Assembly (NCBI RefSeq): GCF_002836595.1 | Contig: NZ_PJBB01000003.1 | Coordinates: 682,001 to 746,000, forward strand | Source: Tenacibaculum sp. Bg11-29 | Lineage (GTDB): Bacteria; Bacteroidota; Bacteroidia; Flavobacteriales; Flavobacteriaceae | DNA: 64,000 bases | Direction of reading: 5' to 3' | Shown: positions 1-64,000 of the stretch, piece after piece | Position numbering within the stretch: position 1 is the first letter of the stretch | How the letters are laid out: every line of letters starts with the position of its first letter | Position numbers and translations under genes: made by a program | The notes under the pieces: model-generated | Told to the model about the DNA's origin: nothing | What the model saw: only the letters and a program-made list of their open reading frames with translations | Database searches by the model: none

Positions 1-500
1 AGTTAAAACAAATATTGGCCTTACAAGCTAAAAACACTCCTATTAATTTAACTGAAATTGATAAAAAGGAACAGGGTTTTGTTACGGTTCAACACGATTT
101 AGCTATGTTAAGAAATATGCATGAATTACATTCACATAGTATTGCTACACATAACGATAATGTTATTGGATATGCTTTATCTATGTCTAAAAAATTTAGA
201 GGAGAAATTCCTGTGCTAACTCCTATGTTTACTGAAATAGATATATCTATTAAATCTAATAGTAATTATATTATTATGGGACAGGTTTGCATTGATAAAA
301 ATTATAGAGGTAAAGGCATTTTTAGAGGTTTGTATACAAAAATGAAAGATACTTTTAAATCTAAACATGATTGTATAATTACTAAAATAGATACCTTAAA
401 TACTCGTTCAATAAAAGCTCATAAAGCTATTGGTTTTAAAGAATTAGTTCGTTATAATTTTAACAATCAAACTTGGGTTGTTGTTTATATGGATATATAA
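1..500 (+). CDS. GNAT family N-acetyltransferase (5' end outside window)
   Basis: The reading frame is already open at base 3 and the residues before the first possible start (a TTG at 15) read LKQI, continuing into ILALQAKN, the usual N-terminus of this GNAT group. The gene therefore almost certainly begins upstream of the window. The acetyl-CoA pyrophosphate-binding signature is visible as RGKGIFRGL about 100 residues in, followed by the typical ending in which residues around NTRSIKAHKAIGF form the last helix and strand. It should transfer an acetyl group from acetyl-CoA to an amine. The substrate cannot be told from sequence. No terminator is obvious in the 218 bp after it. Confidence 0.85.
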   Translation, partial: LKQILALQAKNTPINLTEIDKKEQGFVTVQHDLAMLRNMHELHSHSIATHNDNVIGYALSMSKKFRGEIPVLTPMFTEIDISIKSNSNYIIMGQVCIDKNYRGKGIFRGLYTKMKDTFKSKHDCIITKIDTLNTRSIKAHKAIGFKELVRYNFNNQTWVVVYMDI

Positions 501-718
501 AAAAACAAATATCAACACATTTCATAAGTCCTTTTGATAAAGTTTACCTCTTTATCACATGAAAGATAGTTTTCCTAGTATAGTTTTTGCTAAAATGGTT
601 AGTATCATTAAAAAAAATACCAGTATCAATTCATTCTCATCATGCTTTAGTATGACGATTCAATTATTATTAAATATATTATTTTTTTCAATAATTATCA
701 TATAGCCCCCGTAAACAT

Positions 719-1291
719 ATGGATTTATTAGCTCAGTACGTAAAAAAACTAGTAAACATCTCAGATGAAGACTTAAACAAATTCCTTTGCCTTTTTAATT
801 TGACTTCAATAAAGAAAAAAAACTTTTTACTAAAGCAGGGTAATGTATGTGAATTTGAAGGCTTTGTTACCAAAGGTTGTTTCAGGCTATATACAGTTGA
901 TGAAAAAGGTAATGAACATACTTCATACTTCGCCATAAGAAATTGGTGGGTAACAGACTTGAACAGTTTTTTGGACAAAACTCCAGCCAAACTTACGATT
1001 CAAGCTCTTGAAGACAGCGAAGTTTTAATCATAAATACAGAAAACAAGAATAAAGCTTACCAAGAAATACCTGAAATTGAAAAAATGTTCCGGATCATGA
1101 CCCAAAAATCTAATGTCGCATTAGAACAACGAATGATAAGAAATATTAGTACTACTGCAGATCAGCGATATCTTGAATTTATAACCAAATATCCTCAAAT
1201 TTCCGAGCGACTTACGAATATTCAAATAGCATCTTATCTAGGTATATCTCACGAATTTTTAAGTAAAATCCGAAGAAAAATAGTAAAATAA
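719..1291 (+). CDS. Crp/Fnr family transcriptional regulator
   Basis: The protein has 190 residues: an N-terminal cyclic-nucleotide-binding-like beta-barrel (about 20-115), a dimerisation helix, and a short C-terminal winged helix-turn-helix (TNIQIASYLGISHEFLSKIR, about 163-182). There is no cluster of cysteines, so it is not an oxygen-sensing Fe-S Fnr. The Bacteroidota members of this group usually lack clear cAMP-binding residues, so the effector is unknown. The ATG at 719 follows a C-rich leader (CCCCCG) rather than a Shine-Dalgarno sequence, which is ordinary for this phylum. It lies just upstream of, and in the same direction as, a SnoaL-like lipoprotein gene that has its own promoter box. 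That gene is a plausible target, by position only. Confidence 0.88.
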   Translation: MDLLAQYVKKLVNISDEDLNKFLCLFNLTSIKKKNFLLKQGNVCEFEGFVTKGCFRLYTVDEKGNEHTSYFAIRNWWVTDLNSFLDKTPAKLTIQALEDSEVLIINTENKNKAYQEIPEIEKMFRIMTQKSNVALEQRMIRNISTTADQRYLEFITKYPQISERLTNIQIASYLGISHEFLSKIRRKIVK

Positions 1292-1365
1292 TTTACGTAA
1301 GTATTAAAAAAGTACATCTATTCAATTTATTGTACTAGTTCAATGTTTATCGATTTTACAGATTT

Positions 1366-1373
1366 TACCTTTG
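1366..1373 (+). promoter_or_regulatory. Bacteroidota -7 promoter box
   Basis: TACCTTTG matches the TAnnTTTG -7 consensus of the Bacteroidota primary sigma factor and lies about 25 bp before the ATG at 1399. No clean TTTG -33 element is visible upstream. Confidence 0.5.
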
Positions 1374-1398
1374 CTCTCTAATTTATAAAAATTTAAGA

Positions 1399-2277
1399 AT
1401 GAAGTATTTTTTAAACACCTTACTTGTAGTAGCAACTATTATATTTTTTGCTAGTTGTAATCAAAATGATGATGATGATGTCTCTAACGAATTAACTTCT
1501 GCAGAAATTGCCAGAGGCTTTTATCAGGAAGTTATTGTTGAAAAAAACATGACTAAATTCAACAAATATATTGGTAATACATATATACAACATGCCCCTG
1601 CTTACGCTGACGGAGTTACGCCCTTAAAAGAAGAGCTACAAGCTAATGCTGATAGTAAGAATAAAATAGAAATCTTAAGAGTAGTTGGTGAAAACGACTA
1701 TGCTGCATTACATTCTTTATGGACAGTAGGCTCAGAACAGTATATTTATGTTGACATCTGGCGTATTGAAAATGGTAAGTTAGTAGAGCATTGGGATCAA
1801 GACCAGTCTCCACCAAGTGAAGTGAAAAATAATAACACAATGCATGCTGGTCCAGATACTAATATTAATACTAAGAAGAACTTAACCCAGAACAAAGAAA
1901 GAGCTATTGCAGTTTTAAAAACCTTCGATAATTTGGATGATTTATCTGCAGTTGAAAACTTTGTTGTCGATGACTACATACAGCATAATCCAACTGCGAC
2001 TGATAAAAAATCAGGCTTAATCGATTTATTAAAATTTTTAAAAAGTATTAACTATCAATCAAAGACCATAATTGCCAAAGTGATAGCTCAAGGTGATATG
2101 GTGGTAATACACTCCAAAGTAGAAGATTTAGATGCAAAAGAAAACGCTATTTCAGGTGTGGTTGATATATTTAGATTTGATGATAACGGAATGATTATAG
2201 AGCATTGGGATGTTATTCAAACAATGACAGGACAATCATTAAATAACAATAATCCATTTGAATACCCAAATAAATAA
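1399..2277 (+). CDS. SnoaL-like (NTF2-fold) double-domain lipoprotein
   Basis: The protein has 292 residues. An N-terminal hydrophobic segment ends in FFASC, a lipobox, so it is probably acylated at that cysteine and held in the periplasm or outer membrane. A short acidic DDDD linker follows. Two SnoaL-like repeats follow, each with the pattern Y-I-Q-H-(A/N)-P early (about residues 57-63 and 193-199) and ending in an E-H-W-D motif (about 130-133 and 263-266). SnoaL-fold proteins include polyketide cyclases, but most such lipoproteins are uncharacterised. It follows a Crp/Fnr regulator and ends at a hairpin terminator. Function is unknown beyond the fold. Confidence 0.8.
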   Translation: MKYFLNTLLVVATIIFFASCNQNDDDDVSNELTSAEIARGFYQEVIVEKNMTKFNKYIGNTYIQHAPAYADGVTPLKEELQANADSKNKIEILRVVGENDYAALHSLWTVGSEQYIYVDIWRIENGKLVEHWDQDQSPPSEVKNNNTMHAGPDTNINTKKNLTQNKERAIAVLKTFDNLDDLSAVENFVVDDYIQHNPTATDKKSGLIDLLKFLKSINYQSKTIIAKVIAQGDMVVIHSKVEDLDAKENAISGVVDIFRFDDNGMIIEHWDVIQTMTGQSLNNNNPFEYPNK

Positions 2278-2284
2278 CCCTTCC

Positions 2285-2315
2285 AAACCTACCCTGAGGT
2301 ATTTCGGGTAGGTTT
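2285..2315 (+). terminator. Hairpin terminator
   Basis: Perfect 10-bp inverted repeat (AAACCTACCC / GGGTAGGTTT) with an 11-nt loop just after the SnoaL lipoprotein stop. The T-run is weak. Confidence 0.6.
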
Positions 2316-2364
2316 ACACTTATTATCTATCTTCAGAAGCCATACTTTATCAATACTATCATAA

Positions 2365-5121
2365 CTAATAAGGCAAATTTGCAGGTTCAATAAAATCGAT
2401 TTCTGGATTATATAACTCTTTTAAAAACTCTTTTATTTCATCCATAAACTCAGTTAACTTCTCTTCAGTTACTTCATTATCTGGAGTTCGGTAATTAGAA
2501 GAAAAATTCATTTTTAAAAACCCATTTTTCAAGTTTTTAAATGAAATAATTCCAGCTTCTAAATTATTAGAAAAATCAAATTTATTGTTTTGAGTATATA
2601 AAAAAGCATATAACATTACTTGAATAGCTTTGTGATGTTTTAAATCTCGAATGCTTGTAAAATCAACCACCTTCAATTTATTAGCATCAACCATTCCTGT
2701 TTTATAATCTATAATTCTAGTTACCCCATTTAATTCATCTATTCTATCTACTTGTCCGTGTATTTTTATAGGAAAATCAATTCCATCAACAGTAATTTCA
2801 GTAGCTAAATTTTGTTCTGTTCCAATAATTTTTAATTTATTATTCTCATCTTTTAACAATTGTTTTTCGTTCGCTAAAAAATTTTCTACAAAACGGTTTG
2901 CCACTTCAAAAACCAATCTGTTTTTTCCTGTAGAAATATCTCCGTTTTTAAAATGTTCTGAAAAATAAAAAATTATTAATTCTTTTGTTTTTTGCTGCAT
3001 TTTCATAACATCATCTACCAATAAAAACCTACCTATAAATGGTTTATACAATGCTTCTAAAGTATCATGAACAACAGTACCCATTGTATTTGCTGCTACC
3101 GTTTCTTCTACATTTTCAAATTCATTTATTTTTAAAACTTTTTGTTTATAAAATGCAATTGGGTTATATAGGTAATTAGTTAATGCCGATGGTGAAATTC
3201 CTTTTTTAGCTAATTTTTGTAAGCGTTCTAAAACCTTCTCGTCTTTCTGAATCTCTTTTAACTTAGTTGATGATGTTACTACTTTAGGGCCAATTATCTT
3301 TTCTGCAATATCATTTCGCATCATTTCTAACTGCGTAACAAAACGACTTTTTTCTCCGCTTCCAAAAACATCGTGCTCAGTATTATATAATATAAAAATA
3401 TTCTTAGCTCTTTGTAACAATCTAAAAAAGTGATATGAAAAAAGTGCATCTTTTTCTTTATAAGTCGGTAAACCAAAGGCTATTTTTACATCAAACGGAA
3501 TAAAAGTATTTTGTTGACTACTTGCGGGTAATACTCCTTCATTTACCGATGTTATAATCACGTTTTCAAAATCTAACATACGTGTTTCTAATACTCCCAT
3601 TAACTGTAAACCTTGTAACGGTTCTCCTTGAAACGATAAACTTTCAGATTGTATTAACTGTCTAAAAAACTGATATAATGTTTTTAAATCCTGTACATAA
3701 TTAAACTCAATATGTAAGTTTTGTAATTGTGTAAACGCAGTATAAAAACGAAACAAATACTCCTTTTCTAAATCGTTTGCATTGTCTTTTAAAACATCAA
3801 TTAACTGTAATATTCTCGATAAAAATTCAGATATCGTAGAAAATGGGTTAAAAACAGCGCTAATAATATCTTTTAATCCTACTTCTAAAGGAGAAATAAA
3901 CACATTAATGTATTCTTGACTAACAAATGTATTATTCTCTTTAACAATAACTTTTGAAATAGTCTCTGCGACATTATTAGCATCATCTATTTGTAATAAT
4001 TTATATATCGATGCATCTTTTAAAAACCGAACAACATCTTTATGGTAAAACTGATTTGCTTCTTGTTTTTTTAATTTTTCTTGATTATTGAATAATTGAA
4101 AAATCGCCAAGACTAAACTCGTTGTAGGAATATCTTTTAAAGGATATCCCATGGTAATATTTATTGCTTCTACATTCTTTGGTAGTGAATTCAACGTTAT
4201 AGGTAACAATGTTTCATCTGCCAACACCAATGCTGTATTATTCTGATTCGATAATTTTGATAAAATCTCTCCTGCATGTTTTATTTGCGTAATGTTTTTT
4301 GATGCTCCTATTACCTGAATATTCTTAAATTCAGAAAAATAATCTTTTATCGTTTCAATTGAGTTTTTTTCATAATATTTCCATTGCTTTTTATACTTCC
4401 TAAGAAAACTACCAGCTTGATGATTTCCTTCATAAAACGTTTTATCGATATCCCAAAAAACTTCAGCATTTCCTGCTGACAAAAATTCTTGAAACAGCAA
4501 TTCTTCCGCTGTATTTAAAGCATTGAATCCTATAAAGTAATATTTTTTTGCTTTATTTCTACTGATAAAATCTTCAACTTTTTTAGTTGCTTCCCGATAT
4601 AAAACACCTTGATATCCAATTTTATTTTTAATCAAAAATTGATAAAAAACTGTATAAAACTGCTCTAATTTCTCCATAAAATAAAAATGATCTTTCATTA
4701 ATTCCGTTTCTTTAAACGTTCCTTTTACCGACCATTTTTGTAAACGATGAATATCTCGTAAGTACACAAAAATATCTCTTGGATTAATTAAATGTTGATC
4801 TATTTCATTAAAATCTTGTAAAACAGTAAAAGCCCATGAAGAAAAAACATCAAACGTATCTGGTCTCTCTTCTACTTCTTTATATATAGTATAAAAATGG
4901 AATAGTAATTGTACTGCATCTGCTTTATTAATTTCAGAAATTTCTTCAACAAAATCTCCAATATTAAGAACCTGAGGTAAAAAACCTGCTAAAATTTTAT
5001 TTTTAAATTCTTGTTTCACAAACACTCCTGCTCTTTGAGATGGTAGGATAAATACAACATTTTCAAATGTTTTAGTTGTTTGTAAAATAGTATCTAAAGT
5101 CTCAGAGATAAACGAGTTCAT
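2365..5121 (-). CDS. AddB-like PD-(D/E)XK nuclease/helicase family protein
   Basis: This 918-residue protein has an N-terminal degenerate helicase-like region (FILPSQRAG near residue 24 instead of a Walker A P-loop). Its C-terminal RecB-type nuclease domain shows GTVVHDTLEALY near 679 and the catalytic IIDYKTG near 803. This is the AddB layout, a subunit of the AddAB double-strand-break repair nuclease that recognises Chi-like sites and degrades one strand. The iron-sulfur cysteines found in Firmicutes AddB are not obvious. An AddA/UvrD-type helicase partner would be expected, but it is not in this window. The divergent nitrilase gene starts 75 bp upstream. Confidence 0.82.
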   Translation of the reverse strand: MNSFISETLDTILQTTKTFENVVFILPSQRAGVFVKQEFKNKILAGFLPQVLNIGDFVEEISEINKADAVQLLFHFYTIYKEVEERPDTFDVFSSWAFTVLQDFNEIDQHLINPRDIFVYLRDIHRLQKWSVKGTFKETELMKDHFYFMEKLEQFYTVFYQFLIKNKIGYQGVLYREATKKVEDFISRNKAKKYYFIGFNALNTAEELLFQEFLSAGNAEVFWDIDKTFYEGNHQAGSFLRKYKKQWKYYEKNSIETIKDYFSEFKNIQVIGASKNITQIKHAGEILSKLSNQNNTALVLADETLLPITLNSLPKNVEAINITMGYPLKDIPTTSLVLAIFQLFNNQEKLKKQEANQFYHKDVVRFLKDASIYKLLQIDDANNVAETISKVIVKENNTFVSQEYINVFISPLEVGLKDIISAVFNPFSTISEFLSRILQLIDVLKDNANDLEKEYLFRFYTAFTQLQNLHIEFNYVQDLKTLYQFFRQLIQSESLSFQGEPLQGLQLMGVLETRMLDFENVIITSVNEGVLPASSQQNTFIPFDVKIAFGLPTYKEKDALFSYHFFRLLQRAKNIFILYNTEHDVFGSGEKSRFVTQLEMMRNDIAEKIIGPKVVTSSTKLKEIQKDEKVLERLQKLAKKGISPSALTNYLYNPIAFYKQKVLKINEFENVEETVAANTMGTVVHDTLEALYKPFIGRFLLVDDVMKMQQKTKELIIFYFSEHFKNGDISTGKNRLVFEVANRFVENFLANEKQLLKDENNKLKIIGTEQNLATEITVDGIDFPIKIHGQVDRIDELNGVTRIIDYKTGMVDANKLKVVDFTSIRDLKHHKAIQVMLYAFLYTQNNKFDFSNNLEAGIISFKNLKNGFLKMNFSSNYRTPDNEVTEEKLTEFMDEIKEFLKELYNPEIDFIEPANLPY

Positions 5122-5159
5122 AGCTATGTTTTAATTAACCCAAAATACAAATTTTATCT

Positions 5160-5167
5160 TATTTTTG
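5160..5167 (+). promoter_or_regulatory. Bacteroidota -7 promoter box
   Basis: TATTTTTG matches TAnnTTTG and sits 28 bp before the ATG at 5196, in the divergent gap. Confidence 0.45.
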
Positions 5168-5195
5168 ATATGAATAACAATTTCATTTCTTAATT

Positions 5196-5981
5196 ATGAA
5201 AACTAATAATAAACTTAAAGTAGCACTTATTCAATCTGATTTAGTTTGGGAAAACCCTACAGAAAACAGAAAGAATTTTGAAGTTAAAATAAATAAGCTT
5301 GGTTCTGACATTGATTTGATAATTTTACCTGAAATGTTTACTACAGGTTTTACCATGCAAGTAAGTAATTTAGCAGAAACAATGGGTGGTAAGACTATAG
5401 CTTGGATACAACAGTTAGCCGCAAAAAAAAAGAGTGCAATTACAGGAAGTATCATTATTACAGAAAATGGTAACTACTTTAATCGGTTACTCTTTGTACA
5501 CCCATGTGGTAAAATTGATTTTTATGATAAAAAGCATTTATTTACGCTCGCTAATGAACATAAAACATTCTCACCTGGTAATAAACGCATTTTAATTAAT
5601 TATAAAGGCTGGAAAATTTCTCCTTTAATTTGTTATGATTTACGCTTCCCTACGTGGGCTAGAAATACAGACAATTACGATTTACTTTTATATGTAGCTA
5701 GCTGGCCTACACCAAGAGTTGAAGCGTGGAATTCATTGTTAAAATCGCGTGCTATAGAAAACATGAGTTACACTATTGGGGTAAATAGGGTAGGAACTGA
5801 TGCTAACGGATATGAATACAACGGAAATTCTGTTGCATATGATGTATTAGGAAATTGTTTAGAAAAAAATGATAATGGGCAAGAAATTTCTTTAATTATT
5901 GAATTAGATAAAGAAAACCAAAATAAGGTGCGTACCAAATTTGGTTTTTTAGAAGATAGAGATCTTTTTACTTTTCAATAA
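5196..5981 (+). CDS. Carbon-nitrogen hydrolase, omega-amidase-like (nitrilase family)
   Basis: The 261-residue single-domain protein carries the nitrilase-superfamily Glu-Lys-Cys triad: Glu46 in LPEMFTTGF, Lys in YDKKHLF (about 112) and Cys in LICYDLRFP (about 146). Length and motif context fit the YafV/Nit2 omega-amidase group, which hydrolyses alpha-ketoglutaramate or alpha-ketosuccinamate to the keto acid plus ammonia, cleaning up products of glutamine transamination in the cytosol. A true nitrilase is less likely, because the sequence around the Cys is of the amidase type. The gene stands alone on the plus strand between two minus-strand genes, with a REP-like inverted repeat behind it. 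Confidence 0.85.
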   Translation: MKTNNKLKVALIQSDLVWENPTENRKNFEVKINKLGSDIDLIILPEMFTTGFTMQVSNLAETMGGKTIAWIQQLAAKKKSAITGSIIITENGNYFNRLLFVHPCGKIDFYDKKHLFTLANEHKTFSPGNKRILINYKGWKISPLICYDLRFPTWARNTDNYDLLLYVASWPTPRVEAWNSLLKSRAIENMSYTIGVNRVGTDANGYEYNGNSVAYDVLGNCLEKNDNGQEISLIIELDKENQNKVRTKFGFLEDRDLFTFQ

Positions 5982-5985
5982 AGAT

Positions 5986-6056
5986 AACGTCATTACGATA
6001 AATATATGATGAAATAGTCTATACACAGATTGCTTCATTTTATTCGCAATGACGTT
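5986..6056. repeat. REP-like imperfect inverted repeat
   Basis: Arms AACGTCATTACGA (5986-5998) and TCGCAATGACGTT (6044-6056) are reverse complements with one mismatch. Between them GATGAAATAGTCT and AGATTGCTTCATT also pair partly, so the whole 71 bp can fold as one long hairpin. The GTCATTGCGA core resembles short palindromic intergenic repeats seen in many genomes. It lies between two converging genes. Only this copy was noticed in the window. Confidence 0.55.
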
Positions 6057-6069
6057 ACTTAATTATATT

Positions 6070-7050
6070 TTATGATGGAATCATCCATTTAAATTCGAAT
6101 TTAGTATCAGGAACTGTGATACGTTCTGTAATTCGATACATTCTATCTGGTAATTTCATTAAATAATCACGAGCTTTCTCGGCTTCTGGGCTTAAATTTG
6201 TAATTTTATCAATTTCCCAAGCAATATTTAGCTTTTTTATGATATCAACGTAATCAAAACCTGTGTATACACCAACTCTTTGAGCTACTGTAGAGAAATC
6301 ATCAAACAAACTACCTTTCGCTCCAAAAGACTCTCTTAAGTGCATTGCAGGCATTACTATTTTATGTTTCATCATATATTGAAAAGCTAACATCATTTCG
6401 CTAGGATCAATCTTAAATATTTGCTTAACAAATTCGGTATATGCTTGGTGATGACGCATTTCATCTCCTGCGATAATTCTAGACATTTTTGCTAATGCTT
6501 TGTGTCCTTTTTTCTTTGCAATTTTTGCAACATTTAAATGTGAAACATACGTTGCTAATTCTTGAAAACTCGTATACACAAAGTTTTTATACGGATCACT
6601 AGCTGTACCAATATCAAACCCATCAGTAATTAAATGTTGTGTTGTAATTTCTACTTCACGCATGTTTACTCTTCCTGAAAGATATAAATACTTATTTAAT
6701 ACATCTCCATGACGGTTTTCTTCTGCTGTCCAAGCACGTATCCATTTTGCCCAACCATTATCTGGATGTTGTGTAATTCCATCTAAATCTAACAACCACG
6801 ATTCATACGTTGGTAATGCTTCTTCAGTAATTGTATCCCCAACTAATACCACCCAAAAATCATCATCTAATTCTTTAGACAACTCTCTAATCTCTTCAAC
6901 TTCTGTAATAAAAGTATCTTTTTGTGAGTTTGGTAAAAAATCGGTTGGCTGCCAAATTTTCTCTGCTGGTATTAAAAACTTATCTACGAAACTATCGATA
7001 TTCTTTTCGAGAGTTTTCATAACTTCCTTTCGGATATTTTGTATTGACAT
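6070..7050 (-). CDS. Acyl-[acyl-carrier-protein] desaturase
   Basis: The 326-residue protein has the soluble stearoyl-ACP desaturase fold with both di-iron carboxylate motifs: EENRHG near residue 110 and DEMRHH near 195, each supplying Glu and His ligands. It would introduce a cis double bond into a saturated acyl-ACP using O2 and electrons from ferredoxin, so membranes can stay fluid. Two ferredoxins and a ferredoxin-NADP reductase are encoded elsewhere in the window. The plsC gene lies immediately upstream on the same strand (about 760 bp long, 33-bp gap), so acyl-chain modification and phospholipid synthesis are probably co-transcribed. Confidence 0.92.
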   Translation of the reverse strand: MSIQNIRKEVMKTLEKNIDSFVDKFLIPAEKIWQPTDFLPNSQKDTFITEVEEIRELSKELDDDFWVVLVGDTITEEALPTYESWLLDLDGITQHPDNGWAKWIRAWTAEENRHGDVLNKYLYLSGRVNMREVEITTQHLITDGFDIGTASDPYKNFVYTSFQELATYVSHLNVAKIAKKKGHKALAKMSRIIAGDEMRHHQAYTEFVKQIFKIDPSEMMLAFQYMMKHKIVMPAMHLRESFGAKGSLFDDFSTVAQRVGVYTGFDYVDIIKKLNIAWEIDKITNLSPEAEKARDYLMKLPDRMYRITERITVPDTKFEFKWMIPS

Positions 7051-7083
7051 AATATTTAGTATATTAATTATCTTTTGTTCTAA

Positions 7084-7812
7084 TTATAAAATTGATTCTT
7101 TAACTGTCTTTTCTACACTAGCTATCAACTCATTAAACGGTAAACTATCTACTTTTATTGGTGCGTGTGTTTTTATTTTTATTGGACTACCAAGGCCTAA
7201 TGGAAATTTACCATATTTAAACACTTTCCAAGAATTATTAATTGTTAACGGAACAACATATGCCTCTGGATTGTATTTAGCTATCATTTTTAAGCCATTT
7301 ACCGAAAATGATTTCGGTTTACCGGTTCTACTTCTTGTTCCTTCTGGAAAAATAGCTGCAGACCATTTATTCTTTTTTATTTTTTTAGAAAAACTTGCCA
7401 ATTCTGTTAATGCCTGCCTTGCATCTTTTCTATCTATTAAAGCAGCCCCACCATGCCTTAAATTAAAAGAAATACTTGGTATTCCTTTTGCTAGTTCTTT
7501 CTTAGATACAAACTTAGGGTGATGCTTTCTAAAATGCCAAATAATTGGTGAGATATCGAAAGTACTCTGATGATTTGACACAAATATTAACGTAGTGTCT
7601 TCAGGTAAATCTTGTTCATTTTCTACTTGAACACGAATCCCTAAAATTAATAATGATTTAATTAAAAACCAATTCATAATATTTACAACATTTTGATGCC
7701 CATTTTGACCAAATAATTTCAACCCCAACCATTGTAGAGGATGAAATATTATTAGCAGTAAAAAAAATACTAATGCAAATACTGATGATACTATATAACT
7801 TAAAAATTTCAT
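7084..7812 (-). CDS. plsC: 1-acyl-sn-glycerol-3-phosphate acyltransferase
   Basis: A strong N-terminal membrane helix (about 5-30) precedes a PlsC acyltransferase domain with the catalytic NHQSTFD (H-X4-D, near residue 80) and the glycerol-phosphate-binding FPEGTRSRTG (near 155). It acylates lysophosphatidate to phosphatidate at the inner membrane. I chose the ATG at 7812. The frame stays open to a TTG at 7836, but that extra stretch is polar and follows the upstream terminator too closely. It sits between a terminator and the desaturase gene, so the two form a short lipid operon. The gene symbol follows the family; ornithine-lipid or other lyso-lipid acyltransferases share these motifs. Confidence 0.88.
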   Translation of the reverse strand: MKFLSYIVSSVFALVFFLLLIIFHPLQWLGLKLFGQNGHQNVVNIMNWFLIKSLLILGIRVQVENEQDLPEDTTLIFVSNHQSTFDISPIIWHFRKHHPKFVSKKELAKGIPSISFNLRHGGAALIDRKDARQALTELASFSKKIKKNKWSAAIFPEGTRSRTGKPKSFSVNGLKMIAKYNPEAYVVPLTINNSWKVFKYGKFPLGLGSPIKIKTHAPIKVDSLPFNELIASVEKTVKESIL

Positions 7813-7840
7813 TATTATATTTTTAATAGTAAGCAAAAAT

Positions 7841-7861
7841 AAAAAATCCCGCGAAAGCGGG
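7841..7861 (-). terminator. Rho-independent terminator
   Basis: On the minus strand a CCCGC / GCGGG stem with a TTTC loop is followed by a run of T, directly after the stop of the small membrane-protein gene at 7876. Confidence 0.75.
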
Positions 7862-7875
7862 ACTATATTTTTAAA

Positions 7876-8283
7876 TTAAAACCAATTACTCCAAGGAATT
7901 CTTGATAATATTAGCACTAATGCTAGTCCATAAAAAATTGCAAAGGTTTTAAACTTCGTTTCACTTTTTACTTGTTTTTTATGCTTAGACCATCCAATTG
8001 TTATTAAAACGATTGCTATTATCATCATTAAAGGGTGTTCTAAAGCAAGTAATCTAACTCCTGAATCTTTCATATCACCTAATCCACTTTGAAATCCTCC
8101 AACGAAATAAACTAAGAAACCTATTAATAATTGAATGTGAGTTGTTATTAACGTAAATAAGCCTAAACGAAATTCTTTATGAGTGAATTCTTTTTTCTGT
8201 AGTAAACCAATAATTGCATTTACAACAGTAAAAATTAATACTACTAAAACTATATATGCCCAATAAGAGTGTAATGTTTTCAT
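7876..8283 (-). CDS. Four-helix membrane protein, cytochrome-b-like, function unknown
   Basis: The protein has about 135 residues with four predicted membrane helices (about 5-27, 42-64, 77-99 and 111-130). Histidines recur near helix ends (HSYWAY at residue 4, TTHIQLL in helix 2 and LEHPLMM in helix 3), the spacing one might expect of haem ligands, but this is not proven. Similar small proteins in Bacteroidota have been called cytochrome B or even mislabelled as L27. The start chosen is the ATG at 8283. The frame runs on to a GTG at 8346, but that GTG lies inside the upstream terminator hairpin. It has its own terminators on both sides, so it is probably monocistronic. Confidence 0.65.
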   Translation of the reverse strand: MKTLHSYWAYIVLVVLIFTVVNAIIGLLQKKEFTHKEFRLGLFTLITTHIQLLIGFLVYFVGGFQSGLGDMKDSGVRLLALEHPLMMIIAIVLITIGWSKHKKQVKSETKFKTFAIFYGLALVLILSRIPWSNWF

Positions 8284-8335
8284 TATTATTTGTCTGTTAG
8301 TTTTGTTTGTTACAAACTTACTAAATTTTATGCAT

Positions 8336-8364
8336 AAAAAAACCACCTCGTTTGAGGTGGTTTT
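8336..8364 (-). terminator. Bidirectional Rho-independent terminator
   Basis: Perfect stem AAACCACCTC / GAGGTGGTTT (8340-8349 and 8354-8363) with a GTTT loop and T-run on the minus strand, placed 24 bp after the stop of the large TonB receptor gene. Confidence 0.85.
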
Positions 8365-8387
8365 GAAATACTACTCTTATAAATTTA

Positions 8388-11300
8388 TTAGTTAAATTTA
8401 TATCTAATACCTATTTGCATTTGCCATCTAGAAGAATTTGACCCGCTATCATCAGACCTATTTAAAGACCCTTCTGCTGATGGGTCATAAGAGTATTCTG
8501 GTGTAGTACCATCAGACTCAAACCCTTCAAATTTAACCAATTGTACAGCATTAAAACTTCCCGAATAATATCTCTTACCCCAATTTTTGTTTAATAAATT
8601 AGTAAAGTTAAAAATATCAGCAGTTAATTCTATAGCATGAGAATTCTTCTTTCCTTTTAATTTAAATTCATGAGCAAATTTTAAATCTACCACATGGCTC
8701 CATTTAGACCTATCGCCATTTCTTTCCGTAAACTTACCTCTTCTACTTCTTAAATAATCATTACTTTCAATAAAACTATTTAAAGCTGTCCATTGTTGAG
8801 CAGCTGTAAAAGATCCTTCGTCAACTAAATTAATTTGACTAGCATTGGCTGGTACAAAAACTAGAGAATTAGAATCCCCTGAATCACCCGCTAAAGCTCC
8901 TCTATCGTTATAAACATAACTAAACACATTACCTTGACCTGCATCATAAAACAATCCTAAAGTTGTTTTATTTGAAGCATTCCATTTTAAATCAATAGAA
9001 GCATTAGACAACACTCTATGTCCTTGTGCAAAATCAGACCTAGACAAACCTAAATTATTTGCTCCGTTAATATTTTCAACTCTAGACCATTGAGAACTAT
9101 TTTGAGAAGATGTTGGATCATTAACTACATCTGAATCACCGTAAGAATAAGATGCTTGTGCTCTTATGTCTAGAAAATTTGAATAATAATTTTTACTTAA
9201 TGTTGTTGCAAAATTCCAAGAACTACCTTCACCTGTATTTGAAGCTAAATATATTCCTTGATAATTATTATCAACTCTCTTATATTCATAATTTGGTCTA
9301 CTTCCTGCTTCAGTGGTAGAAAACTGTGGACCTTCTAAATTAAGATTTTCATATTTTATTGCTTTAATATTATCATTCCAAATAAAATCTGCAGAAATAT
9401 TAAAGTTGGCTGGTAATTTTTGATCAATCGCTAAGTTCACTTTAAAAACTTGAGGTAACATAAAATTAGCTGCAAATAAATCAACTGAACCAGCAATTGC
9501 TCCAGAACCTGCTACTGGGTCTTGAAATTGACTATTAACATCTGGGTTAAATACTGGCGTATTACCTGCTCCTCTTATATCAATATTACCAGAAGTTACC
9601 CCGTTATTATTATATGCTCCTCCTGGCCAAACTAAAGGAACTCTAGATGTGAATATACCGAATCCACCTCTAATCTTAGTACTTCTATCTCCTTTAACAT
9701 CCCATGCAAAACCTACTCTAGGTGAAATATGCATTTTAGAGTCTATCCCCTTACCTACTCTAGCTCCTTTTAAATCTTTTCCTGCCGCTTTTAATAAGCC
9801 AATAGTTCTTGTATTAAAATCTGGATTATTTCTTCCATTTTCCCAAAAAGGAACATCAAAACGCAAACCTGCAGTTACTTTAAACTTGTCAGAAACCGTT
9901 ACCTCATCTTGAAAGTAAATACCAAACTGATATGCATTAAATTTAGCAGATCCTTCTGACGTATCACCATTCCCTCCAATTAAAGAGTAACCTAAACGAT
10001 ATCTAATGGCATTTTGTTTTGTTAAGAAATCATTTACATTAGCAAACTCATAGTAACCAAAATTTCTTCCAAAGAAAACATTATTCATTGATGAAAACTC
10101 ATTGTGAGTACCAATTGTTACTTTATGAGCTCCTGCAAAAATATCAAAATTATCTGTAAGAGTTAACACTTCAGATTCTAATAAGTTAGCTGTAGAAAAG
10201 GCCTCAGAACCAAAAGAAACACGTCCTCTACCATCTCTAATTCTTACATTAGGAAAAGGGTTACCGTTAAAACCTCTATCATCTTTAACCTTTGTATATC
10301 CAACAACTAAATTATTAGAATATTTACTTCCGAACGTAGAATTTAATTCCAGTGTAGAAGTATTTGTTGTAGATTCAAATACTTGATTTCCGTTAGAAAA
10401 ATTAATACTTCTTGTAGATGATGAATTCGCTCTATTACTCACACCTTTTACATAAGAGTGCTTTAATGACAACTTATGATTATCATTAATATTCCAATCT
10501 AACTTAGCAATTAATTTATCACTTTTTAAAGATGAAATAGCATTTTCATATCCTCCTACATTATAACCATATTCATTTGCTATGAATTGTGATAAGTTAC
10601 TTAAAGCTGTAGCGTCTGAATCACCAGTGTAATTATCAACAAAAAAAGTTCTTGGAGTTTCGTTATCTTGTTTTTCATAATTAACAAAATAAAATAATTT
10701 ATCTTCTTTTATTGCTCCACCTATCCTAGCTCCATAAGTTAAAGCTGTAAATTCTGGTAATTTTATTCTTTCATTACTACCAGCAACATCCACAGGTGTT
10801 TTTCCTGCTAATTTTTCATTTCTAAAAAAAGAATAAGCTGATGCTTGTGTTTTATTCGTTCCTGATTTTGTAATTGCATTAATTGAACCTCCTGCAAAAC
10901 CTGATTGTTTTACATCAAAAGGAGCTATATTAATTTGAAATTGATCGATAGCATCTAATGAAATTGGGCTTACACCCGTTTGACCTCCATTAGTTCCTGA
11001 GCTAGATAGACCAAAAACATCGTTACTTACAGCACCATCTAAATAAATAGCGTTATACCTATTATTTTGACCTGCTATTGAAATTTGATTATCTCCGCTA
11101 ATTTGAGCTTGAGGTGTTAACCTTGCAAAATCAGCTATAGATCTAGAAAGTGTTGGCAATGAAGCTATTTGTTTTCTAGATACTTTTGTTTCAGAACCGT
11201 CTTTAGTATTAGACGAAGTACTAATTATAACCTCTTCTAAAACATTAGCATTTTCTTGTAACTTAACGCTTACTGTTTCAGTAACACCTAAGTTTAAATA

Positions 11301-11585
11301 CAATCCTTCTTTTACAGAATTTGCATATCCTACAAACGAAATTGTAACTTTATAAGGCCCACCAATTCTCATGTTAGATATCCTATAAAGACCATCAAAG
11401 TTTGTTGATGCACCATATTTTGTACCTGAAGGTACGTGAACTACTAATACATTAGCTCCTGGTAAAGGCTCATTAAGATTATCTGTAATCTTACCTCGCA
11501 TTGACGAAGTTGTAACCCCTTGTCCTAAAACTGTAGCCGTTACAAAGAACAATGCTGCCAGTAAAACATTTTTAAAATTTCTCAT
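8388..11585 (-). CDS. Oar-like TonB-dependent receptor
   Basis: This 1065-residue outer-membrane protein has a signal peptide (to about residue 21, ending LGQ). A carboxypeptidase-like regulatory domain follows (about 26-115; MRGKITDNLNEPLPGANVLV), then a plug (ISIAGQNNRYNAIYLDGAV) and a long beta-barrel ending in aromatic-rich strands (WQMQIGIRYKFN). The plug and the FDVKQSGFAGGSINAITKSG segment resemble the Oar family of Myxococcus and Bacteroidota rather than siderophore receptors. Oar-like barrels lack a known ligand; some secrete or import proteins or peptides. No SusD partner follows, which argues against a glycan utilisation locus. It is bounded by its own terminator, so it is probably monocistronic. 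Confidence 0.88.
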   Translation of the reverse strand: MRNFKNVLLAALFFVTATVLGQGVTTSSMRGKITDNLNEPLPGANVLVVHVPSGTKYGASTNFDGLYRISNMRIGGPYKVTISFVGYANSVKEGLYLNLGVTETVSVKLQENANVLEEVIISTSSNTKDGSETKVSRKQIASLPTLSRSIADFARLTPQAQISGDNQISIAGQNNRYNAIYLDGAVSNDVFGLSSSGTNGGQTGVSPISLDAIDQFQINIAPFDVKQSGFAGGSINAITKSGTNKTQASAYSFFRNEKLAGKTPVDVAGSNERIKLPEFTALTYGARIGGAIKEDKLFYFVNYEKQDNETPRTFFVDNYTGDSDATALSNLSQFIANEYGYNVGGYENAISSLKSDKLIAKLDWNINDNHKLSLKHSYVKGVSNRANSSSTRSINFSNGNQVFESTTNTSTLELNSTFGSKYSNNLVVGYTKVKDDRGFNGNPFPNVRIRDGRGRVSFGSEAFSTANLLESEVLTLTDNFDIFAGAHKVTIGTHNEFSSMNNVFFGRNFGYYEFANVNDFLTKQNAIRYRLGYSLIGGNGDTSEGSAKFNAYQFGIYFQDEVTVSDKFKVTAGLRFDVPFWENGRNNPDFNTRTIGLLKAAGKDLKGARVGKGIDSKMHISPRVGFAWDVKGDRSTKIRGGFGIFTSRVPLVWPGGAYNNNGVTSGNIDIRGAGNTPVFNPDVNSQFQDPVAGSGAIAGSVDLFAANFMLPQVFKVNLAIDQKLPANFNISADFIWNDNIKAIKYENLNLEGPQFSTTEAGSRPNYEYKRVDNNYQGIYLASNTGEGSSWNFATTLSKNYYSNFLDIRAQASYSYGDSDVVNDPTSSQNSSQWSRVENINGANNLGLSRSDFAQGHRVLSNASIDLKWNASNKTTLGLFYDAGQGNVFSYVYNDRGALAGDSGDSNSLVFVPANASQINLVDEGSFTAAQQWTALNSFIESNDYLRSRRGKFTERNGDRSKWSHVVDLKFAHEFKLKGKKNSHAIELTADIFNFTNLLNKNWGKRYYSGSFNAVQLVKFEGFESDGTTPEYSYDPSAEGSLNRSDDSGSNSSRWQMQIGIRYKFN

Positions 11586-11722
11586 TATTAAATCTATTTG
11601 TTATTAAATGCAGTAGCAAAGGTCTTACTTTTCTATGCTGCTAATATTAAGTTAATGTTAAGGTTTTTAACACCTATTTAACAAACAAACCCTTCATAAC
11701 GGGAGTAAAAAAAACAAAAAGA

Positions 11723-13291
11723 CTAGTTATTTAACATTTTCCTTGCGATTTCCTTACCTAACTCAACACCAAACTGGTCAAAGGAAAATATATTCCATAT
11801 AACTCCTTGTGTAAAAATTTTATGTTCGTAAGTAGATATTAACATTCCAAAAGTTTTTGGAGTCAATTTATTAAATAGAAATGAAGTACTAGGACGGTTT
11901 CCTTTAAATATTTTGTACGGTAATAATTGATTTATTTCGTCTAATCTGTTTTCAAGCTTTAACTCTAAATGAATTTCTTCTTTTGTTTTACCACAAGCTA
12001 AAGCTTCCATTTGAGCATAATAATTAGCCATTAATTTTTTATGATGTTCTGTTAAACCATGTAATGATTCTTTAAACCCAATAAAATCTGTTGGAATTAA
12101 TTTTGTTCCTTGATGTATTAACTGCATAAAAGCATGCTGCATATTTGCGCCAGTCGCTCCCCAAATAATCCCTCCTGTTTGGTAATCTACTTCGTTTCCA
12201 TTTCTATCAACTCCTTTACCATTACTTTCCATAACTGATTGCTGTAAATAGGCAGGTATTTTTGCTAGGTATTCACTATACGGTAAAACGGCTTCTGTTT
12301 CACTTTTAAAAAAGTTATTATACCAAATACTTAGTAATCCTTGTATTACTGGTATATTTTTATCAAAAGGGGTCTCTCGAAAATGATTATCCATTTTTTC
12401 AGCTCCATTTAATAACTGCTTAAAATTATCATAACCTATAGATAAACAAATAGACAGCCCTACAGATGACCATAAAGAAAATCTACCACCAACCCAATTC
12501 CACATTGGAAAGATATTTTTTTTATCTATTCCAAAACTTGTCGCTTCTTCCATATTAGAAGACACAGCGACAAAATGTTTAGCAACATCAAAAATTGTTG
12601 CTGAATTTAAGAACCAATCTCTAATAGTATTAGCATTCGTTAATGTTTCGTCTGTAGTGAATGACTTAGAAACAATTACAAATAATGTAGTTTCTGGATT
12701 TAGCTTATTTAATATTTCTACTACATGATCTCCATCTATATTAGAGACAAAGTGTGATTTTAACTTATTTCTATAAAACTGTAAAGATTCAACAACCATA
12801 CTTGGTCCTAGATCAGACCCTCCTACTCCTATATTAACAACATCTGTAATTACCTTACCTGTAAACCCTTTCCATTTCCCTGAAATAACCTTATTACTAA
12901 AGCTTTTCATCTTCCTTAAAGCTGTTTGCACTTGAGGCTTCACATCTTTACCTTCAATTAAAACAGGAGTTTCCGAATTACTTCTCAAAGCCGTATGTAA
13001 AACAGCTCTGTCTTCTGTTTCATTAATTTTATCTCCTGAAAAATACTTATCAATAGCATCTTTTAACTCCGTTTGATTAGCCAAAGAAATCAATAAATCA
13101 ATTGTTTCTTGTGTAATAAGGTTTTTTGAAAAATCAACACTTAGTTCATCTATCTTAATAGAGAATTGTTCTTTTCTGTTTTTATCTTTACGGAAAAGAT
13201 CTTTTAAATTATATTCTTTTGCTTTACTAAAATGATCAGTTAATTCTTCCCAGGCCTTCGTTTGGGTTGGATTAATGTTTTGTAACGGCAT
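11723..13291 (-). CDS. pgi: Glucose-6-phosphate isomerase
   Basis: The 522-residue protein matches full-length Pgi. Clear landmarks are the sugar-phosphate-binding VNIGVGGSDLGPSM (about 151-164), the PGI signature region with the catalytic Glu in QQSVMESNGKG (about 345-355), the catalytic His in GANMQHAFMQLIHQGT (about 378) and the active-site Lys near the C-terminus (FDQFGVELGKEIA). It interconverts glucose-6-phosphate and fructose-6-phosphate in the cytosol. The M23 peptidase gene lies 20 bp upstream on the same strand, so the two are likely co-transcribed. Confidence 0.97.
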   Translation of the reverse strand: MPLQNINPTQTKAWEELTDHFSKAKEYNLKDLFRKDKNRKEQFSIKIDELSVDFSKNLITQETIDLLISLANQTELKDAIDKYFSGDKINETEDRAVLHTALRSNSETPVLIEGKDVKPQVQTALRKMKSFSNKVISGKWKGFTGKVITDVVNIGVGGSDLGPSMVVESLQFYRNKLKSHFVSNIDGDHVVEILNKLNPETTLFVIVSKSFTTDETLTNANTIRDWFLNSATIFDVAKHFVAVSSNMEEATSFGIDKKNIFPMWNWVGGRFSLWSSVGLSICLSIGYDNFKQLLNGAEKMDNHFRETPFDKNIPVIQGLLSIWYNNFFKSETEAVLPYSEYLAKIPAYLQQSVMESNGKGVDRNGNEVDYQTGGIIWGATGANMQHAFMQLIHQGTKLIPTDFIGFKESLHGLTEHHKKLMANYYAQMEALACGKTKEEIHLELKLENRLDEINQLLPYKIFKGNRPSTSFLFNKLTPKTFGMLISTYEHKIFTQGVIWNIFSFDQFGVELGKEIARKMLNN

Positions 13292-13311
13292 AGTTAATGT
13301 ATTGCTAATAT

Positions 13312-14577
13312 TTATTTTTTATTTAAAGGAGCAGAAACAGTATCCTTTATAGCTAATTTTATACTGTCTAATCGTACTTTTAATGGTTTTATAAATTTAA
13401 AATACGCTGGTTTAACCAAAGAATCTAACGGTTCTGCTGATGGCAGTTTTTCTCTAAAAGGATCTACTTGTTTCCCATATTTCCAAAAACGATAACACAC
13501 ATGTGGTCCGCTTGTATTTCCTGTCATACCTACCCAACCTATAATATCTCCTTGTTTTACATAATCTCCTACTCTAACATTTCTTCGTTTCATATGTAAA
13601 TACTGAGTAGTGTATGTACCATTATGCATTACTTTTACATAATTTCCATTACCTCCTTTTCTTGCAGCTTCGACAACTGTACCACTAGCTGTCGTCATTA
13701 TTGGAGTTCCATACTTTGCAGCAAAATCTGTTCCTCTATGAGGTCGAACTCTTCCATATAATGCAATTTTCCTTCTTAAATTATAACGTGATGATATACG
13801 GTATTGAAATTTAATTGGCGATTTTAAAAATGCCCTTCTCAGCATATCTCCTTTTTCATTATAAAATTCTGGAATATTCTTAATAGAATCACCTACAAAT
13901 TTATAAGCATATAAGTCTTCTCCTTTATGATTAAAAACCGCCGCTTTCACTTCTCCATAGCCAACAAAAACAGTATCATTAATAAATTTCTCTTCATAAA
14001 TTAATTTAAATTTATCTCCTTTTTGTAATCGATAAAAATCAAGTGTCCATGCATAAATATCAGCTACAGTATTTGTTAATGAAGCACTAAGATTTAAACT
14101 ATCCATTGTAACTGATAAGTTTGAAAAAATTTGTCCTGTAATTTCTTTTTCTATTATTTTAATTTTTTTCTTAAACTTATATGATAATATAACAGAATCT
14201 TTGAAATTAATTATTGTCGCATTTACCTTGTTATGTTTATAAATAAAAACTTGAGGTTTTTCAAGAGAATCTCTTGATGTTAAAATAGTAAATGCCTTTC
14301 CCGATCTAATTCGTCTTACATCAAAAGTATCTTTAATTACTGTTGCTATTTTATTTATTTTTGGATATCCCACATGGTATCTATCTAAAATAACGCCAAA
14401 ACTTTCACCATTTTTAATAGTATCATTTATTACGTTATAATTATCTAGATTAAATCCAAAAGCATAAATAGGCTTTGGTTTTTCTATCTTTACAGGAGTC
14501 TTTATTTCTTCTTTTTTTTCTTTTTTACATGATAAAAAAGCACAAAAAATAAAAAGTAAGAGAATATATTTTTTCAA
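13312..14577 (-). CDS. M23 family peptidoglycan DD-metallopeptidase, lipoprotein
   Basis: The 421-residue protein starts with a lipoprotein signal (FCAFLSCKKEKK, modified Cys17). A middle region has LysM-like or OapA-like character (about 55-110). The C-terminal LytM domain has the zinc motif HRGTDFAAKYGTPI (about 279), the H-x-H-type motif YLHMKR (about 331) and SGPHVCYRFWK (about 357). It should cleave peptide cross-links of peptidoglycan in the periplasm. Co-orientation with pgi (20-bp gap) looks like a conserved Flavobacteriia neighbourhood rather than a pathway. A TACTTTTG box upstream fits its own promoter. Confidence 0.9.
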   Translation of the reverse strand: MKKYILLLFIFCAFLSCKKEKKEEIKTPVKIEKPKPIYAFGFNLDNYNVINDTIKNGESFGVILDRYHVGYPKINKIATVIKDTFDVRRIRSGKAFTILTSRDSLEKPQVFIYKHNKVNATIINFKDSVILSYKFKKKIKIIEKEITGQIFSNLSVTMDSLNLSASLTNTVADIYAWTLDFYRLQKGDKFKLIYEEKFINDTVFVGYGEVKAAVFNHKGEDLYAYKFVGDSIKNIPEFYNEKGDMLRRAFLKSPIKFQYRISSRYNLRRKIALYGRVRPHRGTDFAAKYGTPIMTTASGTVVEAARKGGNGNYVKVMHNGTYTTQYLHMKRRNVRVGDYVKQGDIIGWVGMTGNTSGPHVCYRFWKYGKQVDPFREKLPSAEPLDSLVKPAYFKFIKPLKVRLDSIKLAIKDTVSAPLNKK

Positions 14578-14606
14578 AAAAAATTATTTAAAATTGAGTT
14601 TACTTG

Positions 14607-14614
14607 CAAAAGTA
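14607..14614 (-). promoter_or_regulatory. Bacteroidota -7 promoter box
   Basis: On the minus strand TACTTTTG, 30 bp before the M23 peptidase ATG, matches TAnnTTTG. No good -33 element is seen. Confidence 0.45.
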
Positions 14615-14676
14615 CAAATAAAAACTATTCCTTATTACACTTTAACAATAAGTAAACAACTTATTAAATTATTATA

Positions 14677-15450
14677 TTAAAAAATTACTTCAAATGGATT
14701 TGCCAACCCCTTATATGCTTCTAAATCTGCCCGAAGAGAACCGACAGCTAAAGATGCTTTCATTTTTATTGGTATTTTATTATCATCAGCAGTAATCCAT
14801 ACAGTTACACTTTCTTTTGCTTTAAAAACTCTACCGGACTGAACTAATGGTCTAAATTTTTGAGTTTTTATTTTTCCGAATTTTGTTTTTAATATTTCGT
14901 TACCTAAAAAACGCAATCTAAAAGGATAACTTTTATTATCAAAAAACATATTTACCTTTATTTCCTCCCCCTTTTTCATTCCCTTTGTATTATAACTTCT
15001 TAAAAAATAGAATGTAGAAATCATATCTTGTGGGCCAGTTACTGAAATAGTATTCTCTTTCTTTTTTATAAAATCTTGAACATATGCTGTATTATTCTCT
15101 TGATCAAAAGTTATATGTCTATTTTTTTTATAACCTCCTTCATTTATTTTTCTTTTAAATAAATATGGCTTTCCTGTTTCTATATCAAAATAAGATTGAT
15201 AATCATCTTTTACCTTAAAAAACCATTTAATCATTCCTGTAGTCCAGCCCTTTCCTGTAGCGTGCAATACTTTTTTTCCTTTTAAATTTTCTTCTTTTAA
15301 CGATAAAGTAGCATTCCCTGCTTTTAAAAACCCGCTATAACTCATTTTAAACTTAAGCCATTCACCTCCTTTAAATACAGTTGTTTTTTTTTGACCAAAA
15401 GCAATTATGGTAATAAATAATAGTGTAATAAATAGTATCTTTTTCTTCAT
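14677..15450 (-). CDS. DUF3108 family exported protein
   Basis: The 257-residue protein has a cleavable signal peptide (MKKKILFITLLFITIIAFGQ), then one domain rich in beta strands with features of DUF3108: LKFKMSYSGFLKAGNATLSL near the mature start, YFDIETGKPYLFKRKI in the middle and VWITADDNKIPIKMKASLAVGSLRADLE near the end. These proteins resemble LolA/LolB-type lipid-binding half-barrels and are predicted to act in the periplasm, but no activity is established. The ATG at 15450 is preferred over a TTG three codons earlier. The M23 peptidase follows about 100 bp downstream with its own promoter box. Confidence 0.85.
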   Translation of the reverse strand: MKKKILFITLLFITIIAFGQKKTTVFKGGEWLKFKMSYSGFLKAGNATLSLKEENLKGKKVLHATGKGWTTGMIKWFFKVKDDYQSYFDIETGKPYLFKRKINEGGYKKNRHITFDQENNTAYVQDFIKKKENTISVTGPQDMISTFYFLRSYNTKGMKKGEEIKVNMFFDNKSYPFRLRFLGNEILKTKFGKIKTQKFRPLVQSGRVFKAKESVTVWITADDNKIPIKMKASLAVGSLRADLEAYKGLANPFEVIF

Positions 15451-15496
15451 GATGTTCAAACTTATGAAAAAAATTAAACAATTATTGTTCCAAACT

Positions 15497-15532
15497 AAAA
15501 AAAGCTGCTTGATATTAAAATCAAACAGCTTT
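15497..15532 (-). terminator. Rho-independent terminator of the tryptophan dioxygenase gene
   Basis: On the minus strand an inverted repeat built on AAAGCTG / CAGCTTT with paired flanks is followed by seven T, 20 bp after the kynA stop. Confidence 0.8.
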
Positions 15533-15552
15533 ATATTTTTTATTAGCTAAAA

Positions 15553-16473
15553 TTAAAATGTACCCCAATTTTTAAGTTCTTCTTCGTTCCATAAATACGG
15601 AAAGAAGATTCTTCTTTGATACTTTGGATGCATATATTTACGCCAATTACTTCCACCAGTAGCTTCTAAATCTTTATCACCACCACCTAAATATTTTCCA
15701 GCAGCATCATAATGTGCTAGTACCCATTTTACATTTACTGTATAATCATAATGACGCATTGCAGCTATTAGCTCTTCGTTTTCTTGAAATTCTTTAGGTA
15801 ATTCTTGAAATTTCTTAGAAAGATTACACTCATTATAATCCTCCATAAAATCAATAAAATCACCCATATACTTTTCTTCAAATAGATTGATTAAAGTAGA
15901 TTTCTTACCAGTTTTATGATCTTTACCAGCAGCTTGCCAATACAAATGGTTAAATGCATTTTTTAAAGACGAATCTCTATCTATAGTATCTCTATATCTA
16001 ACATCTATTAAATTAATTAACTCTGTTGATGCAAATTCTATTTTTCGATATTGAGCACTTTGAAAACCACTTGCAGGAGCTAGTGTATTTCTAAATTTTA
16101 GATATTGCTCTACATCCATACCTTCCCCCATCACATCAAAGGAACTACATAACATATCAAAATATCGACTAATTCTCATTAAGTGTTTAGAAAATTTCTC
16201 TGCAGTTATTGCTTCTTTAGAAAGAGAAATTTGATCTATTTCCCATAAAACCATTTTAAATAATAGTTCATTTACTTGATGATACATGATAAACACCATT
16301 TCATCTTTTTCTGTTGTTCTAGGAATTTGCAATCCCAATAACGCATCTGTTTGAATATAATCCCAATAAGTTATTGGCGTACTATGAAGCAACCCCTCTA
16401 ACATTGTATTCAAAGGGACTCCTAATTTATCGTATTTTTCTTCTAATGCTTTTAAAATATCTTCCTTACTCAT
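15553..16473 (-). CDS. kynA: Tryptophan 2,3-dioxygenase
   Basis: The 306-residue protein carries the family landmarks: HQVNELLFKMVLWEID (about 65-80), RISRYFDMLCSSFDVM (about 103-118), FRNTLAPASGFQSAQYRKIE (about 127-146) and the C-terminal GGDKDLEATGGSNWRKYM (about 264-281), which covers the substrate loop. It is a haem enzyme that opens the indole ring of L-tryptophan with O2 to give N-formylkynurenine, the first step of the kynurenine route. Downstream kynurenine genes are not in this window. Next upstream lie hppD and hmgA for tyrosine breakdown, separated by a terminator, so aromatic amino-acid catabolism is clustered but split into units. Confidence 0.94.
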   Translation of the reverse strand: MSKEDILKALEEKYDKLGVPLNTMLEGLLHSTPITYWDYIQTDALLGLQIPRTTEKDEMVFIMYHQVNELLFKMVLWEIDQISLSKEAITAEKFSKHLMRISRYFDMLCSSFDVMGEGMDVEQYLKFRNTLAPASGFQSAQYRKIEFASTELINLIDVRYRDTIDRDSSLKNAFNHLYWQAAGKDHKTGKKSTLINLFEEKYMGDFIDFMEDYNECNLSKKFQELPKEFQENEELIAAMRHYDYTVNVKWVLAHYDAAGKYLGGGDKDLEATGGSNWRKYMHPKYQRRIFFPYLWNEEELKNWGTF

Positions 16474-16583
16474 TTTTATACTTTTTAAATTTAAAATTCA
16501 CCTTTATTTTGATGTAAAATAAATTTTATGAGAAAGGGGATTTTATATTCTTAAAATTCTGATTCATTTTTTAAAATAAAAAG

Positions 16584-16624
16584 AGAACCAAGATTACAGA
16601 TTTCACATCTTCTCTCTTGGTTCT
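16584..16624 (-). terminator. Hairpin terminator of hppD
   Basis: AGAACCAAGA and TCTTGGTTCT form a 10-bp stem with a 21-nt loop. On the minus strand CTTTTTATTTT follows, 19 bp after the hppD stop. Confidence 0.65.
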
Positions 16625-16642
16625 TTTATCTAATATATTAGG

Positions 16643-17803
16643 TTATAGTGTTCCTCTATTCGCCTGCTCTCTTTCGATTGACTCGAATAATGCCTTAAAA
16701 TTCCCAGCTCCAAACCCACGAGCGCCCATTCTTTGAATAATTTCAAAGAATAAAGTGGGTCTATCTTCAACAGGCTTTGTGAAAATTTGCAATAAATACC
16801 CTTCTTCATCTGCATCAATCATAATTGATAATTTCTGAAGCTCATTTATATCTTCTTTCATCATATCTCTATGCTCACCTAATCTTTCAGGAATCATATC
16901 GTAATACGACTGTGGTGGTGGTGGTAAAAATTCTACTCCACGTGCTTTTAACTCACTTACTGTTTTAATAATATCATCAGTTGCAACAGCAATATGTTGT
17001 ACTCCAGAACCTTCATAGAAGTCTAAATATTCTTCAATTTGTGATTTTTTTGCAGCTTTTGCAGGTTCGTTAATTGGAAATTTAATACGACCATTTCCGT
17101 TAGACATAACCTTACTCATTAATGCAGAATACTCTGTATGAATTTGCTTATCATCAAATGATAAAAAATTTTCGAACCCCATTACGTCTTCATACCATTT
17201 TACCCAAACATCCATTTGATTCCAACCAACGTTACCAACCATGTGGTCTATGTACTTTAAACCAACTGAAGTTGGATTATAGTCAGATTCCCATTTTTGA
17301 AAACCAGGCATAAATGTTCCTTTATAGTTTTTACGTTCAATAAACATATGTACTGTTTCACCATAAGTGTAAATTCCTGCTTTTACAATTTCACCATGCT
17401 CATCTGTTTCAACAGTTGGTTCTAAATATGATTTAGCCCCACGTTTTGTTGTTTCTTCGTAAGCACTTCTTGCATCATCAACCCAAAGAGCAACTACTTT
17501 TACACCATCACCATGTTTTACAATATGATCGTTAATTGGCGATTTACTATTTAATGGTGTTGTTAATACTAAACGGATTTTATCTTGTTTTAAAACATAA
17601 CTTACAGAATCTCTAGATCCTGTTTCTAATCCTTTATAAGCTAATGATTGAAAACCAAAAGCAGTTTTATAAAAATGAGCCGCTTGTTTTGCATTACCCA
17701 CATAAAACTCTACATAATCTGTTCCTAATAACGGAAGAAAATCTTGTGCTCCTTCAAATATTTTCTCTAAACCGTAATCTACTGACTTTACTTCTTTTGC
17801 CAT
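16643..17803 (-). CDS. hppD: 4-hydroxyphenylpyruvate dioxygenase
   Basis: The 386-residue protein has two vicinal-oxygen-chelate domains. Iron ligands are visible: His in YIDHMVGNV (about 185), His in GVQHIAVATDDI (about 267) and Glu in TLFFEIIQRMGARGFG (about 352); the C-terminal FGAGNFKALFESIEREQ gates the active site. It converts 4-hydroxyphenylpyruvate to homogentisate with decarboxylation and ring migration. The next gene upstream, hmgA, uses that product. The gap is about 55 bp on the same strand, consistent with an operon. Confidence 0.96.
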   Translation of the reverse strand: MAKEVKSVDYGLEKIFEGAQDFLPLLGTDYVEFYVGNAKQAAHFYKTAFGFQSLAYKGLETGSRDSVSYVLKQDKIRLVLTTPLNSKSPINDHIVKHGDGVKVVALWVDDARSAYEETTKRGAKSYLEPTVETDEHGEIVKAGIYTYGETVHMFIERKNYKGTFMPGFQKWESDYNPTSVGLKYIDHMVGNVGWNQMDVWVKWYEDVMGFENFLSFDDKQIHTEYSALMSKVMSNGNGRIKFPINEPAKAAKKSQIEEYLDFYEGSGVQHIAVATDDIIKTVSELKARGVEFLPPPPQSYYDMIPERLGEHRDMMKEDINELQKLSIMIDADEEGYLLQIFTKPVEDRPTLFFEIIQRMGARGFGAGNFKALFESIEREQANRGTL

Positions 17804-17858
17804 CTTTGTGATGTTTATATTTTTTCCCTGCGTTAACAGGTATATTATTTCTATTTAA

Positions 17859-19016
17859 TTACCCTAACCAAGATTTAAAATAATCTTCGTCTGCAATTTT
17901 CATTGCTTCTTCTGTAACCATTAAAGGTTTAAAAGTATCAACCATTACAGCCAATTCTTCTGTTTTTGTTTTACCAATACTTCTTTCAGCTGCTCCTGGG
18001 TGGGGACCATGTGGTATTCCGGCTGGATGCAAGGAGATATGGCCTGCTTCAACATCATTTCTACTCATAAAATCCCCATCTACATAATACAAAACCTCAT
18101 CGGCATCTATATTACTATGGTTATAAGGAGCTGGTATTGAATCTGGGTGATAATCATACAGCCTAGGTACAAATGAGCAAATTACAAAAGCATTTGTTTC
18201 AAAAGTTTGATGAATTGGAGGTGGTAAATGAATTCTACCTGTAATAGGTTCGAAATCATGAATTGACAAAGCATACGGATAATTAAACCCATCATACCCA
18301 ACTACATCAAAAGGATGTGTTGCATATACCATATCAAAAATTTCATCTTTCTTTTTTACTTTTATAATGAATTCTCCTTTTTTATTATTAGTTTCTAATT
18401 CATAAGGACGACGGATATCTCGCTCACAATATGGTGAATGTTCTAACAATTGTCCAAACCAATTTCTATATTGTTTTGGTGTATAAATTGGCGAATGAGA
18501 TTCTACAATAAATAAACGATTATCTTCCGTATCGAAATCTATTTTATAAATAATCCCTCTTGGAATAATTAGATAATCTCCATATTTAAAATCTAAATTC
18601 CCATAAATTGTTCTAAGTTTTCCTGTTCCTTTATGAACAAAAATCATTTCATCAGAATCTGTATTCTTATAAAAATATTCTGTTGTAGATTTTCTTGGAG
18701 CCGCTAAAGCAATATGGCAATCTGAATTTGTTAATACAATTTTTCGACTTTCTAAATAGTCATCCTCTGGAACTACTTGAAACCCTCTTAATCTATATGA
18801 TTGAATATTATTTTCTTTTGCTACTTTCGGTGCAACACTGTACTGATTTCTTATTTCTTTAACCTGTGTTGGTCTTTGCTCGTGATAACTGTTTGTCGAC
18901 ATTCCGTCAAATCCAACGGTTCCAAAAAGTTGTTCGTAGTATAAGCTTCCGTCTTTTTTACGAAACTGCGTATGACGTTTTGGTGGAATTTCTCCTAATT
19001 TATGATAAAATGGCAT
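17859..19016 (-). CDS. hmgA: Homogentisate 1,2-dioxygenase
   Basis: The 385-residue cupin-fold protein matches the shorter bacterial homogentisate dioxygenase. The iron site lies in the C-terminal half: histidines in LHPAGIPHGPHPG (about 328-340) with the acidic residue of the TEELAVMVDTF segment. The N-terminal half contains the DEMIFVHKGTGKLRTIYG cupin strand (about 120-137). It opens the homogentisate ring to maleylacetoacetate. The isomerase and fumarylacetoacetate hydrolase that would finish the route are not in the window. It heads a probable hmgA-hppD operon with a 140-bp leader. Confidence 0.93.
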   Translation of the reverse strand: MPFYHKLGEIPPKRHTQFRKKDGSLYYEQLFGTVGFDGMSTNSYHEQRPTQVKEIRNQYSVAPKVAKENNIQSYRLRGFQVVPEDDYLESRKIVLTNSDCHIALAAPRKSTTEYFYKNTDSDEMIFVHKGTGKLRTIYGNLDFKYGDYLIIPRGIIYKIDFDTEDNRLFIVESHSPIYTPKQYRNWFGQLLEHSPYCERDIRRPYELETNNKKGEFIIKVKKKDEIFDMVYATHPFDVVGYDGFNYPYALSIHDFEPITGRIHLPPPIHQTFETNAFVICSFVPRLYDYHPDSIPAPYNHSNIDADEVLYYVDGDFMSRNDVEAGHISLHPAGIPHGPHPGAAERSIGKTKTEELAVMVDTFKPLMVTEEAMKIADEDYFKSWLG

Positions 19017-19076
19017 ATTTAAATGATTTAATTAAACTAAAATCTTTTTAAACTCTTCGATTATTACACAAAACAG

Positions 19077-19136
19077 CTATTCTGGTTTACGTTTTATCAT
19101 ATATTTTAAATGAGCTAAAAGATCTTGCCAATGCAT
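19077..19136 (-). CDS. Possible 19-codon leader peptide upstream of hmgA
   Basis: Between a TATATTTG promoter box and hmgA lies a short frame starting at the ATG at 19136, encoding MHWQDLLAHLKYMIKRKPE and then TAG. It contains one Trp and one Tyr. No Shine-Dalgarno sequence is positioned for it. No attenuator hairpin with a T-run follows, so if it is translated any control would have to work another way. It could also be chance or the remnant of a longer gene. Confidence 0.25.
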   Translation of the reverse strand: MHWQDLLAHLKYMIKRKPE

Positions 19137-19164
19137 ATTTATCTGTTTTTTTATTGTCTCCTTA

Positions 19165-19172
19165 CAAATATA
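19165..19172 (-). promoter_or_regulatory. Bacteroidota -7 promoter box for hmgA-hppD
   Basis: On the minus strand TATATTTG matches TAnnTTTG. It is about 150 bp upstream of hmgA and would give a long 5' leader. Confidence 0.45.
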
Positions 19173-19202
19173 CCAAATTTTAAAAACAATTTAAACACGA
19201 AA

Positions 19203-19235
19203 AGACATCTTAAAGTATTATACCTTAAGATGTCT
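19203..19235 (-). terminator. Hairpin terminator after the DUF4374 gene
   Basis: Perfect 11-bp repeat AGACATCTTAA / TTAAGATGTCT. On the minus strand TTTTC follows the stem, 26 bp after the DUF4374 stop. Confidence 0.7.
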
Positions 19236-19260
19236 CTTCAAAAAAAATAAAATAAGCTAA

Positions 19261-20478
19261 TTAGTTGATCGCAAAAATCCCCTTTACTACAGCTGCATTA
19301 ACTTGTATACTTTTTTTAGCTGTTGCTGTATTCACATCAATTTCATAAATATAAGCGCCATTTTTATCACTTATATTCATATACACTTTTCCGTTATGAT
19401 TTAAAGCAGGTGTAGCCCACTGACCACCGTGTAATGGAATACCAACAACTTCTGTTACGGTTTTAGTCTCTAAATCTACAATAGCAATTTTACAGATAGG
19501 TGTTTCACCCATTGGAGCAAATGCATCCCATTTTTTCGAATCATCGGTGATCATTCTTACAACTGCCTTGTTCTTTCCTACATAATGCAAAAAGTTAATT
19601 TTGTTTCCTCCTGAAGCAGTTTCAAAATCGAAATAATAGTCTGTATCAAAATCTGTATCACCACTTTTAATTCTTAGAATTGATGATTTATTTACTGGTG
19701 CAGGATCAAAACCACAAGCAGAAGAAGAGGTAGATGCTGTATAAATATTATTATTTTCATCTTTTACTAATCCGTTATAATTTCCATAAAAACCAATATC
19801 AGATCCACGGGTATCTTTTATTAGCTTCTCAAAAACTAATTCAGGGTAACTATATACAGCTATTCTTGCTTCATTAGAATTTGGCGTTTTCCACTTATCT
19901 CCCTCAGCACTCGTTAAATAGTAAGACAAAAATAATTTACCTCCTTTTACCGCAATACCAGTAGGCCAAGACATTAAATTTTCATCTTGTCTTTCATCTA
20001 TTTTTGTTGCTACTGTTTTAGTAATTACTAAATCGTCTGTATCTACTAAAAAAATAGTTCTATTTTCAAAACCAGCCCTAGGACTTTCAACAGCAATCAT
20101 TGTTTTATCATCTCCTTTTCCTAATAAATCGAAAGAAGCTGGAAAGGCGAATTCACCCTTCTTTGTAAGTTTTCCATCTTGAAAATCGTACCCTACACAA
20201 TTGGTGGTTTTATACCCTGAACTAATAATAGTATTATTTACAAAGTAATAGTTTCTCTTGCCATCTTGCTGAATACCATTATTAATTGGTGATATTACTG
20301 ACTCCATAAAGTTTTCTACTCCTAAAACTACATTGGTAGTTTCCGTTTTTTCACCTACTTGAACAGCAACTGCTAATTTTGTTTTTTTTACTGTTGTATT
20401 TACTGGAGTATCATCACTACAAGAGCTAAAAAAGCTCATCGTAAATAGTAACCCTATTGCTAAAATTGATTGTCTCAT
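19261..20478 (-). CDS. DUF4374 family lipoprotein linked to iron uptake
   Basis: The 405-residue protein has a lipoprotein signal (MSFFSSCSDD, Cys20) and a repeated beta pattern typical of a propeller (YYFVNNTIISSGYKTTNC, MSWPTGIAVKGGKLFLSYYL, GGQWATPALNHNGKVYMNI). The layout fits DUF4374, a Bacteroidota lipoprotein family encoded beside TonB receptors and PepSY proteins. Here it follows a TonB receptor gene by 38 bp on the same strand, and a siderophore-receptor/PepSY operon lies divergent just beyond. A role as a surface partner in ferric-siderophore or haem capture is inference from position. Confidence 0.8.
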   Translation of the reverse strand: MRQSILAIGLLFTMSFFSSCSDDTPVNTTVKKTKLAVAVQVGEKTETTNVVLGVENFMESVISPINNGIQQDGKRNYYFVNNTIISSGYKTTNCVGYDFQDGKLTKKGEFAFPASFDLLGKGDDKTMIAVESPRAGFENRTIFLVDTDDLVITKTVATKIDERQDENLMSWPTGIAVKGGKLFLSYYLTSAEGDKWKTPNSNEARIAVYSYPELVFEKLIKDTRGSDIGFYGNYNGLVKDENNNIYTASTSSSACGFDPAPVNKSSILRIKSGDTDFDTDYYFDFETASGGNKINFLHYVGKNKAVVRMITDDSKKWDAFAPMGETPICKIAIVDLETKTVTEVVGIPLHGGQWATPALNHNGKVYMNISDKNGAYIYEIDVNTATAKKSIQVNAAVVKGIFAIN

Positions 20479-20516
20479 AATTCCCTTTTATTTATTTACT
20501 GGTTTTATTAATTTAT

Positions 20517-22880
20517 TTATTTTGATAAGTAGTACCTTAATTTTAAACTGAAATTTCTTCCTGGTTTTTGAAGGTTATAATTATCTGTAATATTTGCATT
20601 AAAAATGTTATTTGCTGCTATGGAAAGATTATAGGTTCCATTTTTAAAAGAATAAACAGCTTCAATATTTTGTGCTAATTGATTTTTTATTAATTTTTGA
20701 TCTTCATTTCCTATTTCCGCAAAAAACAAAGAATAGCCGTGGATGTAATTTTGAAATGATGTTACAGAAAGCCTATCATCTTTCCTAAATACATTTGTAG
20801 TATTGTAGTTTAGCTTTAAATTACCGAATAAATAAGGGGTGTTAGGTATTCGGGCGTCCAAGAACGGATTAAGTCGTGTTGAATTTCCTGCAAATTTATT
20901 TTTATCCCTAATATCTAAGTATGTTGCGCTTACACCAATACTATACGCATCATTAAAAGTATACTGAAGCTCTCCCTCTATACCTTTTGTTAACACTTTT
21001 TCTAAATTATCATTTACTTGAAAAATTAATTCTGGACGTAAATAAATAAAGTTTTTAGAGCTTCTTAAAAAGGTATTGGTTTCAAAATGAATTTTATGTT
21101 TATCGCCTAAATATTGATTTGTTCTAAAACCAAGGTTAATATTAGTACTCGTTTCTGGTTTTAAATTAATATTGGTTAAAATAGCCATTCCGTTTCCTAA
21201 AATTTCCAAGTTTTCTGGAAAGCGAATCGCGTTTTCAAAAGAAGTTTTTATTTGTGTGTTTTTTGTAAACAAATACGTTAGCGCACCTCCGTAACCTGTA
21301 AAATTAGAAGCTATATTTTTATATTCTTTTAAGCTTCCTGAAAAATCAGTTACTAGAGAATTGATATTGTAATTATATCTTTTTCCGAATAAAATTCCTT
21401 TTAATTTTTCATCAAAAAGATTAAATGAATATGATAATCCCGTTACTTTTTTGTCAACCCTACTTGGCGTTCCAAATTGCGTATTATTTCTAGGATGCAA
21501 AGGATCATTACCTTCCATTTTAAAATAGTCTGTAGAAAAATTTACAGCTACAATTTGGTCTTTTGGAAGTTGGTATTGTACATTAAAATTTACTAATATA
21601 TTTTCTTGATTTAGTGTTAATTCTGTTTTTCTATTTTGCTCCCCCGTAGCCATATGATCATCATATTTAATTTCTCCATTCCAAAAATACCTATGATTAC
21701 TTTTATCTTCATATCTGCGTTCGTTATCTACAAGAGCTAAAAAAGAACGAACATCAAGGTTTTTAAAAACCCCTTTCTTAGCATATTTTAAAGTACTAAT
21801 TCTACTTTTATTTTTTTCAAATACTTCTCCAAAGGGGTTTATTATTTTCCCAGGTAGTCTTGTATGCTGTATTTCTTTATAATTATCAGAAAACAAAATA
21901 CCTACCAGTAATTCATCAGCATACTTTTTATTTGTAATACCAACCTCTAGTTGTCCCATTTTTGAGGTATATGCATTATGAAATCTTTTTACTTTAGTGG
22001 TTTCATCGGTTATTTTACCCCCTTCACCTGGTATAATTATATCTATTACATAATCGTTATCGGAATAATTATAAAATGATTTTAATCGCGCTGTAAACCC
22101 ACTATTCTTATCATAGTATTGAGTATTTAACGAAGCTTTATGTGTATTAAATGACCCTATTGAATATGAAGCATCTAAATAATTATTTGTTTGCTTTTTT
22201 GTTTGAATATTAATTGCTCCTCCTAAGGCATCTGAAGACAAATAAATAGGCACTACTCCTTTATAAACCTCTATAGATTCTATAATATTAGACGGAAAAT
22301 TATTTAAGGTTAATGATCGTCCAAAATAACTCATAGGAATACCATCAATAAATGTTTTTATCTGCTTTCCAGAAAGCCCGTTTAAAGAAAGATTAAAATC
22401 AGATCCCAAACCTCCTTCTTCTCTAATAATAATACCAGGTACTTTATTTAAAACCTGACTTATATTTGTTGCCGTATTTTTAAACACTTCCGTTTCTATA
22501 ACATTTACCGCATATGCTTGATCTCTTATTTTTTCGGCTTTAGATTTTCCTTGAATTATAATTTCATCTAAAGTACTATCGTTCTCTTTTAAATAAAAAG
22601 AGAGGTTTATCTTTTTAGAAGCTTTTGTAAATTTTTTATAAAAAGGCTTATACCCTATATATTGTATTTTTAACGTAAAACTATTTAAATTAGGAAATGA
22701 TAATTCAAAACAACCTTTATTTCCAGCAGCAATAGTTATATTTTGATATAGAATAGTTACATGTGCATTTTCTAACTGTTCATTAAATTCATTATAAACA
22801 CAACCTGATATTCTATCATTTTGAGCATTTAACGTTGCTATTTGCAAAAAATACATCAAGAAAATTATTATATATTTCAT
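20517..22880 (-). CDS. TonB-dependent receptor, iron-uptake type
   Basis: The 787-residue protein has a signal peptide (to about residue 19, LNAQ), a carboxypeptidase-like domain (ISGCVYNEFNEQLENAHVTI), a TonB-box/linker segment STLDEIIIQGKS (about 106) and a plug with IIREEGGLGSDFNLSLNGL and VYKGVVPIYLSSDALGGAINI. A 22-strand barrel follows, with the last strand ending SLKLRYYLSK. The DUF4374 lipoprotein follows at once. Pairing with DUF4374 and a divergent siderophore-receptor operon argues for ferric-chelate or haem transport across the outer membrane. The actual ligand cannot be read from sequence. Confidence 0.88.
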   Translation of the reverse strand: MKYIIIFLMYFLQIATLNAQNDRISGCVYNEFNEQLENAHVTILYQNITIAAGNKGCFELSFPNLNSFTLKIQYIGYKPFYKKFTKASKKINLSFYLKENDSTLDEIIIQGKSKAEKIRDQAYAVNVIETEVFKNTATNISQVLNKVPGIIIREEGGLGSDFNLSLNGLSGKQIKTFIDGIPMSYFGRSLTLNNFPSNIIESIEVYKGVVPIYLSSDALGGAINIQTKKQTNNYLDASYSIGSFNTHKASLNTQYYDKNSGFTARLKSFYNYSDNDYVIDIIIPGEGGKITDETTKVKRFHNAYTSKMGQLEVGITNKKYADELLVGILFSDNYKEIQHTRLPGKIINPFGEVFEKNKSRISTLKYAKKGVFKNLDVRSFLALVDNERRYEDKSNHRYFWNGEIKYDDHMATGEQNRKTELTLNQENILVNFNVQYQLPKDQIVAVNFSTDYFKMEGNDPLHPRNNTQFGTPSRVDKKVTGLSYSFNLFDEKLKGILFGKRYNYNINSLVTDFSGSLKEYKNIASNFTGYGGALTYLFTKNTQIKTSFENAIRFPENLEILGNGMAILTNINLKPETSTNINLGFRTNQYLGDKHKIHFETNTFLRSSKNFIYLRPELIFQVNDNLEKVLTKGIEGELQYTFNDAYSIGVSATYLDIRDKNKFAGNSTRLNPFLDARIPNTPYLFGNLKLNYNTTNVFRKDDRLSVTSFQNYIHGYSLFFAEIGNEDQKLIKNQLAQNIEAVYSFKNGTYNLSIAANNIFNANITDNYNLQKPGRNFSLKLRYYLSK

Positions 22881-23207
22881 TTTTTAATTTTACTTATTTA
22901 GATTCAATAAATATAATTACAAAAATATAATAATATTATCCTTAGTCAGTTGCGTTTCCATTTTTTTTAAAATAATTAAAAAAAATCAACAAAAAAAGCA
23001 CACAAATGAATTAAAATCAAAATAAATCACCATTAATTAAACATTATACACAGATAAGCTCATATAAAAACATAATCCACAAAAGGCTAACTATCCTATA
23101 ATTCAAATATTATAAATTTTATTTAAAATTAATCTAAATAAATTTTGAAAATCAACAACAACTAAATACTTTTGCCTTTTAAATATTATTAAATCTAAAT
23201 AAAATAA
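22881..23207. other. Divergent intergenic region between two TonB receptor genes
   Basis: A 327-bp very AT-rich gap holding the start regions of two oppositely directed receptor genes. The plus-strand promoter is clear (23144-23174). No palindrome strong enough to call an iron-regulator operator was recognised. Confidence 0.6.
23144..23174 (+). promoter_or_regulatory. Bacteroidota promoter, both boxes, for the siderophore operon
   Basis: TTTG at 23144-23147 and TACTTTTG at 23167-23174 match the -33 and -7 consensus exactly, with a 19-nt spacer. The start codon is 33 bp downstream, predicting a leader of about 27 nt. This is the best promoter in the window. Confidence 0.75.
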
Positions 23208-25613
23208 ATGAAAAAAGTAATAATAGCTATTTTATTGTCCTTGATAGCGGCAAATTCAATAGCTCAAAAAAAATCCATTAATGGTGTTGTAACTGACAAC
23301 AACAACAATCCATTAATTGGTGTTAATGTACTTATTAAAGGCACAGATAACGGTACACAAACAGATATTAATGGTCAATTCACTATTCAGAATGGCACTA
23401 AAAACCAACAAACATTAATTATTTCTTACATTGGATTTAAGACAAAAAACATCAATATAAATCCTAATGAAAAAAACCTTTCCATTACACTTTATGAGGG
23501 AAATGAGTTATTAAATGAAATAATAGTTGATACGAACAGAAAGAACAAATTTTCGAGAAAAAAATCTGCTTATGTAGCAAAATTACCTTTAAAGAATATT
23601 GAAAATGCTCAGGTATATAGTACAGTTACAAATCAATTATTAATATCACAATCTGTAGTTAGTTTTGAAGAGGCTTTAAAAAATACAACAGGTGTCGAAC
23701 AGTTATGGTCATCAACAGGAAGAAGTGGTGATGGTGCTGGTTATTATTCAATTCGTGGATTCTCTATTCAACCTCAATTAGTAAATGGAGTTCCTGGAAT
23801 TACAAACGGTTTTGTTAATCCTGATAATGTAGAAAGAATTGAAGTTATTAAAGGCCCTTCAGCAACTTTATTTGGTAGTACAGTAACTTCTTATGGTGGT
23901 TTAATTAATATTGTTACTAAAAAACCTTACAAAGGTACTGGTGGAAACATTACTGTTGCTGGTGGTTCTTTTGGTTTTAAAAAATTAACTGTAGATGTTA
24001 ACACCAATCTTGAAGATAATGAAGATATATCTTTACGTTTTAATGCAGGATATCAAACACAAGATAGCTTTCAAGATGCTGGTTTTAGAAAATCTTTATT
24101 CTTAGCTCCATCTATTTCTTATAAAATAAACAACAGGTTAACATTAAACTTTAATTACGAGTTATCATCTACTGATCAAACAAATCAACCTTTCTTGTTT
24201 TTAAATAGAGCTCCATTAACTTTTAATAATTTAGATGAATTAAATTATGACACAAGTAAATCGTTAACAAATAACGATATTTCAATTAAAAATCCTACTC
24301 AAAATTATAGAGGTGAAATTGCTTATAAAATTTCTGATAATTGGTCATCTCAAACAATAATTGCTGGAGGTAATACAAAATCAAAAGGTCATTATACTTA
24401 TTTATACAATCTTCAAGATAATTTATTTGGTTTATTTGCTCAAAAAACAGATGCAGAAACCAATACTTTAGATATACAACAGAACTTCACAGGAGATTTT
24501 AAATTAGGTACTATGAGAAACAGAATTGTTGTTGGTGTAGATTATTTAAAATTACAAATCCAAGACAATGGTTCTGGCTTTAGCAGAATTAACGTTACAA
24601 ATCCACAAGGTCAACTTATACCTGTACCTGCAAATTTTGGTTTTGCAAATTTACCTACCAATCGTGCAAATTTAGAAACAGTTTTAGCAAATTCACCAAG
24701 AACAAATTCTGATCTTAATCAAAATATTTTTAGCGGATATGTTTCTGATGTAATAAATATTTTACCTGAATTATCTGTTATGGCTGGTGTTCGTTATGAT
24801 AGATTTCAATATAAAGGTGATGCAAACGACGTTTCTGATGATGATAAAGCATATACAAAATCAACATTATCGCCTAAATTTGGGGTTGTTTATCAACCAA
24901 TATTAAATCAATTGTCAGTTTTTGCAAATTATCAAAACGGATTTTCTTATGTAAATCCAGAGAGAGTACCAGTTGACATTGCAAACCCAACAGGGCAAAC
25001 GAAGATACAATCATACGATTTGGAACAAGCAAACCAAATAGAATTTGGTGTAAAAACAAATTTATTTAATAATAAACTTGAAGCTTCTTTAAGTTACTAC
25101 GATATTACTGTAAAAGATAAAGTAATGGGGTTTGGTGCTAGTAAAATACAAGACGGAACTGTAAAAAGTAAAGGTTTTGAGTTGGAAATTAATGCAAATC
25201 CAATTAATGGATTAAACTTAAGAGGTGGTTTTAGTTACAATGATTCAAAAGTAACAAAAACTGTATCTAGACCTGATTTAATAGGTGTTCGTTTGGCTGA
25301 AGCAGGACCAGAAACATCTTATAACTTTTGGGCAGATTATAAATTTCAAGATGGAATTGCTAAAAACTTCGGTTTAGGTTTTGGTGTTAACGGTGCTAGT
25401 GATTATAACACTATGGTTGGTTACCCATCAGCTGGTGACTTTATCTTACCAGCATACTCAATTTTTAATGCTTCAGTTTATTATGAAGTTGATAAATTTA
25501 GAATTAGTGTAAAAGGAAACAATTTAACAGATAAAGAATATTATAAAGGATGGAGTACTGTAAACATACAAGCTCCGAGAGCATTCTTAGGAACGCTTAC
25601 TTATAAGTTCTAA
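23208..25613 (+). CDS. TonB-dependent siderophore receptor
   Basis: The 801-residue protein has a signal peptide (to about residue 19, NSIAQ), a carboxypeptidase-like domain (INGVVTDNNNNPLIGVNVLI), a plug with TTGVEQLWSSTGRSGDG, YYSIRGFSIQPQLVNGVPGI and VERIEVIKGPSATLFG, and a barrel ending RAFLGTLTYKF. The plug signature IRGF...VNG and the KGPSATLFG motif are those of FhuA/FpvA-type siderophore receptors. It opens an operon with two small membrane proteins, a PepSY protein, a methyltransferase and flavodoxin, which fits ferric-siderophore import followed by reductive release. A strong promoter precedes it, and a hairpin follows before the next gene. Confidence 0.92.
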   Translation: MKKVIIAILLSLIAANSIAQKKSINGVVTDNNNNPLIGVNVLIKGTDNGTQTDINGQFTIQNGTKNQQTLIISYIGFKTKNININPNEKNLSITLYEGNELLNEIIVDTNRKNKFSRKKSAYVAKLPLKNIENAQVYSTVTNQLLISQSVVSFEEALKNTTGVEQLWSSTGRSGDGAGYYSIRGFSIQPQLVNGVPGITNGFVNPDNVERIEVIKGPSATLFGSTVTSYGGLINIVTKKPYKGTGGNITVAGGSFGFKKLTVDVNTNLEDNEDISLRFNAGYQTQDSFQDAGFRKSLFLAPSISYKINNRLTLNFNYELSSTDQTNQPFLFLNRAPLTFNNLDELNYDTSKSLTNNDISIKNPTQNYRGEIAYKISDNWSSQTIIAGGNTKSKGHYTYLYNLQDNLFGLFAQKTDAETNTLDIQQNFTGDFKLGTMRNRIVVGVDYLKLQIQDNGSGFSRINVTNPQGQLIPVPANFGFANLPTNRANLETVLANSPRTNSDLNQNIFSGYVSDVINILPELSVMAGVRYDRFQYKGDANDVSDDDKAYTKSTLSPKFGVVYQPILNQLSVFANYQNGFSYVNPERVPVDIANPTGQTKIQSYDLEQANQIEFGVKTNLFNNKLEASLSYYDITVKDKVMGFGASKIQDGTVKSKGFELEINANPINGLNLRGGFSYNDSKVTKTVSRPDLIGVRLAEAGPETSYNFWADYKFQDGIAKNFGLGFGVNGASDYNTMVGYPSAGDFILPAYSIFNASVYYEVDKFRISVKGNNLTDKEYYKGWSTVNIQAPRAFLGTLTYKF

Positions 25614-25666
25614 TCTTATAAATTTTGTTCCTATTGTAATTTGAATTGTTAGTTTGTTGAATACCC

Positions 25667-25705
25667 GCATAACTCAATGTTGTAAAGCCTTGAGTTATGC
25701 TATTT
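25667..25705 (+). terminator. Hairpin after the siderophore receptor gene (attenuating terminator?)
   Basis: Perfect 11-bp repeat GCATAACTCAA / TTGAGTTATGC (25667-25677 and 25690-25700) followed by TATTTTAAAA. The T-run is poor. It may lower expression of the downstream genes or protect the receptor mRNA end rather than stop transcription fully. Confidence 0.55.
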
Positions 25706-25731
25706 TAAAAAAACTAGATTAATAAATAAAG

Positions 25732-26061
25732 ATGAATACAATTATAATACTCCTAAATTTTATAAGCGTTCTCCTGTTATTAAACACCTCTAGAGAGGCG
25801 ATATTAAATAACGGTATCGTAGAAAAATTGATGCAAAAAAACATCAAAAAAATTAAAATCGTTGGGATTTTAATAATTGCACTCTCTTTTTTTTCAAGTA
25901 CGCTATTACACGGTATAACTACAGGTATACTTATAAATCTATTCTTTTTATCAATAACACTAAGCTTAATTATTCTTTTTAACCCTTTAAAAGTAATTAA
26001 TTATAAAATTGTAATACTCTTTTTTACAATAAGTATTCTATTAGAATTGTTAATACCATAA
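25732..26061 (+). CDS. Small membrane protein resembling DUF3325
   Basis: The 109-residue protein has four predicted membrane helices (about 2-20, 43-62, 64-84 and 90-108) and a basic loop KLMQKNIKKIKIVG before the second helix. Hydropathy, length, the basic-loop-then-G-ILIIALSFF pattern and the ending SLIILFNPLK resemble the DUF3325 proteins that accompany TonB receptors and PepSY proteins in siderophore operons of Proteobacteria. The similarity is by eye and not certain. It lies after the siderophore receptor and 2 bp before the next small membrane protein. Confidence 0.6.
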   Translation: MNTIIILLNFISVLLLLNTSREAILNNGIVEKLMQKNIKKIKIVGILIIALSFFSSTLLHGITTGILINLFFLSITLSLIILFNPLKVINYKIVILFFTISILLELLIP

Positions 26062-26063
26062 AT

Positions 26064-26366
26064 ATGCCTGCAAATACTAAATATCTAACAAAATCTCCTT
26101 GGCAACAATTTGCTAAAATTTCTGCTGGAATTCTTGGTGGCTACATCATAAGTGCTTTATTTCACATGGTATTGGCGCTATGGATTCCTATGCATAAGGA
26201 AGTTATAATCTCATCTATTTTTACTCTTTTTATACTTTGGTGTGTACTCTTAATCATACCATATCTGTTTAAAAATGGATGGAAAGTTTGGGCACTATAT
26301 TTACTTATTTCTTTGCTATTGTACACAGCATATTATTTCGGAAACCAAAACAATCCATTTATATAA
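26064..26366 (+). CDS. Small membrane protein resembling DUF3649 (iron uptake)
   Basis: The 100-residue protein has a short basic N-terminus, then ILGGYIISALFHMVLALWIP as the first membrane helix and two more (about 50-70 and 75-92). The GGY in helix 1, the acidic residue just before helix 2 and overall length resemble DUF3649, an iron-uptake-associated family found between receptor and PepSY genes in Proteobacteria. The stop overlaps the next start (TAATG at 26364-26368), indicating translational coupling with the PepSY protein, so the two may form one inner-membrane complex. Confidence 0.6.
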   Translation: MPANTKYLTKSPWQQFAKISAGILGGYIISALFHMVLALWIPMHKEVIISSIFTLFILWCVLLIIPYLFKNGWKVWALYLLISLLLYTAYYFGNQNNPFI

Positions 26367-28402
26367 TGAGTAAGAGAAATTACAATGTATTTTTTAATAC
26401 ACATACTGTTAGTGGAATTGTTATTAGCGTAGCCTTATATATAATCTTCTTCGCCGGTGCTTTCGCATTATTTAAGCAAGAAATTCAATTTTGGGAAGAA
26501 GGTAAATCAATTAGTCATACCGAAAGAAAAGATATAAATTACGACAACATTTTATCTTCTTTAGATGAAAAACATGAATTAACTGGTAGAGATTTACGAA
26601 TAACTTTTGAGGAAAAAAGCGATCATATATTTATAAATATGACCGCTAGTAAAGATACCTTAGCCACAGAAAAGGGAAAAACTGCAAATTACTTCTATGC
26701 CGATATAAAGTCTACAAAAACAAAATCTTATATAGAACAATATAGTTTAGGAGAGTTTTTATTTCGCCTGCACTTTTTTCAACAATTCCCTGTCATAGGT
26801 GTTTATTTAGCAGGGCTCGTCTCTTTCTTTTTCCTATTTGCAATAGTTACAGGTGTTATTGTTCATTGGAAAAAAATTATTCCAAAATTTTATACTTTTA
26901 ATCCGAAAACAATTTTACAAAAAGTATGGACAAATGCTCATACTGCACTTGGTATTATAGGGCTACCTTTTCAATTTATTTTTGCAGTCACTGGGGCTTA
27001 TTTTGCTCTTAGTGTATTAGTATTGCTTCCCGCAAATTTTTTATACAACGGTAATCAAACTAAATTATTAGAAAATTTACGTCCTGCCCGCAAGAGTTAT
27101 GAATGGGTGGCTACATCAAATGAAAAAATCCCTAGTTTTAATTCTTTTGTAAAAAAAACCCAAAACGAGTGGGACAACTTTCATGTCACCAAAGCAAATA
27201 TAAAAAATTACGGAGGTGTTAACATGAAATACGTAATTACTGGAGAGTTAGAAGATCATAAACGTTTTGTTGGTTTAGGACGAATAGCTTATGACGTTTA
27301 TTCTAATAAAGTAGCGGTTATAAAAGATCCATATACTTTAAATTATAATGAAGATACACAACGGCTTTTAACCCGTTTACATTTTGGAGATTATGGTGGT
27401 ACTTTTATGAAAATTATATACCTAATTTTATCACTAATTACATGTTTTGTAATAATTACAGGTGTTCTCATATGGATTGAATCACGTAATAAAAAAAGCA
27501 TGACTTTGCGTCAACGTTTATATACTGCTAAAGTTGGACATATTTACCTTTCTATTTGTTTATCTATGCTACCAGTAACCGCTCTCGCATTTTTATTTGT
27601 AAAATTTGCCAACGGTTACTTTATAGATAAACAAACCTCCATCTATTATTTTTACTTTATTACATGGTTACTATTTATTTTATACTTCAGGTTTAAAAGA
27701 GATAATTATTATACCAATAAAGCATCATTGCTACTTGGTGCTATTTTCGGTTTTCTTATTCCTGTTAGTAATGGTGTAGTTTCTGGTAATTGGATTTGGA
27801 CTACCTACTTTAATCAACAATATGAAATTCTTTTTATTGATTTACTATGGATTGGTATTGCATCATTTTCATTACTATTTTACATTAAAACAAAACCTAC
27901 CATTAAAAACCAAAGTGCTTTTAGTAAAGCACCAATAGATTACAAAAACTTAACTGCTTTAAAAGAAAATTTAAACAATAACATTTCACTAATAAAAAAC
28001 ACGATACCAATGAGAACAAAAATTTCACTTTTATGGATATTTATCGCCATCGGATTTATTTTTCATCACATATATGGCCTAGCAACAGTATTTTTTAACG
28101 AATCTGTTCTTATAGAAGGCTCAACAGGAGAAACACCTTTCTGGGCACATCAATGGCGTATTTTAATGGAAGGTCTAGCGCTAACTTTTGGTTTATTAAC
28201 CCTTGAGGTTTCTAAAAAATGGTTCATACTAACATCATTTGTTTGGGCAATAATTTTAGGATTATTTAATGTGTATCATATTATTACTGCTGTAATATAT
28301 GAAGCATCAAATATTTCTGAAATATTAATATTATTATTACTTGTAATAGCAAATGTCTTCTTGATTAAAAACATTAATATTTGGAGAAAAGAAACTGCTT
28401 AA
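26366..28402 (+). CDS. PepSY-associated membrane protein, probable ferric-siderophore reductase, with C-terminal membrane extension
   Basis: I start this at the ATG at 26366 (MSKRNYNVFF), which overlaps the preceding stop. The frame stays open 29 codons further but lies over the upstream gene. At 678 residues it is longer than the usual 450-550. The first part has the PepSY_TM plan: helix 1 with HTVSGIVISVALYIIFFAGAF, a periplasmic PepSY-like region, HWKKIIP after the third helix, NAHTALGIIGLPFQFIFAVTGAYF, and LTRLHFGDYGG near residue 340 before the next helix. Conserved histidines in these helices could bind haem. The last 140 residues add at least four helices. Family members such as FoxB and PiuB reduce ferric siderophores at the inner membrane. 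Confidence 0.85.
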   Translation: MSKRNYNVFFNTHTVSGIVISVALYIIFFAGAFALFKQEIQFWEEGKSISHTERKDINYDNILSSLDEKHELTGRDLRITFEEKSDHIFINMTASKDTLATEKGKTANYFYADIKSTKTKSYIEQYSLGEFLFRLHFFQQFPVIGVYLAGLVSFFFLFAIVTGVIVHWKKIIPKFYTFNPKTILQKVWTNAHTALGIIGLPFQFIFAVTGAYFALSVLVLLPANFLYNGNQTKLLENLRPARKSYEWVATSNEKIPSFNSFVKKTQNEWDNFHVTKANIKNYGGVNMKYVITGELEDHKRFVGLGRIAYDVYSNKVAVIKDPYTLNYNEDTQRLLTRLHFGDYGGTFMKIIYLILSLITCFVIITGVLIWIESRNKKSMTLRQRLYTAKVGHIYLSICLSMLPVTALAFLFVKFANGYFIDKQTSIYYFYFITWLLFILYFRFKRDNYYTNKASLLLGAIFGFLIPVSNGVVSGNWIWTTYFNQQYEILFIDLLWIGIASFSLLFYIKTKPTIKNQSAFSKAPIDYKNLTALKENLNNNISLIKNTIPMRTKISLLWIFIAIGFIFHHIYGLATVFFNESVLIEGSTGETPFWAHQWRILMEGLALTFGLLTLEVSKKWFILTSFVWAIILGLFNVYHIITAVIYEASNISEILILLLLVIANVFLIKNINIWRKETA

Positions 28403-28417
28403 TACTCCTTTAATCTC

Positions 28418-29083
28418 ATGAAAAAAGAACTTACAACAGCACATTTAAAGGAAATTGAAGATCAATTAAGTTGCCCTACTGGTACTAAAGGAATAGAAAT
28501 AGCAACTTCTATGAATTTAACTAATATTACTATGACTAAGGCTTCTATTGATGCTTTAAATATTTCTAATAATGATGTTATTTTAGAAATTGGTCATGGA
28601 AATTGTGGGCACTTAGAGTATGTATTAAACAAAGCAAGTAACATTTACTACATTGGCTTAGAAGTTTCTAAAACGATGCAGCAAGAGGCACTATTACAGC
28701 TCAACAAACAACAAGATTCAAAGAACATATCTTTTGAATTATACGATGGAGAAAAACTCCCTTTTGAAAACAATTCTATAGATAAAATTTTCACTGTAAA
28801 TACACTATATTTTTGGAAAAAACCAACAGCATTCTTAGCTGAAATATCAAGAGTATTAAAAAAAGAAGGAATCTGTATTATTACTTTTGCTGAAAAAGAA
28901 TTTATGCAAACGCTTCCTTTTGTAAACACAAAATTTAACTTGTATACTAATGATGATATAAACTCATTATTGAAAAAAAATACACTTAAAATAGTTAATA
29001 CAATACATAAATCTGAAAGTATAGAAAGTAAAATAGGGGATTATGTAAATAGAAAATACACTTTAATTATATTAAAACAATAA
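28418..29083 (+). CDS. Class I SAM-dependent methyltransferase
   Basis: The 221-residue protein has the Rossmann methyltransferase motifs: ILEIGHGNCGHLEYVL (motif I, about 51-66), the acidic end of strand 2 in YIGLEVS (about 79), NISFELYDGEKLPFENNSIDKIFTVNTLYFW (motifs II-III, with the long hydrophobic strand after the DGEKLPF turn) and LKKEGICIITF (post-III). The substrate is unknown. It is 15 bp after the PepSY gene and 2 bp before flavodoxin, so it belongs to the iron operon. Modification of an imported chelate or a membrane lipid is a guess. Confidence 0.85.
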   Translation: MKKELTTAHLKEIEDQLSCPTGTKGIEIATSMNLTNITMTKASIDALNISNNDVILEIGHGNCGHLEYVLNKASNIYYIGLEVSKTMQQEALLQLNKQQDSKNISFELYDGEKLPFENNSIDKIFTVNTLYFWKKPTAFLAEISRVLKKEGICIITFAEKEFMQTLPFVNTKFNLYTNDDINSLLKKNTLKIVNTIHKSESIESKIGDYVNRKYTLIILKQ

Positions 29084-29085
29084 AT

Positions 29086-29640
29086 ATGAACAATAAAATA
29101 GGTTTGATTTACGGTTCAGATACCGGCATGACAGAAGAGGTTACTCATACTATTGTTGATGAGTGGAATACAAGTGAAGTTGAAGTTATTGAAGTTACAA
29201 ATGTAGATTCTTCAGATTTTCAAAGGTTTGATTTTTTAATTTTAGGGTTATCAACTTGGTATGATGGTGATTTACAAAGTGATTGGGAAAGTTATTTTGA
29301 TGAATTTAAAACTATAGATTTCACAAACAAAACAGTGGCTATTTTTGGTTTAGGCGATCAATATGGTTATGGTGAATATTTTATAGATGGTGTAGGTATG
29401 CTTGCTGAAGTAGTATTAGAAAATGGTGGAAAAATTGTAGGAAAATGGCCTACTAGTGGTTATGATTATACAGAATCTAAAGCTGAAATAATAGATCAAA
29501 AGCTATTTTATGGTTTAGCCATTGATGAAGACAATGAACCTGAGTTAACTACTGATCGTCTTAAGAACTGGTTAGCCATTTTACAAGAAGAATATAAAAA
29601 CATTTCATTTGAATTAGTTGAATTAGCTCTCGAGAGCTAA
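29086..29640 (+). CDS. fldA: Flavodoxin with an unusual C-terminal tail
   Basis: The 184-residue protein is a long-chain flavodoxin. The FMN phosphate loop is YGSDTGMTEEV (about 8-18), the first isoalloxazine loop LGLSTWYDGDLQSDW (about 55-69), the second FGLGDQYGYGEYF (about 87-99), and the long-chain insertion covers about 118-140. It carries one or two electrons on FMN and can replace ferredoxin when iron is short, which fits its place at the end of a siderophore operon. The last 14 residues (from KNISFEL) extend past the normal end at the EEY helix. They run into a perfect palindrome whose other half encodes the end of a ferredoxin remnant, so the tail may have been acquired. Confidence 0.93.
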   Translation: MNNKIGLIYGSDTGMTEEVTHTIVDEWNTSEVEVIEVTNVDSSDFQRFDFLILGLSTWYDGDLQSDWESYFDEFKTIDFTNKTVAIFGLGDQYGYGEYFIDGVGMLAEVVLENGGKIVGKWPTSGYDYTESKAEIIDQKLFYGLAIDEDNEPELTTDRLKNWLAILQEEYKNISFELVELALES

Positions 29641-29645
29641 TTCAA
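29618..29645. repeat. Perfect 28-bp palindrome at the fldA / ferredoxin-remnant junction
   Basis: TTGAATTAGCTCTC (29618-29631) is followed directly by its exact reverse complement (29632-29645), with an XhoI-like CTCGAG centre. It holds the stop codons of both convergent frames, which both end in the residues ELALES. No T-run follows on either strand, so a canonical terminator is doubtful. Confidence 0.9.
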
Positions 29646-29851
29646 TTTCTAAGCCATCCATTTCTGGTAACTCATGATCAGATTTCACGTAATATTGACA
29701 AGAAGTACACATTACAATTCCGTTATAAATACCAATAGTTCCTTCTGGCGCTAATTCGTAGCAACGAACAACCTCCATTAGGTTCATAGTTCTATCGGGA
29801 AGCAACAACCTCATGTGTTACGTCTTCTCGGCCTGTTATTTTAATGGTTAT
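29623..29851 (-). pseudogene. Decayed [2Fe-2S] ferredoxin, duplicate of the intact gene at 30872-31210
   Basis: Read on the minus strand, this gives MNLMEVVRCYELAPEGTIGI and MCTSCQYYVKSDHELPEM, nearly identical to the intact ferredoxin. A block of 30 codons is missing between two PEM repeats, which removes the fourth cluster cysteine. The first cluster cysteine is changed to Tyr (GIYNG for GICGG). The N-terminal part is also damaged: the first 20 codons align only with frame changes, and the original ATG is gone. A cluster could not be held by the two remaining ligands. The deletion between short identical repeats points to slippage or microhomology recombination. Confidence 0.85.
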
Positions 29852-29853
29852 AG

Positions 29854-29896
29854 TCTATCTTCTTAACAATAGTTCTCGGAGCTTCTTTTCTGGTTA
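29854..29896 (-). pseudogene. Remnant of the last codons of a ferredoxin-NADP reductase gene
   Basis: About 43 bp match, with few differences, the 3' end of the intact reductase gene (31588-31628 region, encoding KEAPKAVVKKIE). The piece follows the ferredoxin remnant directly, on the same strand and in the same relative order as the intact genes, but without the membrane-protein gene that separates them in the intact copy. Nothing of the rest of the reductase remains. Confidence 0.7.
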
Positions 29897-29906
29897 TACA
29901 TCATGA

Positions 29907-30050
29907 TGGCCTACTAGTGATTATCATTATACAGCTTCAAAAGCTAAAATAGAGTATAAAAAATTCTTTTATGGCTTAGATTTAGATGGAGATTACCAGC
30001 CGTAATTAAACTCAGGGTCAATGAATTGGTTTAAATGAATTAAGAAAGAA
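29907..30050 (+). pseudogene. Remnant of a second flavodoxin, C-terminal third
   Basis: The plus strand encodes WPTSDYHYTASKAKIEYKKF, then FYGLDLDGDYQP and a stop. This aligns without gaps to WPTSGYDYTESKAEIIDQKL and the following FYGLAIDEDNEP of the intact flavodoxin. After the stop the match continues in frame (NWFK for NWLA), with a second stop and one codon lost. The 5' two thirds are missing. Protein similarity is clear, while the DNA has diverged more than in the ferredoxin remnant, so this copy is probably an old paralogue. Confidence 0.75.
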
Positions 30051-30056
30051 CTATTA

Positions 30057-30860
30057 TTATCTTTTATTTCTTAAAAAAATAAAATGATACATTAGACCTA
30101 CTAAAACACTACCTCCAATAATATTACCAAGTAAAACTGGAATTATATTAGAAACCATTCCTGATAAACTTAAAGCATTTGTACTAACTTCAACCGTTGA
30201 AAATTCTTGAAGCATTAACCCAAGTGGTATTATAAATAAATTTGCTATACTATGTTCAAAACCTGCTGCAACAAAAAGTGTAATTGGAAAAACAATTACT
30301 AAAACTTTATCTGTTAGTGTTTTTCCTCCCATAGCCATCCAAACCCCTAAACAAACCAAAATATTACATAAAAGCCCTTTAAAAAAAGCAGTAAAGAAAG
30401 GTAATGCACATTTAGCATCAGCCATTTTTATATACATTTTAGCTATTTCTCCATTATTCATATCTAAATGTCCAGAAAAATAAACCATAACTGCTAAACT
30501 AACAGCGCCTAGCATATTACTAATAAAAACAATACCCCAGTTTCTAATCATTTGTTTATAGGAAACTTTTCCTTCTGCCCAAGCAATAGCAATTAGATTA
30601 TTACCAGTAAAAAGTTCAGCTCCTGCTACAACAACCAGTATAAGTCCAAGTGAAAACACAAAACCACCAAAAATTTGTTTTGTAGCAAAACTATAAGTAG
30701 GGTCTGATTTTACGATTGTATAAAACAAAGCTCCTAAACCAATAAACGCGCCTGCCAAAACACCTAATAAGAAACTAGTTAAAAACGATTTTTTAACTTT
30801 TTTTACACTTGAATTTAGTGCTTCTTTTACTATTTCTTCAGGAGCATAAGCTACAGACAT
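30057..30860 (-). CDS. Formate/nitrite transporter family protein
   Basis: The 267-residue protein has six predicted membrane helices of the FNT (FocA/NirC) fold. Family landmarks are the half-helix loops LVVVAGAELFTGNNLIAIAW (about 78-97), GLLCNILVCLGVWMA (about 162-176) and FEHSIANLFIIPLG (about 201-214), with the central His in the last segment that protonates substrates in FNT channels. It should pass formate, nitrite or hydrosulfide across the inner membrane; the substrate cannot be told. It lies 11 bp after the ferredoxin gene on the same strand. A link through ferredoxin-dependent nitrite reduction is possible, but no such enzyme is in the window. Confidence 0.9.
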   Translation of the reverse strand: MSVAYAPEEIVKEALNSSVKKVKKSFLTSFLLGVLAGAFIGLGALFYTIVKSDPTYSFATKQIFGGFVFSLGLILVVVAGAELFTGNNLIAIAWAEGKVSYKQMIRNWGIVFISNMLGAVSLAVMVYFSGHLDMNNGEIAKMYIKMADAKCALPFFTAFFKGLLCNILVCLGVWMAMGGKTLTDKVLVIVFPITLFVAAGFEHSIANLFIIPLGLMLQEFSTVEVSTNALSLSGMVSNIIPVLLGNIIGGSVLVGLMYHFIFLRNKR

Positions 30861-30871
30861 AATTTATTTTT

Positions 30872-31210
30872 TTAACTTTCAGGAGCTAATTCAACTTCTA
30901 AACCATCCATTTCTGGTTTTATTTGTAACTGACAGCCCAATCGACTATTCTCTTGTACATCAAATGCCTCTGCTAGCATAGCGTCTTCATCATCAGTCAT
31001 TTCGGGTAACTCATGGTCAGATTTCACGTAACATTGGCAAGAAGCACACATTGCCATTCCTCCACAAATACCAATAGTTCCTTCTGGTGCTAATTCGTAC
31101 GAACGAACAACTTCCATTAAGTTCATAGCCATATCTGTAGGTGCAATAACTTCATGCGTTACGCCTTCTCTATCTGTTATTTTTATAGTTATATCTTGAT
31201 TATCCATCAT
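30872..31210 (-). CDS. [2Fe-2S] ferredoxin, adrenodoxin type
   Basis: The 112-residue protein has ligands arranged C-X5-C-X2-C in GICGGMAMCASCQCYV (about 52-67) and a fourth in RLGCQLQI (about 97), as in adrenodoxin- and ISC-type ferredoxins. It carries one electron in the cytosol. Its start overlaps the stop of the upstream membrane-protein gene (TAATG), and the reductase gene begins the same operon, so NADPH to reductase to ferredoxin is a natural chain. Users could include the acyl-ACP desaturase, Fe-S assembly or sterol/cytochrome enzymes. A broken duplicate lies 1.2 kb away. Confidence 0.93.
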   Translation of the reverse strand: MMDNQDITIKITDREGVTHEVIAPTDMAMNLMEVVRSYELAPEGTIGICGGMAMCASCQCYVKSDHELPEMTDDEDAMLAEAFDVQENSRLGCQLQIKPEMDGLEVELAPES

Positions 31211-31557
31211 TATAGGTATATCGATTGCATTCCAAAAAACTCAAATAAAGGAGTAGTAGCTACTAGTAAAACTAAAATATAAACAATGGTTTTTACCCAA
31301 ACTGAAGTAGTCTTCCCTACAGGTATATATTCTGCTTGAACCTTATACTCTTGTAAAAGAATATCTTTTGATTGGTAAATAGAATTATCCTTATGTAAAT
31401 TTTTTATGCTTCTCTTAGGAATTATTTTCCAAAAAAAAGATAAAGAGTAAAGCATTAAAATAGAAACTATGACGAAAGTTAAAAATTCTGAATCATTTAA
31501 GCCTCTTTCTGTTATAGGTAATCCTCCAAGACAATTGAATTGCAATAAACGTATCAT
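31210..31557 (-). CDS. Unknown two-helix membrane protein inside the ferredoxin/reductase operon
   Basis: I do not recognise this 115-residue protein. It has a short N-terminus, a membrane helix (about 26-46, FVIVSILMLYSLSFFWKII), a polar cytoplasmic or periplasmic stretch of about 40 residues and a second helix (about 88-106, IVYILVLLVATTPLFEFFG). There is one cysteine (residue 9) and no known motif. Its stop overlaps the ferredoxin start and its own start lies 27 bp after the reductase stop, so it is translated as part of the reductase-ferredoxin unit. Membrane tethering of that electron chain is one possible role, offered as inference only. Confidence 0.7.
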   Translation of the reverse strand: MIRLLQFNCLGGLPITERGLNDSEFLTFVIVSILMLYSLSFFWKIIPKRSIKNLHKDNSIYQSKDILLQEYKVQAEYIPVGKTTSVWVKTIVYILVLLVATTPLFEFFGMQSIYL

Positions 31558-31584
31558 AGTTTTATTTTATATCTAAAAAAATAA

Positions 31585-32640
31585 TTACTCAATCTTCTTA
31601 ACAACAGCTTTCGGAGCTTCTTTTCTAGTTCCGTCAAAACCATCTACACCTCCAACAGTTGTGTATTTCATTACGTATTTTTTATCCGGATAAATTCGTT
31701 GAAATGCACTTTGACACATTAATGTAGCTTCGTGAAATCCGCATAAAATTAACTTTAACTTCCCTGGATATGTATTTACATCTCCGATAGCATAAATCCC
31801 TGGAATATTCGTTTGATAATCTAAAGCATTATTTACTTTAATAGCATTTTTTTCAATCTCTAATCCCCAATTACCTATAGGACCTAATTTTGGTGATAAA
31901 CCAAAAAGAGGAATAAGATGATCGCATTTTAAAGTGAATATTTCTTTATCTTTTTGTGCTATTAAAACACCTTCAACTTTAGTGTCTCCAACAATTCCTT
32001 TAACCTCAGCTGGTGTAATTAAATTAATTTTCCCTGCGTCTTTTAATTCTTGAACTTTATCCACAGAATCTAATGCACCTCTAAATTCATTTCTACGATG
32101 CACTAAAGTTACAGACTTTGCAATATCCGTTAAGAAAATAGACCAATCTAAAGCAGAATCTCCACCTCCAGCAATTACTACGTCTTTATCTCTGTATAAC
32201 TCTGGTTCTTTTATCATGTACTCAACCCCCTTATCTTCATAATTTGCAATACTAGGAATTGGTGGTTTACGTGGCTCAAAACTACCTAAACCTCCTGCTA
32301 TTGCAACAATAGGCGCTTGGTGTTTTGTTCCTTTATTGGTAGTTACAATAAAACTACCGTTTTCTTGTTTTTCAATTGTTTCAGCTCGTTCACCTAAGGT
32401 AAATCCTGGTTCAAATTGTTTAATTTGTTCCATTAATTTATCAGTTAAATCTCCTGCTAATATTTCAGGATAAGCTGGTATGTCGTAAATAGGTTTTTTA
32501 GGATATATTTCTGAACATTGCCCTCCTTGTTGTGGCAAAGCATCAATTAAATGGCAACGTAACTTTAATAATCCAGCTTCAAATACAGTAAACAAACCTG
32601 TTGGACCTGCTCCTATAATTAATATATCAGTTTGTATCAT
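31585..32640 (-). CDS. Ferredoxin-NADP reductase, thioredoxin-reductase type
   Basis: The 351-residue flavoprotein has an N-terminal FAD-binding GAGPTGLFTVFEAGL (about 8-22), a central NADPH-binding IAGGGDSALDW (about 154-164) and the FAD-contacting GIYAIGDVNTYPGKLKLILC (about 285-304). It lacks the CxxC redox motif of thioredoxin reductase, as expected of the TrxR-like FNR group of Bacteroidota, Chlorobi and Firmicutes. It moves electrons between NADPH and ferredoxin or flavodoxin, both encoded within 3.5 kb. An unusual hairpin lies in its short leader. Confidence 0.93.
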   Translation of the reverse strand: MIQTDILIIGAGPTGLFTVFEAGLLKLRCHLIDALPQQGGQCSEIYPKKPIYDIPAYPEILAGDLTDKLMEQIKQFEPGFTLGERAETIEKQENGSFIVTTNKGTKHQAPIVAIAGGLGSFEPRKPPIPSIANYEDKGVEYMIKEPELYRDKDVVIAGGGDSALDWSIFLTDIAKSVTLVHRRNEFRGALDSVDKVQELKDAGKINLITPAEVKGIVGDTKVEGVLIAQKDKEIFTLKCDHLIPLFGLSPKLGPIGNWGLEIEKNAIKVNNALDYQTNIPGIYAIGDVNTYPGKLKLILCGFHEATLMCQSAFQRIYPDKKYVMKYTTVGGVDGFDGTRKEAPKAVVKKIE

Positions 32641-32653
32641 TTTTTATGTTTTT

Positions 32654-32692
32654 AGACCTCACAATTTTTTTAAAATTGTGAGGTCTTTTTTT
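32654..32692 (+). terminator. Strong hairpin pointing against the reductase operon
   Basis: Perfect 15-bp stem AGACCTCACAATTTT / AAAATTGTGAGGTCT (32654-32668 and 32672-32686) followed by a T-run only on the plus strand. Genes on both sides are on the minus strand, so it would stop antisense transcription coming from the reductase side. On the minus strand it is a hairpin 14 nt before the reductase start. Confidence 0.7.
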
Positions 32693-32812
32693 GAAAAATT
32701 ATGAATTAATAACTGAGCGACTTATATAAATTCTTTTTATAATCGTTTTAAAAAAGTACTCTAACGCCCAAAAATAATAAGTTCCTATTGTTTAAAAACT
32801 GATTTTTATCAG

Positions 32813-33049
32813 TTACCCAATATTAATTACTTCTTCTATATGCGGAACATATTTTTTTATAGTTGCTTCAACACCGTTTTTTAATGTCATTTGATTTACT
32901 GAACAACCACTACAAGCACCTTCTAACTGAACTTTTACCGTATTCTTTTCAATAGATAATAGTTTAATATTGCCTCCGTCACTAATTAAAAAAGGGCGAA
33001 TTTCTTCTAATGCCTCTTCTACTTTATTCTTTACTTCTGTTGTTGTCAT
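32813..33049 (-). CDS. NifU C-terminal domain Fe-S carrier (Nfu)
   Basis: The 78-residue protein consists only of the Nfu domain with the cluster-binding CSGCSVNQMTLKNGVE (C-X2-C, about 47-62). Two subunits would share one [4Fe-4S] cluster and deliver it to target proteins. It follows mrp by 9 bp on the same strand, so two Fe-S maturation factors are co-transcribed. The 172-bp gap after it contains no gene. Confidence 0.93.
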   Translation of the reverse strand: MTTTEVKNKVEEALEEIRPFLISDGGNIKLLSIEKNTVKVQLEGACSGCSVNQMTLKNGVEATIKKYVPHIEEVINIG

Positions 33050-33058
33050 AATCTTTGG

Positions 33059-34189
33059 TTATTTAGTACTACAACCACTCATTGTAGTAATACGAACTAC
33101 TTCGGTTGCAGGTAAATTTGCATTTCTTTTTAATAACTGTGAAACCATTTTTTTAGTTACATCTTTAAAAGCTTCTTCTAAAGGTGTATTTTCTTGTAAA
33201 GCTACTGGATGTCCTACATCTCCTGCTTCACGAATACTTTGTACTAATGGTATTTCACCTAAAAAACTTGTGTCAATATCTTTTGCTAAATCCTTAGCCC
33301 CTCCTTTACCAAAAATATAATATTTATTCTCTGGTAATTCTTCAGGAGTAAAGTACGCCATGTTTTCTACGATACCTAATACAGGTACATTAATACTTTC
33401 TTGTTTAAACATTGCTACTCCTTTTTTAGCATCTGCTAGTGCAATATTTTGTGGTGTACTTACAACGACTGCTCCACTAATAGGAACTGCTTGTACTATC
33501 GATAAATGTATATCTCCTGTTCCTGGTGGCAAATCAATTAACAAGAAATCTAATTCACCCCAATCTGCATCAAAAATTAACTGGTTTAATGCTTTCGAAG
33601 CCATTGGTCCACGCCAAATTACTGCTTGGTTTGGATCTGTAAAAAAACCTAAAGACAATAATTTCACTCCATAACTTTCAACAGGTTTCATTTTAGAACG
33701 CCCATCTACTTTTACAGCTAACGGTTTTTCTTTTTCTACGTCAAACATTAAATGTTGAGATGGCCCGTAAACATCGGCATCTAAAACACCTACTTTAAAA
33801 CCCATTTTAGCTAAAGAAACTGCCATATTAGAGGTAATTGTAGATTTCCCTACCCCTCCTTTTCCTGAAGCTATTGCTATAATATTTTGAATATTAGGGA
33901 TTTTTTTACCTTTTATTTCATTTGAATTTTCTTTCTCCTTAACCTCTACCTTCACATTCACTTTTACATCAATTTTTTCATCAACGTGTTGGTGAATCGC
34001 TTTTGCTATTTCAACTTCTACTTTCTTTTTAGCTTGTAAAGTAGGATTTGAAATAGTTATATCAACGATTACTTCTTCTCCGAAAGCAACAACATTTTTT
34101 ATGTTTTCGTTTTCAACTAAACTTTTACCTTCTCCAGGTGCAGTAATAGTTTCTAACGCCTTGTATATATCTTGTTTTTTAAAACTCAT
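33059..34189 (-). CDS. apbC: Mrp/NBP35 family Fe-S cluster carrier ATPase
   Basis: The 376-residue protein has an N-terminal FSCA (DUF59) domain (about 1-80), a charged K/E/V-rich linker with repeats of VKVEVKEK type, and a P-loop ATPase with the deviant Walker A GKGGVGKST (about 109-117), switch DADVYGPS (about 138) and LPPGTGD (about 220). This family binds a bridging Fe-S cluster and passes it to apo-proteins. The usual C-terminal CxxC of NBP35 is not obvious; a single C-S-T-K tail ends the protein. It pairs with nfu. Confidence 0.93.
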   Translation of the reverse strand: MSFKKQDIYKALETITAPGEGKSLVENENIKNVVAFGEEVIVDITISNPTLQAKKKVEVEIAKAIHQHVDEKIDVKVNVKVEVKEKENSNEIKGKKIPNIQNIIAIASGKGGVGKSTITSNMAVSLAKMGFKVGVLDADVYGPSQHLMFDVEKEKPLAVKVDGRSKMKPVESYGVKLLSLGFFTDPNQAVIWRGPMASKALNQLIFDADWGELDFLLIDLPPGTGDIHLSIVQAVPISGAVVVSTPQNIALADAKKGVAMFKQESINVPVLGIVENMAYFTPEELPENKYYIFGKGGAKDLAKDIDTSFLGEIPLVQSIREAGDVGHPVALQENTPLEEAFKDVTKKMVSQLLKRNANLPATEVVRITTMSGCSTK

Positions 34190-34291
34190 TAGAGTGTTTA
34201 ATTAAATTAATTGTAAGATACAAAGATACGTTTTAGGGCGCAGAAAATAAAGTGTTTAGATTGTGAAAATTTATAAAACAATAAGAGTAAG

Positions 34292-34624
34292 TTATTGTAA
34301 TTCTTTAGTTGGGTTCCAAAAAATTGTTTCGAAATTTTGAATTTGGTTATTTACAACAACTATGCCTTCACTTTCTAATAGTTGTTGCATTAAATTTGTT
34401 CCGTCAAAATGTTGCTTTCCAGTAAGTAAACCTATTCTATTAACAACTCTATGTGCTGGAACTTCTTTTGCACTAGAATTATTCATTGCCCAACCTACCA
34501 TTCGTGCAGACCGAGCAGCTCCTAAATATGTTGCAATTGCACCGTAACTAGTTACTCTTCCGTACGGGATTAGTCTTGCTATTTCGTAAACTTTTTCGAA
34601 AAAATTATCAGATTTTTTTTCCAT
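34292..34624 (-). CDS. Alkyltransferase-like protein (catalytic Cys replaced)
   Basis: The 110-residue protein is the DNA-binding domain of the O6-methylguanine-DNA methyltransferase family: FFEKVYEIARLIPYGRVTSYG (about 8-28) with the Arg-finger helix SARMVGWAMNNS (about 38-49). Where the enzyme has PCHRV with the methyl-accepting Cys, this one reads PAHRVVNRIG (about 56-65). It therefore cannot accept alkyl groups and belongs with ATL proteins, which bind O6-alkylguanine and hand it to nucleotide excision repair. It stands alone between mrp and a gene-poor stretch. Confidence 0.88.
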   Translation of the reverse strand: MEKKSDNFFEKVYEIARLIPYGRVTSYGAIATYLGAARSARMVGWAMNNSSAKEVPAHRVVNRIGLLTGKQHFDGTNLMQQLLESEGIVVVNNQIQNFETIFWNPTKELQ

Positions 34625-35096
34625 CGACTAAAAATATAATTTTATAACCAAATAAACTGAGAATACTCCTTAATTATTCCAATCAATAAATTAAATTCCA
34701 TGTCTATCTTTTGGATTAAAAGAACATAGCTACTCAAAAACACAAAAAAGTATACATAAACCTCAAAATTGTATAATTATACACTATAGAAGATAACTGT
34801 GCAACTGTAAAAAATGGAATTAGAAACATGTTTGTAGATGATAAAGAAAGCCCTAATATATTTTATTTATTTCTCTCTATTAGTTAAATATTGGAAATCA
34901 CTCTACAACTTCAGAAAGTTTTACTGGTAAAAAAAATGAAATAAAGCTCTCAAACAAGCTCTAACAATAAATTGTTAAGTAATTTTTAGTTATTTTATAG
35001 ATACAATCTATATATAAAGATAAAAGAAATGAACTGAACAAAATCATAAGTAATTAAAAAAAGCTACTCTAGAGTAGCTTTTTTTAATTAAGTAGG
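34625..35096. other. Gene-free AT-rich region with a possible coding relic
   Basis: 472 bp without a gene. Around 34790-34882 one plus-strand frame reads DNCATVKNGIRNMFVDDKES before a stop, which looks more protein-like than its surroundings, but it has no start and no recognised family. A strong terminator closes the region at 35052-35089. Confidence 0.4.
35052..35089 (-). terminator. Bidirectional Rho-independent terminator
   Basis: Near-perfect palindrome centred at 35070/35071: AAAAAAAGCTACTCT / AGAGTAGCTTTTTTT, directly after the stop of the M57 protease gene. It works on either strand. Confidence 0.85.
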
Positions 35097-35789
35097 TTAT
35101 CTAGGATCTATAATATCCCTATTAGGAAAACGAGATCTAATTAAATCAATATCCGACCTGGTCATACCAGCCCATTTTTCTTCATCAGTTGTAAAACGAG
35201 CAGGCATAAAGCTTAAGTGATTACCATGTGAGTATCCGAAATTATGGCCAAGCTCATGAACAGTGACATATGTTCTAAGTTTTGCTGTAAGTACAGGAGC
35301 AGCACTTGAATTTTGCACTGCGTCTGGGACATAATTTGAGTTTATATCAATTTTAACACCAAAATTACCATTTGCATCAGGAAAATCAGCTCCGGCAGGA
35401 GATTTTTCATACCTAGCAGGTTCTGCTTTATAATTATAATTAACAGTTGCATTTCTCCTAGATAAAGTTTGTGACATATTTATCGATCCTGTTGCGTTTG
35501 TCCAAATTGAACTAGCCTCTCTAATCGCTTTAACCCATTCTTGAGGCATCTTCGGATCAATAAAATATTTAATATCCATTGTGTTAGCCGGCGTTGCAAA
35601 ACCAACAAAGCGGGGTCCTCGCATATGTAAATCTGAATTACCAAAACAATTTATTTTGGCTCCAGATTGCTCAATTTGTGACTCTACATCTTTAATTTGA
35701 ATTTCATCTTCACTACAAGATGCTAAGAATAAAGTCATACAAGACAATACTGCGATTGTTTTTTTACTAAATTTTAAACTAATTTTCAT
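35097..35789 (-). CDS. HExxH zinc metalloprotease lipoprotein, M57-like
   Basis: The 230-residue protein has a lipoprotein signal (MTLFLASCSEDE, Cys25). Its zinc motif VHELGHNFGYSHG (about 175-187) is an extended HExxHxxGxxH site, typical of metzincins and of the dual-action HEIGH (M57) group in Bacteroidota. Upstream, MDIKYFIDPKMPQEW and the SIWTNATGSINM segment resemble the N-terminal half of matrixin-like domains. It should be a surface or periplasmic endopeptidase; the substrate is unknown. The gene is isolated in the most gene-poor part of the window, preceded by a leader with CCCCCG just before the ATG. Confidence 0.82.
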   Translation of the reverse strand: MKISLKFSKKTIAVLSCMTLFLASCSEDEIQIKDVESQIEQSGAKINCFGNSDLHMRGPRFVGFATPANTMDIKYFIDPKMPQEWVKAIREASSIWTNATGSINMSQTLSRRNATVNYNYKAEPARYEKSPAGADFPDANGNFGVKIDINSNYVPDAVQNSSAAPVLTAKLRTYVTVHELGHNFGYSHGNHLSFMPARFTTDEEKWAGMTRSDIDLIRSRFPNRDIIDPR

Positions 35790-36469
35790 TTTTCGGGGGT
35801 ATTTATAATTATTTACATTAAACTAAGATTATCATATAATGAATAGTTAAAACTATTTATTATTTTTATTTAATCTAAACAAATATAGGGTGATTTAATT
35901 TAATAAAATCATAGTCCAATTATTTTATTATAAAGTAGTAGCTTTACAAAAAATAAAACATTAAAAAACAACACTTTAAAACATTTAATCAATATTTTAT
36001 TTATCAACTGTATCATTCATTTTTAACAAAGAAAGTAAAAATGTTATTCACTATAAATGCAAACTACCAAAGTAACTTAAGAAATTTAACATAAAATCTA
36101 TTTTTGACCTTCTTACTATTATAGACACTTTACTACAACATAAAAAACACTACCACTTTGATAAAAAGACACTTGTATTACTAAATCGATATAATATGTA
36201 TTTAACAAAACATATTATTATCAAAAACATCAAAGCTTAAAAGAAGAACTACATGAAGATAAGTTAATAGAAATTTTTACTATAATGTAATATTTAATAA
36301 GAACTTCGTAGGCTATTATAACAAAGTCCAATTCTCTTTTAAAGAAATAAACTCGATTTACAACTTATAAATACATCTAACATATTTTTAGAATGCAAAA
36401 AAACTGTAAAACGAGACTCTAATTAACATAGCTAATTTGAAATAATTAGCTCCTGTTAACAAAATAAAG
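35790..36469. other. Gene-free region, largest gap in the window
   Basis: 680 bp of very AT-rich DNA with no open gene. It contains two plus-strand fragments that look like a decayed transposase (36210-36370). Otherwise nothing was recognised: no tRNA and no strong hairpin. Confidence 0.6.
36210..36370 (+). pseudogene. Possible remnant of an IS3-family transposase (OrfB)
   Basis: Two short frames read TYYYQKHQSLKEELHEDKLI (36210-36269, continuing to a stop at 36290) and NFVGYYNKVQFSFKEINSIY (36302-36361, stop at 36370). The second resembles the C-terminal signature of IS3 OrfB (Y-I-x-Y-Y-N-x-x-R-x-x-x-x-L-x-G-x-S-P), and the first the OrfB N-terminal YYY region. The catalytic DDE middle is absent. 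Similarity is by eye and weak. Confidence 0.35.
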
Positions 36470-37141
36470 TTAGTAATTCAATTTAAAACGGATATAAGTA
36501 ATTGGTTTTCCTACTTCTAAATACTGTTTTTCGTAAAAAGTCTGGGTTGAAGTTACTTCTTCTGGTGCTCCTTCATTCTTATACACATTATGATTCGCGT
36601 GTATAATTTCGTGACCTTCACCATGTATTAAACCTAACGTATAACCGTGCATAAACTCACTATCGGTTTTTAGATTCATTATACCTTCTTCTTTCAAAAC
36701 ATGATGATATCGCTTTAAGAATGCGGTATTTGTCATTCTATGCTTTGTACGTTGATATTTTATTTGTGGGTCTGGAAAGGTAATCCAAATTTCATCTACT
36801 TCATTTTCTGCAAAAATATAATCCACCAGTTCTATTTGTGTTCTTATAAAGGCAACATTTTGCATATTGTTTTCAATAGCAGTTTTTGCACCTCGCCAAA
36901 AGCGGGCACCTTTAATATCTATACCAATAAAATTTTTGTTTGGATTTTTTTCAGCTAACGCGATTGTATACTCACCTTTACCACAGCCCAGTTCTAAAAC
37001 AATAGGATTGTCGTTTTTAAAAAAAGTATTCCATTTTCCTTTTAAAGAAAACTCTCCGACTACTTCCTCCCTTGTTGGTTGTAGTACATTAGCAAACGTT
37101 TCATTTTCTTTGAAACGTTTTAATTTGTTTTTGCTTCCCAA
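36470..37141 (-). CDS. trmB: tRNA (guanine-N7-)-methyltransferase
   Basis: The 223-residue protein shows the SAM-binding LELGCGKGEYTIALA (about 47-61), NFIGIDIKGARFWRGAKTA and the TrmB signature DEIWITFPDPQIKYQRTKHR (about 115-134), which holds catalytic and tRNA-contacting residues. It makes m7G46 in the variable loop of tRNAs. The DUF6341-like gene lies 12 bp upstream on the same strand. Confidence 0.96.
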   Translation of the reverse strand: MGSKNKLKRFKENETFANVLQPTREEVVGEFSLKGKWNTFFKNDNPIVLELGCGKGEYTIALAEKNPNKNFIGIDIKGARFWRGAKTAIENNMQNVAFIRTQIELVDYIFAENEVDEIWITFPDPQIKYQRTKHRMTNTAFLKRYHHVLKEEGIMNLKTDSEFMHGYTLGLIHGEGHEIIHANHNVYKNEGAPEEVTSTQTFYEKQYLEVGKPITYIRFKLNY

Positions 37142-37153
37142 TGTTTCTGTAAA

Positions 37154-37372
37154 TTAAGCTTTATCTTCAGTTCCTTTTTTTAAGAAAGTAGCTGATTGCC
37201 ACATCCAGTAAGCAAATAATACTATTAAGACTAATACAAATAACCAGTTTACAGCGTTTGAAGTCCACCATCCTAAGTCTCCTTTTGCAACTTCTAATCG
37301 CAACCATTTAAATGGTTGTAATATAAATTCAAAAAAATCTCCAATTAATCTAAAAATATTTAATCCTAACAT
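37154..37372 (-). CDS. Small membrane protein, DUF6341-like
   Basis: The 72-residue protein has an amphipathic Trp/Phe-rich N-terminus (FFEFILQPFKWLRLEVAK), a conserved-looking DLGWWTSNAVNW, one membrane helix (about 42-60) and a short charged tail. I believe it is the Flavobacteriia family DUF6341, found next to trmB and a DUF6427 gene; function is unknown. It is divergent from the DUF6427 gene (42-bp gap) and close to trmB. Confidence 0.65.
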   Translation of the reverse strand: MLGLNIFRLIGDFFEFILQPFKWLRLEVAKGDLGWWTSNAVNWLFVLVLIVLFAYWMWQSATFLKKGTEDKA

Positions 37373-37414
37373 AACTTGATTATCTTTACGTTTGCAAAAG
37401 TATAAAAAGAAACC

Positions 37415-38317
37415 ATGTTAGCCAATTTTTTCGGTAAATCTAAACCTGTTAATTTCATAGTGCTCTTTGCACTGTTTTTAATTTACTTTTCTTTAGGGCT
37501 ATTTTTTAAAGAATTATCTCTTAATACTCTCAAAGAATTACTTTGGTTTATTGTGCTTTTTGCTGTTTTTAATTTTATTATTGCAAAAAACAAATTAACC
37601 TTTGATAACTCTTTTGCTTTTTTATTTTTTATAATATTACTTGGGTTTTTTCCAGATACTATAAATATCAACAACAATTTTTATGCATCTTTAACAGTAT
37701 TGCTTTTTTTACGCAAAGTATACAGCTTACAATCTCAAAAGAAAACCTTTCATAAGTTGTTTGATGGAGGACTATGGCTAGGAGTTTCTTTTTTAATAGA
37801 GCCTTATACAGCACTATTTGCTGTATTATTATACATTTCAATATATTTACACCAACACCTTACATACCAAACCATATTAATTCCAATAATTGGATTTGGG
37901 AGTGTAGTTTTTTTGTTTTTTACATATTGTTTTTGGTATGAAAACACAGCATTATTTTATACTCTTTTTAACTGGAATTTTTCTTATGATATATACTTAT
38001 ACTTAAATACTAATTATTTATTTCCAATAGTATTTATAGGTGTCTTTGTACTATTCACCATCTTTTTAAAAACCCCGAAAGTATTAGCAATACTTAATAC
38101 CTTTAGAAAAAATTGGATCTTAATTGTTATACAACTAATAATTTCTTCATCAGTTATACTTTTAATCAATGACAAAACAGGAAGTGAATTATTATTCCTC
38201 TTTTTTCCTACCGCAATTGTATTAGCAAATGGTTTAGAATTTTTTCAAAAAAAATGGTTTGCAGATATAATTTTAATAGTATTCTTAATTTGCTCTATAG
38301 CAACAAACTTTATGTAA
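37415..38317 (+). CDS. Polytopic membrane protein, DUF6427-like
   Basis: The 300-residue protein is almost wholly hydrophobic with about nine or ten membrane helices. It begins MLANFFGKSKPVNFIVL and has short loops with KSKP, NKLTFDN and FRKNW. It resembles DUF6427, a Bacteroidota family of unknown function seen beside upp and trmB. There are no catalytic residues I can point to. Its stop lies 3 bp from the convergent upp stop. Confidence 0.65.
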   Translation: MLANFFGKSKPVNFIVLFALFLIYFSLGLFFKELSLNTLKELLWFIVLFAVFNFIIAKNKLTFDNSFAFLFFIILLGFFPDTININNNFYASLTVLLFLRKVYSLQSQKKTFHKLFDGGLWLGVSFLIEPYTALFAVLLYISIYLHQHLTYQTILIPIIGFGSVVFLFFTYCFWYENTALFYTLFNWNFSYDIYLYLNTNYLFPIVFIGVFVLFTIFLKTPKVLAILNTFRKNWILIVIQLIISSSVILLINDKTGSELLFLFFPTAIVLANGLEFFQKKWFADIILIVFLICSIATNFM

Positions 38318-38319
38318 TG

Positions 38320-38973
38320 TTACATTTTCGTACCAAAAGCTAAATCTCCTGCATCTCCTAAACCAGGAACTATATAGCCTTTATCACTAAGCTTATTATC
38401 TATATCAGCAATCCACAAATCTGTATTTTCAGGAAAAAATTTTGTTATATACTCAACACCTTCAGTAGAACCGATAACCGATACTATTTTAATTTCTTTA
38501 GGAGTTCCATATTTTTTAATAGCATCATAAACAGCTACTAATGAACGACCTGTAGCTAACATTGGATCTACTAGCAATAATGTTTTGCCATCTATTGAAG
38601 GGGAAGCGAAATACTCAACAACTATTTCAAACTCTTCATCGTTATTTGGATGATGACGATAGGCAGATATAAATGCATTTTCTGCATCATCAAAATAATT
38701 TAACAATCCGTTATGTAAAGGTAACCCAGCTCTAAGAATTGAGCACAAAATAACATCGTTAACAGGAAGTTCTGTATCTTTAATCCCTAAAGGAGTTTCA
38801 ATCACTTTATTTTCAAAAGATAAATTTTTACTTAATTCATATCCTAAAATCTCACCTATTCTCTCAATATTCCTACGAAAACGCATAGAATCTTTTTGAA
38901 CATGTACATTTCTTATTTCAGCTAAAAATTTATTTAAAATAGATTTCTCTTTTGCTAAGTGATTAATTTTCAT
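38320..38973 (-). CDS. upp: Uracil phosphoribosyltransferase
   Basis: With the ATG at 38973 the protein has 217 residues, the usual Upp length; a TTG ten codons further up is unlikely. PRPP-binding residues are in LLVDPMLATGRSLVAVYDAI (about 129-148), and the uracil-binding end is GYIVPGLGDAGDLAFGT (about 199-215). It salvages uracil to UMP in the cytosol. A TATTTTTG box lies about 22 bp upstream of the ATG. Confidence 0.95.
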   Translation of the reverse strand: MKINHLAKEKSILNKFLAEIRNVHVQKDSMRFRRNIERIGEILGYELSKNLSFENKVIETPLGIKDTELPVNDVILCSILRAGLPLHNGLLNYFDDAENAFISAYRHHPNNDEEFEIVVEYFASPSIDGKTLLLVDPMLATGRSLVAVYDAIKKYGTPKEIKIVSVIGSTEGVEYITKFFPENTDLWIADIDNKLSDKGYIVPGLGDAGDLAFGTKM

Positions 38974-39009
38974 ATTTAAATTTTTGGTATTACAAAGAAA
39001 CAAAAATAT

Positions 39010-39789
39010 TTAGCGTTTAATAAATTTCTTTAAACAGTCTATTAATTCATCTCTATTTTCAATATGACTCATATGCCCATTTGGAAGTTTAATTAAAGGA
39101 GTATTTGTTCTTTCAGATTCTTCTAAAATTGATTGATATTTTAACAAAGGATCATTTTTACCTGTAATTATCAACCTTTTATCTATAGATTCTAAAACAG
39201 CTTCCTTATTTTCTCTTAACATCATCCCTTTTGTTGCTCCGATATACCCTTGAATAGATGTTTTTAAAGCTTCTTTTTTAATCTCCGCTAATTCAAAGCT
39301 AAATTGCTCCCTGGTTTTAATAGTAAACAAATTAGAAATAGATAATTTCACTAAATTATCATAATTCGTTTGTGCCATTTTACATGCTCTTAGTCGTAAC
39401 TCTTTACGCTCAGTTGTATCTGCTTGAGTAGTTGAATTCAATAAACATAACCCTTTTATATTTATTGAATATTTCTCCGCTAATGCCAAAGATACATATC
39501 CTCCCATTGAATGCCCTACAACAAAAAACTTTCTAAGCCGTAATGATTTTAAAACCTCTTTAACAGCTTCAGCCATATCATTCATTGTATGTAAGTAACC
39601 AATACAATTGGTCTTTCCATGACCTAATAGATCTACACAAATTACACGATTTTTTTTTGATAACTCTTCTGAAATTTCATTCCACATGCTAGAATTCTCA
39701 AGAAAACCATGAAGTAAAACAATAGCGTTGCCCTTTCCAATATCTGAATAAGCTACTTTACTATTTTTATAAATGATGAAGTCTTTCAT
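39010..39789 (-). CDS. Alpha/beta hydrolase
   Basis: From the ATG at 39789 the protein has 259 residues. The oxyanion-loop HGFLENSSMW (about 26-35), nucleophile elbow VGHSMGGYVSLALA with Ser (about 90), acid NDPLL (about 214) and final His in PNGHMSHIENRDEL (about 240-244) form a full catalytic triad. The cap region between 130 and 190 is Lys/Glu-rich. Family members are esterases, lactonases or BioH/MenH-like enzymes; I cannot choose. A TATTTTTG box ends only two or three bases before this ATG, so either transcription is nearly leaderless or another promoter is used. Confidence 0.85.
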   Translation of the reverse strand: MKDFIIYKNSKVAYSDIGKGNAIVLLHGFLENSSMWNEISEELSKKNRVICVDLLGHGKTNCIGYLHTMNDMAEAVKEVLKSLRLRKFFVVGHSMGGYVSLALAEKYSINIKGLCLLNSTTQADTTERKELRLRACKMAQTNYDNLVKLSISNLFTIKTREQFSFELAEIKKEALKTSIQGYIGATKGMMLRENKEAVLESIDKRLIITGKNDPLLKYQSILEESERTNTPLIKLPNGHMSHIENRDELIDCLKKFIKR

Positions 39790-39867
39790 ATTGCAAAAAT
39801 ATGTATCTTTCGCTAGTATTTTTCTAAAAAAAATAAGATTAACCAACCTTTTATTAATATCGAAAAC

Positions 39868-41160
39868 ATGAATAAAACAAAAGAAATACTTGTTACCAGT
39901 TTCGCATTGTTTTCACTCTTCTTTGGTGCGGGTAATTTACTCTTACCTCCTCTTTTAGGCTATAATGCAGGAGACAATTGGATTTGGGTAACGCTTGGTT
40001 TTATGATTACCGCAGTTATAATTCCTATTCTAGGAATTTTAGCACATGCAAAACTACAGGGAACGTTGTATGATCTTGGAAAAAAAGTATCACCAACGTT
40101 TAGTTTATTATACTGTATAATTATTTATATAATATCGATCACAATTCCCTCACCAAGAACAGCATCTGCAACACATGAAATTGCGATTCATCCATTTTTT
40201 GGTACAAGTCCCTTAATAACAAGTTGTGTATACTTTACATTGGTTTTAATTTTTGTTTTAAACAGATCTAAAGTTTTAAACCTTCTTGGTAAATATCTAA
40301 CACCTTTAATGGTTATAATTTTAGTATTAGTTATTGGTATAGGTTTATTTTCTAGTGAAATGGTTATGAACCCTAGCATTTTTAAAACACCTATTGTTAG
40401 TGGTATACTAGAAGGTTACCAAACTTTTGACGCCATTGGAGCTGTAGTTGTTGGTGGTGTAATTATTATTTCTTTAAATTTAAAAGGCTATACTTCATTC
40501 ACTGATAAAAAAGAATTAATTAAAAAAGCTGGATTTATTGCTGGTTCTGGTCTTTTCGTAATTTATGCAGGTTTAATTTCTGTAGGTGCTTTTTATGGTT
40601 CAGAAATATTAGTTGACGGTACTTTAAGTAGTGACATGCAAAGAGCAAATTTACTACAAGGAATTAGTATAGCAACATTAGGGAATATTGGTAATGTTTT
40701 TCTAAGTACACTTATTGCTTTAGCATGTTTTACAACTGCTATTGGAATAATTACAGGAACTGCTGATTATTTTAAAGGATTGTTTAAAAATTCTCAAAAA
40801 GCATATATAATTACAGCTCTTATTGGGTGCTTGGTAGGTGTTTTAGTTGGGCAATTAAATTTTCATTCTATCATTATAATTGCATTACCGATATTAATGT
40901 TTATTTACCCTATAACAATAGCCTTAATTTTGCTAAACATAGCGCCTAAAAACTTAGCCTCTTCAATTGTTTTTAAAGTTGTTGTTTTGGTTACCTTTAT
41001 TTTTAGTGTTCCTGATTTCCTAGGCTTTATTATCAACAAAGAACACTTAATTCCTATTAAAAACATTATTCCGTTAGCAAACCAAAATTTAGGTTGGGTA
41101 CTACCTGCAATCTTAAGTTTCATCATAGCTAATGTTATAAAAACGAAAAAACTTGCATAA
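39868..41160 (+). CDS. brnQ: Branched-chain amino acid:cation symporter
   Basis: The 430-residue protein has about 12 membrane helices. The first contains SFALFSLFFGAGNLLLPPLLG, the BrnQ/LIVCS signature, and later NLKGYTSFTDKKELIKKAGFIAGSG sits in a cytosolic loop. It imports leucine, isoleucine or valine with Na+ or H+. It is divergent from the hydrolase gene. A hairpin terminator overlaps its last codons. Confidence 0.95.
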   Translation: MNKTKEILVTSFALFSLFFGAGNLLLPPLLGYNAGDNWIWVTLGFMITAVIIPILGILAHAKLQGTLYDLGKKVSPTFSLLYCIIIYIISITIPSPRTASATHEIAIHPFFGTSPLITSCVYFTLVLIFVLNRSKVLNLLGKYLTPLMVIILVLVIGIGLFSSEMVMNPSIFKTPIVSGILEGYQTFDAIGAVVVGGVIIISLNLKGYTSFTDKKELIKKAGFIAGSGLFVIYAGLISVGAFYGSEILVDGTLSSDMQRANLLQGISIATLGNIGNVFLSTLIALACFTTAIGIITGTADYFKGLFKNSQKAYIITALIGCLVGVLVGQLNFHSIIIIALPILMFIYPITIALILLNIAPKNLASSIVFKVVVLVTFIFSVPDFLGFIINKEHLIPIKNIIPLANQNLGWVLPAILSFIIANVIKTKKLA

Positions 41161-41179
41161 AGCAAGCTTTTTCGTTTTT
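41141..41179 (+). terminator. Terminator overlapping the brnQ stop codon
   Basis: AAACGAAAAAACTTGC pairs with GCAAGCTTTTTCGTTTT around an ATAAA loop that contains the stop codon. The last residues of BrnQ (KTKKLA) are encoded within the stem. Confidence 0.8.
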
Positions 41180-41223
41180 AATGAGAACTTCTAAAAATTA
41201 CTCCCTTAAATATACTTCTGTGA

Positions 41224-41727
41224 TTAAAACCTATATCCTAAGTTAATACCAACTCTTGGCACAACTGAACGAGATTCAGAAGTAAACATATTTCTTCCTA
41301 AACCAGCATAAACATCAACAACAAAACCTCCTGAAGATATATATTTAGAACCTATAGCTATACCTAAAGCACCATCTGTATACTCTTTATATTGCTTAAC
41401 CATACTTCCTGCAACCTCAACTTCATTTTCTCCTGTATTAATACCTAAGAATACTTCTCCAAAATAATTCCAATTACTACTATCTGTAAAATAATGACGG
41501 AAATATGGAGTAATCATTCGTTTTTCATTGTATTTAAAATCTGCTGATCTTTTTTCAAAATTAAATAATGCTGATACACCTACTGATGAACGACTACTTG
41601 TATAATATTCATAAGAAAGTTCTAATGTTTTAAATGCTAGTGCATCTAAAATATCAACTTTTACCTCTTGTTGGGCTTGTGTAAATGAGCTGATAAAAAG
41701 CACAGCTATCAAAAATATTTTTTTCAT
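41224..41727 (-). CDS. Small outer-membrane beta-barrel protein (DUF3575-like)
   Basis: The 167-residue protein has a cleavable signal peptide (MKKIFLIAVLFISSFTQAQQ) and alternating beta strands (LELSYEYYTSSRSSVGVSAL, ALGIAIGSKYISSGGFVVDV). It ends VGINLGYRF, a typical last outer-membrane strand with terminal Phe. It probably forms an eight- or ten-strand barrel. Bacteroidota DUF3575 proteins look like this; function is unknown. It lies between brnQ and the feo operon, with own flanking gaps. Confidence 0.7.
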   Translation of the reverse strand: MKKIFLIAVLFISSFTQAQQEVKVDILDALAFKTLELSYEYYTSSRSSVGVSALFNFEKRSADFKYNEKRMITPYFRHYFTDSSNWNYFGEVFLGINTGENEVEVAGSMVKQYKEYTDGALGIAIGSKYISSGGFVVDVYAGLGRNMFTSESRSVVPRVGINLGYRF

Positions 41728-41825
41728 ATTTAAATTTTAAATCAATTATAATTTGAATTAATTATCAATTATAATACCACAAAAATACATTAATTGTAAA
41801 ACATTTTATAATTCTAACTATTTTA

Positions 41826-41942
41826 TTAAGAACAATTGCAGTCAGTATCACAGCCTTTACTTTTGCTGCTTTTAATAAAAAATTTCTTTATTAAAAAAAG
41901 CACCGCTAAACCGACTGCTATATATGTAATTACTTCTTGCAT
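41826..41942 (-). CDS. FeoB-associated Cys-rich membrane protein
   Basis: A 38-residue protein (MQEVITYIAVGLAVLFLIKK...) with one membrane helix (about 5-22), a basic stretch and a tail GCDTDCNCS with three cysteines. It fits the FeoB-associated Cys-rich family. Its ATG overlaps the feoB stop (TAATG), so it is translationally coupled. The cysteine tail may pass or sense Fe2+ at the FeoB exit. The frame stays open much further upstream inside feoB, but that longer version would be a frame artefact. Confidence 0.85.
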   Translation of the reverse strand: MQEVITYIAVGLAVLFLIKKFFIKSSKSKGCDTDCNCS

Positions 41943-44047
41943 TAACGTAAAATTTGATATGCTATAAAAGCAGATAAATATGCTAATGCTCCCATACCTA
42001 CTAATTGTGCAATTGGCCATTTCCAGCTTTTGGTTTCTCTTTTTACGATGGCCAAAGTAGCCATACATTGCATAGCAAAAGCATAAAACAAGAGTAAAGA
42101 CATTCCAGTAGCAAAATTAAACCGTTTTTCTCCAGTTTCTAAGTTTATCTCTGAAGCCATTTTTTCTTTAATCGTTGAGATATCTTCATCATCATTCTCA
42201 ACACTATAAATTGTAGCTAAAGTACCTATAAACACTTCTCTTGCTGCAAATGATGCTATCAATCCTATTCCAATTTTCCAATCATACCCTAATGGTTTCA
42301 CTACTGGTTCTATTGCTTTTCCTGCGATTCCTATATAAGAGTTTTCTAATTTTGCTGATGCTATTTTTTGTGATAACTCTGCTTTTGGTAATTGTTGATT
42401 TACAATATTCTCAATTACGTTTTTTTCTGCATTTTCAAATGATGAAGGTCCGTTTGATGCTAAAAACCACAATACAATTGATATTGATAAGATTATTTTT
42501 CCTGCCCCAAAAACAAAAGCTTTTGTTTTCTCTAATACATCTAAAAATACATTTTTAGCTGACGGAAGCTTGTAATTAGGCATTTCCATCACAAAAAATG
42601 AAGTATTTTTAATTTTTAGTGTTTTATGTAAGATATAGGCTCCTATAATTGCCGCTCCAAAACCAAGAACGTATAATCCTAGTAAAGTAAATCCTTGCAA
42701 GCTTAAAAGTCCGAATATTTTTGTGTCTGGAATTATTAAGGCTATTAAAATAGCATATACTGGTAAACGTGCAGAACAGGTTGTAAAGGGCACAACCAAA
42801 ATTGTTATTAAACGTTCTTTCCAACTAGAAATGGTTCGTGTTGCCATTATTGCAGGAATAGAACATGCAGTTCCTGAAATTAACGGAATTACACTTTTCC
42901 CACTCATACCAAAACGTCGCATAATTTTATCCATCAAAAACACAACTCTACTCATATAACCCGTTTCTTCAAGAACGGCAATGAAGAAAAACAAAATTGC
43001 TATCTGCGGAATAAAAATAATAACGCCTCCAATTCCGGGAATAATTCCTTCAGTTAATAAATCGGTAAACATTCCTTTTGGCAAATTCGCTTTTGTAAAT
43101 TCTGCAATGTCGACAAATAAACCATCTATCAAATCCATTGGGGTAGATGCCCAATCAAAAACTGATTGAAAAATCAACAATAATAGTCCAAAGAAAATAA
43201 CGTAGCCAAATATTTTATGTGTAAAAACTTTATCTAAGTTAGATCGTAAACCTGTTCCTTTAGAAGCATCAATTTTATATGTTTTTTTTAAAATTGAATT
43301 GATTTTTTGGTACCGATAAATTGTTTCTTTATGTTGATATTTTTTTTGCTTAGAATCATCTTCTTCAAATACTTGAAATTTATTTTTCTCATATTCAGAA
43401 AGCATTGATGTATCTTTCTTGGTAAGCATCATCCATAATTCGTATGACGAAAAATTAGCGTTCTTTTTTGATAATTCATTAAAATACTCAGCATCAATTT
43501 TATTCGAAATTTCTTTAAAATTAGAATACTTTTTTAATGCCTTATAATGAGTAATTTCTTCTTTTAAATTTGCAATCCCTTCATTATTTCTAGCAGAAAT
43601 TAAAACTACTTTTGTTTGTAACTCTGTTTCTAAACTCTCAATATCAATAGAAATTCCTTTACGCCTCAATTGATCTGCCATATTTATGGCTAAAATCATA
43701 GGTATTTCTAAATCTTGAATTTGAGAAAATAGTAATAAATTCCGTTTCAAATTCTCTACATCAGCAACTATAACAATTACATCAGGTTGCTCATCCTTTT
43801 TAGAATTTAATAACGTTTTTAAAACAATACTTTCATCTATTGAAGTTGGGTTTATACTATACGTACCAGGTAAATCAGTTATAATGGCTGATTTATTATT
43901 TGGCAACTTACAAACTCCTTCTTTTTTATCGACGGTTACTCCTGGGTAATTACCAACCTTTTGACTTAAACCTGTTAATTGATTAAATAATGATGTTTTT
44001 CCAGTATTTGGGTTACCAATTAAAGCTACTTTAATACGCTTATTCAT
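41942..44047 (-). CDS. feoB: Ferrous iron transporter FeoB
   Basis: The 701-residue protein has an N-terminal G domain (GNPNTGKTS, about 10-18; switch and G3 ITDLPGTYSIN, about 57; NMAD, about 121) and a linker helical domain. Two Gate domains contain MATRTISSWKERLITILVVP (about 404-423) and IASFAAREVFIGTLATIYSV (about 594-613), the second followed by a loop and two final helices. It takes up Fe2+ through the inner membrane using GTP. The feoA gene is 3 bp upstream and the Cys-rich partner overlaps downstream. Confidence 0.97.
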   Translation of the reverse strand: MNKRIKVALIGNPNTGKTSLFNQLTGLSQKVGNYPGVTVDKKEGVCKLPNNKSAIITDLPGTYSINPTSIDESIVLKTLLNSKKDEQPDVIVIVADVENLKRNLLLFSQIQDLEIPMILAINMADQLRRKGISIDIESLETELQTKVVLISARNNEGIANLKEEITHYKALKKYSNFKEISNKIDAEYFNELSKKNANFSSYELWMMLTKKDTSMLSEYEKNKFQVFEEDDSKQKKYQHKETIYRYQKINSILKKTYKIDASKGTGLRSNLDKVFTHKIFGYVIFFGLLLLIFQSVFDWASTPMDLIDGLFVDIAEFTKANLPKGMFTDLLTEGIIPGIGGVIIFIPQIAILFFFIAVLEETGYMSRVVFLMDKIMRRFGMSGKSVIPLISGTACSIPAIMATRTISSWKERLITILVVPFTTCSARLPVYAILIALIIPDTKIFGLLSLQGFTLLGLYVLGFGAAIIGAYILHKTLKIKNTSFFVMEMPNYKLPSAKNVFLDVLEKTKAFVFGAGKIILSISIVLWFLASNGPSSFENAEKNVIENIVNQQLPKAELSQKIASAKLENSYIGIAGKAIEPVVKPLGYDWKIGIGLIASFAAREVFIGTLATIYSVENDDEDISTIKEKMASEINLETGEKRFNFATGMSLLLFYAFAMQCMATLAIVKRETKSWKWPIAQLVGMGALAYLSAFIAYQILR

Positions 44048-44050
44048 CAG

Positions 44051-44275
44051 TTATATTTTGGTAATTACAATTTGACAGGCAGTTTCTTTTCTTATTGCTA
44101 AATGACTTCCATTTACACATATATACATAGGATCTTTAAAAGGAGCAAGCTGTAACAACTCGACTTCTGTTCCTGGCAAACACCCCATTTCTAATAATTT
44201 TAATGGTATTATATCTAAACTTTCTTCTGATATAATACCTCGCTCTCCGATATGTAAAGTTGCTATTGAGTTCAA
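44051..44275 (-). CDS. feoA: FeoA family protein
   Basis: The 74-residue SH3-like protein begins at a TTG (44275); no in-frame ATG gives the full domain. Landmarks are SLDIIPLKLLEMGCLPGTEVEL (about 19-40) and GSHLAIRKETACQIVI near the end. It is a cytosolic partner needed for FeoB activity and heads the feoAB operon. Confidence 0.93.
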   Translation of the reverse strand: MNSIATLHIGERGIISEESLDIIPLKLLEMGCLPGTEVELLQLAPFKDPMYICVNGSHLAIRKETACQIVITKI

Positions 44276-44297
44276 ATGACATGTATAAATTGGCTTG

Positions 44298-44329
44298 CAA
44301 AGATACTAAAATAGAACCATTCTAAACAA
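44298..44329 (-). promoter_or_regulatory. Promoter of the feoAB operon
   Basis: On the minus strand TATCTTTG (44305-44298) matches the -7 box. TTG (44329-44327) lies 21 nt further upstream in place of the -33 element. The box is 22 bp before the feoA start. Confidence 0.55.
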
Positions 44330-44397
44330 TAGAACCCTAATAATCTCTAGTTTCTTATATTTGTTGTTCTCTGTATTTGAAATCTTATATTTGTTGC

Positions 44398-45549
44398 ATG
44401 ACTTTCGATCAAATCATAGGACAAGACCATATAAAAAAACATTTACTTCAATCGGCGGAAAATAACCGAATACCACATGCACAACTTTTTGTTGGCAAAG
44501 AAGGTAGTGGTACATTACCTATGGCTATTGCTTATGCCCAACATTTATTATGTAGTACATCAAACAACAGCGAAGCGTGTAACATAAAGTGTGCTAAATT
44601 ACAGCACCCAGATTTGCATTTTGCTTTTCCTGTTACGACCAATGATTCCGTAAAAAAACACCCTGTTAGTAATTTGTTTTTAAACGACTGGAGACGCTTT
44701 ATAGAAGAACAACCTTATGGTAGTTTATTTAACTGGTCTCAACATATTGGTGTAGAAAATAAACAAGGTCAAATTGGAGTAGATGAAGCTCAAGACATTG
44801 TTAAAAAACTACAATTAAAATCTTACGAAGGAGGTTTTAAGGTTATGATTATTTGGATGGCTGAAAAAATGAACATTGCTGCTTCTAATAAATTATTAAA
44901 ATTAATTGAAGAACCGCCAAGTAAAACTATTTTTTTATTAATTACGGAAGATGAAGAACAGATTATAAACACCATAAAATCTCGTTGTCAAGCATTATAC
45001 CTACCTTCTTTAGGAGATACTGATATTACCAATGCTTTAGTTAAAAACGAAAAAATATCAGAAAATGAGGCTGCTAAAATAGCACACCAATCTGAAGGAA
45101 ATTACAATAAAGCACTTCATATCTTAAATAACAATTCAAACGATTTAATTTTTGAAGAGTGGTTTATTACATGGATTCGTGCGGCTTTTAAAGCTAAAGG
45201 AAATGCAGCTGTTATTCAAGATTTAATTAATTGGTCTGAAGCTATTGCTAAATCTGGTCGTGAAACACAAAAGCAATTTTTACAATATTGTTTACAGTTT
45301 TTTAGACAAGCGCTATTATTAAATTATGGTGCTCCTGATTTAGTTTTTTTGGAAACAAAGTCAGCTAGTTTTCAACTATCAAAATTTGCCCCTTTTATAC
45401 ATAGCACAAATATCTTAACTATTGAAAAAGAAGTAAGTGATGCTCAGTATCATATTGAACGAAACGGAAATGCTAAAATAATTTTATTAGATTTATCAAT
45501 TAAATTAACGCGCCTTTTACACAGTAAAGAAGAAAAAGTTAAATCATAA
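44398..45549 (+). CDS. holB: DNA polymerase III, delta' subunit
   Basis: The 383-residue AAA+ protein starts MTFDQIIGQDHIKKHLLQ (ATG at 44398). The P-loop position reads GKEGSGTLPMA (about 32-42) rather than a strict GxxGxGKT, as usual in non-hydrolysing delta'. It continues with IWMAEKMNIAASNKLLKLIE (about 160-179) and LLITEDEEQIINTIKSRCQ, the SRC motif of clamp loaders. Cys residues around CSTSNNSEACNIKC keep the zinc-module position. It is part of the sliding-clamp loader. The kinase gene follows 11 bp later. Confidence 0.93.
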   Translation: MTFDQIIGQDHIKKHLLQSAENNRIPHAQLFVGKEGSGTLPMAIAYAQHLLCSTSNNSEACNIKCAKLQHPDLHFAFPVTTNDSVKKHPVSNLFLNDWRRFIEEQPYGSLFNWSQHIGVENKQGQIGVDEAQDIVKKLQLKSYEGGFKVMIIWMAEKMNIAASNKLLKLIEEPPSKTIFLLITEDEEQIINTIKSRCQALYLPSLGDTDITNALVKNEKISENEAAKIAHQSEGNYNKALHILNNNSNDLIFEEWFITWIRAAFKAKGNAAVIQDLINWSEAIAKSGRETQKQFLQYCLQFFRQALLLNYGAPDLVFLETKSASFQLSKFAPFIHSTNILTIEKEVSDAQYHIERNGNAKIILLDLSIKLTRLLHSKEEKVKS

Positions 45550-45560
45550 AACCTAAAATA

Positions 45561-47021
45561 TTGCTAAACATTAACAACATATCGTTACGAATTAGAATTT
45601 TCTTATCAATGATACTACTTGTATTATTGGCATCTATTTTAATCGTGAGTGTTACCATTCTTCAATATGGTGAACAAACTGATGAATACAATATACAACG
45701 TTTCAACAGAAAAGAAAGCGCCACAAAACATGATATAGAAATAGAATTAAAACGTAAAACTACCTATCCGGTTACTACAGATAATCTATCTAAGATTTTT
45801 CAGGACCGTATATATGACATTGCTTATGTTCATAAACTTACCGTATCTATGTATGGTATGGACGGGCAACTTTTAAAATCATCTATTCCATACAATTTTG
45901 ACAAAAAAGAAGGTATTAATTTAACCGCTGCCACCGTAACAGAACTTGCAAATAATTCAAATCATAAAATTCTAAAAACTAGAACTGACAAAGGAATCAC
46001 ATACCAATCATCATATACCTATATAAACGATACTCGTTTTAAAAGAATTGGAGTTTTAGAATTACAAATAGCACAAGATAACGAAGAACAAAAACAAGAA
46101 TTACGTGAGTTTATATCAAGCTTACTTCTTGTTTACTTACTTATGTTTATAATTGCTATTTCATTAGCTTACTTTTTATCTAGCTACATTACTCGATCTA
46201 TTCAAACAATTTCTGAAAAAATTAAAGAGACCCATTTAAACAAACGAAATGAAAAAATAACATTAAATTCTGCTAGTTCAGAAATAAACTCTTTGGTTAG
46301 CTCTTATAATAATATGATTGATCAACTAGAAGAAAGTGCTGTAAAGCTAGCTCAGAGTGAACGTGAACAAGCTTGGAGGGAAATGGCAAAACAAGTTGCT
46401 CATGAAATTAAAAACCCACTAACACCAATGCGTCTTTCGGTACAAAGTTTTCATAGAAGATTTAATCCTGAAGACCCAAACATTAGAGAAAAGATGTCGG
46501 AATACAGCGAAACTCTTATTCAGCAAATCGATGTAATGGATTCTATTGCTTCTGCTTTTTCAAATTTTGCAAAAATGCCAAATCAACGTCGAGAAAAGTT
46601 AGATGTTGTTGATATTGTAAAACATTCACTAGATATTTTTACTGAAGAATACATACATTACATTCCTAAAGAAACTGAGTTATTTGCTAATTTAGATAAA
46701 ACTCAATTAATTAGAATTGTAACTAATCTCGTTAAAAATGCAACTCAAGCAATTAAAGAAAACGAACAAAATCCAAGAATTGAAGTAAAAGTAACTTCTG
46801 GAGGGAATAATGTAAAAATTATCGTTTCTGATAATGGAAAGGGTATTCAAAATGAAAATAAAGAATTAATTTTTGAACCTAAATTCACTACTAAAACAAG
46901 TGGTATGGGATTAGGTTTACCAATGATAAAAAACATAATTGAGGCTTATGATGGTTCTATCAACTTTACTTCAACTGAAGGGATTGGAACTGTCTTTACT
47001 GTAATTTTACCAAAAACTTAA
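45561..47021 (+). CDS. HAMP-domain sensor histidine kinase, orphan
   Basis: The 486-residue protein has two membrane helices (about 12-31 and 190-212), a 155-residue periplasmic sensor, a HAMP linker, then the phospho-acceptor region QVAHEIKNPLTPMRLSVQSF (H about 283) and an ATPase with NLVKNATQAI (N-box), VSDNGKGI (G1) and GMGLGLPMI (G2). The DHp sequence is closest to NtrY-type kinases. The only suitable start is a TTG at 45561. No response regulator is beside it; it is flanked by holB and an enoyl-CoA hydratase gene 4 bp downstream. Confidence 0.9.
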   Translation: MLNINNISLRIRIFLSMILLVLLASILIVSVTILQYGEQTDEYNIQRFNRKESATKHDIEIELKRKTTYPVTTDNLSKIFQDRIYDIAYVHKLTVSMYGMDGQLLKSSIPYNFDKKEGINLTAATVTELANNSNHKILKTRTDKGITYQSSYTYINDTRFKRIGVLELQIAQDNEEQKQELREFISSLLLVYLLMFIIAISLAYFLSSYITRSIQTISEKIKETHLNKRNEKITLNSASSEINSLVSSYNNMIDQLEESAVKLAQSEREQAWREMAKQVAHEIKNPLTPMRLSVQSFHRRFNPEDPNIREKMSEYSETLIQQIDVMDSIASAFSNFAKMPNQRREKLDVVDIVKHSLDIFTEEYIHYIPKETELFANLDKTQLIRIVTNLVKNATQAIKENEQNPRIEVKVTSGGNNVKIIVSDNGKGIQNENKELIFEPKFTTKTSGMGLGLPMIKNIIEAYDGSINFTSTEGIGTVFTVILPKT

Positions 47022-47025
47022 TCAG

Positions 47026-47808
47026 ATGAATTTCGAAAACATTTTAGTTGATACTACTAACGGGTTATCAATAATTACAATTAACAGACCAAAAAAACTT
47101 AACGCATTAAATAGCGCTACAATTAAAGAATTAGGTACAGCTTTTGAAACACTAGAAGATGATGAAAACGTAAATGCAATCATTATCACTGGAAGCGGAG
47201 AAAAAGCCTTTGTTGCTGGGGCAGACATCTCTGAATTTGCAAATTTCACTATAGAAGAAGGCGGGAAATTAGCCAAATTAGGTCAAGAATCTTTATTTGA
47301 TCTAATAGAAAATTTATCAACTCCAGTTGTTGCCGCAATAAATGGTTTTGCTTTAGGTGGTGGATTAGAACTAGCAATGGCTTGCCATTTTAGAATTGCT
47401 TCAGAAAATGCTAAAATGGGACTACCAGAAGTTTCTTTAGGTGTAATTCCTGGTTATGGTGGTACACAACGTTTACCACAACTTGTAGGTAAAGGTAAAG
47501 CGATGGAGTTGATTATGACAGCAGGTATGATTTCTGCAGATGATGCCAAACAATGTGGCTTAGTAAATCACGTAGTAACTCAAGAAGAATTGTTACCATT
47601 AGCTGAAAAACTAACTAGTAAAATAATGCGTAACTCTTCTGTTGCAATTAGCGCAGCAATAAGAGCAATAAACGATAACTTTAAAGATGGTATAAATGGT
47701 TATGAAACTGAAATAGTTGAATTTGGCGATTGTTTTGGTACTGAAGACTTTAAAGAAGGGACAACTGCTTTTTTAGAAAAAAGAAAGCCAAATTTCCCAG
47801 GAGCTTAA
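47026..47808 (+). CDS. Enoyl-CoA hydratase/isomerase family protein
   Basis: The 260-residue protein has the crotonase fold with oxyanion-hole segments KAFVAGADISEFANF (about 62-76) and INGFALGGGLELAMACHFRI (about 105-124). The two catalytic Glu of classical enoyl-CoA hydratases are at LPEVSLGVIPGYGGTQRLPQ (about 136) and in the ALGGGLELA segment. It probably hydrates trans-2-enoyl-CoA, possibly in fatty-acid beta-oxidation or crotonyl-CoA metabolism. It is followed by a strong terminator. Confidence 0.92.
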   Translation: MNFENILVDTTNGLSIITINRPKKLNALNSATIKELGTAFETLEDDENVNAIIITGSGEKAFVAGADISEFANFTIEEGGKLAKLGQESLFDLIENLSTPVVAAINGFALGGGLELAMACHFRIASENAKMGLPEVSLGVIPGYGGTQRLPQLVGKGKAMELIMTAGMISADDAKQCGLVNHVVTQEELLPLAEKLTSKIMRNSSVAISAAIRAINDNFKDGINGYETEIVEFGDCFGTEDFKEGTTAFLEKRKPNFPGA

Positions 47809-48141
47809 TACTAAGTTCATCTTATAAAGTAAATTCCTATTTAGAAAAAAGCAAACCCAAAACTTATAAGTTTTGGGTTTGCTTTTTCTATTTGCTCAAA
47901 ATAAAATACCTTGGTTAACAACGCTTCAATACACCAAGAAAAAGCTTAATAAAAACCAACCTTATAAACAAAAACAGCACCATATTTACATATAGTGCTA
48001 TTTTTAAAAGATTTAGGGGAATTTAATTAATAAGGGGATTATTAACAAGTACAATATATCATTAAAACTCAACAAATACTAAGTTTTATTGAGAATATTT
48101 TTAAAAAAAAAGATAAAATTACATAATCATCAGAAAAACAA
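47809..48141. other. Intergenic region with terminators and a paired-GGGG motif
   Basis: 333 bp with no gene. It holds the terminator at 47845-47887, a second imperfect hairpin (AGCAC...GTGCT, about 47977-48000) and, at 48016-48037, two GGGGA blocks separated by 14 AT-only bases, followed by ATTATTAA. The same arrangement is found at 56580-56612. Confidence 0.5.
47845..47887 (+). terminator. Rho-independent terminator
   Basis: Nearly perfect stem AAAAAGCAAACCCAAAACTT / AAGTTTTGGGTTTGCTTTTT around an ATA loop, after the enoyl-CoA hydratase gene. Confidence 0.9.
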
Positions 48142-48798
48142 TTAATTAACCCCATTGTACTCATCAAGGAATTTACTTACAAAATCTTCCATAAATTCAT
48201 GTCGTTGTTTTGCGAGCTCTTTTCCTGTATTAGTATTAAATTTATCTTTTAATAATAACAGTTTTTCATAAAAATGATTTAAAGTAGGAGCTGTAGAATT
48301 TTTATATTCCTCCTTGGTCATATTCAATTTTGGAGGAATATCAGGATTGTATAATTCTCTATTTTTAAACCCTCCGTAATTAAAACAACGTGCAATTCCA
48401 ATTGCTCCAATAGCATCTAATCTATCTGCATCCTGAATTACATCTAACTCAAGTGATTTAAAATTTTGTTTAAAATTCCCACCTTTAAAAGATATATTTT
48501 TAATAACATTTTCAACATGAACAATAACAACCTCACTAACACCTTCTTCTTCTAAAAAGAAACGTGCTTTTTTTGGACCAATAGTTTCGTCTCCTTCATA
48601 AAACTTACTATCTGCTATGTCATGTAACAACGCTCCTAAAGCTACAACAAAATCATCTACTTTTTCATTCTTAGCAATTAACATCGCATTTTTATATACT
48701 CTTTCTATATGAAAGTAATCATGACCTCCTTCTGCTCCTTTTAATGTTTCTTTTACAAACACCTTCGTATTATTTACTATCTGCTCTTTATTCATCAT
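48142..48798 (-). CDS. HD-domain phosphohydrolase
   Basis: The 218-residue protein shows the HD metal site: GHDYFHIERVYKNAMLIA (about 22-39), then ALGALLHDIADSKF (His-Asp, about 55-57) and VIQDADRLDAIGAIGIARCF (about 124-143). It matches the YedJ/YpgQ-type group of predicted nucleotide phosphohydrolases. Substrate is unknown. Gaps on both sides hold hairpins, so it is likely transcribed alone. Confidence 0.9.
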   Translation of the reverse strand: MMNKEQIVNNTKVFVKETLKGAEGGHDYFHIERVYKNAMLIAKNEKVDDFVVALGALLHDIADSKFYEGDETIGPKKARFFLEEEGVSEVVIVHVENVIKNISFKGGNFKQNFKSLELDVIQDADRLDAIGAIGIARCFNYGGFKNRELYNPDIPPKLNMTKEEYKNSTAPTLNHFYEKLLLLKDKFNTNTGKELAKQRHEFMEDFVSKFLDEYNGVN

Positions 48799-48811
48799 TC
48801 TTCAAAAATAA

Positions 48812-48839
48812 AAATCCTGTGCCAATTAACACAGGATTT
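48812..48839 (-). terminator. Rho-independent terminator of asd
   Basis: AAATCCTGTG / CACAGGATTT stem with an 8-nt loop and TTTTATTTTT on the minus strand, 33 bp after the asd stop. Confidence 0.8.
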
Positions 48840-48871
48840 AATTACTATAGTTTAGTAATTCTAATAAATCT

Positions 48872-49861
48872 TTAAATCAAATTGTTAGCAACTAAATACT
48901 CAGCAATTTGTATTGTATTTGTTGCTGCTCCTTTACGTAAATTATCAGCAACAATCCACATATTTAAAGTATTTGGTTGAGATTCATCCCTTCTAATTCT
49001 ACCTACAAAAACTTCATCTTTATTATGTGCTAAAATTGGCATAGGATATACATTCTCTTGTACATTATCTTGTACAATAACGCCATCTGTTTTACCTAAT
49101 AACTCGCGTACTTTATTTAAATCAAAATCGTTTTCAAATTGAACATTTACAGCTTCTGAATGCCCACCTGCTGTAGGTATTCTAACAGCTGTAGCTGTTA
49201 CAGAAAAAGAATCATCACCTAAGATTTTCTTTGGCTCTTTTACCAATTTCATTTCTTCTTTTGTATATCCATTTTCTAAAAAGACATCACAATGTGGCAA
49301 AGCGTTTCTTCCTATTGGATGAGGATATACCATTTCCCCCTCAACTCCAGCTTCTTCGTTATCTAATTGCTGAACAGCTTTAATACCTGTTCCTGAAACC
49401 GACTGATAAGTTGAAATTACGACCCGTTTCATTTTATATTCATCATGTAACGGACCTAATGCCATTACTAATTGAATTGTAGAACAATTTGGGTTCGCTA
49501 TAATTTTATCTTCTTTAGTTAAAACATTTCCATTAATTTCTGGAACCACTAATTTCTTAGTTGAATCCATTCTCCATGCAGATGAATTATCTATTACCGT
49601 AGTACCAACTTCAGCAAATTTTGGCGCCCATTCTAATGAAGTTTCACCACCTGCAGAAAACAAAGCAATATCTGGCTTCATAGAAACTGCTGTTTCTAAA
49701 CCTACAATAGTATAATTTGCTCCTTTAAATTCAATTTGTTTTCCAACTGAACGCTCTGATGCAACAGGAATCAACTCTGTTATAGAAAAATTACGTTCCG
49801 CTAATACTTGTAACATTACATTACCTACCATTCCGGTAGCTCCAACGATTGCTACTCTCAT
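48872..49861 (-). CDS. asd: Aspartate-semialdehyde dehydrogenase
   Basis: The 329-residue protein begins with NADP-binding GATGMVGNVMLQVL (about 7-20). It has the catalytic Cys in NPNCSTIQLVMAL (about 125-137), the active-site Gln in STYQSVSGTG and the His in RIPTAGGHSEAV (about 243-254). It makes aspartate semialdehyde from aspartyl phosphate for lysine, methionine, threonine and diaminopimelate. Confidence 0.96.
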   Translation of the reverse strand: MRVAIVGATGMVGNVMLQVLAERNFSITELIPVASERSVGKQIEFKGANYTIVGLETAVSMKPDIALFSAGGETSLEWAPKFAEVGTTVIDNSSAWRMDSTKKLVVPEINGNVLTKEDKIIANPNCSTIQLVMALGPLHDEYKMKRVVISTYQSVSGTGIKAVQQLDNEEAGVEGEMVYPHPIGRNALPHCDVFLENGYTKEEMKLVKEPKKILGDDSFSVTATAVRIPTAGGHSEAVNVQFENDFDLNKVRELLGKTDGVIVQDNVQENVYPMPILAHNKDEVFVGRIRRDESQPNTLNMWIVADNLRKGAATNTIQIAEYLVANNLI

Positions 49862-50024
49862 TTTTTATTTATTTTATAATGTGAAAATATTTATTTAACT
49901 ATCACAAAGATTTAAAAAAAAGAATTGGTTGCATCCCTTTTTTTTAAAAATTTAACTAAAATTTAAAAAATCATCAAATTAAAGCAAAAAGTATTGTTTT
50001 AAACATTAAACCTCAAAAAATCAG

Positions 50025-50032
50025 TACATTTG
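50025..50032 (+). promoter_or_regulatory. Bacteroidota -7 promoter box for the trhO operon
   Basis: TACATTTG matches TAnnTTTG and lies 55 bp before the trhO ATG. No clear -33 TTTG at the proper distance. Confidence 0.45.
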
Positions 50033-50086
50033 CATCGATTTTCAGATAAAATCGTAACATTTTGTATAACTTAAAAAAAGTATAGC

Positions 50087-51118
50087 ATGCAACTGTACAA
50101 CAAGTTAAGCGCAAAAGAACGCGCTGCACTAATTGACGAAGCCGGAAAGGATCGTTTAACAATTTCATTCTATCAATATTTCAAGATAGAAAACCCAACT
50201 TTATTTAGAAATAAATTATTCCTAGAATGGGACGCTTTAGAAGTCTTAGGGCGCACCTATGTTTCACATGAAGGAATCAATGCTCAAATATCTGTACCCG
50301 CAGAAATTTTTTTAAAACTAAAAGAACAACTAGATGCAATTTCTTTTTTAAAAGACATTCGTTTAAATGTTGCTATTGAGCAAGACAACAAATCATTTTT
50401 AAAATTAAAAGTAAAAGTTCGTAACAAAATTGTTGCTGATGGCTTAAATGATGACACATTTGATGTTACCAATAAAGGAATTCATTTAAATGCAAAGGAA
50501 TTCAACGATATGTTAGCAGATCCAAATACAATCTGTGTAGATATGCGTAATCATTATGAAAGCGAAATTGGTCATTTTGATGGAGCTGTAACACCTGATG
50601 TAGACACATTTCGTGATTCTTTAGACATTATTGAGGAAGACTTAAAGGATAATAAAGAAGATAAAAACTTATTAATGTATTGCACTGGCGGAATTCGTTG
50701 CGAAAAGGCCTCTGCTTACTATAAACATAAAGGCTTTAAAAATGTCTTTCAGTTAGAAGGAGGGATTATAGAATATACTCGCCAAGTAAAATCTGAAGAT
50801 GTTGAAAATAAATTTATTGGTAAAAATTTTGTTTTCGATCACCGAAGAGCAGAACGAATTACCGACGATGTAGTCTCTAACTGCCATCAATGTGGCGGGC
50901 CTTGTGATGATCACGTAAATTGTGATAATCAAGCTTGTCACCTTTTATTTATTCAATGTAACTCTTGTTCTGAAAAAATGAATACCTGTTGTTCTAATGA
51001 ATGCAAGGAAATAGCTGCATTGCCTTTTGAAGAGCAAAAAGAGCTACGTAGAGGCAAAGGGAATAGCAACAAGATTTTTAAAAAAGGAAGATCTGAAGCA
51101 TTAAAGTTTAAAAAATAA
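50087..51118 (+). CDS. trhO: tRNA uridine(34) hydroxylase, rhodanese type
   Basis: The 343-residue protein has an N-terminal ferredoxin-like domain (to about 120; SHEGINAQISVPAEIF), a rhodanese domain with CVDMRNHYESEIGHFDGAV (about 151-169) and the active loop CTGGIRC (about 199-205), then a Cys-rich tail CHQCGGPCDDHVNCDNQACH (about 265-284) that may bind zinc. This is the TrhO (YceA) layout, which oxidises wobble uridine of certain tRNAs to 5-hydroxyuridine using O2. The TrhP-like U32 gene begins 4 bp later, so the two tRNA hydroxylation routes are in one transcript. Confidence 0.93.
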   Translation: MQLYNKLSAKERAALIDEAGKDRLTISFYQYFKIENPTLFRNKLFLEWDALEVLGRTYVSHEGINAQISVPAEIFLKLKEQLDAISFLKDIRLNVAIEQDNKSFLKLKVKVRNKIVADGLNDDTFDVTNKGIHLNAKEFNDMLADPNTICVDMRNHYESEIGHFDGAVTPDVDTFRDSLDIIEEDLKDNKEDKNLLMYCTGGIRCEKASAYYKHKGFKNVFQLEGGIIEYTRQVKSEDVENKFIGKNFVFDHRRAERITDDVVSNCHQCGGPCDDHVNCDNQACHLLFIQCNSCSEKMNTCCSNECKEIAALPFEEQKELRRGKGNSNKIFKKGRSEALKFKK

Positions 51119-51122
51119 GCAC

Positions 51123-52370
51123 ATGCAGAAGATTGAACTAATGGCGCCAGCTGGCAATTTTGAATCATTACAGGCGGCTTTAGATAATGGTTGTGATTCT
51201 ATATATTTTGGCGTCGAACAATTAAACATGCGAGCGAGAGCAACTGTTAACTTTACTTTGGATGATTTAGACGAAATTTATCATAGATGTAAAGAAAAAA
51301 ACGTTCGTACTTACTTAACCTTAAATACAATTGTATACGATCATGACTTATCAATTGTAAAAACCTTAATAAAAAAAGCAAAGCAAGCTAATATTACTGC
51401 AGTAATAGCAATGGATCAAGCTGTTATTTCTATAGCTCGAGCAGAGGGAGTAGAAGTTCATATTTCTACTCAAATTAACATTACGAATATTGAAACAGCA
51501 AAGTTTTATGCAATGTTTGCTGATACAATTGTATTAAGTAGAGAATTAAGCTTGCGTCAAGTAAAAAAGATTACTGAGCAAATCGAAAAAGAAGAAATAA
51601 AAGGACCTTCTGGACGGTTATTAGAAGTCGAAATTTTTGGTCACGGTGCTTTATGTATGGCTGTTTCAGGTAAATGTTACATGAGTTTACATTCACATAA
51701 TTCATCTGCAAATCGTGGTGCTTGTAAACAAAATTGTCGTAAAAAATATACGGTAATCGATCAAGAATCTGGTTTTGAAATGGAATTAGACAATGAGTAT
51801 ATAATGTCTCCTAAAGATTTATGTACTATTAATTTTTTAGATCAACTTGCTAATGCAGGTATTAAAGTTTTAAAAATTGAAGGAAGAGGTCGTGCTCCAG
51901 AATATGTCGCTAAAGTAATTAAATGTTATAGAGATGCCATTGACAGTTTAGCTAACGGAACCTACGATAAAGAAAAAGTAATTTCTTGGATGCTAGAACT
52001 CGAAAAGGTTTATAATCGTGGTTTTTGGAACGGATATTACTTAGGGCAAAAACTAGGTGAATGGAGTAAAGAACCAGGCTCACATGCTACACAGAAAAAA
52101 GTGTACTTAGGTAAAGGTATTCATTATTTTTCTAAGGCAGAAATTGGCGAGTTTAAAATTGAAGCGTACGACTTAACTATTGGTGATACTATTTTAATTA
52201 CAGGCCCAACAACAGGAGCTAAAGAAATGGAGCTAAAAAGTATGTTTGTAAACGACAAAGAAACCCAAATAGCATCGAAAGGAGATGAAGTTACCATGAA
52301 ATTGGATTTCAAAATTCGTCCTTCAGATAAATTATATAAAATTGTAAAAACAGAATTTTCTAAAAATTAA
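51123..52370 (+). CDS. U32-family protein, probable tRNA hydroxylation protein P
   Basis: The 415-residue protein starts IELMAPAGNFESLQAALDNG with the U32 TIM-barrel N-terminus (about 4-23). Its cysteines are arranged as in Fe-S-binding U32 proteins: GHGALCMAVSGKCYMS (about 174-189) and SANRGACKQNCRKKYTV (about 194-210). Length and motifs place it with TrhP (YegQ/YrrO), which makes 5-hydroxyuridine at tRNA position 34 in an O2-independent way using prephenate and needing Fe-S biogenesis. Other U32 proteins (UbiU/V, RlhA) differ in length and partners. The next gene is a ferredoxin whose start overlaps this stop. Confidence 0.85.
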   Translation: MQKIELMAPAGNFESLQAALDNGCDSIYFGVEQLNMRARATVNFTLDDLDEIYHRCKEKNVRTYLTLNTIVYDHDLSIVKTLIKKAKQANITAVIAMDQAVISIARAEGVEVHISTQINITNIETAKFYAMFADTIVLSRELSLRQVKKITEQIEKEEIKGPSGRLLEVEIFGHGALCMAVSGKCYMSLHSHNSSANRGACKQNCRKKYTVIDQESGFEMELDNEYIMSPKDLCTINFLDQLANAGIKVLKIEGRGRAPEYVAKVIKCYRDAIDSLANGTYDKEKVISWMLELEKVYNRGFWNGYYLGQKLGEWSKEPGSHATQKKVYLGKGIHYFSKAEIGEFKIEAYDLTIGDTILITGPTTGAKEMELKSMFVNDKETQIASKGDEVTMKLDFKIRPSDKLYKIVKTEFSKN

Positions 52371-52600
52371 TGATTGTAATTACCCTACAAAGAAACAAAT
52401 GTATTGGTTGTAATTACTGTGTTGAAGTAGCACCTGCTCAATTTCAAATGTCTAAAAAAGACGGAAAATCAGTTTTACTACATGCTACTGAAAAAAAAGG
52501 TTTTTTTACCATAAAAACACACGATGATACTATTTTTGAAACTTCATTCGAAGCAAAAAAGGCTTGTCCTGTTAAAATAATTGAAGTAAAAAAATTATAA
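52370..52600 (+). CDS. [4Fe-4S] ferredoxin coupled to the U32 gene
   Basis: The 76-residue protein carries CIGCNYC (C-X2-C-X2-C, about 11-17) and a remote CPVKIIEV (about 66), ligands for one [4Fe-4S] cluster; the second-cluster motif of 2x[4Fe-4S] ferredoxins is missing. Its ATG overlaps the preceding stop, so it is translated with the U32 protein and could feed it electrons. That is inference from position. A hairpin terminator follows directly, separating it from dinB. Confidence 0.9.
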   Translation: MIVITLQRNKCIGCNYCVEVAPAQFQMSKKDGKSVLLHATEKKGFFTIKTHDDTIFETSFEAKKACPVKIIEVKKL

Positions 52601-52611
52601 TTTACTACTTT

Positions 52612-52640
52612 AAAAAGCACTCTCTTAGAGCGCTTTTTTT
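52612..52640 (+). terminator. Rho-independent terminator
   Basis: AAAAAGC-A-CTCT / AGAG-C-GCTTTTTTT stem with one mismatch, between the ferredoxin and dinB. Confidence 0.75.
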
Positions 52641-52652
52641 TATTTTTAACCA

Positions 52653-53735
52653 ATGGAACTAAAACCGCCTTATCGAAAAATTATTCATGTTGATATGGAC
52701 GCCTTTTATGCCTCGGTAGAGCAATTAGATAATCCTAAGTTAAGAAACAGACCTCTTGCTGTTGGTGGTAATGAAATACGTGGTGTAGTTTCTGCTGCTA
52801 GCTACGAAGCTCGTAAATTTGGTGTCAAATCGGCAATGAGTGGAGCATTGGCAAAACAAAAATGTCCACATTTAATTTTTGTTCCCCCTAGATTTCACCG
52901 TTACAAAGAAATATCCTCTAAAATCAGAGCTATATTTTATGATTATACCGATTTAGTTGAACCACTTTCTTTAGATGAAGCATACTTAGATGTTACCGAA
53001 AACAAAAAAAGTAATTTATCTGCTAGTATAATTGCACAAGAAATTCGCCAACGTATATGGGATGAATTAGAATTAAGAGCGTCCGCAGGAATATCAATAA
53101 ATAAATTTGTTGCTAAAATTGCTTCTGACATTAATAAGCCTAATGGTCAGAAAACGATAAACCCTGACGAAGTAATACCTTTTTTAGAACAATTATCTGT
53201 AAATAAATTTTATGGTGTCGGAAAAGTTACTGCTGCTAAAATGCACAATTTAGGTATTTTTATAGGATTAGACTTAAAGAAAAAAACACTAAATGAACTC
53301 TCTCTTTTATTCGGTAAATCGGGTTTGCATTATTACAATATTGTAAGAGGGGTTCATAACAGCAAAGTAAAACCAAATCGTGTTAGAAAATCAATTGCAG
53401 CTGAAACTACTTTTAATGAAAATTTATCATCTGAAATTTTCATGTTAGAACGTCTTGATGGGATTGCCAATGAACTTGAGCAAAGAATGAAAAAATCTAA
53501 TACAAAAGGAAAAACGATTACTTTAAAAATAAAGTATAGTGATTTTACACAACAAACCAGAAGCAAAACGATCAACCATTATATTCAAGAAAAAGAGGCG
53601 TTTTATCCAATTATAAAAGACCTCTTATTTCAGGAGTCATTAAAAAACTCCGTTAGACTTCTAGGTATATCTTTTAGCAATTTAGATACCGAAAAAAAAG
53701 AGCCAATTTGGGTACAATTAAAATTTAAATTTTAA
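52653..53735 (+). CDS. dinB: DNA polymerase IV (Y-family)
   Basis: The 360-residue protein has the Y-family catalytic motifs: IIHVDMDAFYASVEQLDN (about 9-26; Asp and Glu ligands), AASYEARKFGVKSAMSG (about 50-66) and LVEPLSLDEAYLDVT (about 98-112, with catalytic DE). It also has thumb HhH residues FYGVGKVTAAKMHNLGI (about 186-202) and a little-finger domain. No clear beta-clamp-binding peptide is seen at the C-terminus (QLKFKF). It bypasses lesions with low fidelity. It meets the LytS-type kinase gene tail to tail with a 4-bp overlap. Confidence 0.95.
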   Translation: MELKPPYRKIIHVDMDAFYASVEQLDNPKLRNRPLAVGGNEIRGVVSAASYEARKFGVKSAMSGALAKQKCPHLIFVPPRFHRYKEISSKIRAIFYDYTDLVEPLSLDEAYLDVTENKKSNLSASIIAQEIRQRIWDELELRASAGISINKFVAKIASDINKPNGQKTINPDEVIPFLEQLSVNKFYGVGKVTAAKMHNLGIFIGLDLKKKTLNELSLLFGKSGLHYYNIVRGVHNSKVKPNRVRKSIAAETTFNENLSSEIFMLERLDGIANELEQRMKKSNTKGKTITLKIKYSDFTQQTRSKTINHYIQEKEAFYPIIKDLLFQESLKNSVRLLGISFSNLDTEKKEPIWVQLKFKF

Positions 53736-55645
53736 ATTATTGGTATTTTTAAAGATACTCTTGTTCCTTCTACATTACCGCTTTCACCAACTAAATCGGT
53801 ATAAACTAATGAATAATTATTTTGATACTGCGTAGAAAAATTCTTTAATCTTTCTTTAGTTAAATCAATACCTATAGACTTTCTATTTAACGACTTATTG
53901 CTTTTAATTATAAAAGCTTGTTTACGTCCTATACCGTTATCTTCTATATTAATCTGAATAAATTCATCTGAAACTTTATTAACAGATAATTGAACTCTTT
54001 TTTCTCCTTTCTTTGAAGACAATCCATGCCAAATAGAATTCTCTAAAAAAGGTTGTAAAATTAACGGAGGCACTTTTATTGTCTCTGAACTCAAATTTTC
54101 ATCTAAAATTTCTTTATAACTTATTTCATTTGAAAAACGAATATTTTCAATACTCATGTACAAGTTCATTGTTTTAAGTTCCTCTGCTAGAGTCACCTCC
54201 TTTACAGTAGTAGACTCTAATATGTTTCGGATTAGCTTAGAAAATTTATTCAAATAATGGACGGCATTTTTTTGTTCATTATTAATAATATATAATTTAA
54301 TAGAATTCAACGCATTAAACACAAAATGTGGGTTCATCTGAATTCTTAAAGCTTCCTGTTCTAAAAGCAAGATTTGTTTCTCATTTTTTAATAAACGTTG
54401 CCTATAAACTGAATATAATAACACTCCAAATAAAGCAATTGAAATCAACGCAATGATTAAAATATTACGATTTCTTGTTAACTTTAATTTAGCTATTTCA
54501 TTTTCTCTTGCTAAATTTTTTATTTTATTACTAATAACTTCAGTATCATATATACTAATAAGGCTATTTACATAACGAATATTCTTATTTGTAAATGCTT
54601 TTTTTTCTATTTCAATAGATTTTTTATAAAATGTTAAAGCTTTATTATAATCTTTCGTTTTTATATATAATTCAGACATATAACTATACGACTTACCCAA
54701 GCTTAATGAAATATTCTTTTCTAGCCCTATTTCGAGTGATTTTTCCAAATAATTTTGAGACTCCTCTAACTTATTCAATTTTAAAAAAACCAGTCCTAAA
54801 GTGTTATATGACTCAGATAAATAATAATTACCTTTTATTTTTTCTGCAATGTTAACTGCTTTTATAATGGATTTATAAGCCTCATTATAACTCCCTTTTT
54901 TTATTAAAATATCAGAAATATTGTTATGGCAAATTACTTTTCCTAATTCATCTTTATTTACGGTATTATACCTTAACGCTTTATGGTAACTACCTAAGGC
55001 TAAATCCAAATACCCAATATTTTTATAAGCAAACCCAATATTTTGATTATTTATAGCCAATCCTTTAACATGATTTAACTCTAATTGTATTGCAATTGCT
55101 TCATTAAACTTATTTAAAGCTCTTTCATATTGTTTTAAGCTTAAATAAATATTACCTAAACTATTAATCGAAATGATTTTACTGATTTTAAAAGAATCAC
55201 TAGGGTTTTCTATTTTAGATATAACACTTAAAGCTGACTGGTGATAGTTTAATGCTGTTCTAATTTTATCTTGTCGCTGATAAACAATCCCTAATTGGTT
55301 TAATGTTACAACTTCTGCTTCTTTACTCTTTGTCTTAATTGAAAGCGCTAATGCAGCTCTGTAAAGATCTACAGCGGTGTCATATTCTTTAGATTTCCTT
55401 AATAATCTCCCTTGTAAATTTTTAGCAAAAACTTCCCCTAAATAATACTCATTCTTTTTACTATTAACTAATAGTAAATTTATTTGTTTATCTGTAAATT
55501 CAATTTTTTTAAAATACTTTTGAAGTTTATAATAATCAAGTTCTTTATTTTCTACTACATTTATAATTAAACTATCAACACTCTTTTGTGAAAAACAGGT
55601 GCTTGTAATTATACAAAAAACAATTGCTATTAAGAAAGTTTTCAT
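53732..55645 (-). CDS. TPR-containing LytS/YehU-type sensor histidine kinase
   Basis: The 637-residue protein has a signal peptide (to about residue 19, TCFSQ) and about seven tetratricopeptide repeats (70-370; e.g. GLAINNQNIGFAYKNIGYLD and YYLSESYNTLGLVFLKLNKL). One membrane helix follows (about 396-416, NILIIALISIALFGVLLYSV), then a coiled-coil and a His_kinase domain with MNPHFVFNALNSIKLYI (H about 444) and an ATPase end with FLENSIWHGLSSKKGEK and NGIGRKQA. This arrangement of exported TPR sensor plus LytS kinase is widespread in Bacteroidota. Its LytTR regulator is 3 bp upstream. Confidence 0.93.
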   Translation of the reverse strand: MKTFLIAIVFCIITSTCFSQKSVDSLIINVVENKELDYYKLQKYFKKIEFTDKQINLLLVNSKKNEYYLGEVFAKNLQGRLLRKSKEYDTAVDLYRAALALSIKTKSKEAEVVTLNQLGIVYQRQDKIRTALNYHQSALSVISKIENPSDSFKISKIISINSLGNIYLSLKQYERALNKFNEAIAIQLELNHVKGLAINNQNIGFAYKNIGYLDLALGSYHKALRYNTVNKDELGKVICHNNISDILIKKGSYNEAYKSIIKAVNIAEKIKGNYYLSESYNTLGLVFLKLNKLEESQNYLEKSLEIGLEKNISLSLGKSYSYMSELYIKTKDYNKALTFYKKSIEIEKKAFTNKNIRYVNSLISIYDTEVISNKIKNLARENEIAKLKLTRNRNILIIALISIALFGVLLYSVYRQRLLKNEKQILLLEQEALRIQMNPHFVFNALNSIKLYIINNEQKNAVHYLNKFSKLIRNILESTTVKEVTLAEELKTMNLYMSIENIRFSNEISYKEILDENLSSETIKVPPLILQPFLENSIWHGLSSKKGEKRVQLSVNKVSDEFIQINIEDNGIGRKQAFIIKSNKSLNRKSIGIDLTKERLKNFSTQYQNNYSLVYTDLVGESGNVEGTRVSLKIPII

Positions 55646-55648
55646 TTT

Positions 55649-56383
55649 TTAAAATTTTTCTAAGAAATCTGATTTCCGTTGGCGCGAAACAGGTATTTTA
55701 TGATTATCTTCTAAAACAACATAACCATCTGATTTTAAAAACTCTTTAATTTTATTTAAGTTAATAATAAATGAATTGTGAATTCTAAAAAAATGATCTT
55801 CGGGCAGTAATTGATTTATCTCCTTAAGTTTTTTTGTTACAACAATTTTTTTGTTATTAACAATGTGTATTGAACAATAATTACCATCAGACTCTACAAA
55901 TAAAATTTCCGATTGTTCTAAAAAAACAAGTTTACCATCTGTATTTATAGTTATTTTCTTCCTATTAAACTTCTCGTTAAAATTTGATAGTATTTTTTCA
56001 AACTTCTCATTATTATTATTTTTAATATAATGATTTTTAACTCTATCAAGCGTTTCTTCTAAATCGTCAGAATCAATAGGTTTTAAAAGGTAGTCAATCG
56101 CTTCGCTTTTTAACGCCTTTATAGCGTATTCATTATAAGCTGTAGTAATAACCACAGCAAAATCTTTTTTTTCTAACTTTTCAAGCAACTGAAAACCATC
56201 CATTGTTGGCATCTCAATATCTAAAAAAAGACAATCAATAGAATTCTCATTAATGTACTTAATAGCCTCTTCAGCTACTGTAAATGTTTTTATGATTTCT
56301 AAATCATTATTAAAATTAGATAATTCCCAAGACAGACCCTGTATGGCTTTTGGTTCATCATCTACGATTACAGCTTTTAACAT
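55649..56383 (-). CDS. LytTR-family response regulator
   Basis: The 244-residue protein has a receiver domain (VIVDDEPKAIQGL, phosphate acceptor Asp in CLFLDIEMPTMDGFQLLEKL, about 50-69; conserved YNEYAIKALKSEAIDYLLKP) and a C-terminal LytTR DNA-binding domain (about 140-240; LFVESDGNYCSIHIV, FFRIHNSFIINLNKIKEFLK). It is the evident partner of the TPR kinase, whose gene follows in the same operon. Targets are not identifiable from sequence. Confidence 0.95.
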   Translation of the reverse strand: MLKAVIVDDEPKAIQGLSWELSNFNNDLEIIKTFTVAEEAIKYINENSIDCLFLDIEMPTMDGFQLLEKLEKKDFAVVITTAYNEYAIKALKSEAIDYLLKPIDSDDLEETLDRVKNHYIKNNNNEKFEKILSNFNEKFNRKKITINTDGKLVFLEQSEILFVESDGNYCSIHIVNNKKIVVTKKLKEINQLLPEDHFFRIHNSFIINLNKIKEFLKSDGYVVLEDNHKIPVSRQRKSDFLEKF

Positions 56384-56624
56384 AAAGTTCGATTTATATC
56401 AAATATAACTGATATTAATTTAAAATTAAAATCTAAAAAACCCATTTCAAACACTATAGTAACCTTAAATTAACCTAAAAGAAGAAAACAAGAACCATTT
56501 ATACATAATTCCATACTGTTTACACATAAGTAGCTCAATAAAATATATTTTAGATGCATATTTGCAGTATAATACACAAGGGGAATCATATTGATAAATT
56601 GGGGAATTATTCAATAATGATATT

Positions 56625-56656
56625 AAAAAAAGCATTACTTTTAGTAATGCTTTTTT
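56625..56656 (+). terminator. Rho-independent terminator without an obvious gene
   Basis: AAAAAAGCATTAC / GTAATGCTTTTTT around a TTTTA loop with T-runs on both strands. No gene ends here on the plus strand. Confidence 0.8.
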
Positions 56657-56816
56657 ATTTTATAATAAATTCAGAATACAAACTCTAGTTCTTTACAAAA
56701 AAAGACTTAACGTTAGGTGCTTAAACACTACAAATTGCTCCCCCTACAAACACCAATACACAATACTTAAAAACCACTTACTACCCTTTAATGTTTATTA
56801 ATTTAAAGGCATAAAA

Positions 56817-56848
56817 AAAAGCTTAAACAATAAATTGTTTAAGCTTTT
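56817..56848 (-). terminator. Rho-independent terminator of the rplU-rpmA operon
   Basis: AAAAGCTTAAACAA / TTGTTTAAGCTTTT stem with a TAAA/TTTA loop and a T-run on the minus strand, 20 bp after the rpmA stop. Confidence 0.85.
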
Positions 56849-56867
56849 ACTTTAATAAAAAATTTTA

Positions 56868-57128
56868 TTAAGCTTCGAAAGGAGTAATAGAAACATATGA
56901 TCTATTATTTCTTTTCTTTCTAAACTCAACTACACCATCAACTTTAGCATGTAAAGTATGATCTTTACCCATGTAAACATTTTCACCTGGGTTGTGAGTT
57001 GTTCCTCTTTGACGAACAATTATATTACCTGCAATTGCAGCTTGTCCTCCAAAAATCTTTACTCCTAGTCGTTTCGATTCTGATTCTCTACCATTCTTCG
57101 AACTACCGACACCTTTTTTATGAGCCAT
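56868..57128 (-). CDS. rpmA: 50S ribosomal protein L27
   Basis: The 86-residue protein has the L27 start [20 protein letters not shown] and the family core [20 protein letters not shown] (about 36-55). Its N-terminal tail reaches the peptidyl-transferase centre. It follows rplU by 23 bp, the usual rplU-rpmA pair. Confidence 0.98.
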
Positions 57129-57151
57129 CTCTGTAAGTTTTTAAAGTTAAA

Positions 57152-57637
57152 TTATTTGCTTAACGCTTCAATTAATTCAGCTTTCTTTAAAGAAGTATAC
57201 CCAGTAACACCAGATTCTTTAGCTAAAGCTTTTAATTCAGCAACAGTCATAGAACTTAAATCCTTAGCTTCTGATTTTACCTCAGTCTTAGGAGCTACTT
57301 TTTTAGCTGCTGTTTTTTTAACACCTGATGCAGAAATACCTTCGATTTGAATCTCAGTTAAATACTGTCTGTGTCCATTTTTCTTTTTGTAACCTTTTCT
57401 TCTTTTCTTCTTGAAAACGATTACTTTATCACCTTTTAAGTGACGTAATACCTTTGCAGTTACTCCTGCACCTGTTATAGCTGGGGCGCCAATAGATACG
57501 TTTCCTTTGTCTTCAATTAGCATTACGTTATCAAAAATTACTTCTGATCCTTCTGCCTCTTGTAAACGGTGTACGTATACCTTTTGGTCTTTTGCTACTT
57601 TAAATTGCTGCCCTGCTATCTCTACGATTGCGTACAT
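57152..57637 (-). CDS. rplU: 50S ribosomal protein L21 with a C-terminal extension
   Basis: Residues 1-102 are a normal L21 (MYAIVEIAGQQFKVAKDQK, KRRKGYKKKNGHRQYLTEIQI). About 59 further residues follow: a Lys/Ala-rich linker (TAAKKVAPKTEVKSEAKD) and a small helical domain SSMTVAELKALAKESGVTGY then SLKKAELIEALSK, which resembles SAP/HeH or Rho N-terminal helical modules that bind nucleic acid. Such extensions occur in Bacteroidota L21. The -7 promoter box is upstream. Confidence 0.95.
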   Translation of the reverse strand: MYAIVEIAGQQFKVAKDQKVYVHRLQEAEGSEVIFDNVMLIEDKGNVSIGAPAITGAGVTAKVLRHLKGDKVIVFKKKRRKGYKKKNGHRQYLTEIQIEGISASGVKKTAAKKVAPKTEVKSEAKDLSSMTVAELKALAKESGVTGYTSLKKAELIEALSK

Positions 57638-57690
57638 ACTTTTTGTTTTGCGTTATACTTAAACACACCTTCTTCATGAAAATGCGGGTG

Positions 57691-57722
57691 CAAATATACG
57701 TTTGTTTAAACCAACAAACAAC
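57691..57722 (-). promoter_or_regulatory. Promoter of rplU-rpmA
   Basis: On the minus strand TATATTTG (57698-57691) matches TAnnTTTG. GTTG (57722-57719) lies 20 nt upstream in the -33 place. It gives a leader of about 47 nt. Confidence 0.6.
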
Positions 57723-57831
57723 CTATAACTCAGAAAATTACTACTATTCAAGAAAAAAAATAAAAAATGTAACAAACTACTTAACTTCACGTCCTATACA
57801 CCAATTATCAGTTAAAATTAAAAATTTATCA

Positions 57832-59145
57832 ATGAAAAAAAGTATTACAACTCTTGCTACTGCTTTGTTTATTGGCTTTTCAGCGAATGCACAAAAAGTT
57901 GAGTTTGAAGAGTACGATTTAAACAACGGAATGCATGTAATTTTACATCAAGACAAATCTGCACCTGTAGTAACAACAGCAGTAATGTACCATGTTGGCG
58001 CGAAAGACGAGCAACCAGACAGAACAGGTATGGCTCACTTTTTTGAGCATTTATTATTTGAGGGTACAAAAAACATTAAAAAAGGAGAGTGGTTTAAAAT
58101 TGTTTCTTCTAACGGAGGAAAAAACAATGCCAATACTACTGATGACAGAACGTATTATTACGAAGTATTCCCCTCAAACAACTTAGAATTAGGTTTATGG
58201 ATGGAATCTGAACGTTTATTACATCCTGTAATTAACCAAGGAGGTGTTGATACGCAAAACGAAGTAGTTAAAGAGGAGAAAAGATTACGTGTAGATAATC
58301 AACCTTATGGTAGTTTTTTAGAAAATGTTAAAAAGAATATTTTCAAGAAACACCCTTATAAAGGAACGACTATCGGAAAAATGAAACATTTAGACGATGC
58401 TACCTTAGCAGAATTTTTAGCTTTCAATAAAAAATTCTATGTACCTAATAACGCAACTTTAGTTGTTGCTGGTGATATTGATATAGCTACCACAAAAAAA
58501 ATGGTGCAAGATTATTTTGGATCAATTCCAAGAGGTGCAGATATTAAAAGAACAGTAATAAAAGAGGATCCTATTACTCAGCAAATAAATGCAAAAGCAT
58601 ATGATGCTAACATCCAAATTCCTGCTGTAATTAATGCATACAGAACTCCTTCTATGAAAACAAGAGAAGCAAGAGTTTTAGATATGATTTCAACTTATTT
58701 AAGTGATGGAAAAAGTTCTGTTTTATACAAAAAATTAGTAGATCAAAAGAAAATGGCCTTACAAGCTGGCGCTATTAACTTAAGCCAAGAAGATTACGGA
58801 ACATATATTGTTTATGGTCTTCCCTTAGGAAAAACATCTTTAGCTGACTTAACAAAAGAAATTGATGAAGAAATAGTAAAACTTCAAACTAATTTAATTT
58901 CAGAAAAAGCATATCAGAAATTACAAAACAAGTTCGAAAACAATTTTGTAAACTCTAATTCGAGTGTAGAAGGAATTGCAAACTCTTTAGCTCGCTACAA
59001 TGTATTGTATGGAGATACTAATTTAATAAATACTGAAATTAATATTTACCGCTCTATTACTCGTGAAGAGATTAAAACTGCTGCAAAAAAATTCTTAAAT
59101 CCTAATCAACGATTAGTTTTAGAATATTTACCAAAAAAGAAATAA
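57832..59145 (+). CDS. M16 family zinc peptidase, catalytic subunit
   Basis: From the ATG at 57832 the protein has 437 residues: a signal peptide (to about 21, ANAQ), then the inverted zinc motif HFFEH (about 69-73) with the third Glu ligand in NEVVKEEKRLR downstream. This is the active M16B half, like the beta subunit of mitochondrial processing peptidase or the PqqL/YmxG pair. It is periplasmic and probably degrades small peptides. The next gene, 22 bp later, is an M16 homologue lacking the motif, so the two make a heterodimer. A longer frame starting at 57628 runs over the rplU promoter and is rejected. Confidence 0.93.
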   Translation: MKKSITTLATALFIGFSANAQKVEFEEYDLNNGMHVILHQDKSAPVVTTAVMYHVGAKDEQPDRTGMAHFFEHLLFEGTKNIKKGEWFKIVSSNGGKNNANTTDDRTYYYEVFPSNNLELGLWMESERLLHPVINQGGVDTQNEVVKEEKRLRVDNQPYGSFLENVKKNIFKKHPYKGTTIGKMKHLDDATLAEFLAFNKKFYVPNNATLVVAGDIDIATTKKMVQDYFGSIPRGADIKRTVIKEDPITQQINAKAYDANIQIPAVINAYRTPSMKTREARVLDMISTYLSDGKSSVLYKKLVDQKKMALQAGAINLSQEDYGTYIVYGLPLGKTSLADLTKEIDEEIVKLQTNLISEKAYQKLQNKFENNFVNSNSSVEGIANSLARYNVLYGDTNLINTEINIYRSITREEIKTAAKKFLNPNQRLVLEYLPKKK

Positions 59146-59167
59146 GTTAAAAGACATATAATATATT

Positions 59168-61216
59168 ATGAAAACAAAAATAGTATCACTTATCGCAATT
59201 TTAGCAATGTCTTTTGCTACAACTGCACAAATAGATAGAAGCGTACAACCCAAACCAGGACCAGCGCCAAAAGTACAGTTAGGAAAAGTAGAGAAATTTA
59301 CTTTACCGAACGGTTTACAGGTAATTATGGTTGAAAACCATAAATTACCTAGAGCATCTGCAAGTTTATCAATTGAAAATATACCAGTTATTGAAGGTAA
59401 CAAAACAGGTCTTTCTGATATGATGGGAAGCTTACTGGGAAGAGGAACAGCTAATATTACAAAAGATGAATTTAATGAAAAAGTAGATTATCTTGGAGCA
59501 AATGTTAATTTTTATAGCTCTGGCGCTTCTGCAAGATCATTAAAAAAATACTTTCCAGAAGTATTAGGCTTAATGGCTGATGGGGTTAAAAATTCTCAAT
59601 TCACTCAAGAAGAATTCGATAAAGAAGTAAAAGTTACATTAGATGGATTAAAATCTAACGAGAAAAGTGTAACAGCTATCGCTAGAAGAGTAGAAAGTGC
59701 TTTAATTTATGGTAAAGATCATCCTTTTGGAGAATTTACAACCAAAGCAACTGTTGGTAACATTACATTAACAGATGTGCAAAATAACTTTAACACTTAT
59801 TACAAACCAAATAATGCCTATTTAGTAATTGTTGGAGATATTAATCCGTCAGAAACTAAAAAAATGGTGACTAAGTTATTTGGTGACTGGAAAAAAGGAA
59901 ATGTTCCTGCACTTGCTTTTGCAAAACCAGAAAACGTAAGTACTACAGAGATTAACTTTATTAACATGTCAAATGCAGTTCAATCAGAAATTGTAGTTGC
60001 AAACAACATTGATTTAAAATTAGGCGATAAAGATTATTACGCAGCCATATTAGCAAACAGCATTTTAGGTGGCGGTGGTACTGCTCGTTTATTTATGAAT
60101 TTACGTGAAGACAAAGGGTACACCTATGGCTCATACTCTAGTGTTAGACAAAATAAACATGCAGCAACTTTTAGAGCAACTGCAAGTGTTCGTAATGTAG
60201 TTACTGATAGTTCTGTAGTAGAAATACAAAAAGAAATCAATAAAATTCGTTACAAAAAAGCAACTGCTGAAGAATTAAAAAACGCAAAAGCAAAATATGT
60301 TGGAAGCTTTGTAATGGAGGTTCAAAAACCTGCAACAGCTGCACGTTACGCTTTAAATATTGCACGTTATAATTTGCCTACAAATTTTTATGAAAACTAT
60401 TTAAAAAACATTAATGCTGTAACTCTAGACGATGTTCAAAACGCAGCAATTAAATATTTTAAAGCTGATAAAGCTCGTATCATAATTACTGGTAAAGGAA
60501 TTGATGTATTAAAGAATTTAGAAAAAAATGCTGACTACGTAATTAATTATTTTGATAAGGAAGGAAATGCTACTTCTAAACCTGCAATGTCACTACCTAT
60601 TCCTGAAGGGGTAACAGCCTCAACTGTAGTTGACAACTATTTTAATGCAATTGGAGGTAAAGATAAAATTGCTGCTGTAAAATCTATAAAGATAAGTTCA
60701 GAAGCTAAAGTTCAAGGAATGCAGTTAAACTTAGTTCAAAAAAGTGCTACTCCTAATAAATCTTCAATAATTATTTCTATGGGGGGTAATGTTATGCAAA
60801 AAATTATTTTTGATGGAACGAAGGGGTATCAAGAAGCTCGTGGACAAAAGAAAGAATTAGCCGGAAAAGAATTAGAAGCGGCAAAGAAAAACATTTCTCT
60901 TTTTTCTGATGAAGCTTATCGTAAAGGAACTTTAGATAGAATAGAGCCAATTAATGGTAAAAAAGCATACGTAATTAAGCTTGATAAAAAAGAAATTTTT
61001 TATGATATGAAATCGGGCTTAAAACTTAAAGAAGTTTCAACAGTAAAAGGACCACAAGGAGAAGTTAAAGACCCTGTAGAATTCTCTGATTACAAAGAAA
61101 TAAACGGAGTTAAGTTTCCTTATTTAATGGTTAGGTCTATGGGACCTATGAAAATGAACTTTGAGGTAAAAGAAATAAAAATTAACGAAGGTGTTTCTGC
61201 TACTGATTTCCAGTAA
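59168..61216 (+). CDS. M16 family protein, non-catalytic subunit with extra C-terminal domain
   Basis: The 682-residue protein has a signal peptide (to about 19, ATTAQ) and two M16 domains. At the zinc position it reads NKTGLSDMMGSLLGRGT, with no HxxEH. The second half retains LREDKGYTYGSYSSVRQNKH (about 313-332), the R/Y substrate-binding pair expected of the non-catalytic partner. About 220 residues after position 460 form a separate domain (VVDNYFNAIGGKDKIAAVKSIKI at about 482) that resembles LolA-like or outer-membrane-lipoprotein-sorting repeats. The terminator follows. Confidence 0.9.
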   Translation: MKTKIVSLIAILAMSFATTAQIDRSVQPKPGPAPKVQLGKVEKFTLPNGLQVIMVENHKLPRASASLSIENIPVIEGNKTGLSDMMGSLLGRGTANITKDEFNEKVDYLGANVNFYSSGASARSLKKYFPEVLGLMADGVKNSQFTQEEFDKEVKVTLDGLKSNEKSVTAIARRVESALIYGKDHPFGEFTTKATVGNITLTDVQNNFNTYYKPNNAYLVIVGDINPSETKKMVTKLFGDWKKGNVPALAFAKPENVSTTEINFINMSNAVQSEIVVANNIDLKLGDKDYYAAILANSILGGGGTARLFMNLREDKGYTYGSYSSVRQNKHAATFRATASVRNVVTDSSVVEIQKEINKIRYKKATAEELKNAKAKYVGSFVMEVQKPATAARYALNIARYNLPTNFYENYLKNINAVTLDDVQNAAIKYFKADKARIIITGKGIDVLKNLEKNADYVINYFDKEGNATSKPAMSLPIPEGVTASTVVDNYFNAIGGKDKIAAVKSIKISSEAKVQGMQLNLVQKSATPNKSSIIISMGGNVMQKIIFDGTKGYQEARGQKKELAGKELEAAKKNISLFSDEAYRKGTLDRIEPINGKKAYVIKLDKKEIFYDMKSGLKLKEVSTVKGPQGEVKDPVEFSDYKEINGVKFPYLMVRSMGPMKMNFEVKEIKINEGVSATDFQ

Positions 61217-61240
61217 ATAGAAAAACTTTAGAATAATTAC

Positions 61241-61272
61241 GAGAGTCAAAACTAAAGTTTTGGCTCTTTTTT
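61241..61272 (+). terminator. Rho-independent terminator of the M16 operon
   Basis: GAGAGTCAAAAC / GTTTTGGCTC stem with one mismatch, a TAAA loop and a T-run of six. It overlaps the end of the convergent EamA gene by two bases. Confidence 0.8.
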
Positions 61273-62143
61273 ATTTTACTTTATTTACCAACCAAACTCC
61301 TAATAGAATAATACCACCAGCAAACAGTTGAATAATACTTAATCTCTCTCCATCAATCAGCCCCCACATAACAGCTACAATAGGAATTAAATAAGTTACA
61401 GATGAAGCAAAAATAGGAGACGATAAGTGCACCATTTTATTAAACAATACTTTTGCTATTCCTGTACCAACAACAGATAAAACAGTAATATAACCCAAAG
61501 CTGTAGTGGTTTGATCGTTTACCTCAAACGTTGAGAAAAATCCTGAATACAACAAAACTAATGAGGCAGGGATAATTAACAATAAAAAGTTACCTGTTGT
61601 TATTGCTAACGCATCTAAGTCATATAGATACTTTTTAATAATATTTACATTAAAAGCATAACCTATTGATGAAAAAACAACTAAAAGAGCATACCAATAA
61701 TTTTGGTTAGGGTTTAATTCTGCTCCTTTTAAAATTAAAATTAGCGTTCCAATCAACCCAACTAAAATCCCAATAAATTGTTTCTTTTTGAAAGTAAAAC
61801 CAAAAATTAAAGCTCCCAAAATAAAAGTATTAAAAGGAGTTAACGAACTTAAAATAGCTGAGATAGAACTATCTATTCCGTTAATTGCAAAAGCAAACAT
61901 AAAAGCTGGAAAAAAAGTTCCTAATAAGGCAGTATATAAGATATAAAGCCAATGTTTTTTTTGAATTTTTTTAAGACTCTTAAAACCTATCAATAATAAA
62001 AAGACCGCTGTAATTAATATTCTCAAAGCTCCTAATTGAATAGGTGTTAACCCAACTAATGCTTTTTTTATTAAAATAAAAGAACTTCCCCAAACTAGTG
62101 AAAGTATTATTAAATACAACCATTTACGCTGTTGACTACTCAT
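61271..62143 (-). CDS. EamA family transporter (drug/metabolite type)
   Basis: From the ATG at 62143 the protein has 290 residues and ten predicted membrane helices in two five-helix repeats. The first repeat shows LSLVWGSSFILIKKAL (about 12-27) and the second the SSIGYAFNVNIIKKYL block. Family members move amino acids, nucleotides or drugs across the inner membrane; the substrate cannot be told. A TTG seven codons earlier is possible but unlikely. Confidence 0.9.
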   Translation of the reverse strand: MSSQQRKWLYLIILSLVWGSSFILIKKALVGLTPIQLGALRILITAVFLLLIGFKSLKKIQKKHWLYILYTALLGTFFPAFMFAFAINGIDSSISAILSSLTPFNTFILGALIFGFTFKKKQFIGILVGLIGTLILILKGAELNPNQNYWYALLVVFSSIGYAFNVNIIKKYLYDLDALAITTGNFLLLIIPASLVLLYSGFFSTFEVNDQTTTALGYITVLSVVGTGIAKVLFNKMVHLSSPIFASSVTYLIPIVAVMWGLIDGERLSIIQLFAGGIILLGVWLVNKVK

Positions 62144-62202
62144 TTTCAATTCAATTAAGCACAAAATTCGTGTATTTATATCTATAAACTCAATTTTATT
62201 GA

Positions 62203-62210
62203 TAAATTTG
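62203..62210 (+). promoter_or_regulatory. Bacteroidota -7 promoter box
   Basis: TAAATTTG matches TAnnTTTG, 22 bp before the ATG at 62233. Confidence 0.45.
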
Positions 62211-62232
62211 CCTGATAACCCAATAATCTAAA

Positions 62233-62724
62233 ATGATGAAAATTCAAAAAATAGTATTAGCCTTAGCCCTTGTTAGTTTTTTAGCAGTTGGATGTAAAAA
62301 TGAAGCAAAGAAAGAAGATGTTAATAAAGAACAAAAAACTGAAGTTGCTGCTAACACAAAAGAACTTTCTTTAAACATTTCAGGAATGACTTGTGAAATA
62401 GGTTGTGCTAAGAAGATAGCTTCTGATTTATCAAAAAAAGAAGGAGTTCTAGATGCTAAAGTTGTATTTAATGATAGTATTGCTACCGTAAAATATGACA
62501 GTAACATTACGAATAAAACTGATTTAATTGCTTTTGTTGAAGGAATTGGTAGTGGTGACATGTATAAAGCTTCTGAAACAAGTAAAAAGGCATGTACAGC
62601 AAAAACTGATGCCGAAAAAGAAGCTTGCAAAAAGAAAGCAGCTTGTAAAAAAGGAAAAACTGACGAAAAAGCTTGTGCTACAGATTGTAAAAAAGAGTGT
62701 TGTGCTGAAACAACTAAAGCATAA
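62233..62724 (+). CDS. Heavy-metal-associated-domain lipoprotein with Cys-rich tail
   Basis: The 163-residue protein has a lipoprotein signal (SFLAVGCKNE, Cys21), a Lys/Glu-rich linker and an HMA domain (about 46-112) with metal site MTCEIGCAKKI. The spacing is C-X3-C, not the canonical C-X2-C. The last 50 residues contain nine or ten cysteines among Lys and Ala, ending CATDCKKECCAETTKA. An HMA domain outside the cytosol suggests a periplasmic Cu or Zn carrier or scavenger. Related Flavobacteriia proteins exist, but I know of no proven function. Confidence 0.85.
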   Translation: MMKIQKIVLALALVSFLAVGCKNEAKKEDVNKEQKTEVAANTKELSLNISGMTCEIGCAKKIASDLSKKEGVLDAKVVFNDSIATVKYDSNITNKTDLIAFVEGIGSGDMYKASETSKKACTAKTDAEKEACKKKAACKKGKTDEKACATDCKKECCAETTKA

Positions 62725-62745
62725 TTTATTTTTAAAATAAAAATC

Positions 62746-62774
62746 AAGCTCCTCATTTGAGGAGCTTTTTTTAT
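62746..62774 (+). terminator. Rho-independent terminator
   Basis: AAGCTCCTCA / TGAGGAGCTT perfect stem followed by T-run, after the HMA lipoprotein gene. Confidence 0.9.
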
Positions 62775-62784
62775 GTGTTTATCT

Positions 62785-62792
62785 TATCTTTG
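62785..62792 (+). promoter_or_regulatory. Bacteroidota -7 promoter box for ctaA
   Basis: TATCTTTG matches TAnnTTTG, 17 bp before the ATG at 62810. Confidence 0.5.
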
Positions 62793-62809
62793 TAAAAACT
62801 TTTCTTCTG

Positions 62810-63826
62810 ATGAAAAAACACTTTCCGCTCATAGTAAAAATCAGTTTAATTTCTGTGTATCTTATTTTTTTAGCAGGCTCAGTAGTTCGTATGACAGGTT
62901 CTGGAATGGGATGTCCTGATTGGCCAAAGTGTTTTGGGTATTATATTCCCCCAACCTCTGAAGAGCAAATTACTTGGCTACCGAATACGGATTATGAAGA
63001 AGGAATGATTATTGTTAAAAATGAGAAATTATTTGTTGCTGAAAACGATATAAAAACCACAAATGAATTTAATAATAATAACTGGACAACATACACGAAG
63101 CACAGTTATGCAAAATTCAATAAATTGCATACCTGGACAGAATATATCAATAGGTTATCATCTGCTTTAGCTGGAATTCCGTTTTTGTTTCTAGTTTTTG
63201 TTTCTACTAAATTTTGGAGAGAGAAAAAGCTAATCACATTATTATCATTCGGAGCTTTCTTTTTAATGCTTTTTGAAGCTTGGTTAGGAAAAACAGTTGT
63301 TGATACGAATTTAAAACCAACCATTATCACTATTCATATGGTAGCTGGCTTGGTAATTGTTGCCTTGTTATTGTGGTTACTATTTATTGTTTCTGATCGT
63401 AAAAAAACAACTTATAAGCATAACTCTTTACTTAGCAAATTAGTAATTATTTCTGCAGTTTTTTCACTCATTCAAATTGCTTTAGGAACTCAAGTTCGAC
63501 AGTTTATTGATGAACAGGTAAAACTTTTTGGTTTCGATAACAAACACTACAGTTTAATGAATCCTAATTTTAAATTCTACTTTCACCGTTCATTTACTAT
63601 TGCAATTGTACTTGTAAACTTAGGCATATTTTACTTAAATCAGATTAAAGGTTTAGGTTACAAATTAATAAATTGGATTGTTTTCTTGATTTCACTAGAA
63701 ACCGTTACAGGTATTTTAATGTATTATGCCGAATTCCCTTTAGGAACTCAAGCAATACATTTACTCTCTGGAGCAATTTTATTTGGATTGCAATTTTATT
63801 TATGGTTGCAAAGTAGAAAGGTTTAA
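62810..63826 (+). CDS. ctaA: Haem A synthase (CtaA/Cox15)
   Basis: The 338-residue protein has about eight membrane helices. The N-terminus has the family signature VVRMTGSGMGCPDWPKCFGY (about 24-43), and conserved haem-ligand histidines are in NKLHTWTEYINRL (about 104), TIHMVAGLVIV (about 175), FYFHRSFTIAIV (about 265) and IHLLSGAILFG (about 319). It oxidises haem O to haem A in the inner membrane for cytochrome oxidase. A soluble stretch of about 50 residues between the first helix and the first His (about 44-98) contains EEQITWLPNTDY and appears longer than in Bacillus CtaA. Confidence 0.94.
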   Translation: MKKHFPLIVKISLISVYLIFLAGSVVRMTGSGMGCPDWPKCFGYYIPPTSEEQITWLPNTDYEEGMIIVKNEKLFVAENDIKTTNEFNNNNWTTYTKHSYAKFNKLHTWTEYINRLSSALAGIPFLFLVFVSTKFWREKKLITLLSFGAFFLMLFEAWLGKTVVDTNLKPTIITIHMVAGLVIVALLLWLLFIVSDRKKTTYKHNSLLSKLVIISAVFSLIQIALGTQVRQFIDEQVKLFGFDNKHYSLMNPNFKFYFHRSFTIAIVLVNLGIFYLNQIKGLGYKLINWIVFLISLETVTGILMYYAEFPLGTQAIHLLSGAILFGLQFYLWLQSRKV

Positions 63827-63834
63827 AATCTGCT

Positions 63835-64000
63835 CTATTTAATATTATCTAAAATAATTTTAGATATATTTTTATTTTGTGTAGATATTGTATAATAAGT
63901 ATTTATATCAATTGTCATTTTTAAAAGCACTTCATTTTCTTTTTGAAGAATAAGATCCGCTTTATAATTTTGTTTTCTATATCTGAATAAATGATCATCC
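63835..64000 (-). CDS. C-terminal part of an unknown protein (5' end outside window)
   Basis: On the minus strand a frame is open from the window edge (base 63999) to a TAG at 63837-63835, giving 54 residues that begin DDHLFRYRKQNYKADLILQK and end KNISKIILDNIK. Nothing is recognised. It converges with ctaA. Codon use looks like the neighbours, so it is probably a real gene that starts beyond the window. Confidence 0.55.
   Translation of the reverse strand, partial: DDHLFRYRKQNYKADLILQKENEVLLKMTIDINTYYTISTQNKNISKIILDNIK

Follow-up and report, generated by a model that had tools for sequence, protein, structure and literature searches.

Between working electron-carrier genes, the marine bacterium Tenacibaculum sp. 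Bg11-29 carries a scar of about 440 bases (29623-30056), made up, in this order, of the remnants of a ferredoxin, of the tail of a reductase and of that of a flavodoxin. Positions refer to the window, i.e. the whole stretch of 64,000 nucleotides analysed, which belongs to a genome of 4.54 Mb (G000); the genus set consists of 166 Tenacibaculum genomes, one per species. The explanation favoured here, with modest confidence, is a scar of two layers, in which a local duplication of the ferredoxin and the reductase tail would have been combined with a swap of the flavodoxin, before the split from Tenacibaculum ovolyticum; at the same modest level, I prefer it to the joining of a foreign cassette into the resident flavodoxin.

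The scar and its neighbours

Repeat search, whole-genome match and direct comparison agree on the three pieces, which stand where the original prediction had put them and in the same order (Table 1).

Table 1. Features of the locus in window coordinates
Feature	Position	Strand	Remarks
TonB-receptor-like gene	23208-25613		judged from the look of the sequence
fld1, intact long-chain flavodoxin	29086-29640	+	Pfam Flavodoxin_1; NCBIfam TIGR01752 above cut-off
Perfect palindrome, 28 nt	29618-29645	.	fld1 and the ferredoxin remnant both have their stop codons in it
Ferredoxin remnant	29623-29851	-	90 nt missing between PEM repeats; frame shifted by loss of 2 nt; no first cluster cysteine
Reductase tail remnant	29852-29896	-	last 14 codons of ferredoxin-NADP reductase
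Joint of reductase tail and flavodoxin tail	29897-29907	.	fld codon ~121
Flavodoxin C-terminal remnant	29907-30056	+	two stops; directly adjoins the transporter gene
Formate/nitrite transporter family gene	30057-30860	-	PF01226
fdx2, intact [2Fe-2S] ferredoxin, adrenodoxin/putidaredoxin-like	30872-31210	-	PDB sequence matches
Small membrane-like protein, 115 aa	31210-31557	-	no Pfam or NCBIfam match
fnr2, reductase of thioredoxin-reductase-like type	31585-32640	-	PF07992; TIGR01292 below cut-off

The ferredoxin remnant is 84% identical to the intact gene fdx2 over 226 aligned columns, its larger part matching that gene at E 3.4e-52 in the whole-genome search, and the 30-codon loss predicted between PEM repeats is seen as a 90-nt gap between two runs of PEM codons, with GAAATG at each end. 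For the window, and only there, this loss is claimed as a deletion between short direct repeats. The remnant has also lost 2 nt near 29800, which shifts the frame, and carries a Tyr in place of the first cluster cysteine. The predicted end of the reductase matches the local fnr at 88% over 42 nt (E 9.3e-8 in the whole-genome search) and the fnr of genome G003 at 79% over 42 nt, the local gene being the closest; the predicted flavodoxin C-terminus aligns with the neighbouring flavodoxin at 71% over 128 nt. At the joint between these two pieces there is an AAAA run common to fnr and fld, compatible with end joining, albeit a weak sign in such AT-rich DNA. Nor is the ferredoxin remnant equally similar to its paralogue elsewhere in the genome, an outcome which the prediction had to face: the ferredoxin of a second fdx-fnr pair matches it at 74%, the local one at 83%.

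The frames of the scar are disabled by stops and a frameshift and its ferredoxin piece is nearly gone in the sister genome, as befits a pseudogene; the scar, lacking a working frame, probably has no function, its sole possible role being that of a shared 3' end for the flavodoxin and transporter transcripts. Like other bacterial pseudogenes born of duplication, it holds non-functional local copies, disabled by stops, by a frameshift and by a loss between short direct repeats; unlike a plain one, it has, among its three pieces, one that does not resemble a copy of its present neighbour. It is, in short, a scar of the ordinary decaying kind with an informative mosaic history.

Among the intact genes, fld1 scores 186.1 bits against TIGR01752 (cut-off 146.75) and is thus a long-chain flavodoxin, its last 18 nt (29623-29640) overlapping the tail of the ferredoxin remnant on the opposite strand, inside the palindrome; the genome has two other flavodoxin-domain genes. 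The match of fdx2 to TIGR02007 is weak and below the cut-off, and the gene has no Pfam match. The product of fnr2 is presumably a ferredoxin-NADP reductase, a name taken from the original prediction and from general knowledge of the type. With its TonB-receptor-like gene, PepSY protein and flavodoxin, the locus would appear to be an iron-starvation unit.

Conflicting gene trees on the two sides of the scar

In the rpoB tree of 29 chosen genomes, the window's genome and T. ovolyticum DSM 18103 (G085) stand beside T. finnmarkense (G070; gv. ulcerans, G018), T. dicentrarchi (G067), T. piscium (G008) and G087 (support 99), followed by T. soleae (G095; 98). The mrp tree agrees (94), and so, for the most part, does the fnr tree, which places the pair with the same species (97), plus a genome of the genus set named Polaribacter (G154) that is far away by rpoB. 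On the other side, the pepsy gene of the pair joins that of G003 (support 100), a genome distant in the rpoB tree, and so does fld, with 91 in one tree and 85/89 in another. This conflict indicates that the cassette to the left has a history different from that of the right side, the scar lying at the change.

A resident gene whose tree conflicts with those of its concordant flanks is the pattern of xenologous gene displacement in situ, a known concept, and it is found here with a flavodoxin support of only 91 or 85/89. The likeness lies in a flavodoxin of foreign affinity standing in front of the stump of another; the difference is that here the other gene is still partly visible, behind a local duplication joint.

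The tract on the right (30872-32640) is not undisturbed either. Between the window's genome and T. ovolyticum, dS amounts to 0.61 for fdx, 0.57 for the gene of the 115-aa protein and 0.40 for fnr, as against 0.22 for rpoB, and the small membrane-like protein is very different in the two (dN 0.32). The raised dS is a sign of later recombination in one lineage, which would have blurred this tract.

A probable local origin of the ferredoxin and reductase pieces

The ferredoxin remnant falls in a clade with the intact ferredoxins of the window's genome and of T. ovolyticum (99/97), any other placement being 7.3 lnL worse (AU p 0.01-0.17 among the placements listed); when an origin on the side of G003 was simulated, this margin was reached in 0/80 and 0/80 cases. 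When each was placed alone, the trees lacked resolution: the remnant then tended towards T. finnmarkense and T. piscium, the intact ferredoxin towards G045/G155 or G003. The reductase piece, at 42 nt, is too short for a tree. For both pieces the local gene is the nearest of all those sampled, as expected of a local duplication, which supports their being copies of the local genes.

These data also bear on the idea of a foreign cassette, ending in flavodoxin, ferredoxin and reductase tail, that would have been fused straight to the resident flavodoxin, with no tandem duplication, and of a later gene conversion that made the two ferredoxins alike. The G003-like fld and pepsy speak for it, as do the absence of the transporter from the first unit, the flavodoxin stump that adjoins the transporter as in the T. 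finnmarkense group, and the raised dS of the tract from fdx to fnr, which shows recombination there. Yet the conversion would have to cover the reductase tail as well, and derived sites are common to the ferredoxin remnant and the local ferredoxin, so that this course of events is considered possible, if doubtful.

A probably different affinity of the flavodoxin piece

With the full alignment, the flavodoxin remnant is placed 8.2-8.4 lnL better off the local flavodoxin branches. As much of this margin came from columns beyond the gene end, where the alignment is arbitrary, the alignment was trimmed, leaving margins of 4.2, 4.7, 4.7 and 4.5 lnL; masking of the first 24 nt gave 5.7 lnL. In no simulation did a copy of the adjacent flavodoxin reach the margin (0/60 and 0/60; 0/120; 0/60 in each of three variants), the branch lengths of the neutral simulation being set by hand: the identity of the simulated copies was 74% in one neutral run, as compared with 66% for the real remnant, and a matching 65% in another. 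AU tests of the local flavodoxin branches are borderline (p 0.007-0.18), and which branch fits best depends on the alignment: G083, G095, the T. finnmarkense group plus G103, or a deep branch that takes in G049 and others.

The first 24 nt of the remnant resemble the local flavodoxin; further on it reads KAKI, a motif present in 4/26 flavodoxins (T. soleae, T. aiptasiae (G061), G157 and G149). The remnant, about 150 nt long, could therefore itself be a mosaic that begins local-like. From their respective remnants, the flavodoxin diverges by 34% and the ferredoxin by 16%, which speaks against a single shared date, with the proviso that flavodoxin also evolves faster. Since the remnant does not group with the adjacent flavodoxin, and since fld and pepsy go with G003, a swap of the flavodoxin is probable, and the tail that adjoins the transporter would be that of another, perhaps earlier one. 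A flavodoxin next to the transporter also occurs in G018, G067, G068 and G070.

The locus in related genomes

T. ovolyticum is the closest relative both at the locus (94% at fld, 166 genomes) and at rpoB (96%, 29 genomes compared). At the same place it has a palindrome at the end of the flavodoxin, then the reductase tail, whose likeness may by eye extend about 9 nt further, and the flavodoxin tail, with almost no ferredoxin. The same scar, more deleted, implies an age greater than the split of the two genomes (dS about 0.22 at rpoB), and the near absence of the ferredoxin piece implies that it is dispensable. That the pieces are separate, unrelated insertions is highly improbable on this ground: their differing histories (flavodoxin versus ferredoxin) would suit such an origin, but the reductase and flavodoxin pieces keep the same order in T. 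ovolyticum and the order of the scar mirrors that of the live locus.

At E 1e-40, flavodoxin is found in 32/166 genomes of the genus, once in 31 of them and twice, on different contigs, in G092; two adjacent flavodoxins are found in none of the 166 at this cut-off, which would miss remnants. Besides the window's genome, 31 have this flavodoxin; in the neighbourhoods of 25 of them no second fld-fdx-fnr unit was seen, the prediction having asked whether some relatives still hold two full units. These counts, together with the trees, tell on the proposal that a complete fld-fdx-fnr unit was tandemly duplicated and then lost its first fdx-fnr and second fld. Its ferredoxin and reductase part stands, in that both pieces are local copies (the former in the 99/97 clade); order and strand fit as well, the first 24 nt of the flavodoxin remnant are local-like and some local branches survive the AU test. 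Its flavodoxin part fares worse, for simulated copies of the adjacent gene were never as foreign as the remnant, even if AU values are borderline, no adjacent pair was found among the 32 flavodoxin-bearing genomes at the cut-off used and complete second copies are unnecessary; duplication of the whole unit thus appears unlikely.

The ferredoxin faces the flavodoxin within about 1.4 kb in 21/25 relatives and is absent from the examined stretch in G113 (near a contig end), G105, G084 and G034; in five further loci fdx and fnr are present with no flavodoxin in 12-14 kb, and in G087 the region after fdx has no fnr. A gene that is hydroxylase-like by its sequence features lies between fdx and fnr wherever that interval was inspected (7/7 loci). 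In G003 (L038, flipped 6864-8516), two similar small membrane genes flank it, as compared with one small membrane gene and no hydroxylase in the window. Elsewhere in the window (34800-35789), similarity to T. ovolyticum in the global alignment falls to about 0.6, the level of unrelated sequence.

The transporter, detected in 7/166 genomes at E 1e-60, lies between fld and fdx in the window's genome, G085, G018, G070, G068 and G067, and beside a second ferredoxin in T. piscium (L039). The latter locus resembles the present one in having a pair of sister ferredoxins, of which one goes with the transporter while the other faces the flavodoxin; it differs in that both are intact and about 6.5 kb apart, with the transporter unit before the flavodoxin cassette. 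No flavodoxin remnant was found at convincing scores beside this detached transporter. Between the two intact ferredoxins (flipped 4571-13517) there is a TonB-receptor-like gene with a PepSY cassette.

A palindrome where flavodoxin and ferredoxin end

The palindrome matches itself at 100% over its 28 nt on the minus strand; its counterpart is 30 nt long in G002 and 44 nt long in T. ovolyticum, with 21-bp arms and a 2-nt loop. No terminator was called there by a scan which found two in all, neither at the palindrome, with 1.0 expected. Given the longer palindrome of T. ovolyticum, a direct-repeat deletion was dropped as the cause of its loss of the ferredoxin piece, and copying across the hairpin would be likelier.

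In the window and in G002, G003, G008, G049, G085, G087, G090 and G156, a palindrome lies at the ferredoxin tail, with arms of 8-14 bp (21 bp in G085). The stop codons of fld and fdx share TTAG in G008, G087, G049, G090 and G156, and G002 is like the window, the last 18 nt of its fld overlapping the ferredoxin tail on the opposite strand. In G003 a short vestige of a ferredoxin tail lies behind fld, although its own ferredoxin is 1.4 kb away.

Tentatively, and as a rather speculative suggestion drawing on the window, T. ovolyticum, G003 and T. piscium, the 3' end of the ferredoxin might serve again and again as the site where Tenacibaculum species exchange TonB-PepSY-flavodoxin cassettes. Since the tails of fld and fdx overlap within a palindrome, every swap or insertion would leave a dated scar in the form of a ferredoxin tail or copy.

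A proposed history in two layers

In the preferred history of local duplication and flavodoxin swap, the first layer, which is supported, would be a local duplication of the ferredoxin together with the reductase tail. The joint would lie within the reductase (last 14-17 codons) and within a flavodoxin (codon ~121), so that the extra reductase and the extra flavodoxin would have been born as stumps: a duplicated stretch starting inside fld and ending inside fnr would yield fld, fdx, fnr stump, fld stump, (transporter), fdx and fnr in one step. A single joint of this kind makes a complete second fnr or fld unnecessary, and with it the supposed destruction of a first fdx-fnr and a second fld as full copies. 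If the transporter was natively between fld and fdx, its traceless loss from the first copy would be required.

In the second layer, supported as to the gene and conjectural as to the order of events, the front flavodoxin with its PepSY and methyltransferase neighbours would have been exchanged for a G003-type version, and the stump beside the transporter would be what is left of a different flavodoxin, probably an earlier one. A flavodoxin of foreign lineage in front calls either for such a later swap or for the foreign cassette with ferredoxin conversion discussed above. The scar would then have decayed through a frameshift, stops and deletions.

Among the papers found on Tenacibaculum and flavodoxin none has a title that concerns this locus, and no paper was found that joins flavodoxin, ferredoxin, pseudogene and tandem duplication. 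As for an evolving switch between Fe-dependent and Fe-free electron carriers, of which the scar had been thought a mark, it gained no direct support, flavodoxin and ferredoxin being intact in both sister genomes.

To sum up, the arrangement of gene pieces can by itself look like the product of a clean tandem duplication even when, as here, the gene trees favour a mosaic. The scar is datable, and at its locus carriers with and without iron stand side by side, in a genus whose flavodoxin is patchily distributed (32/166).
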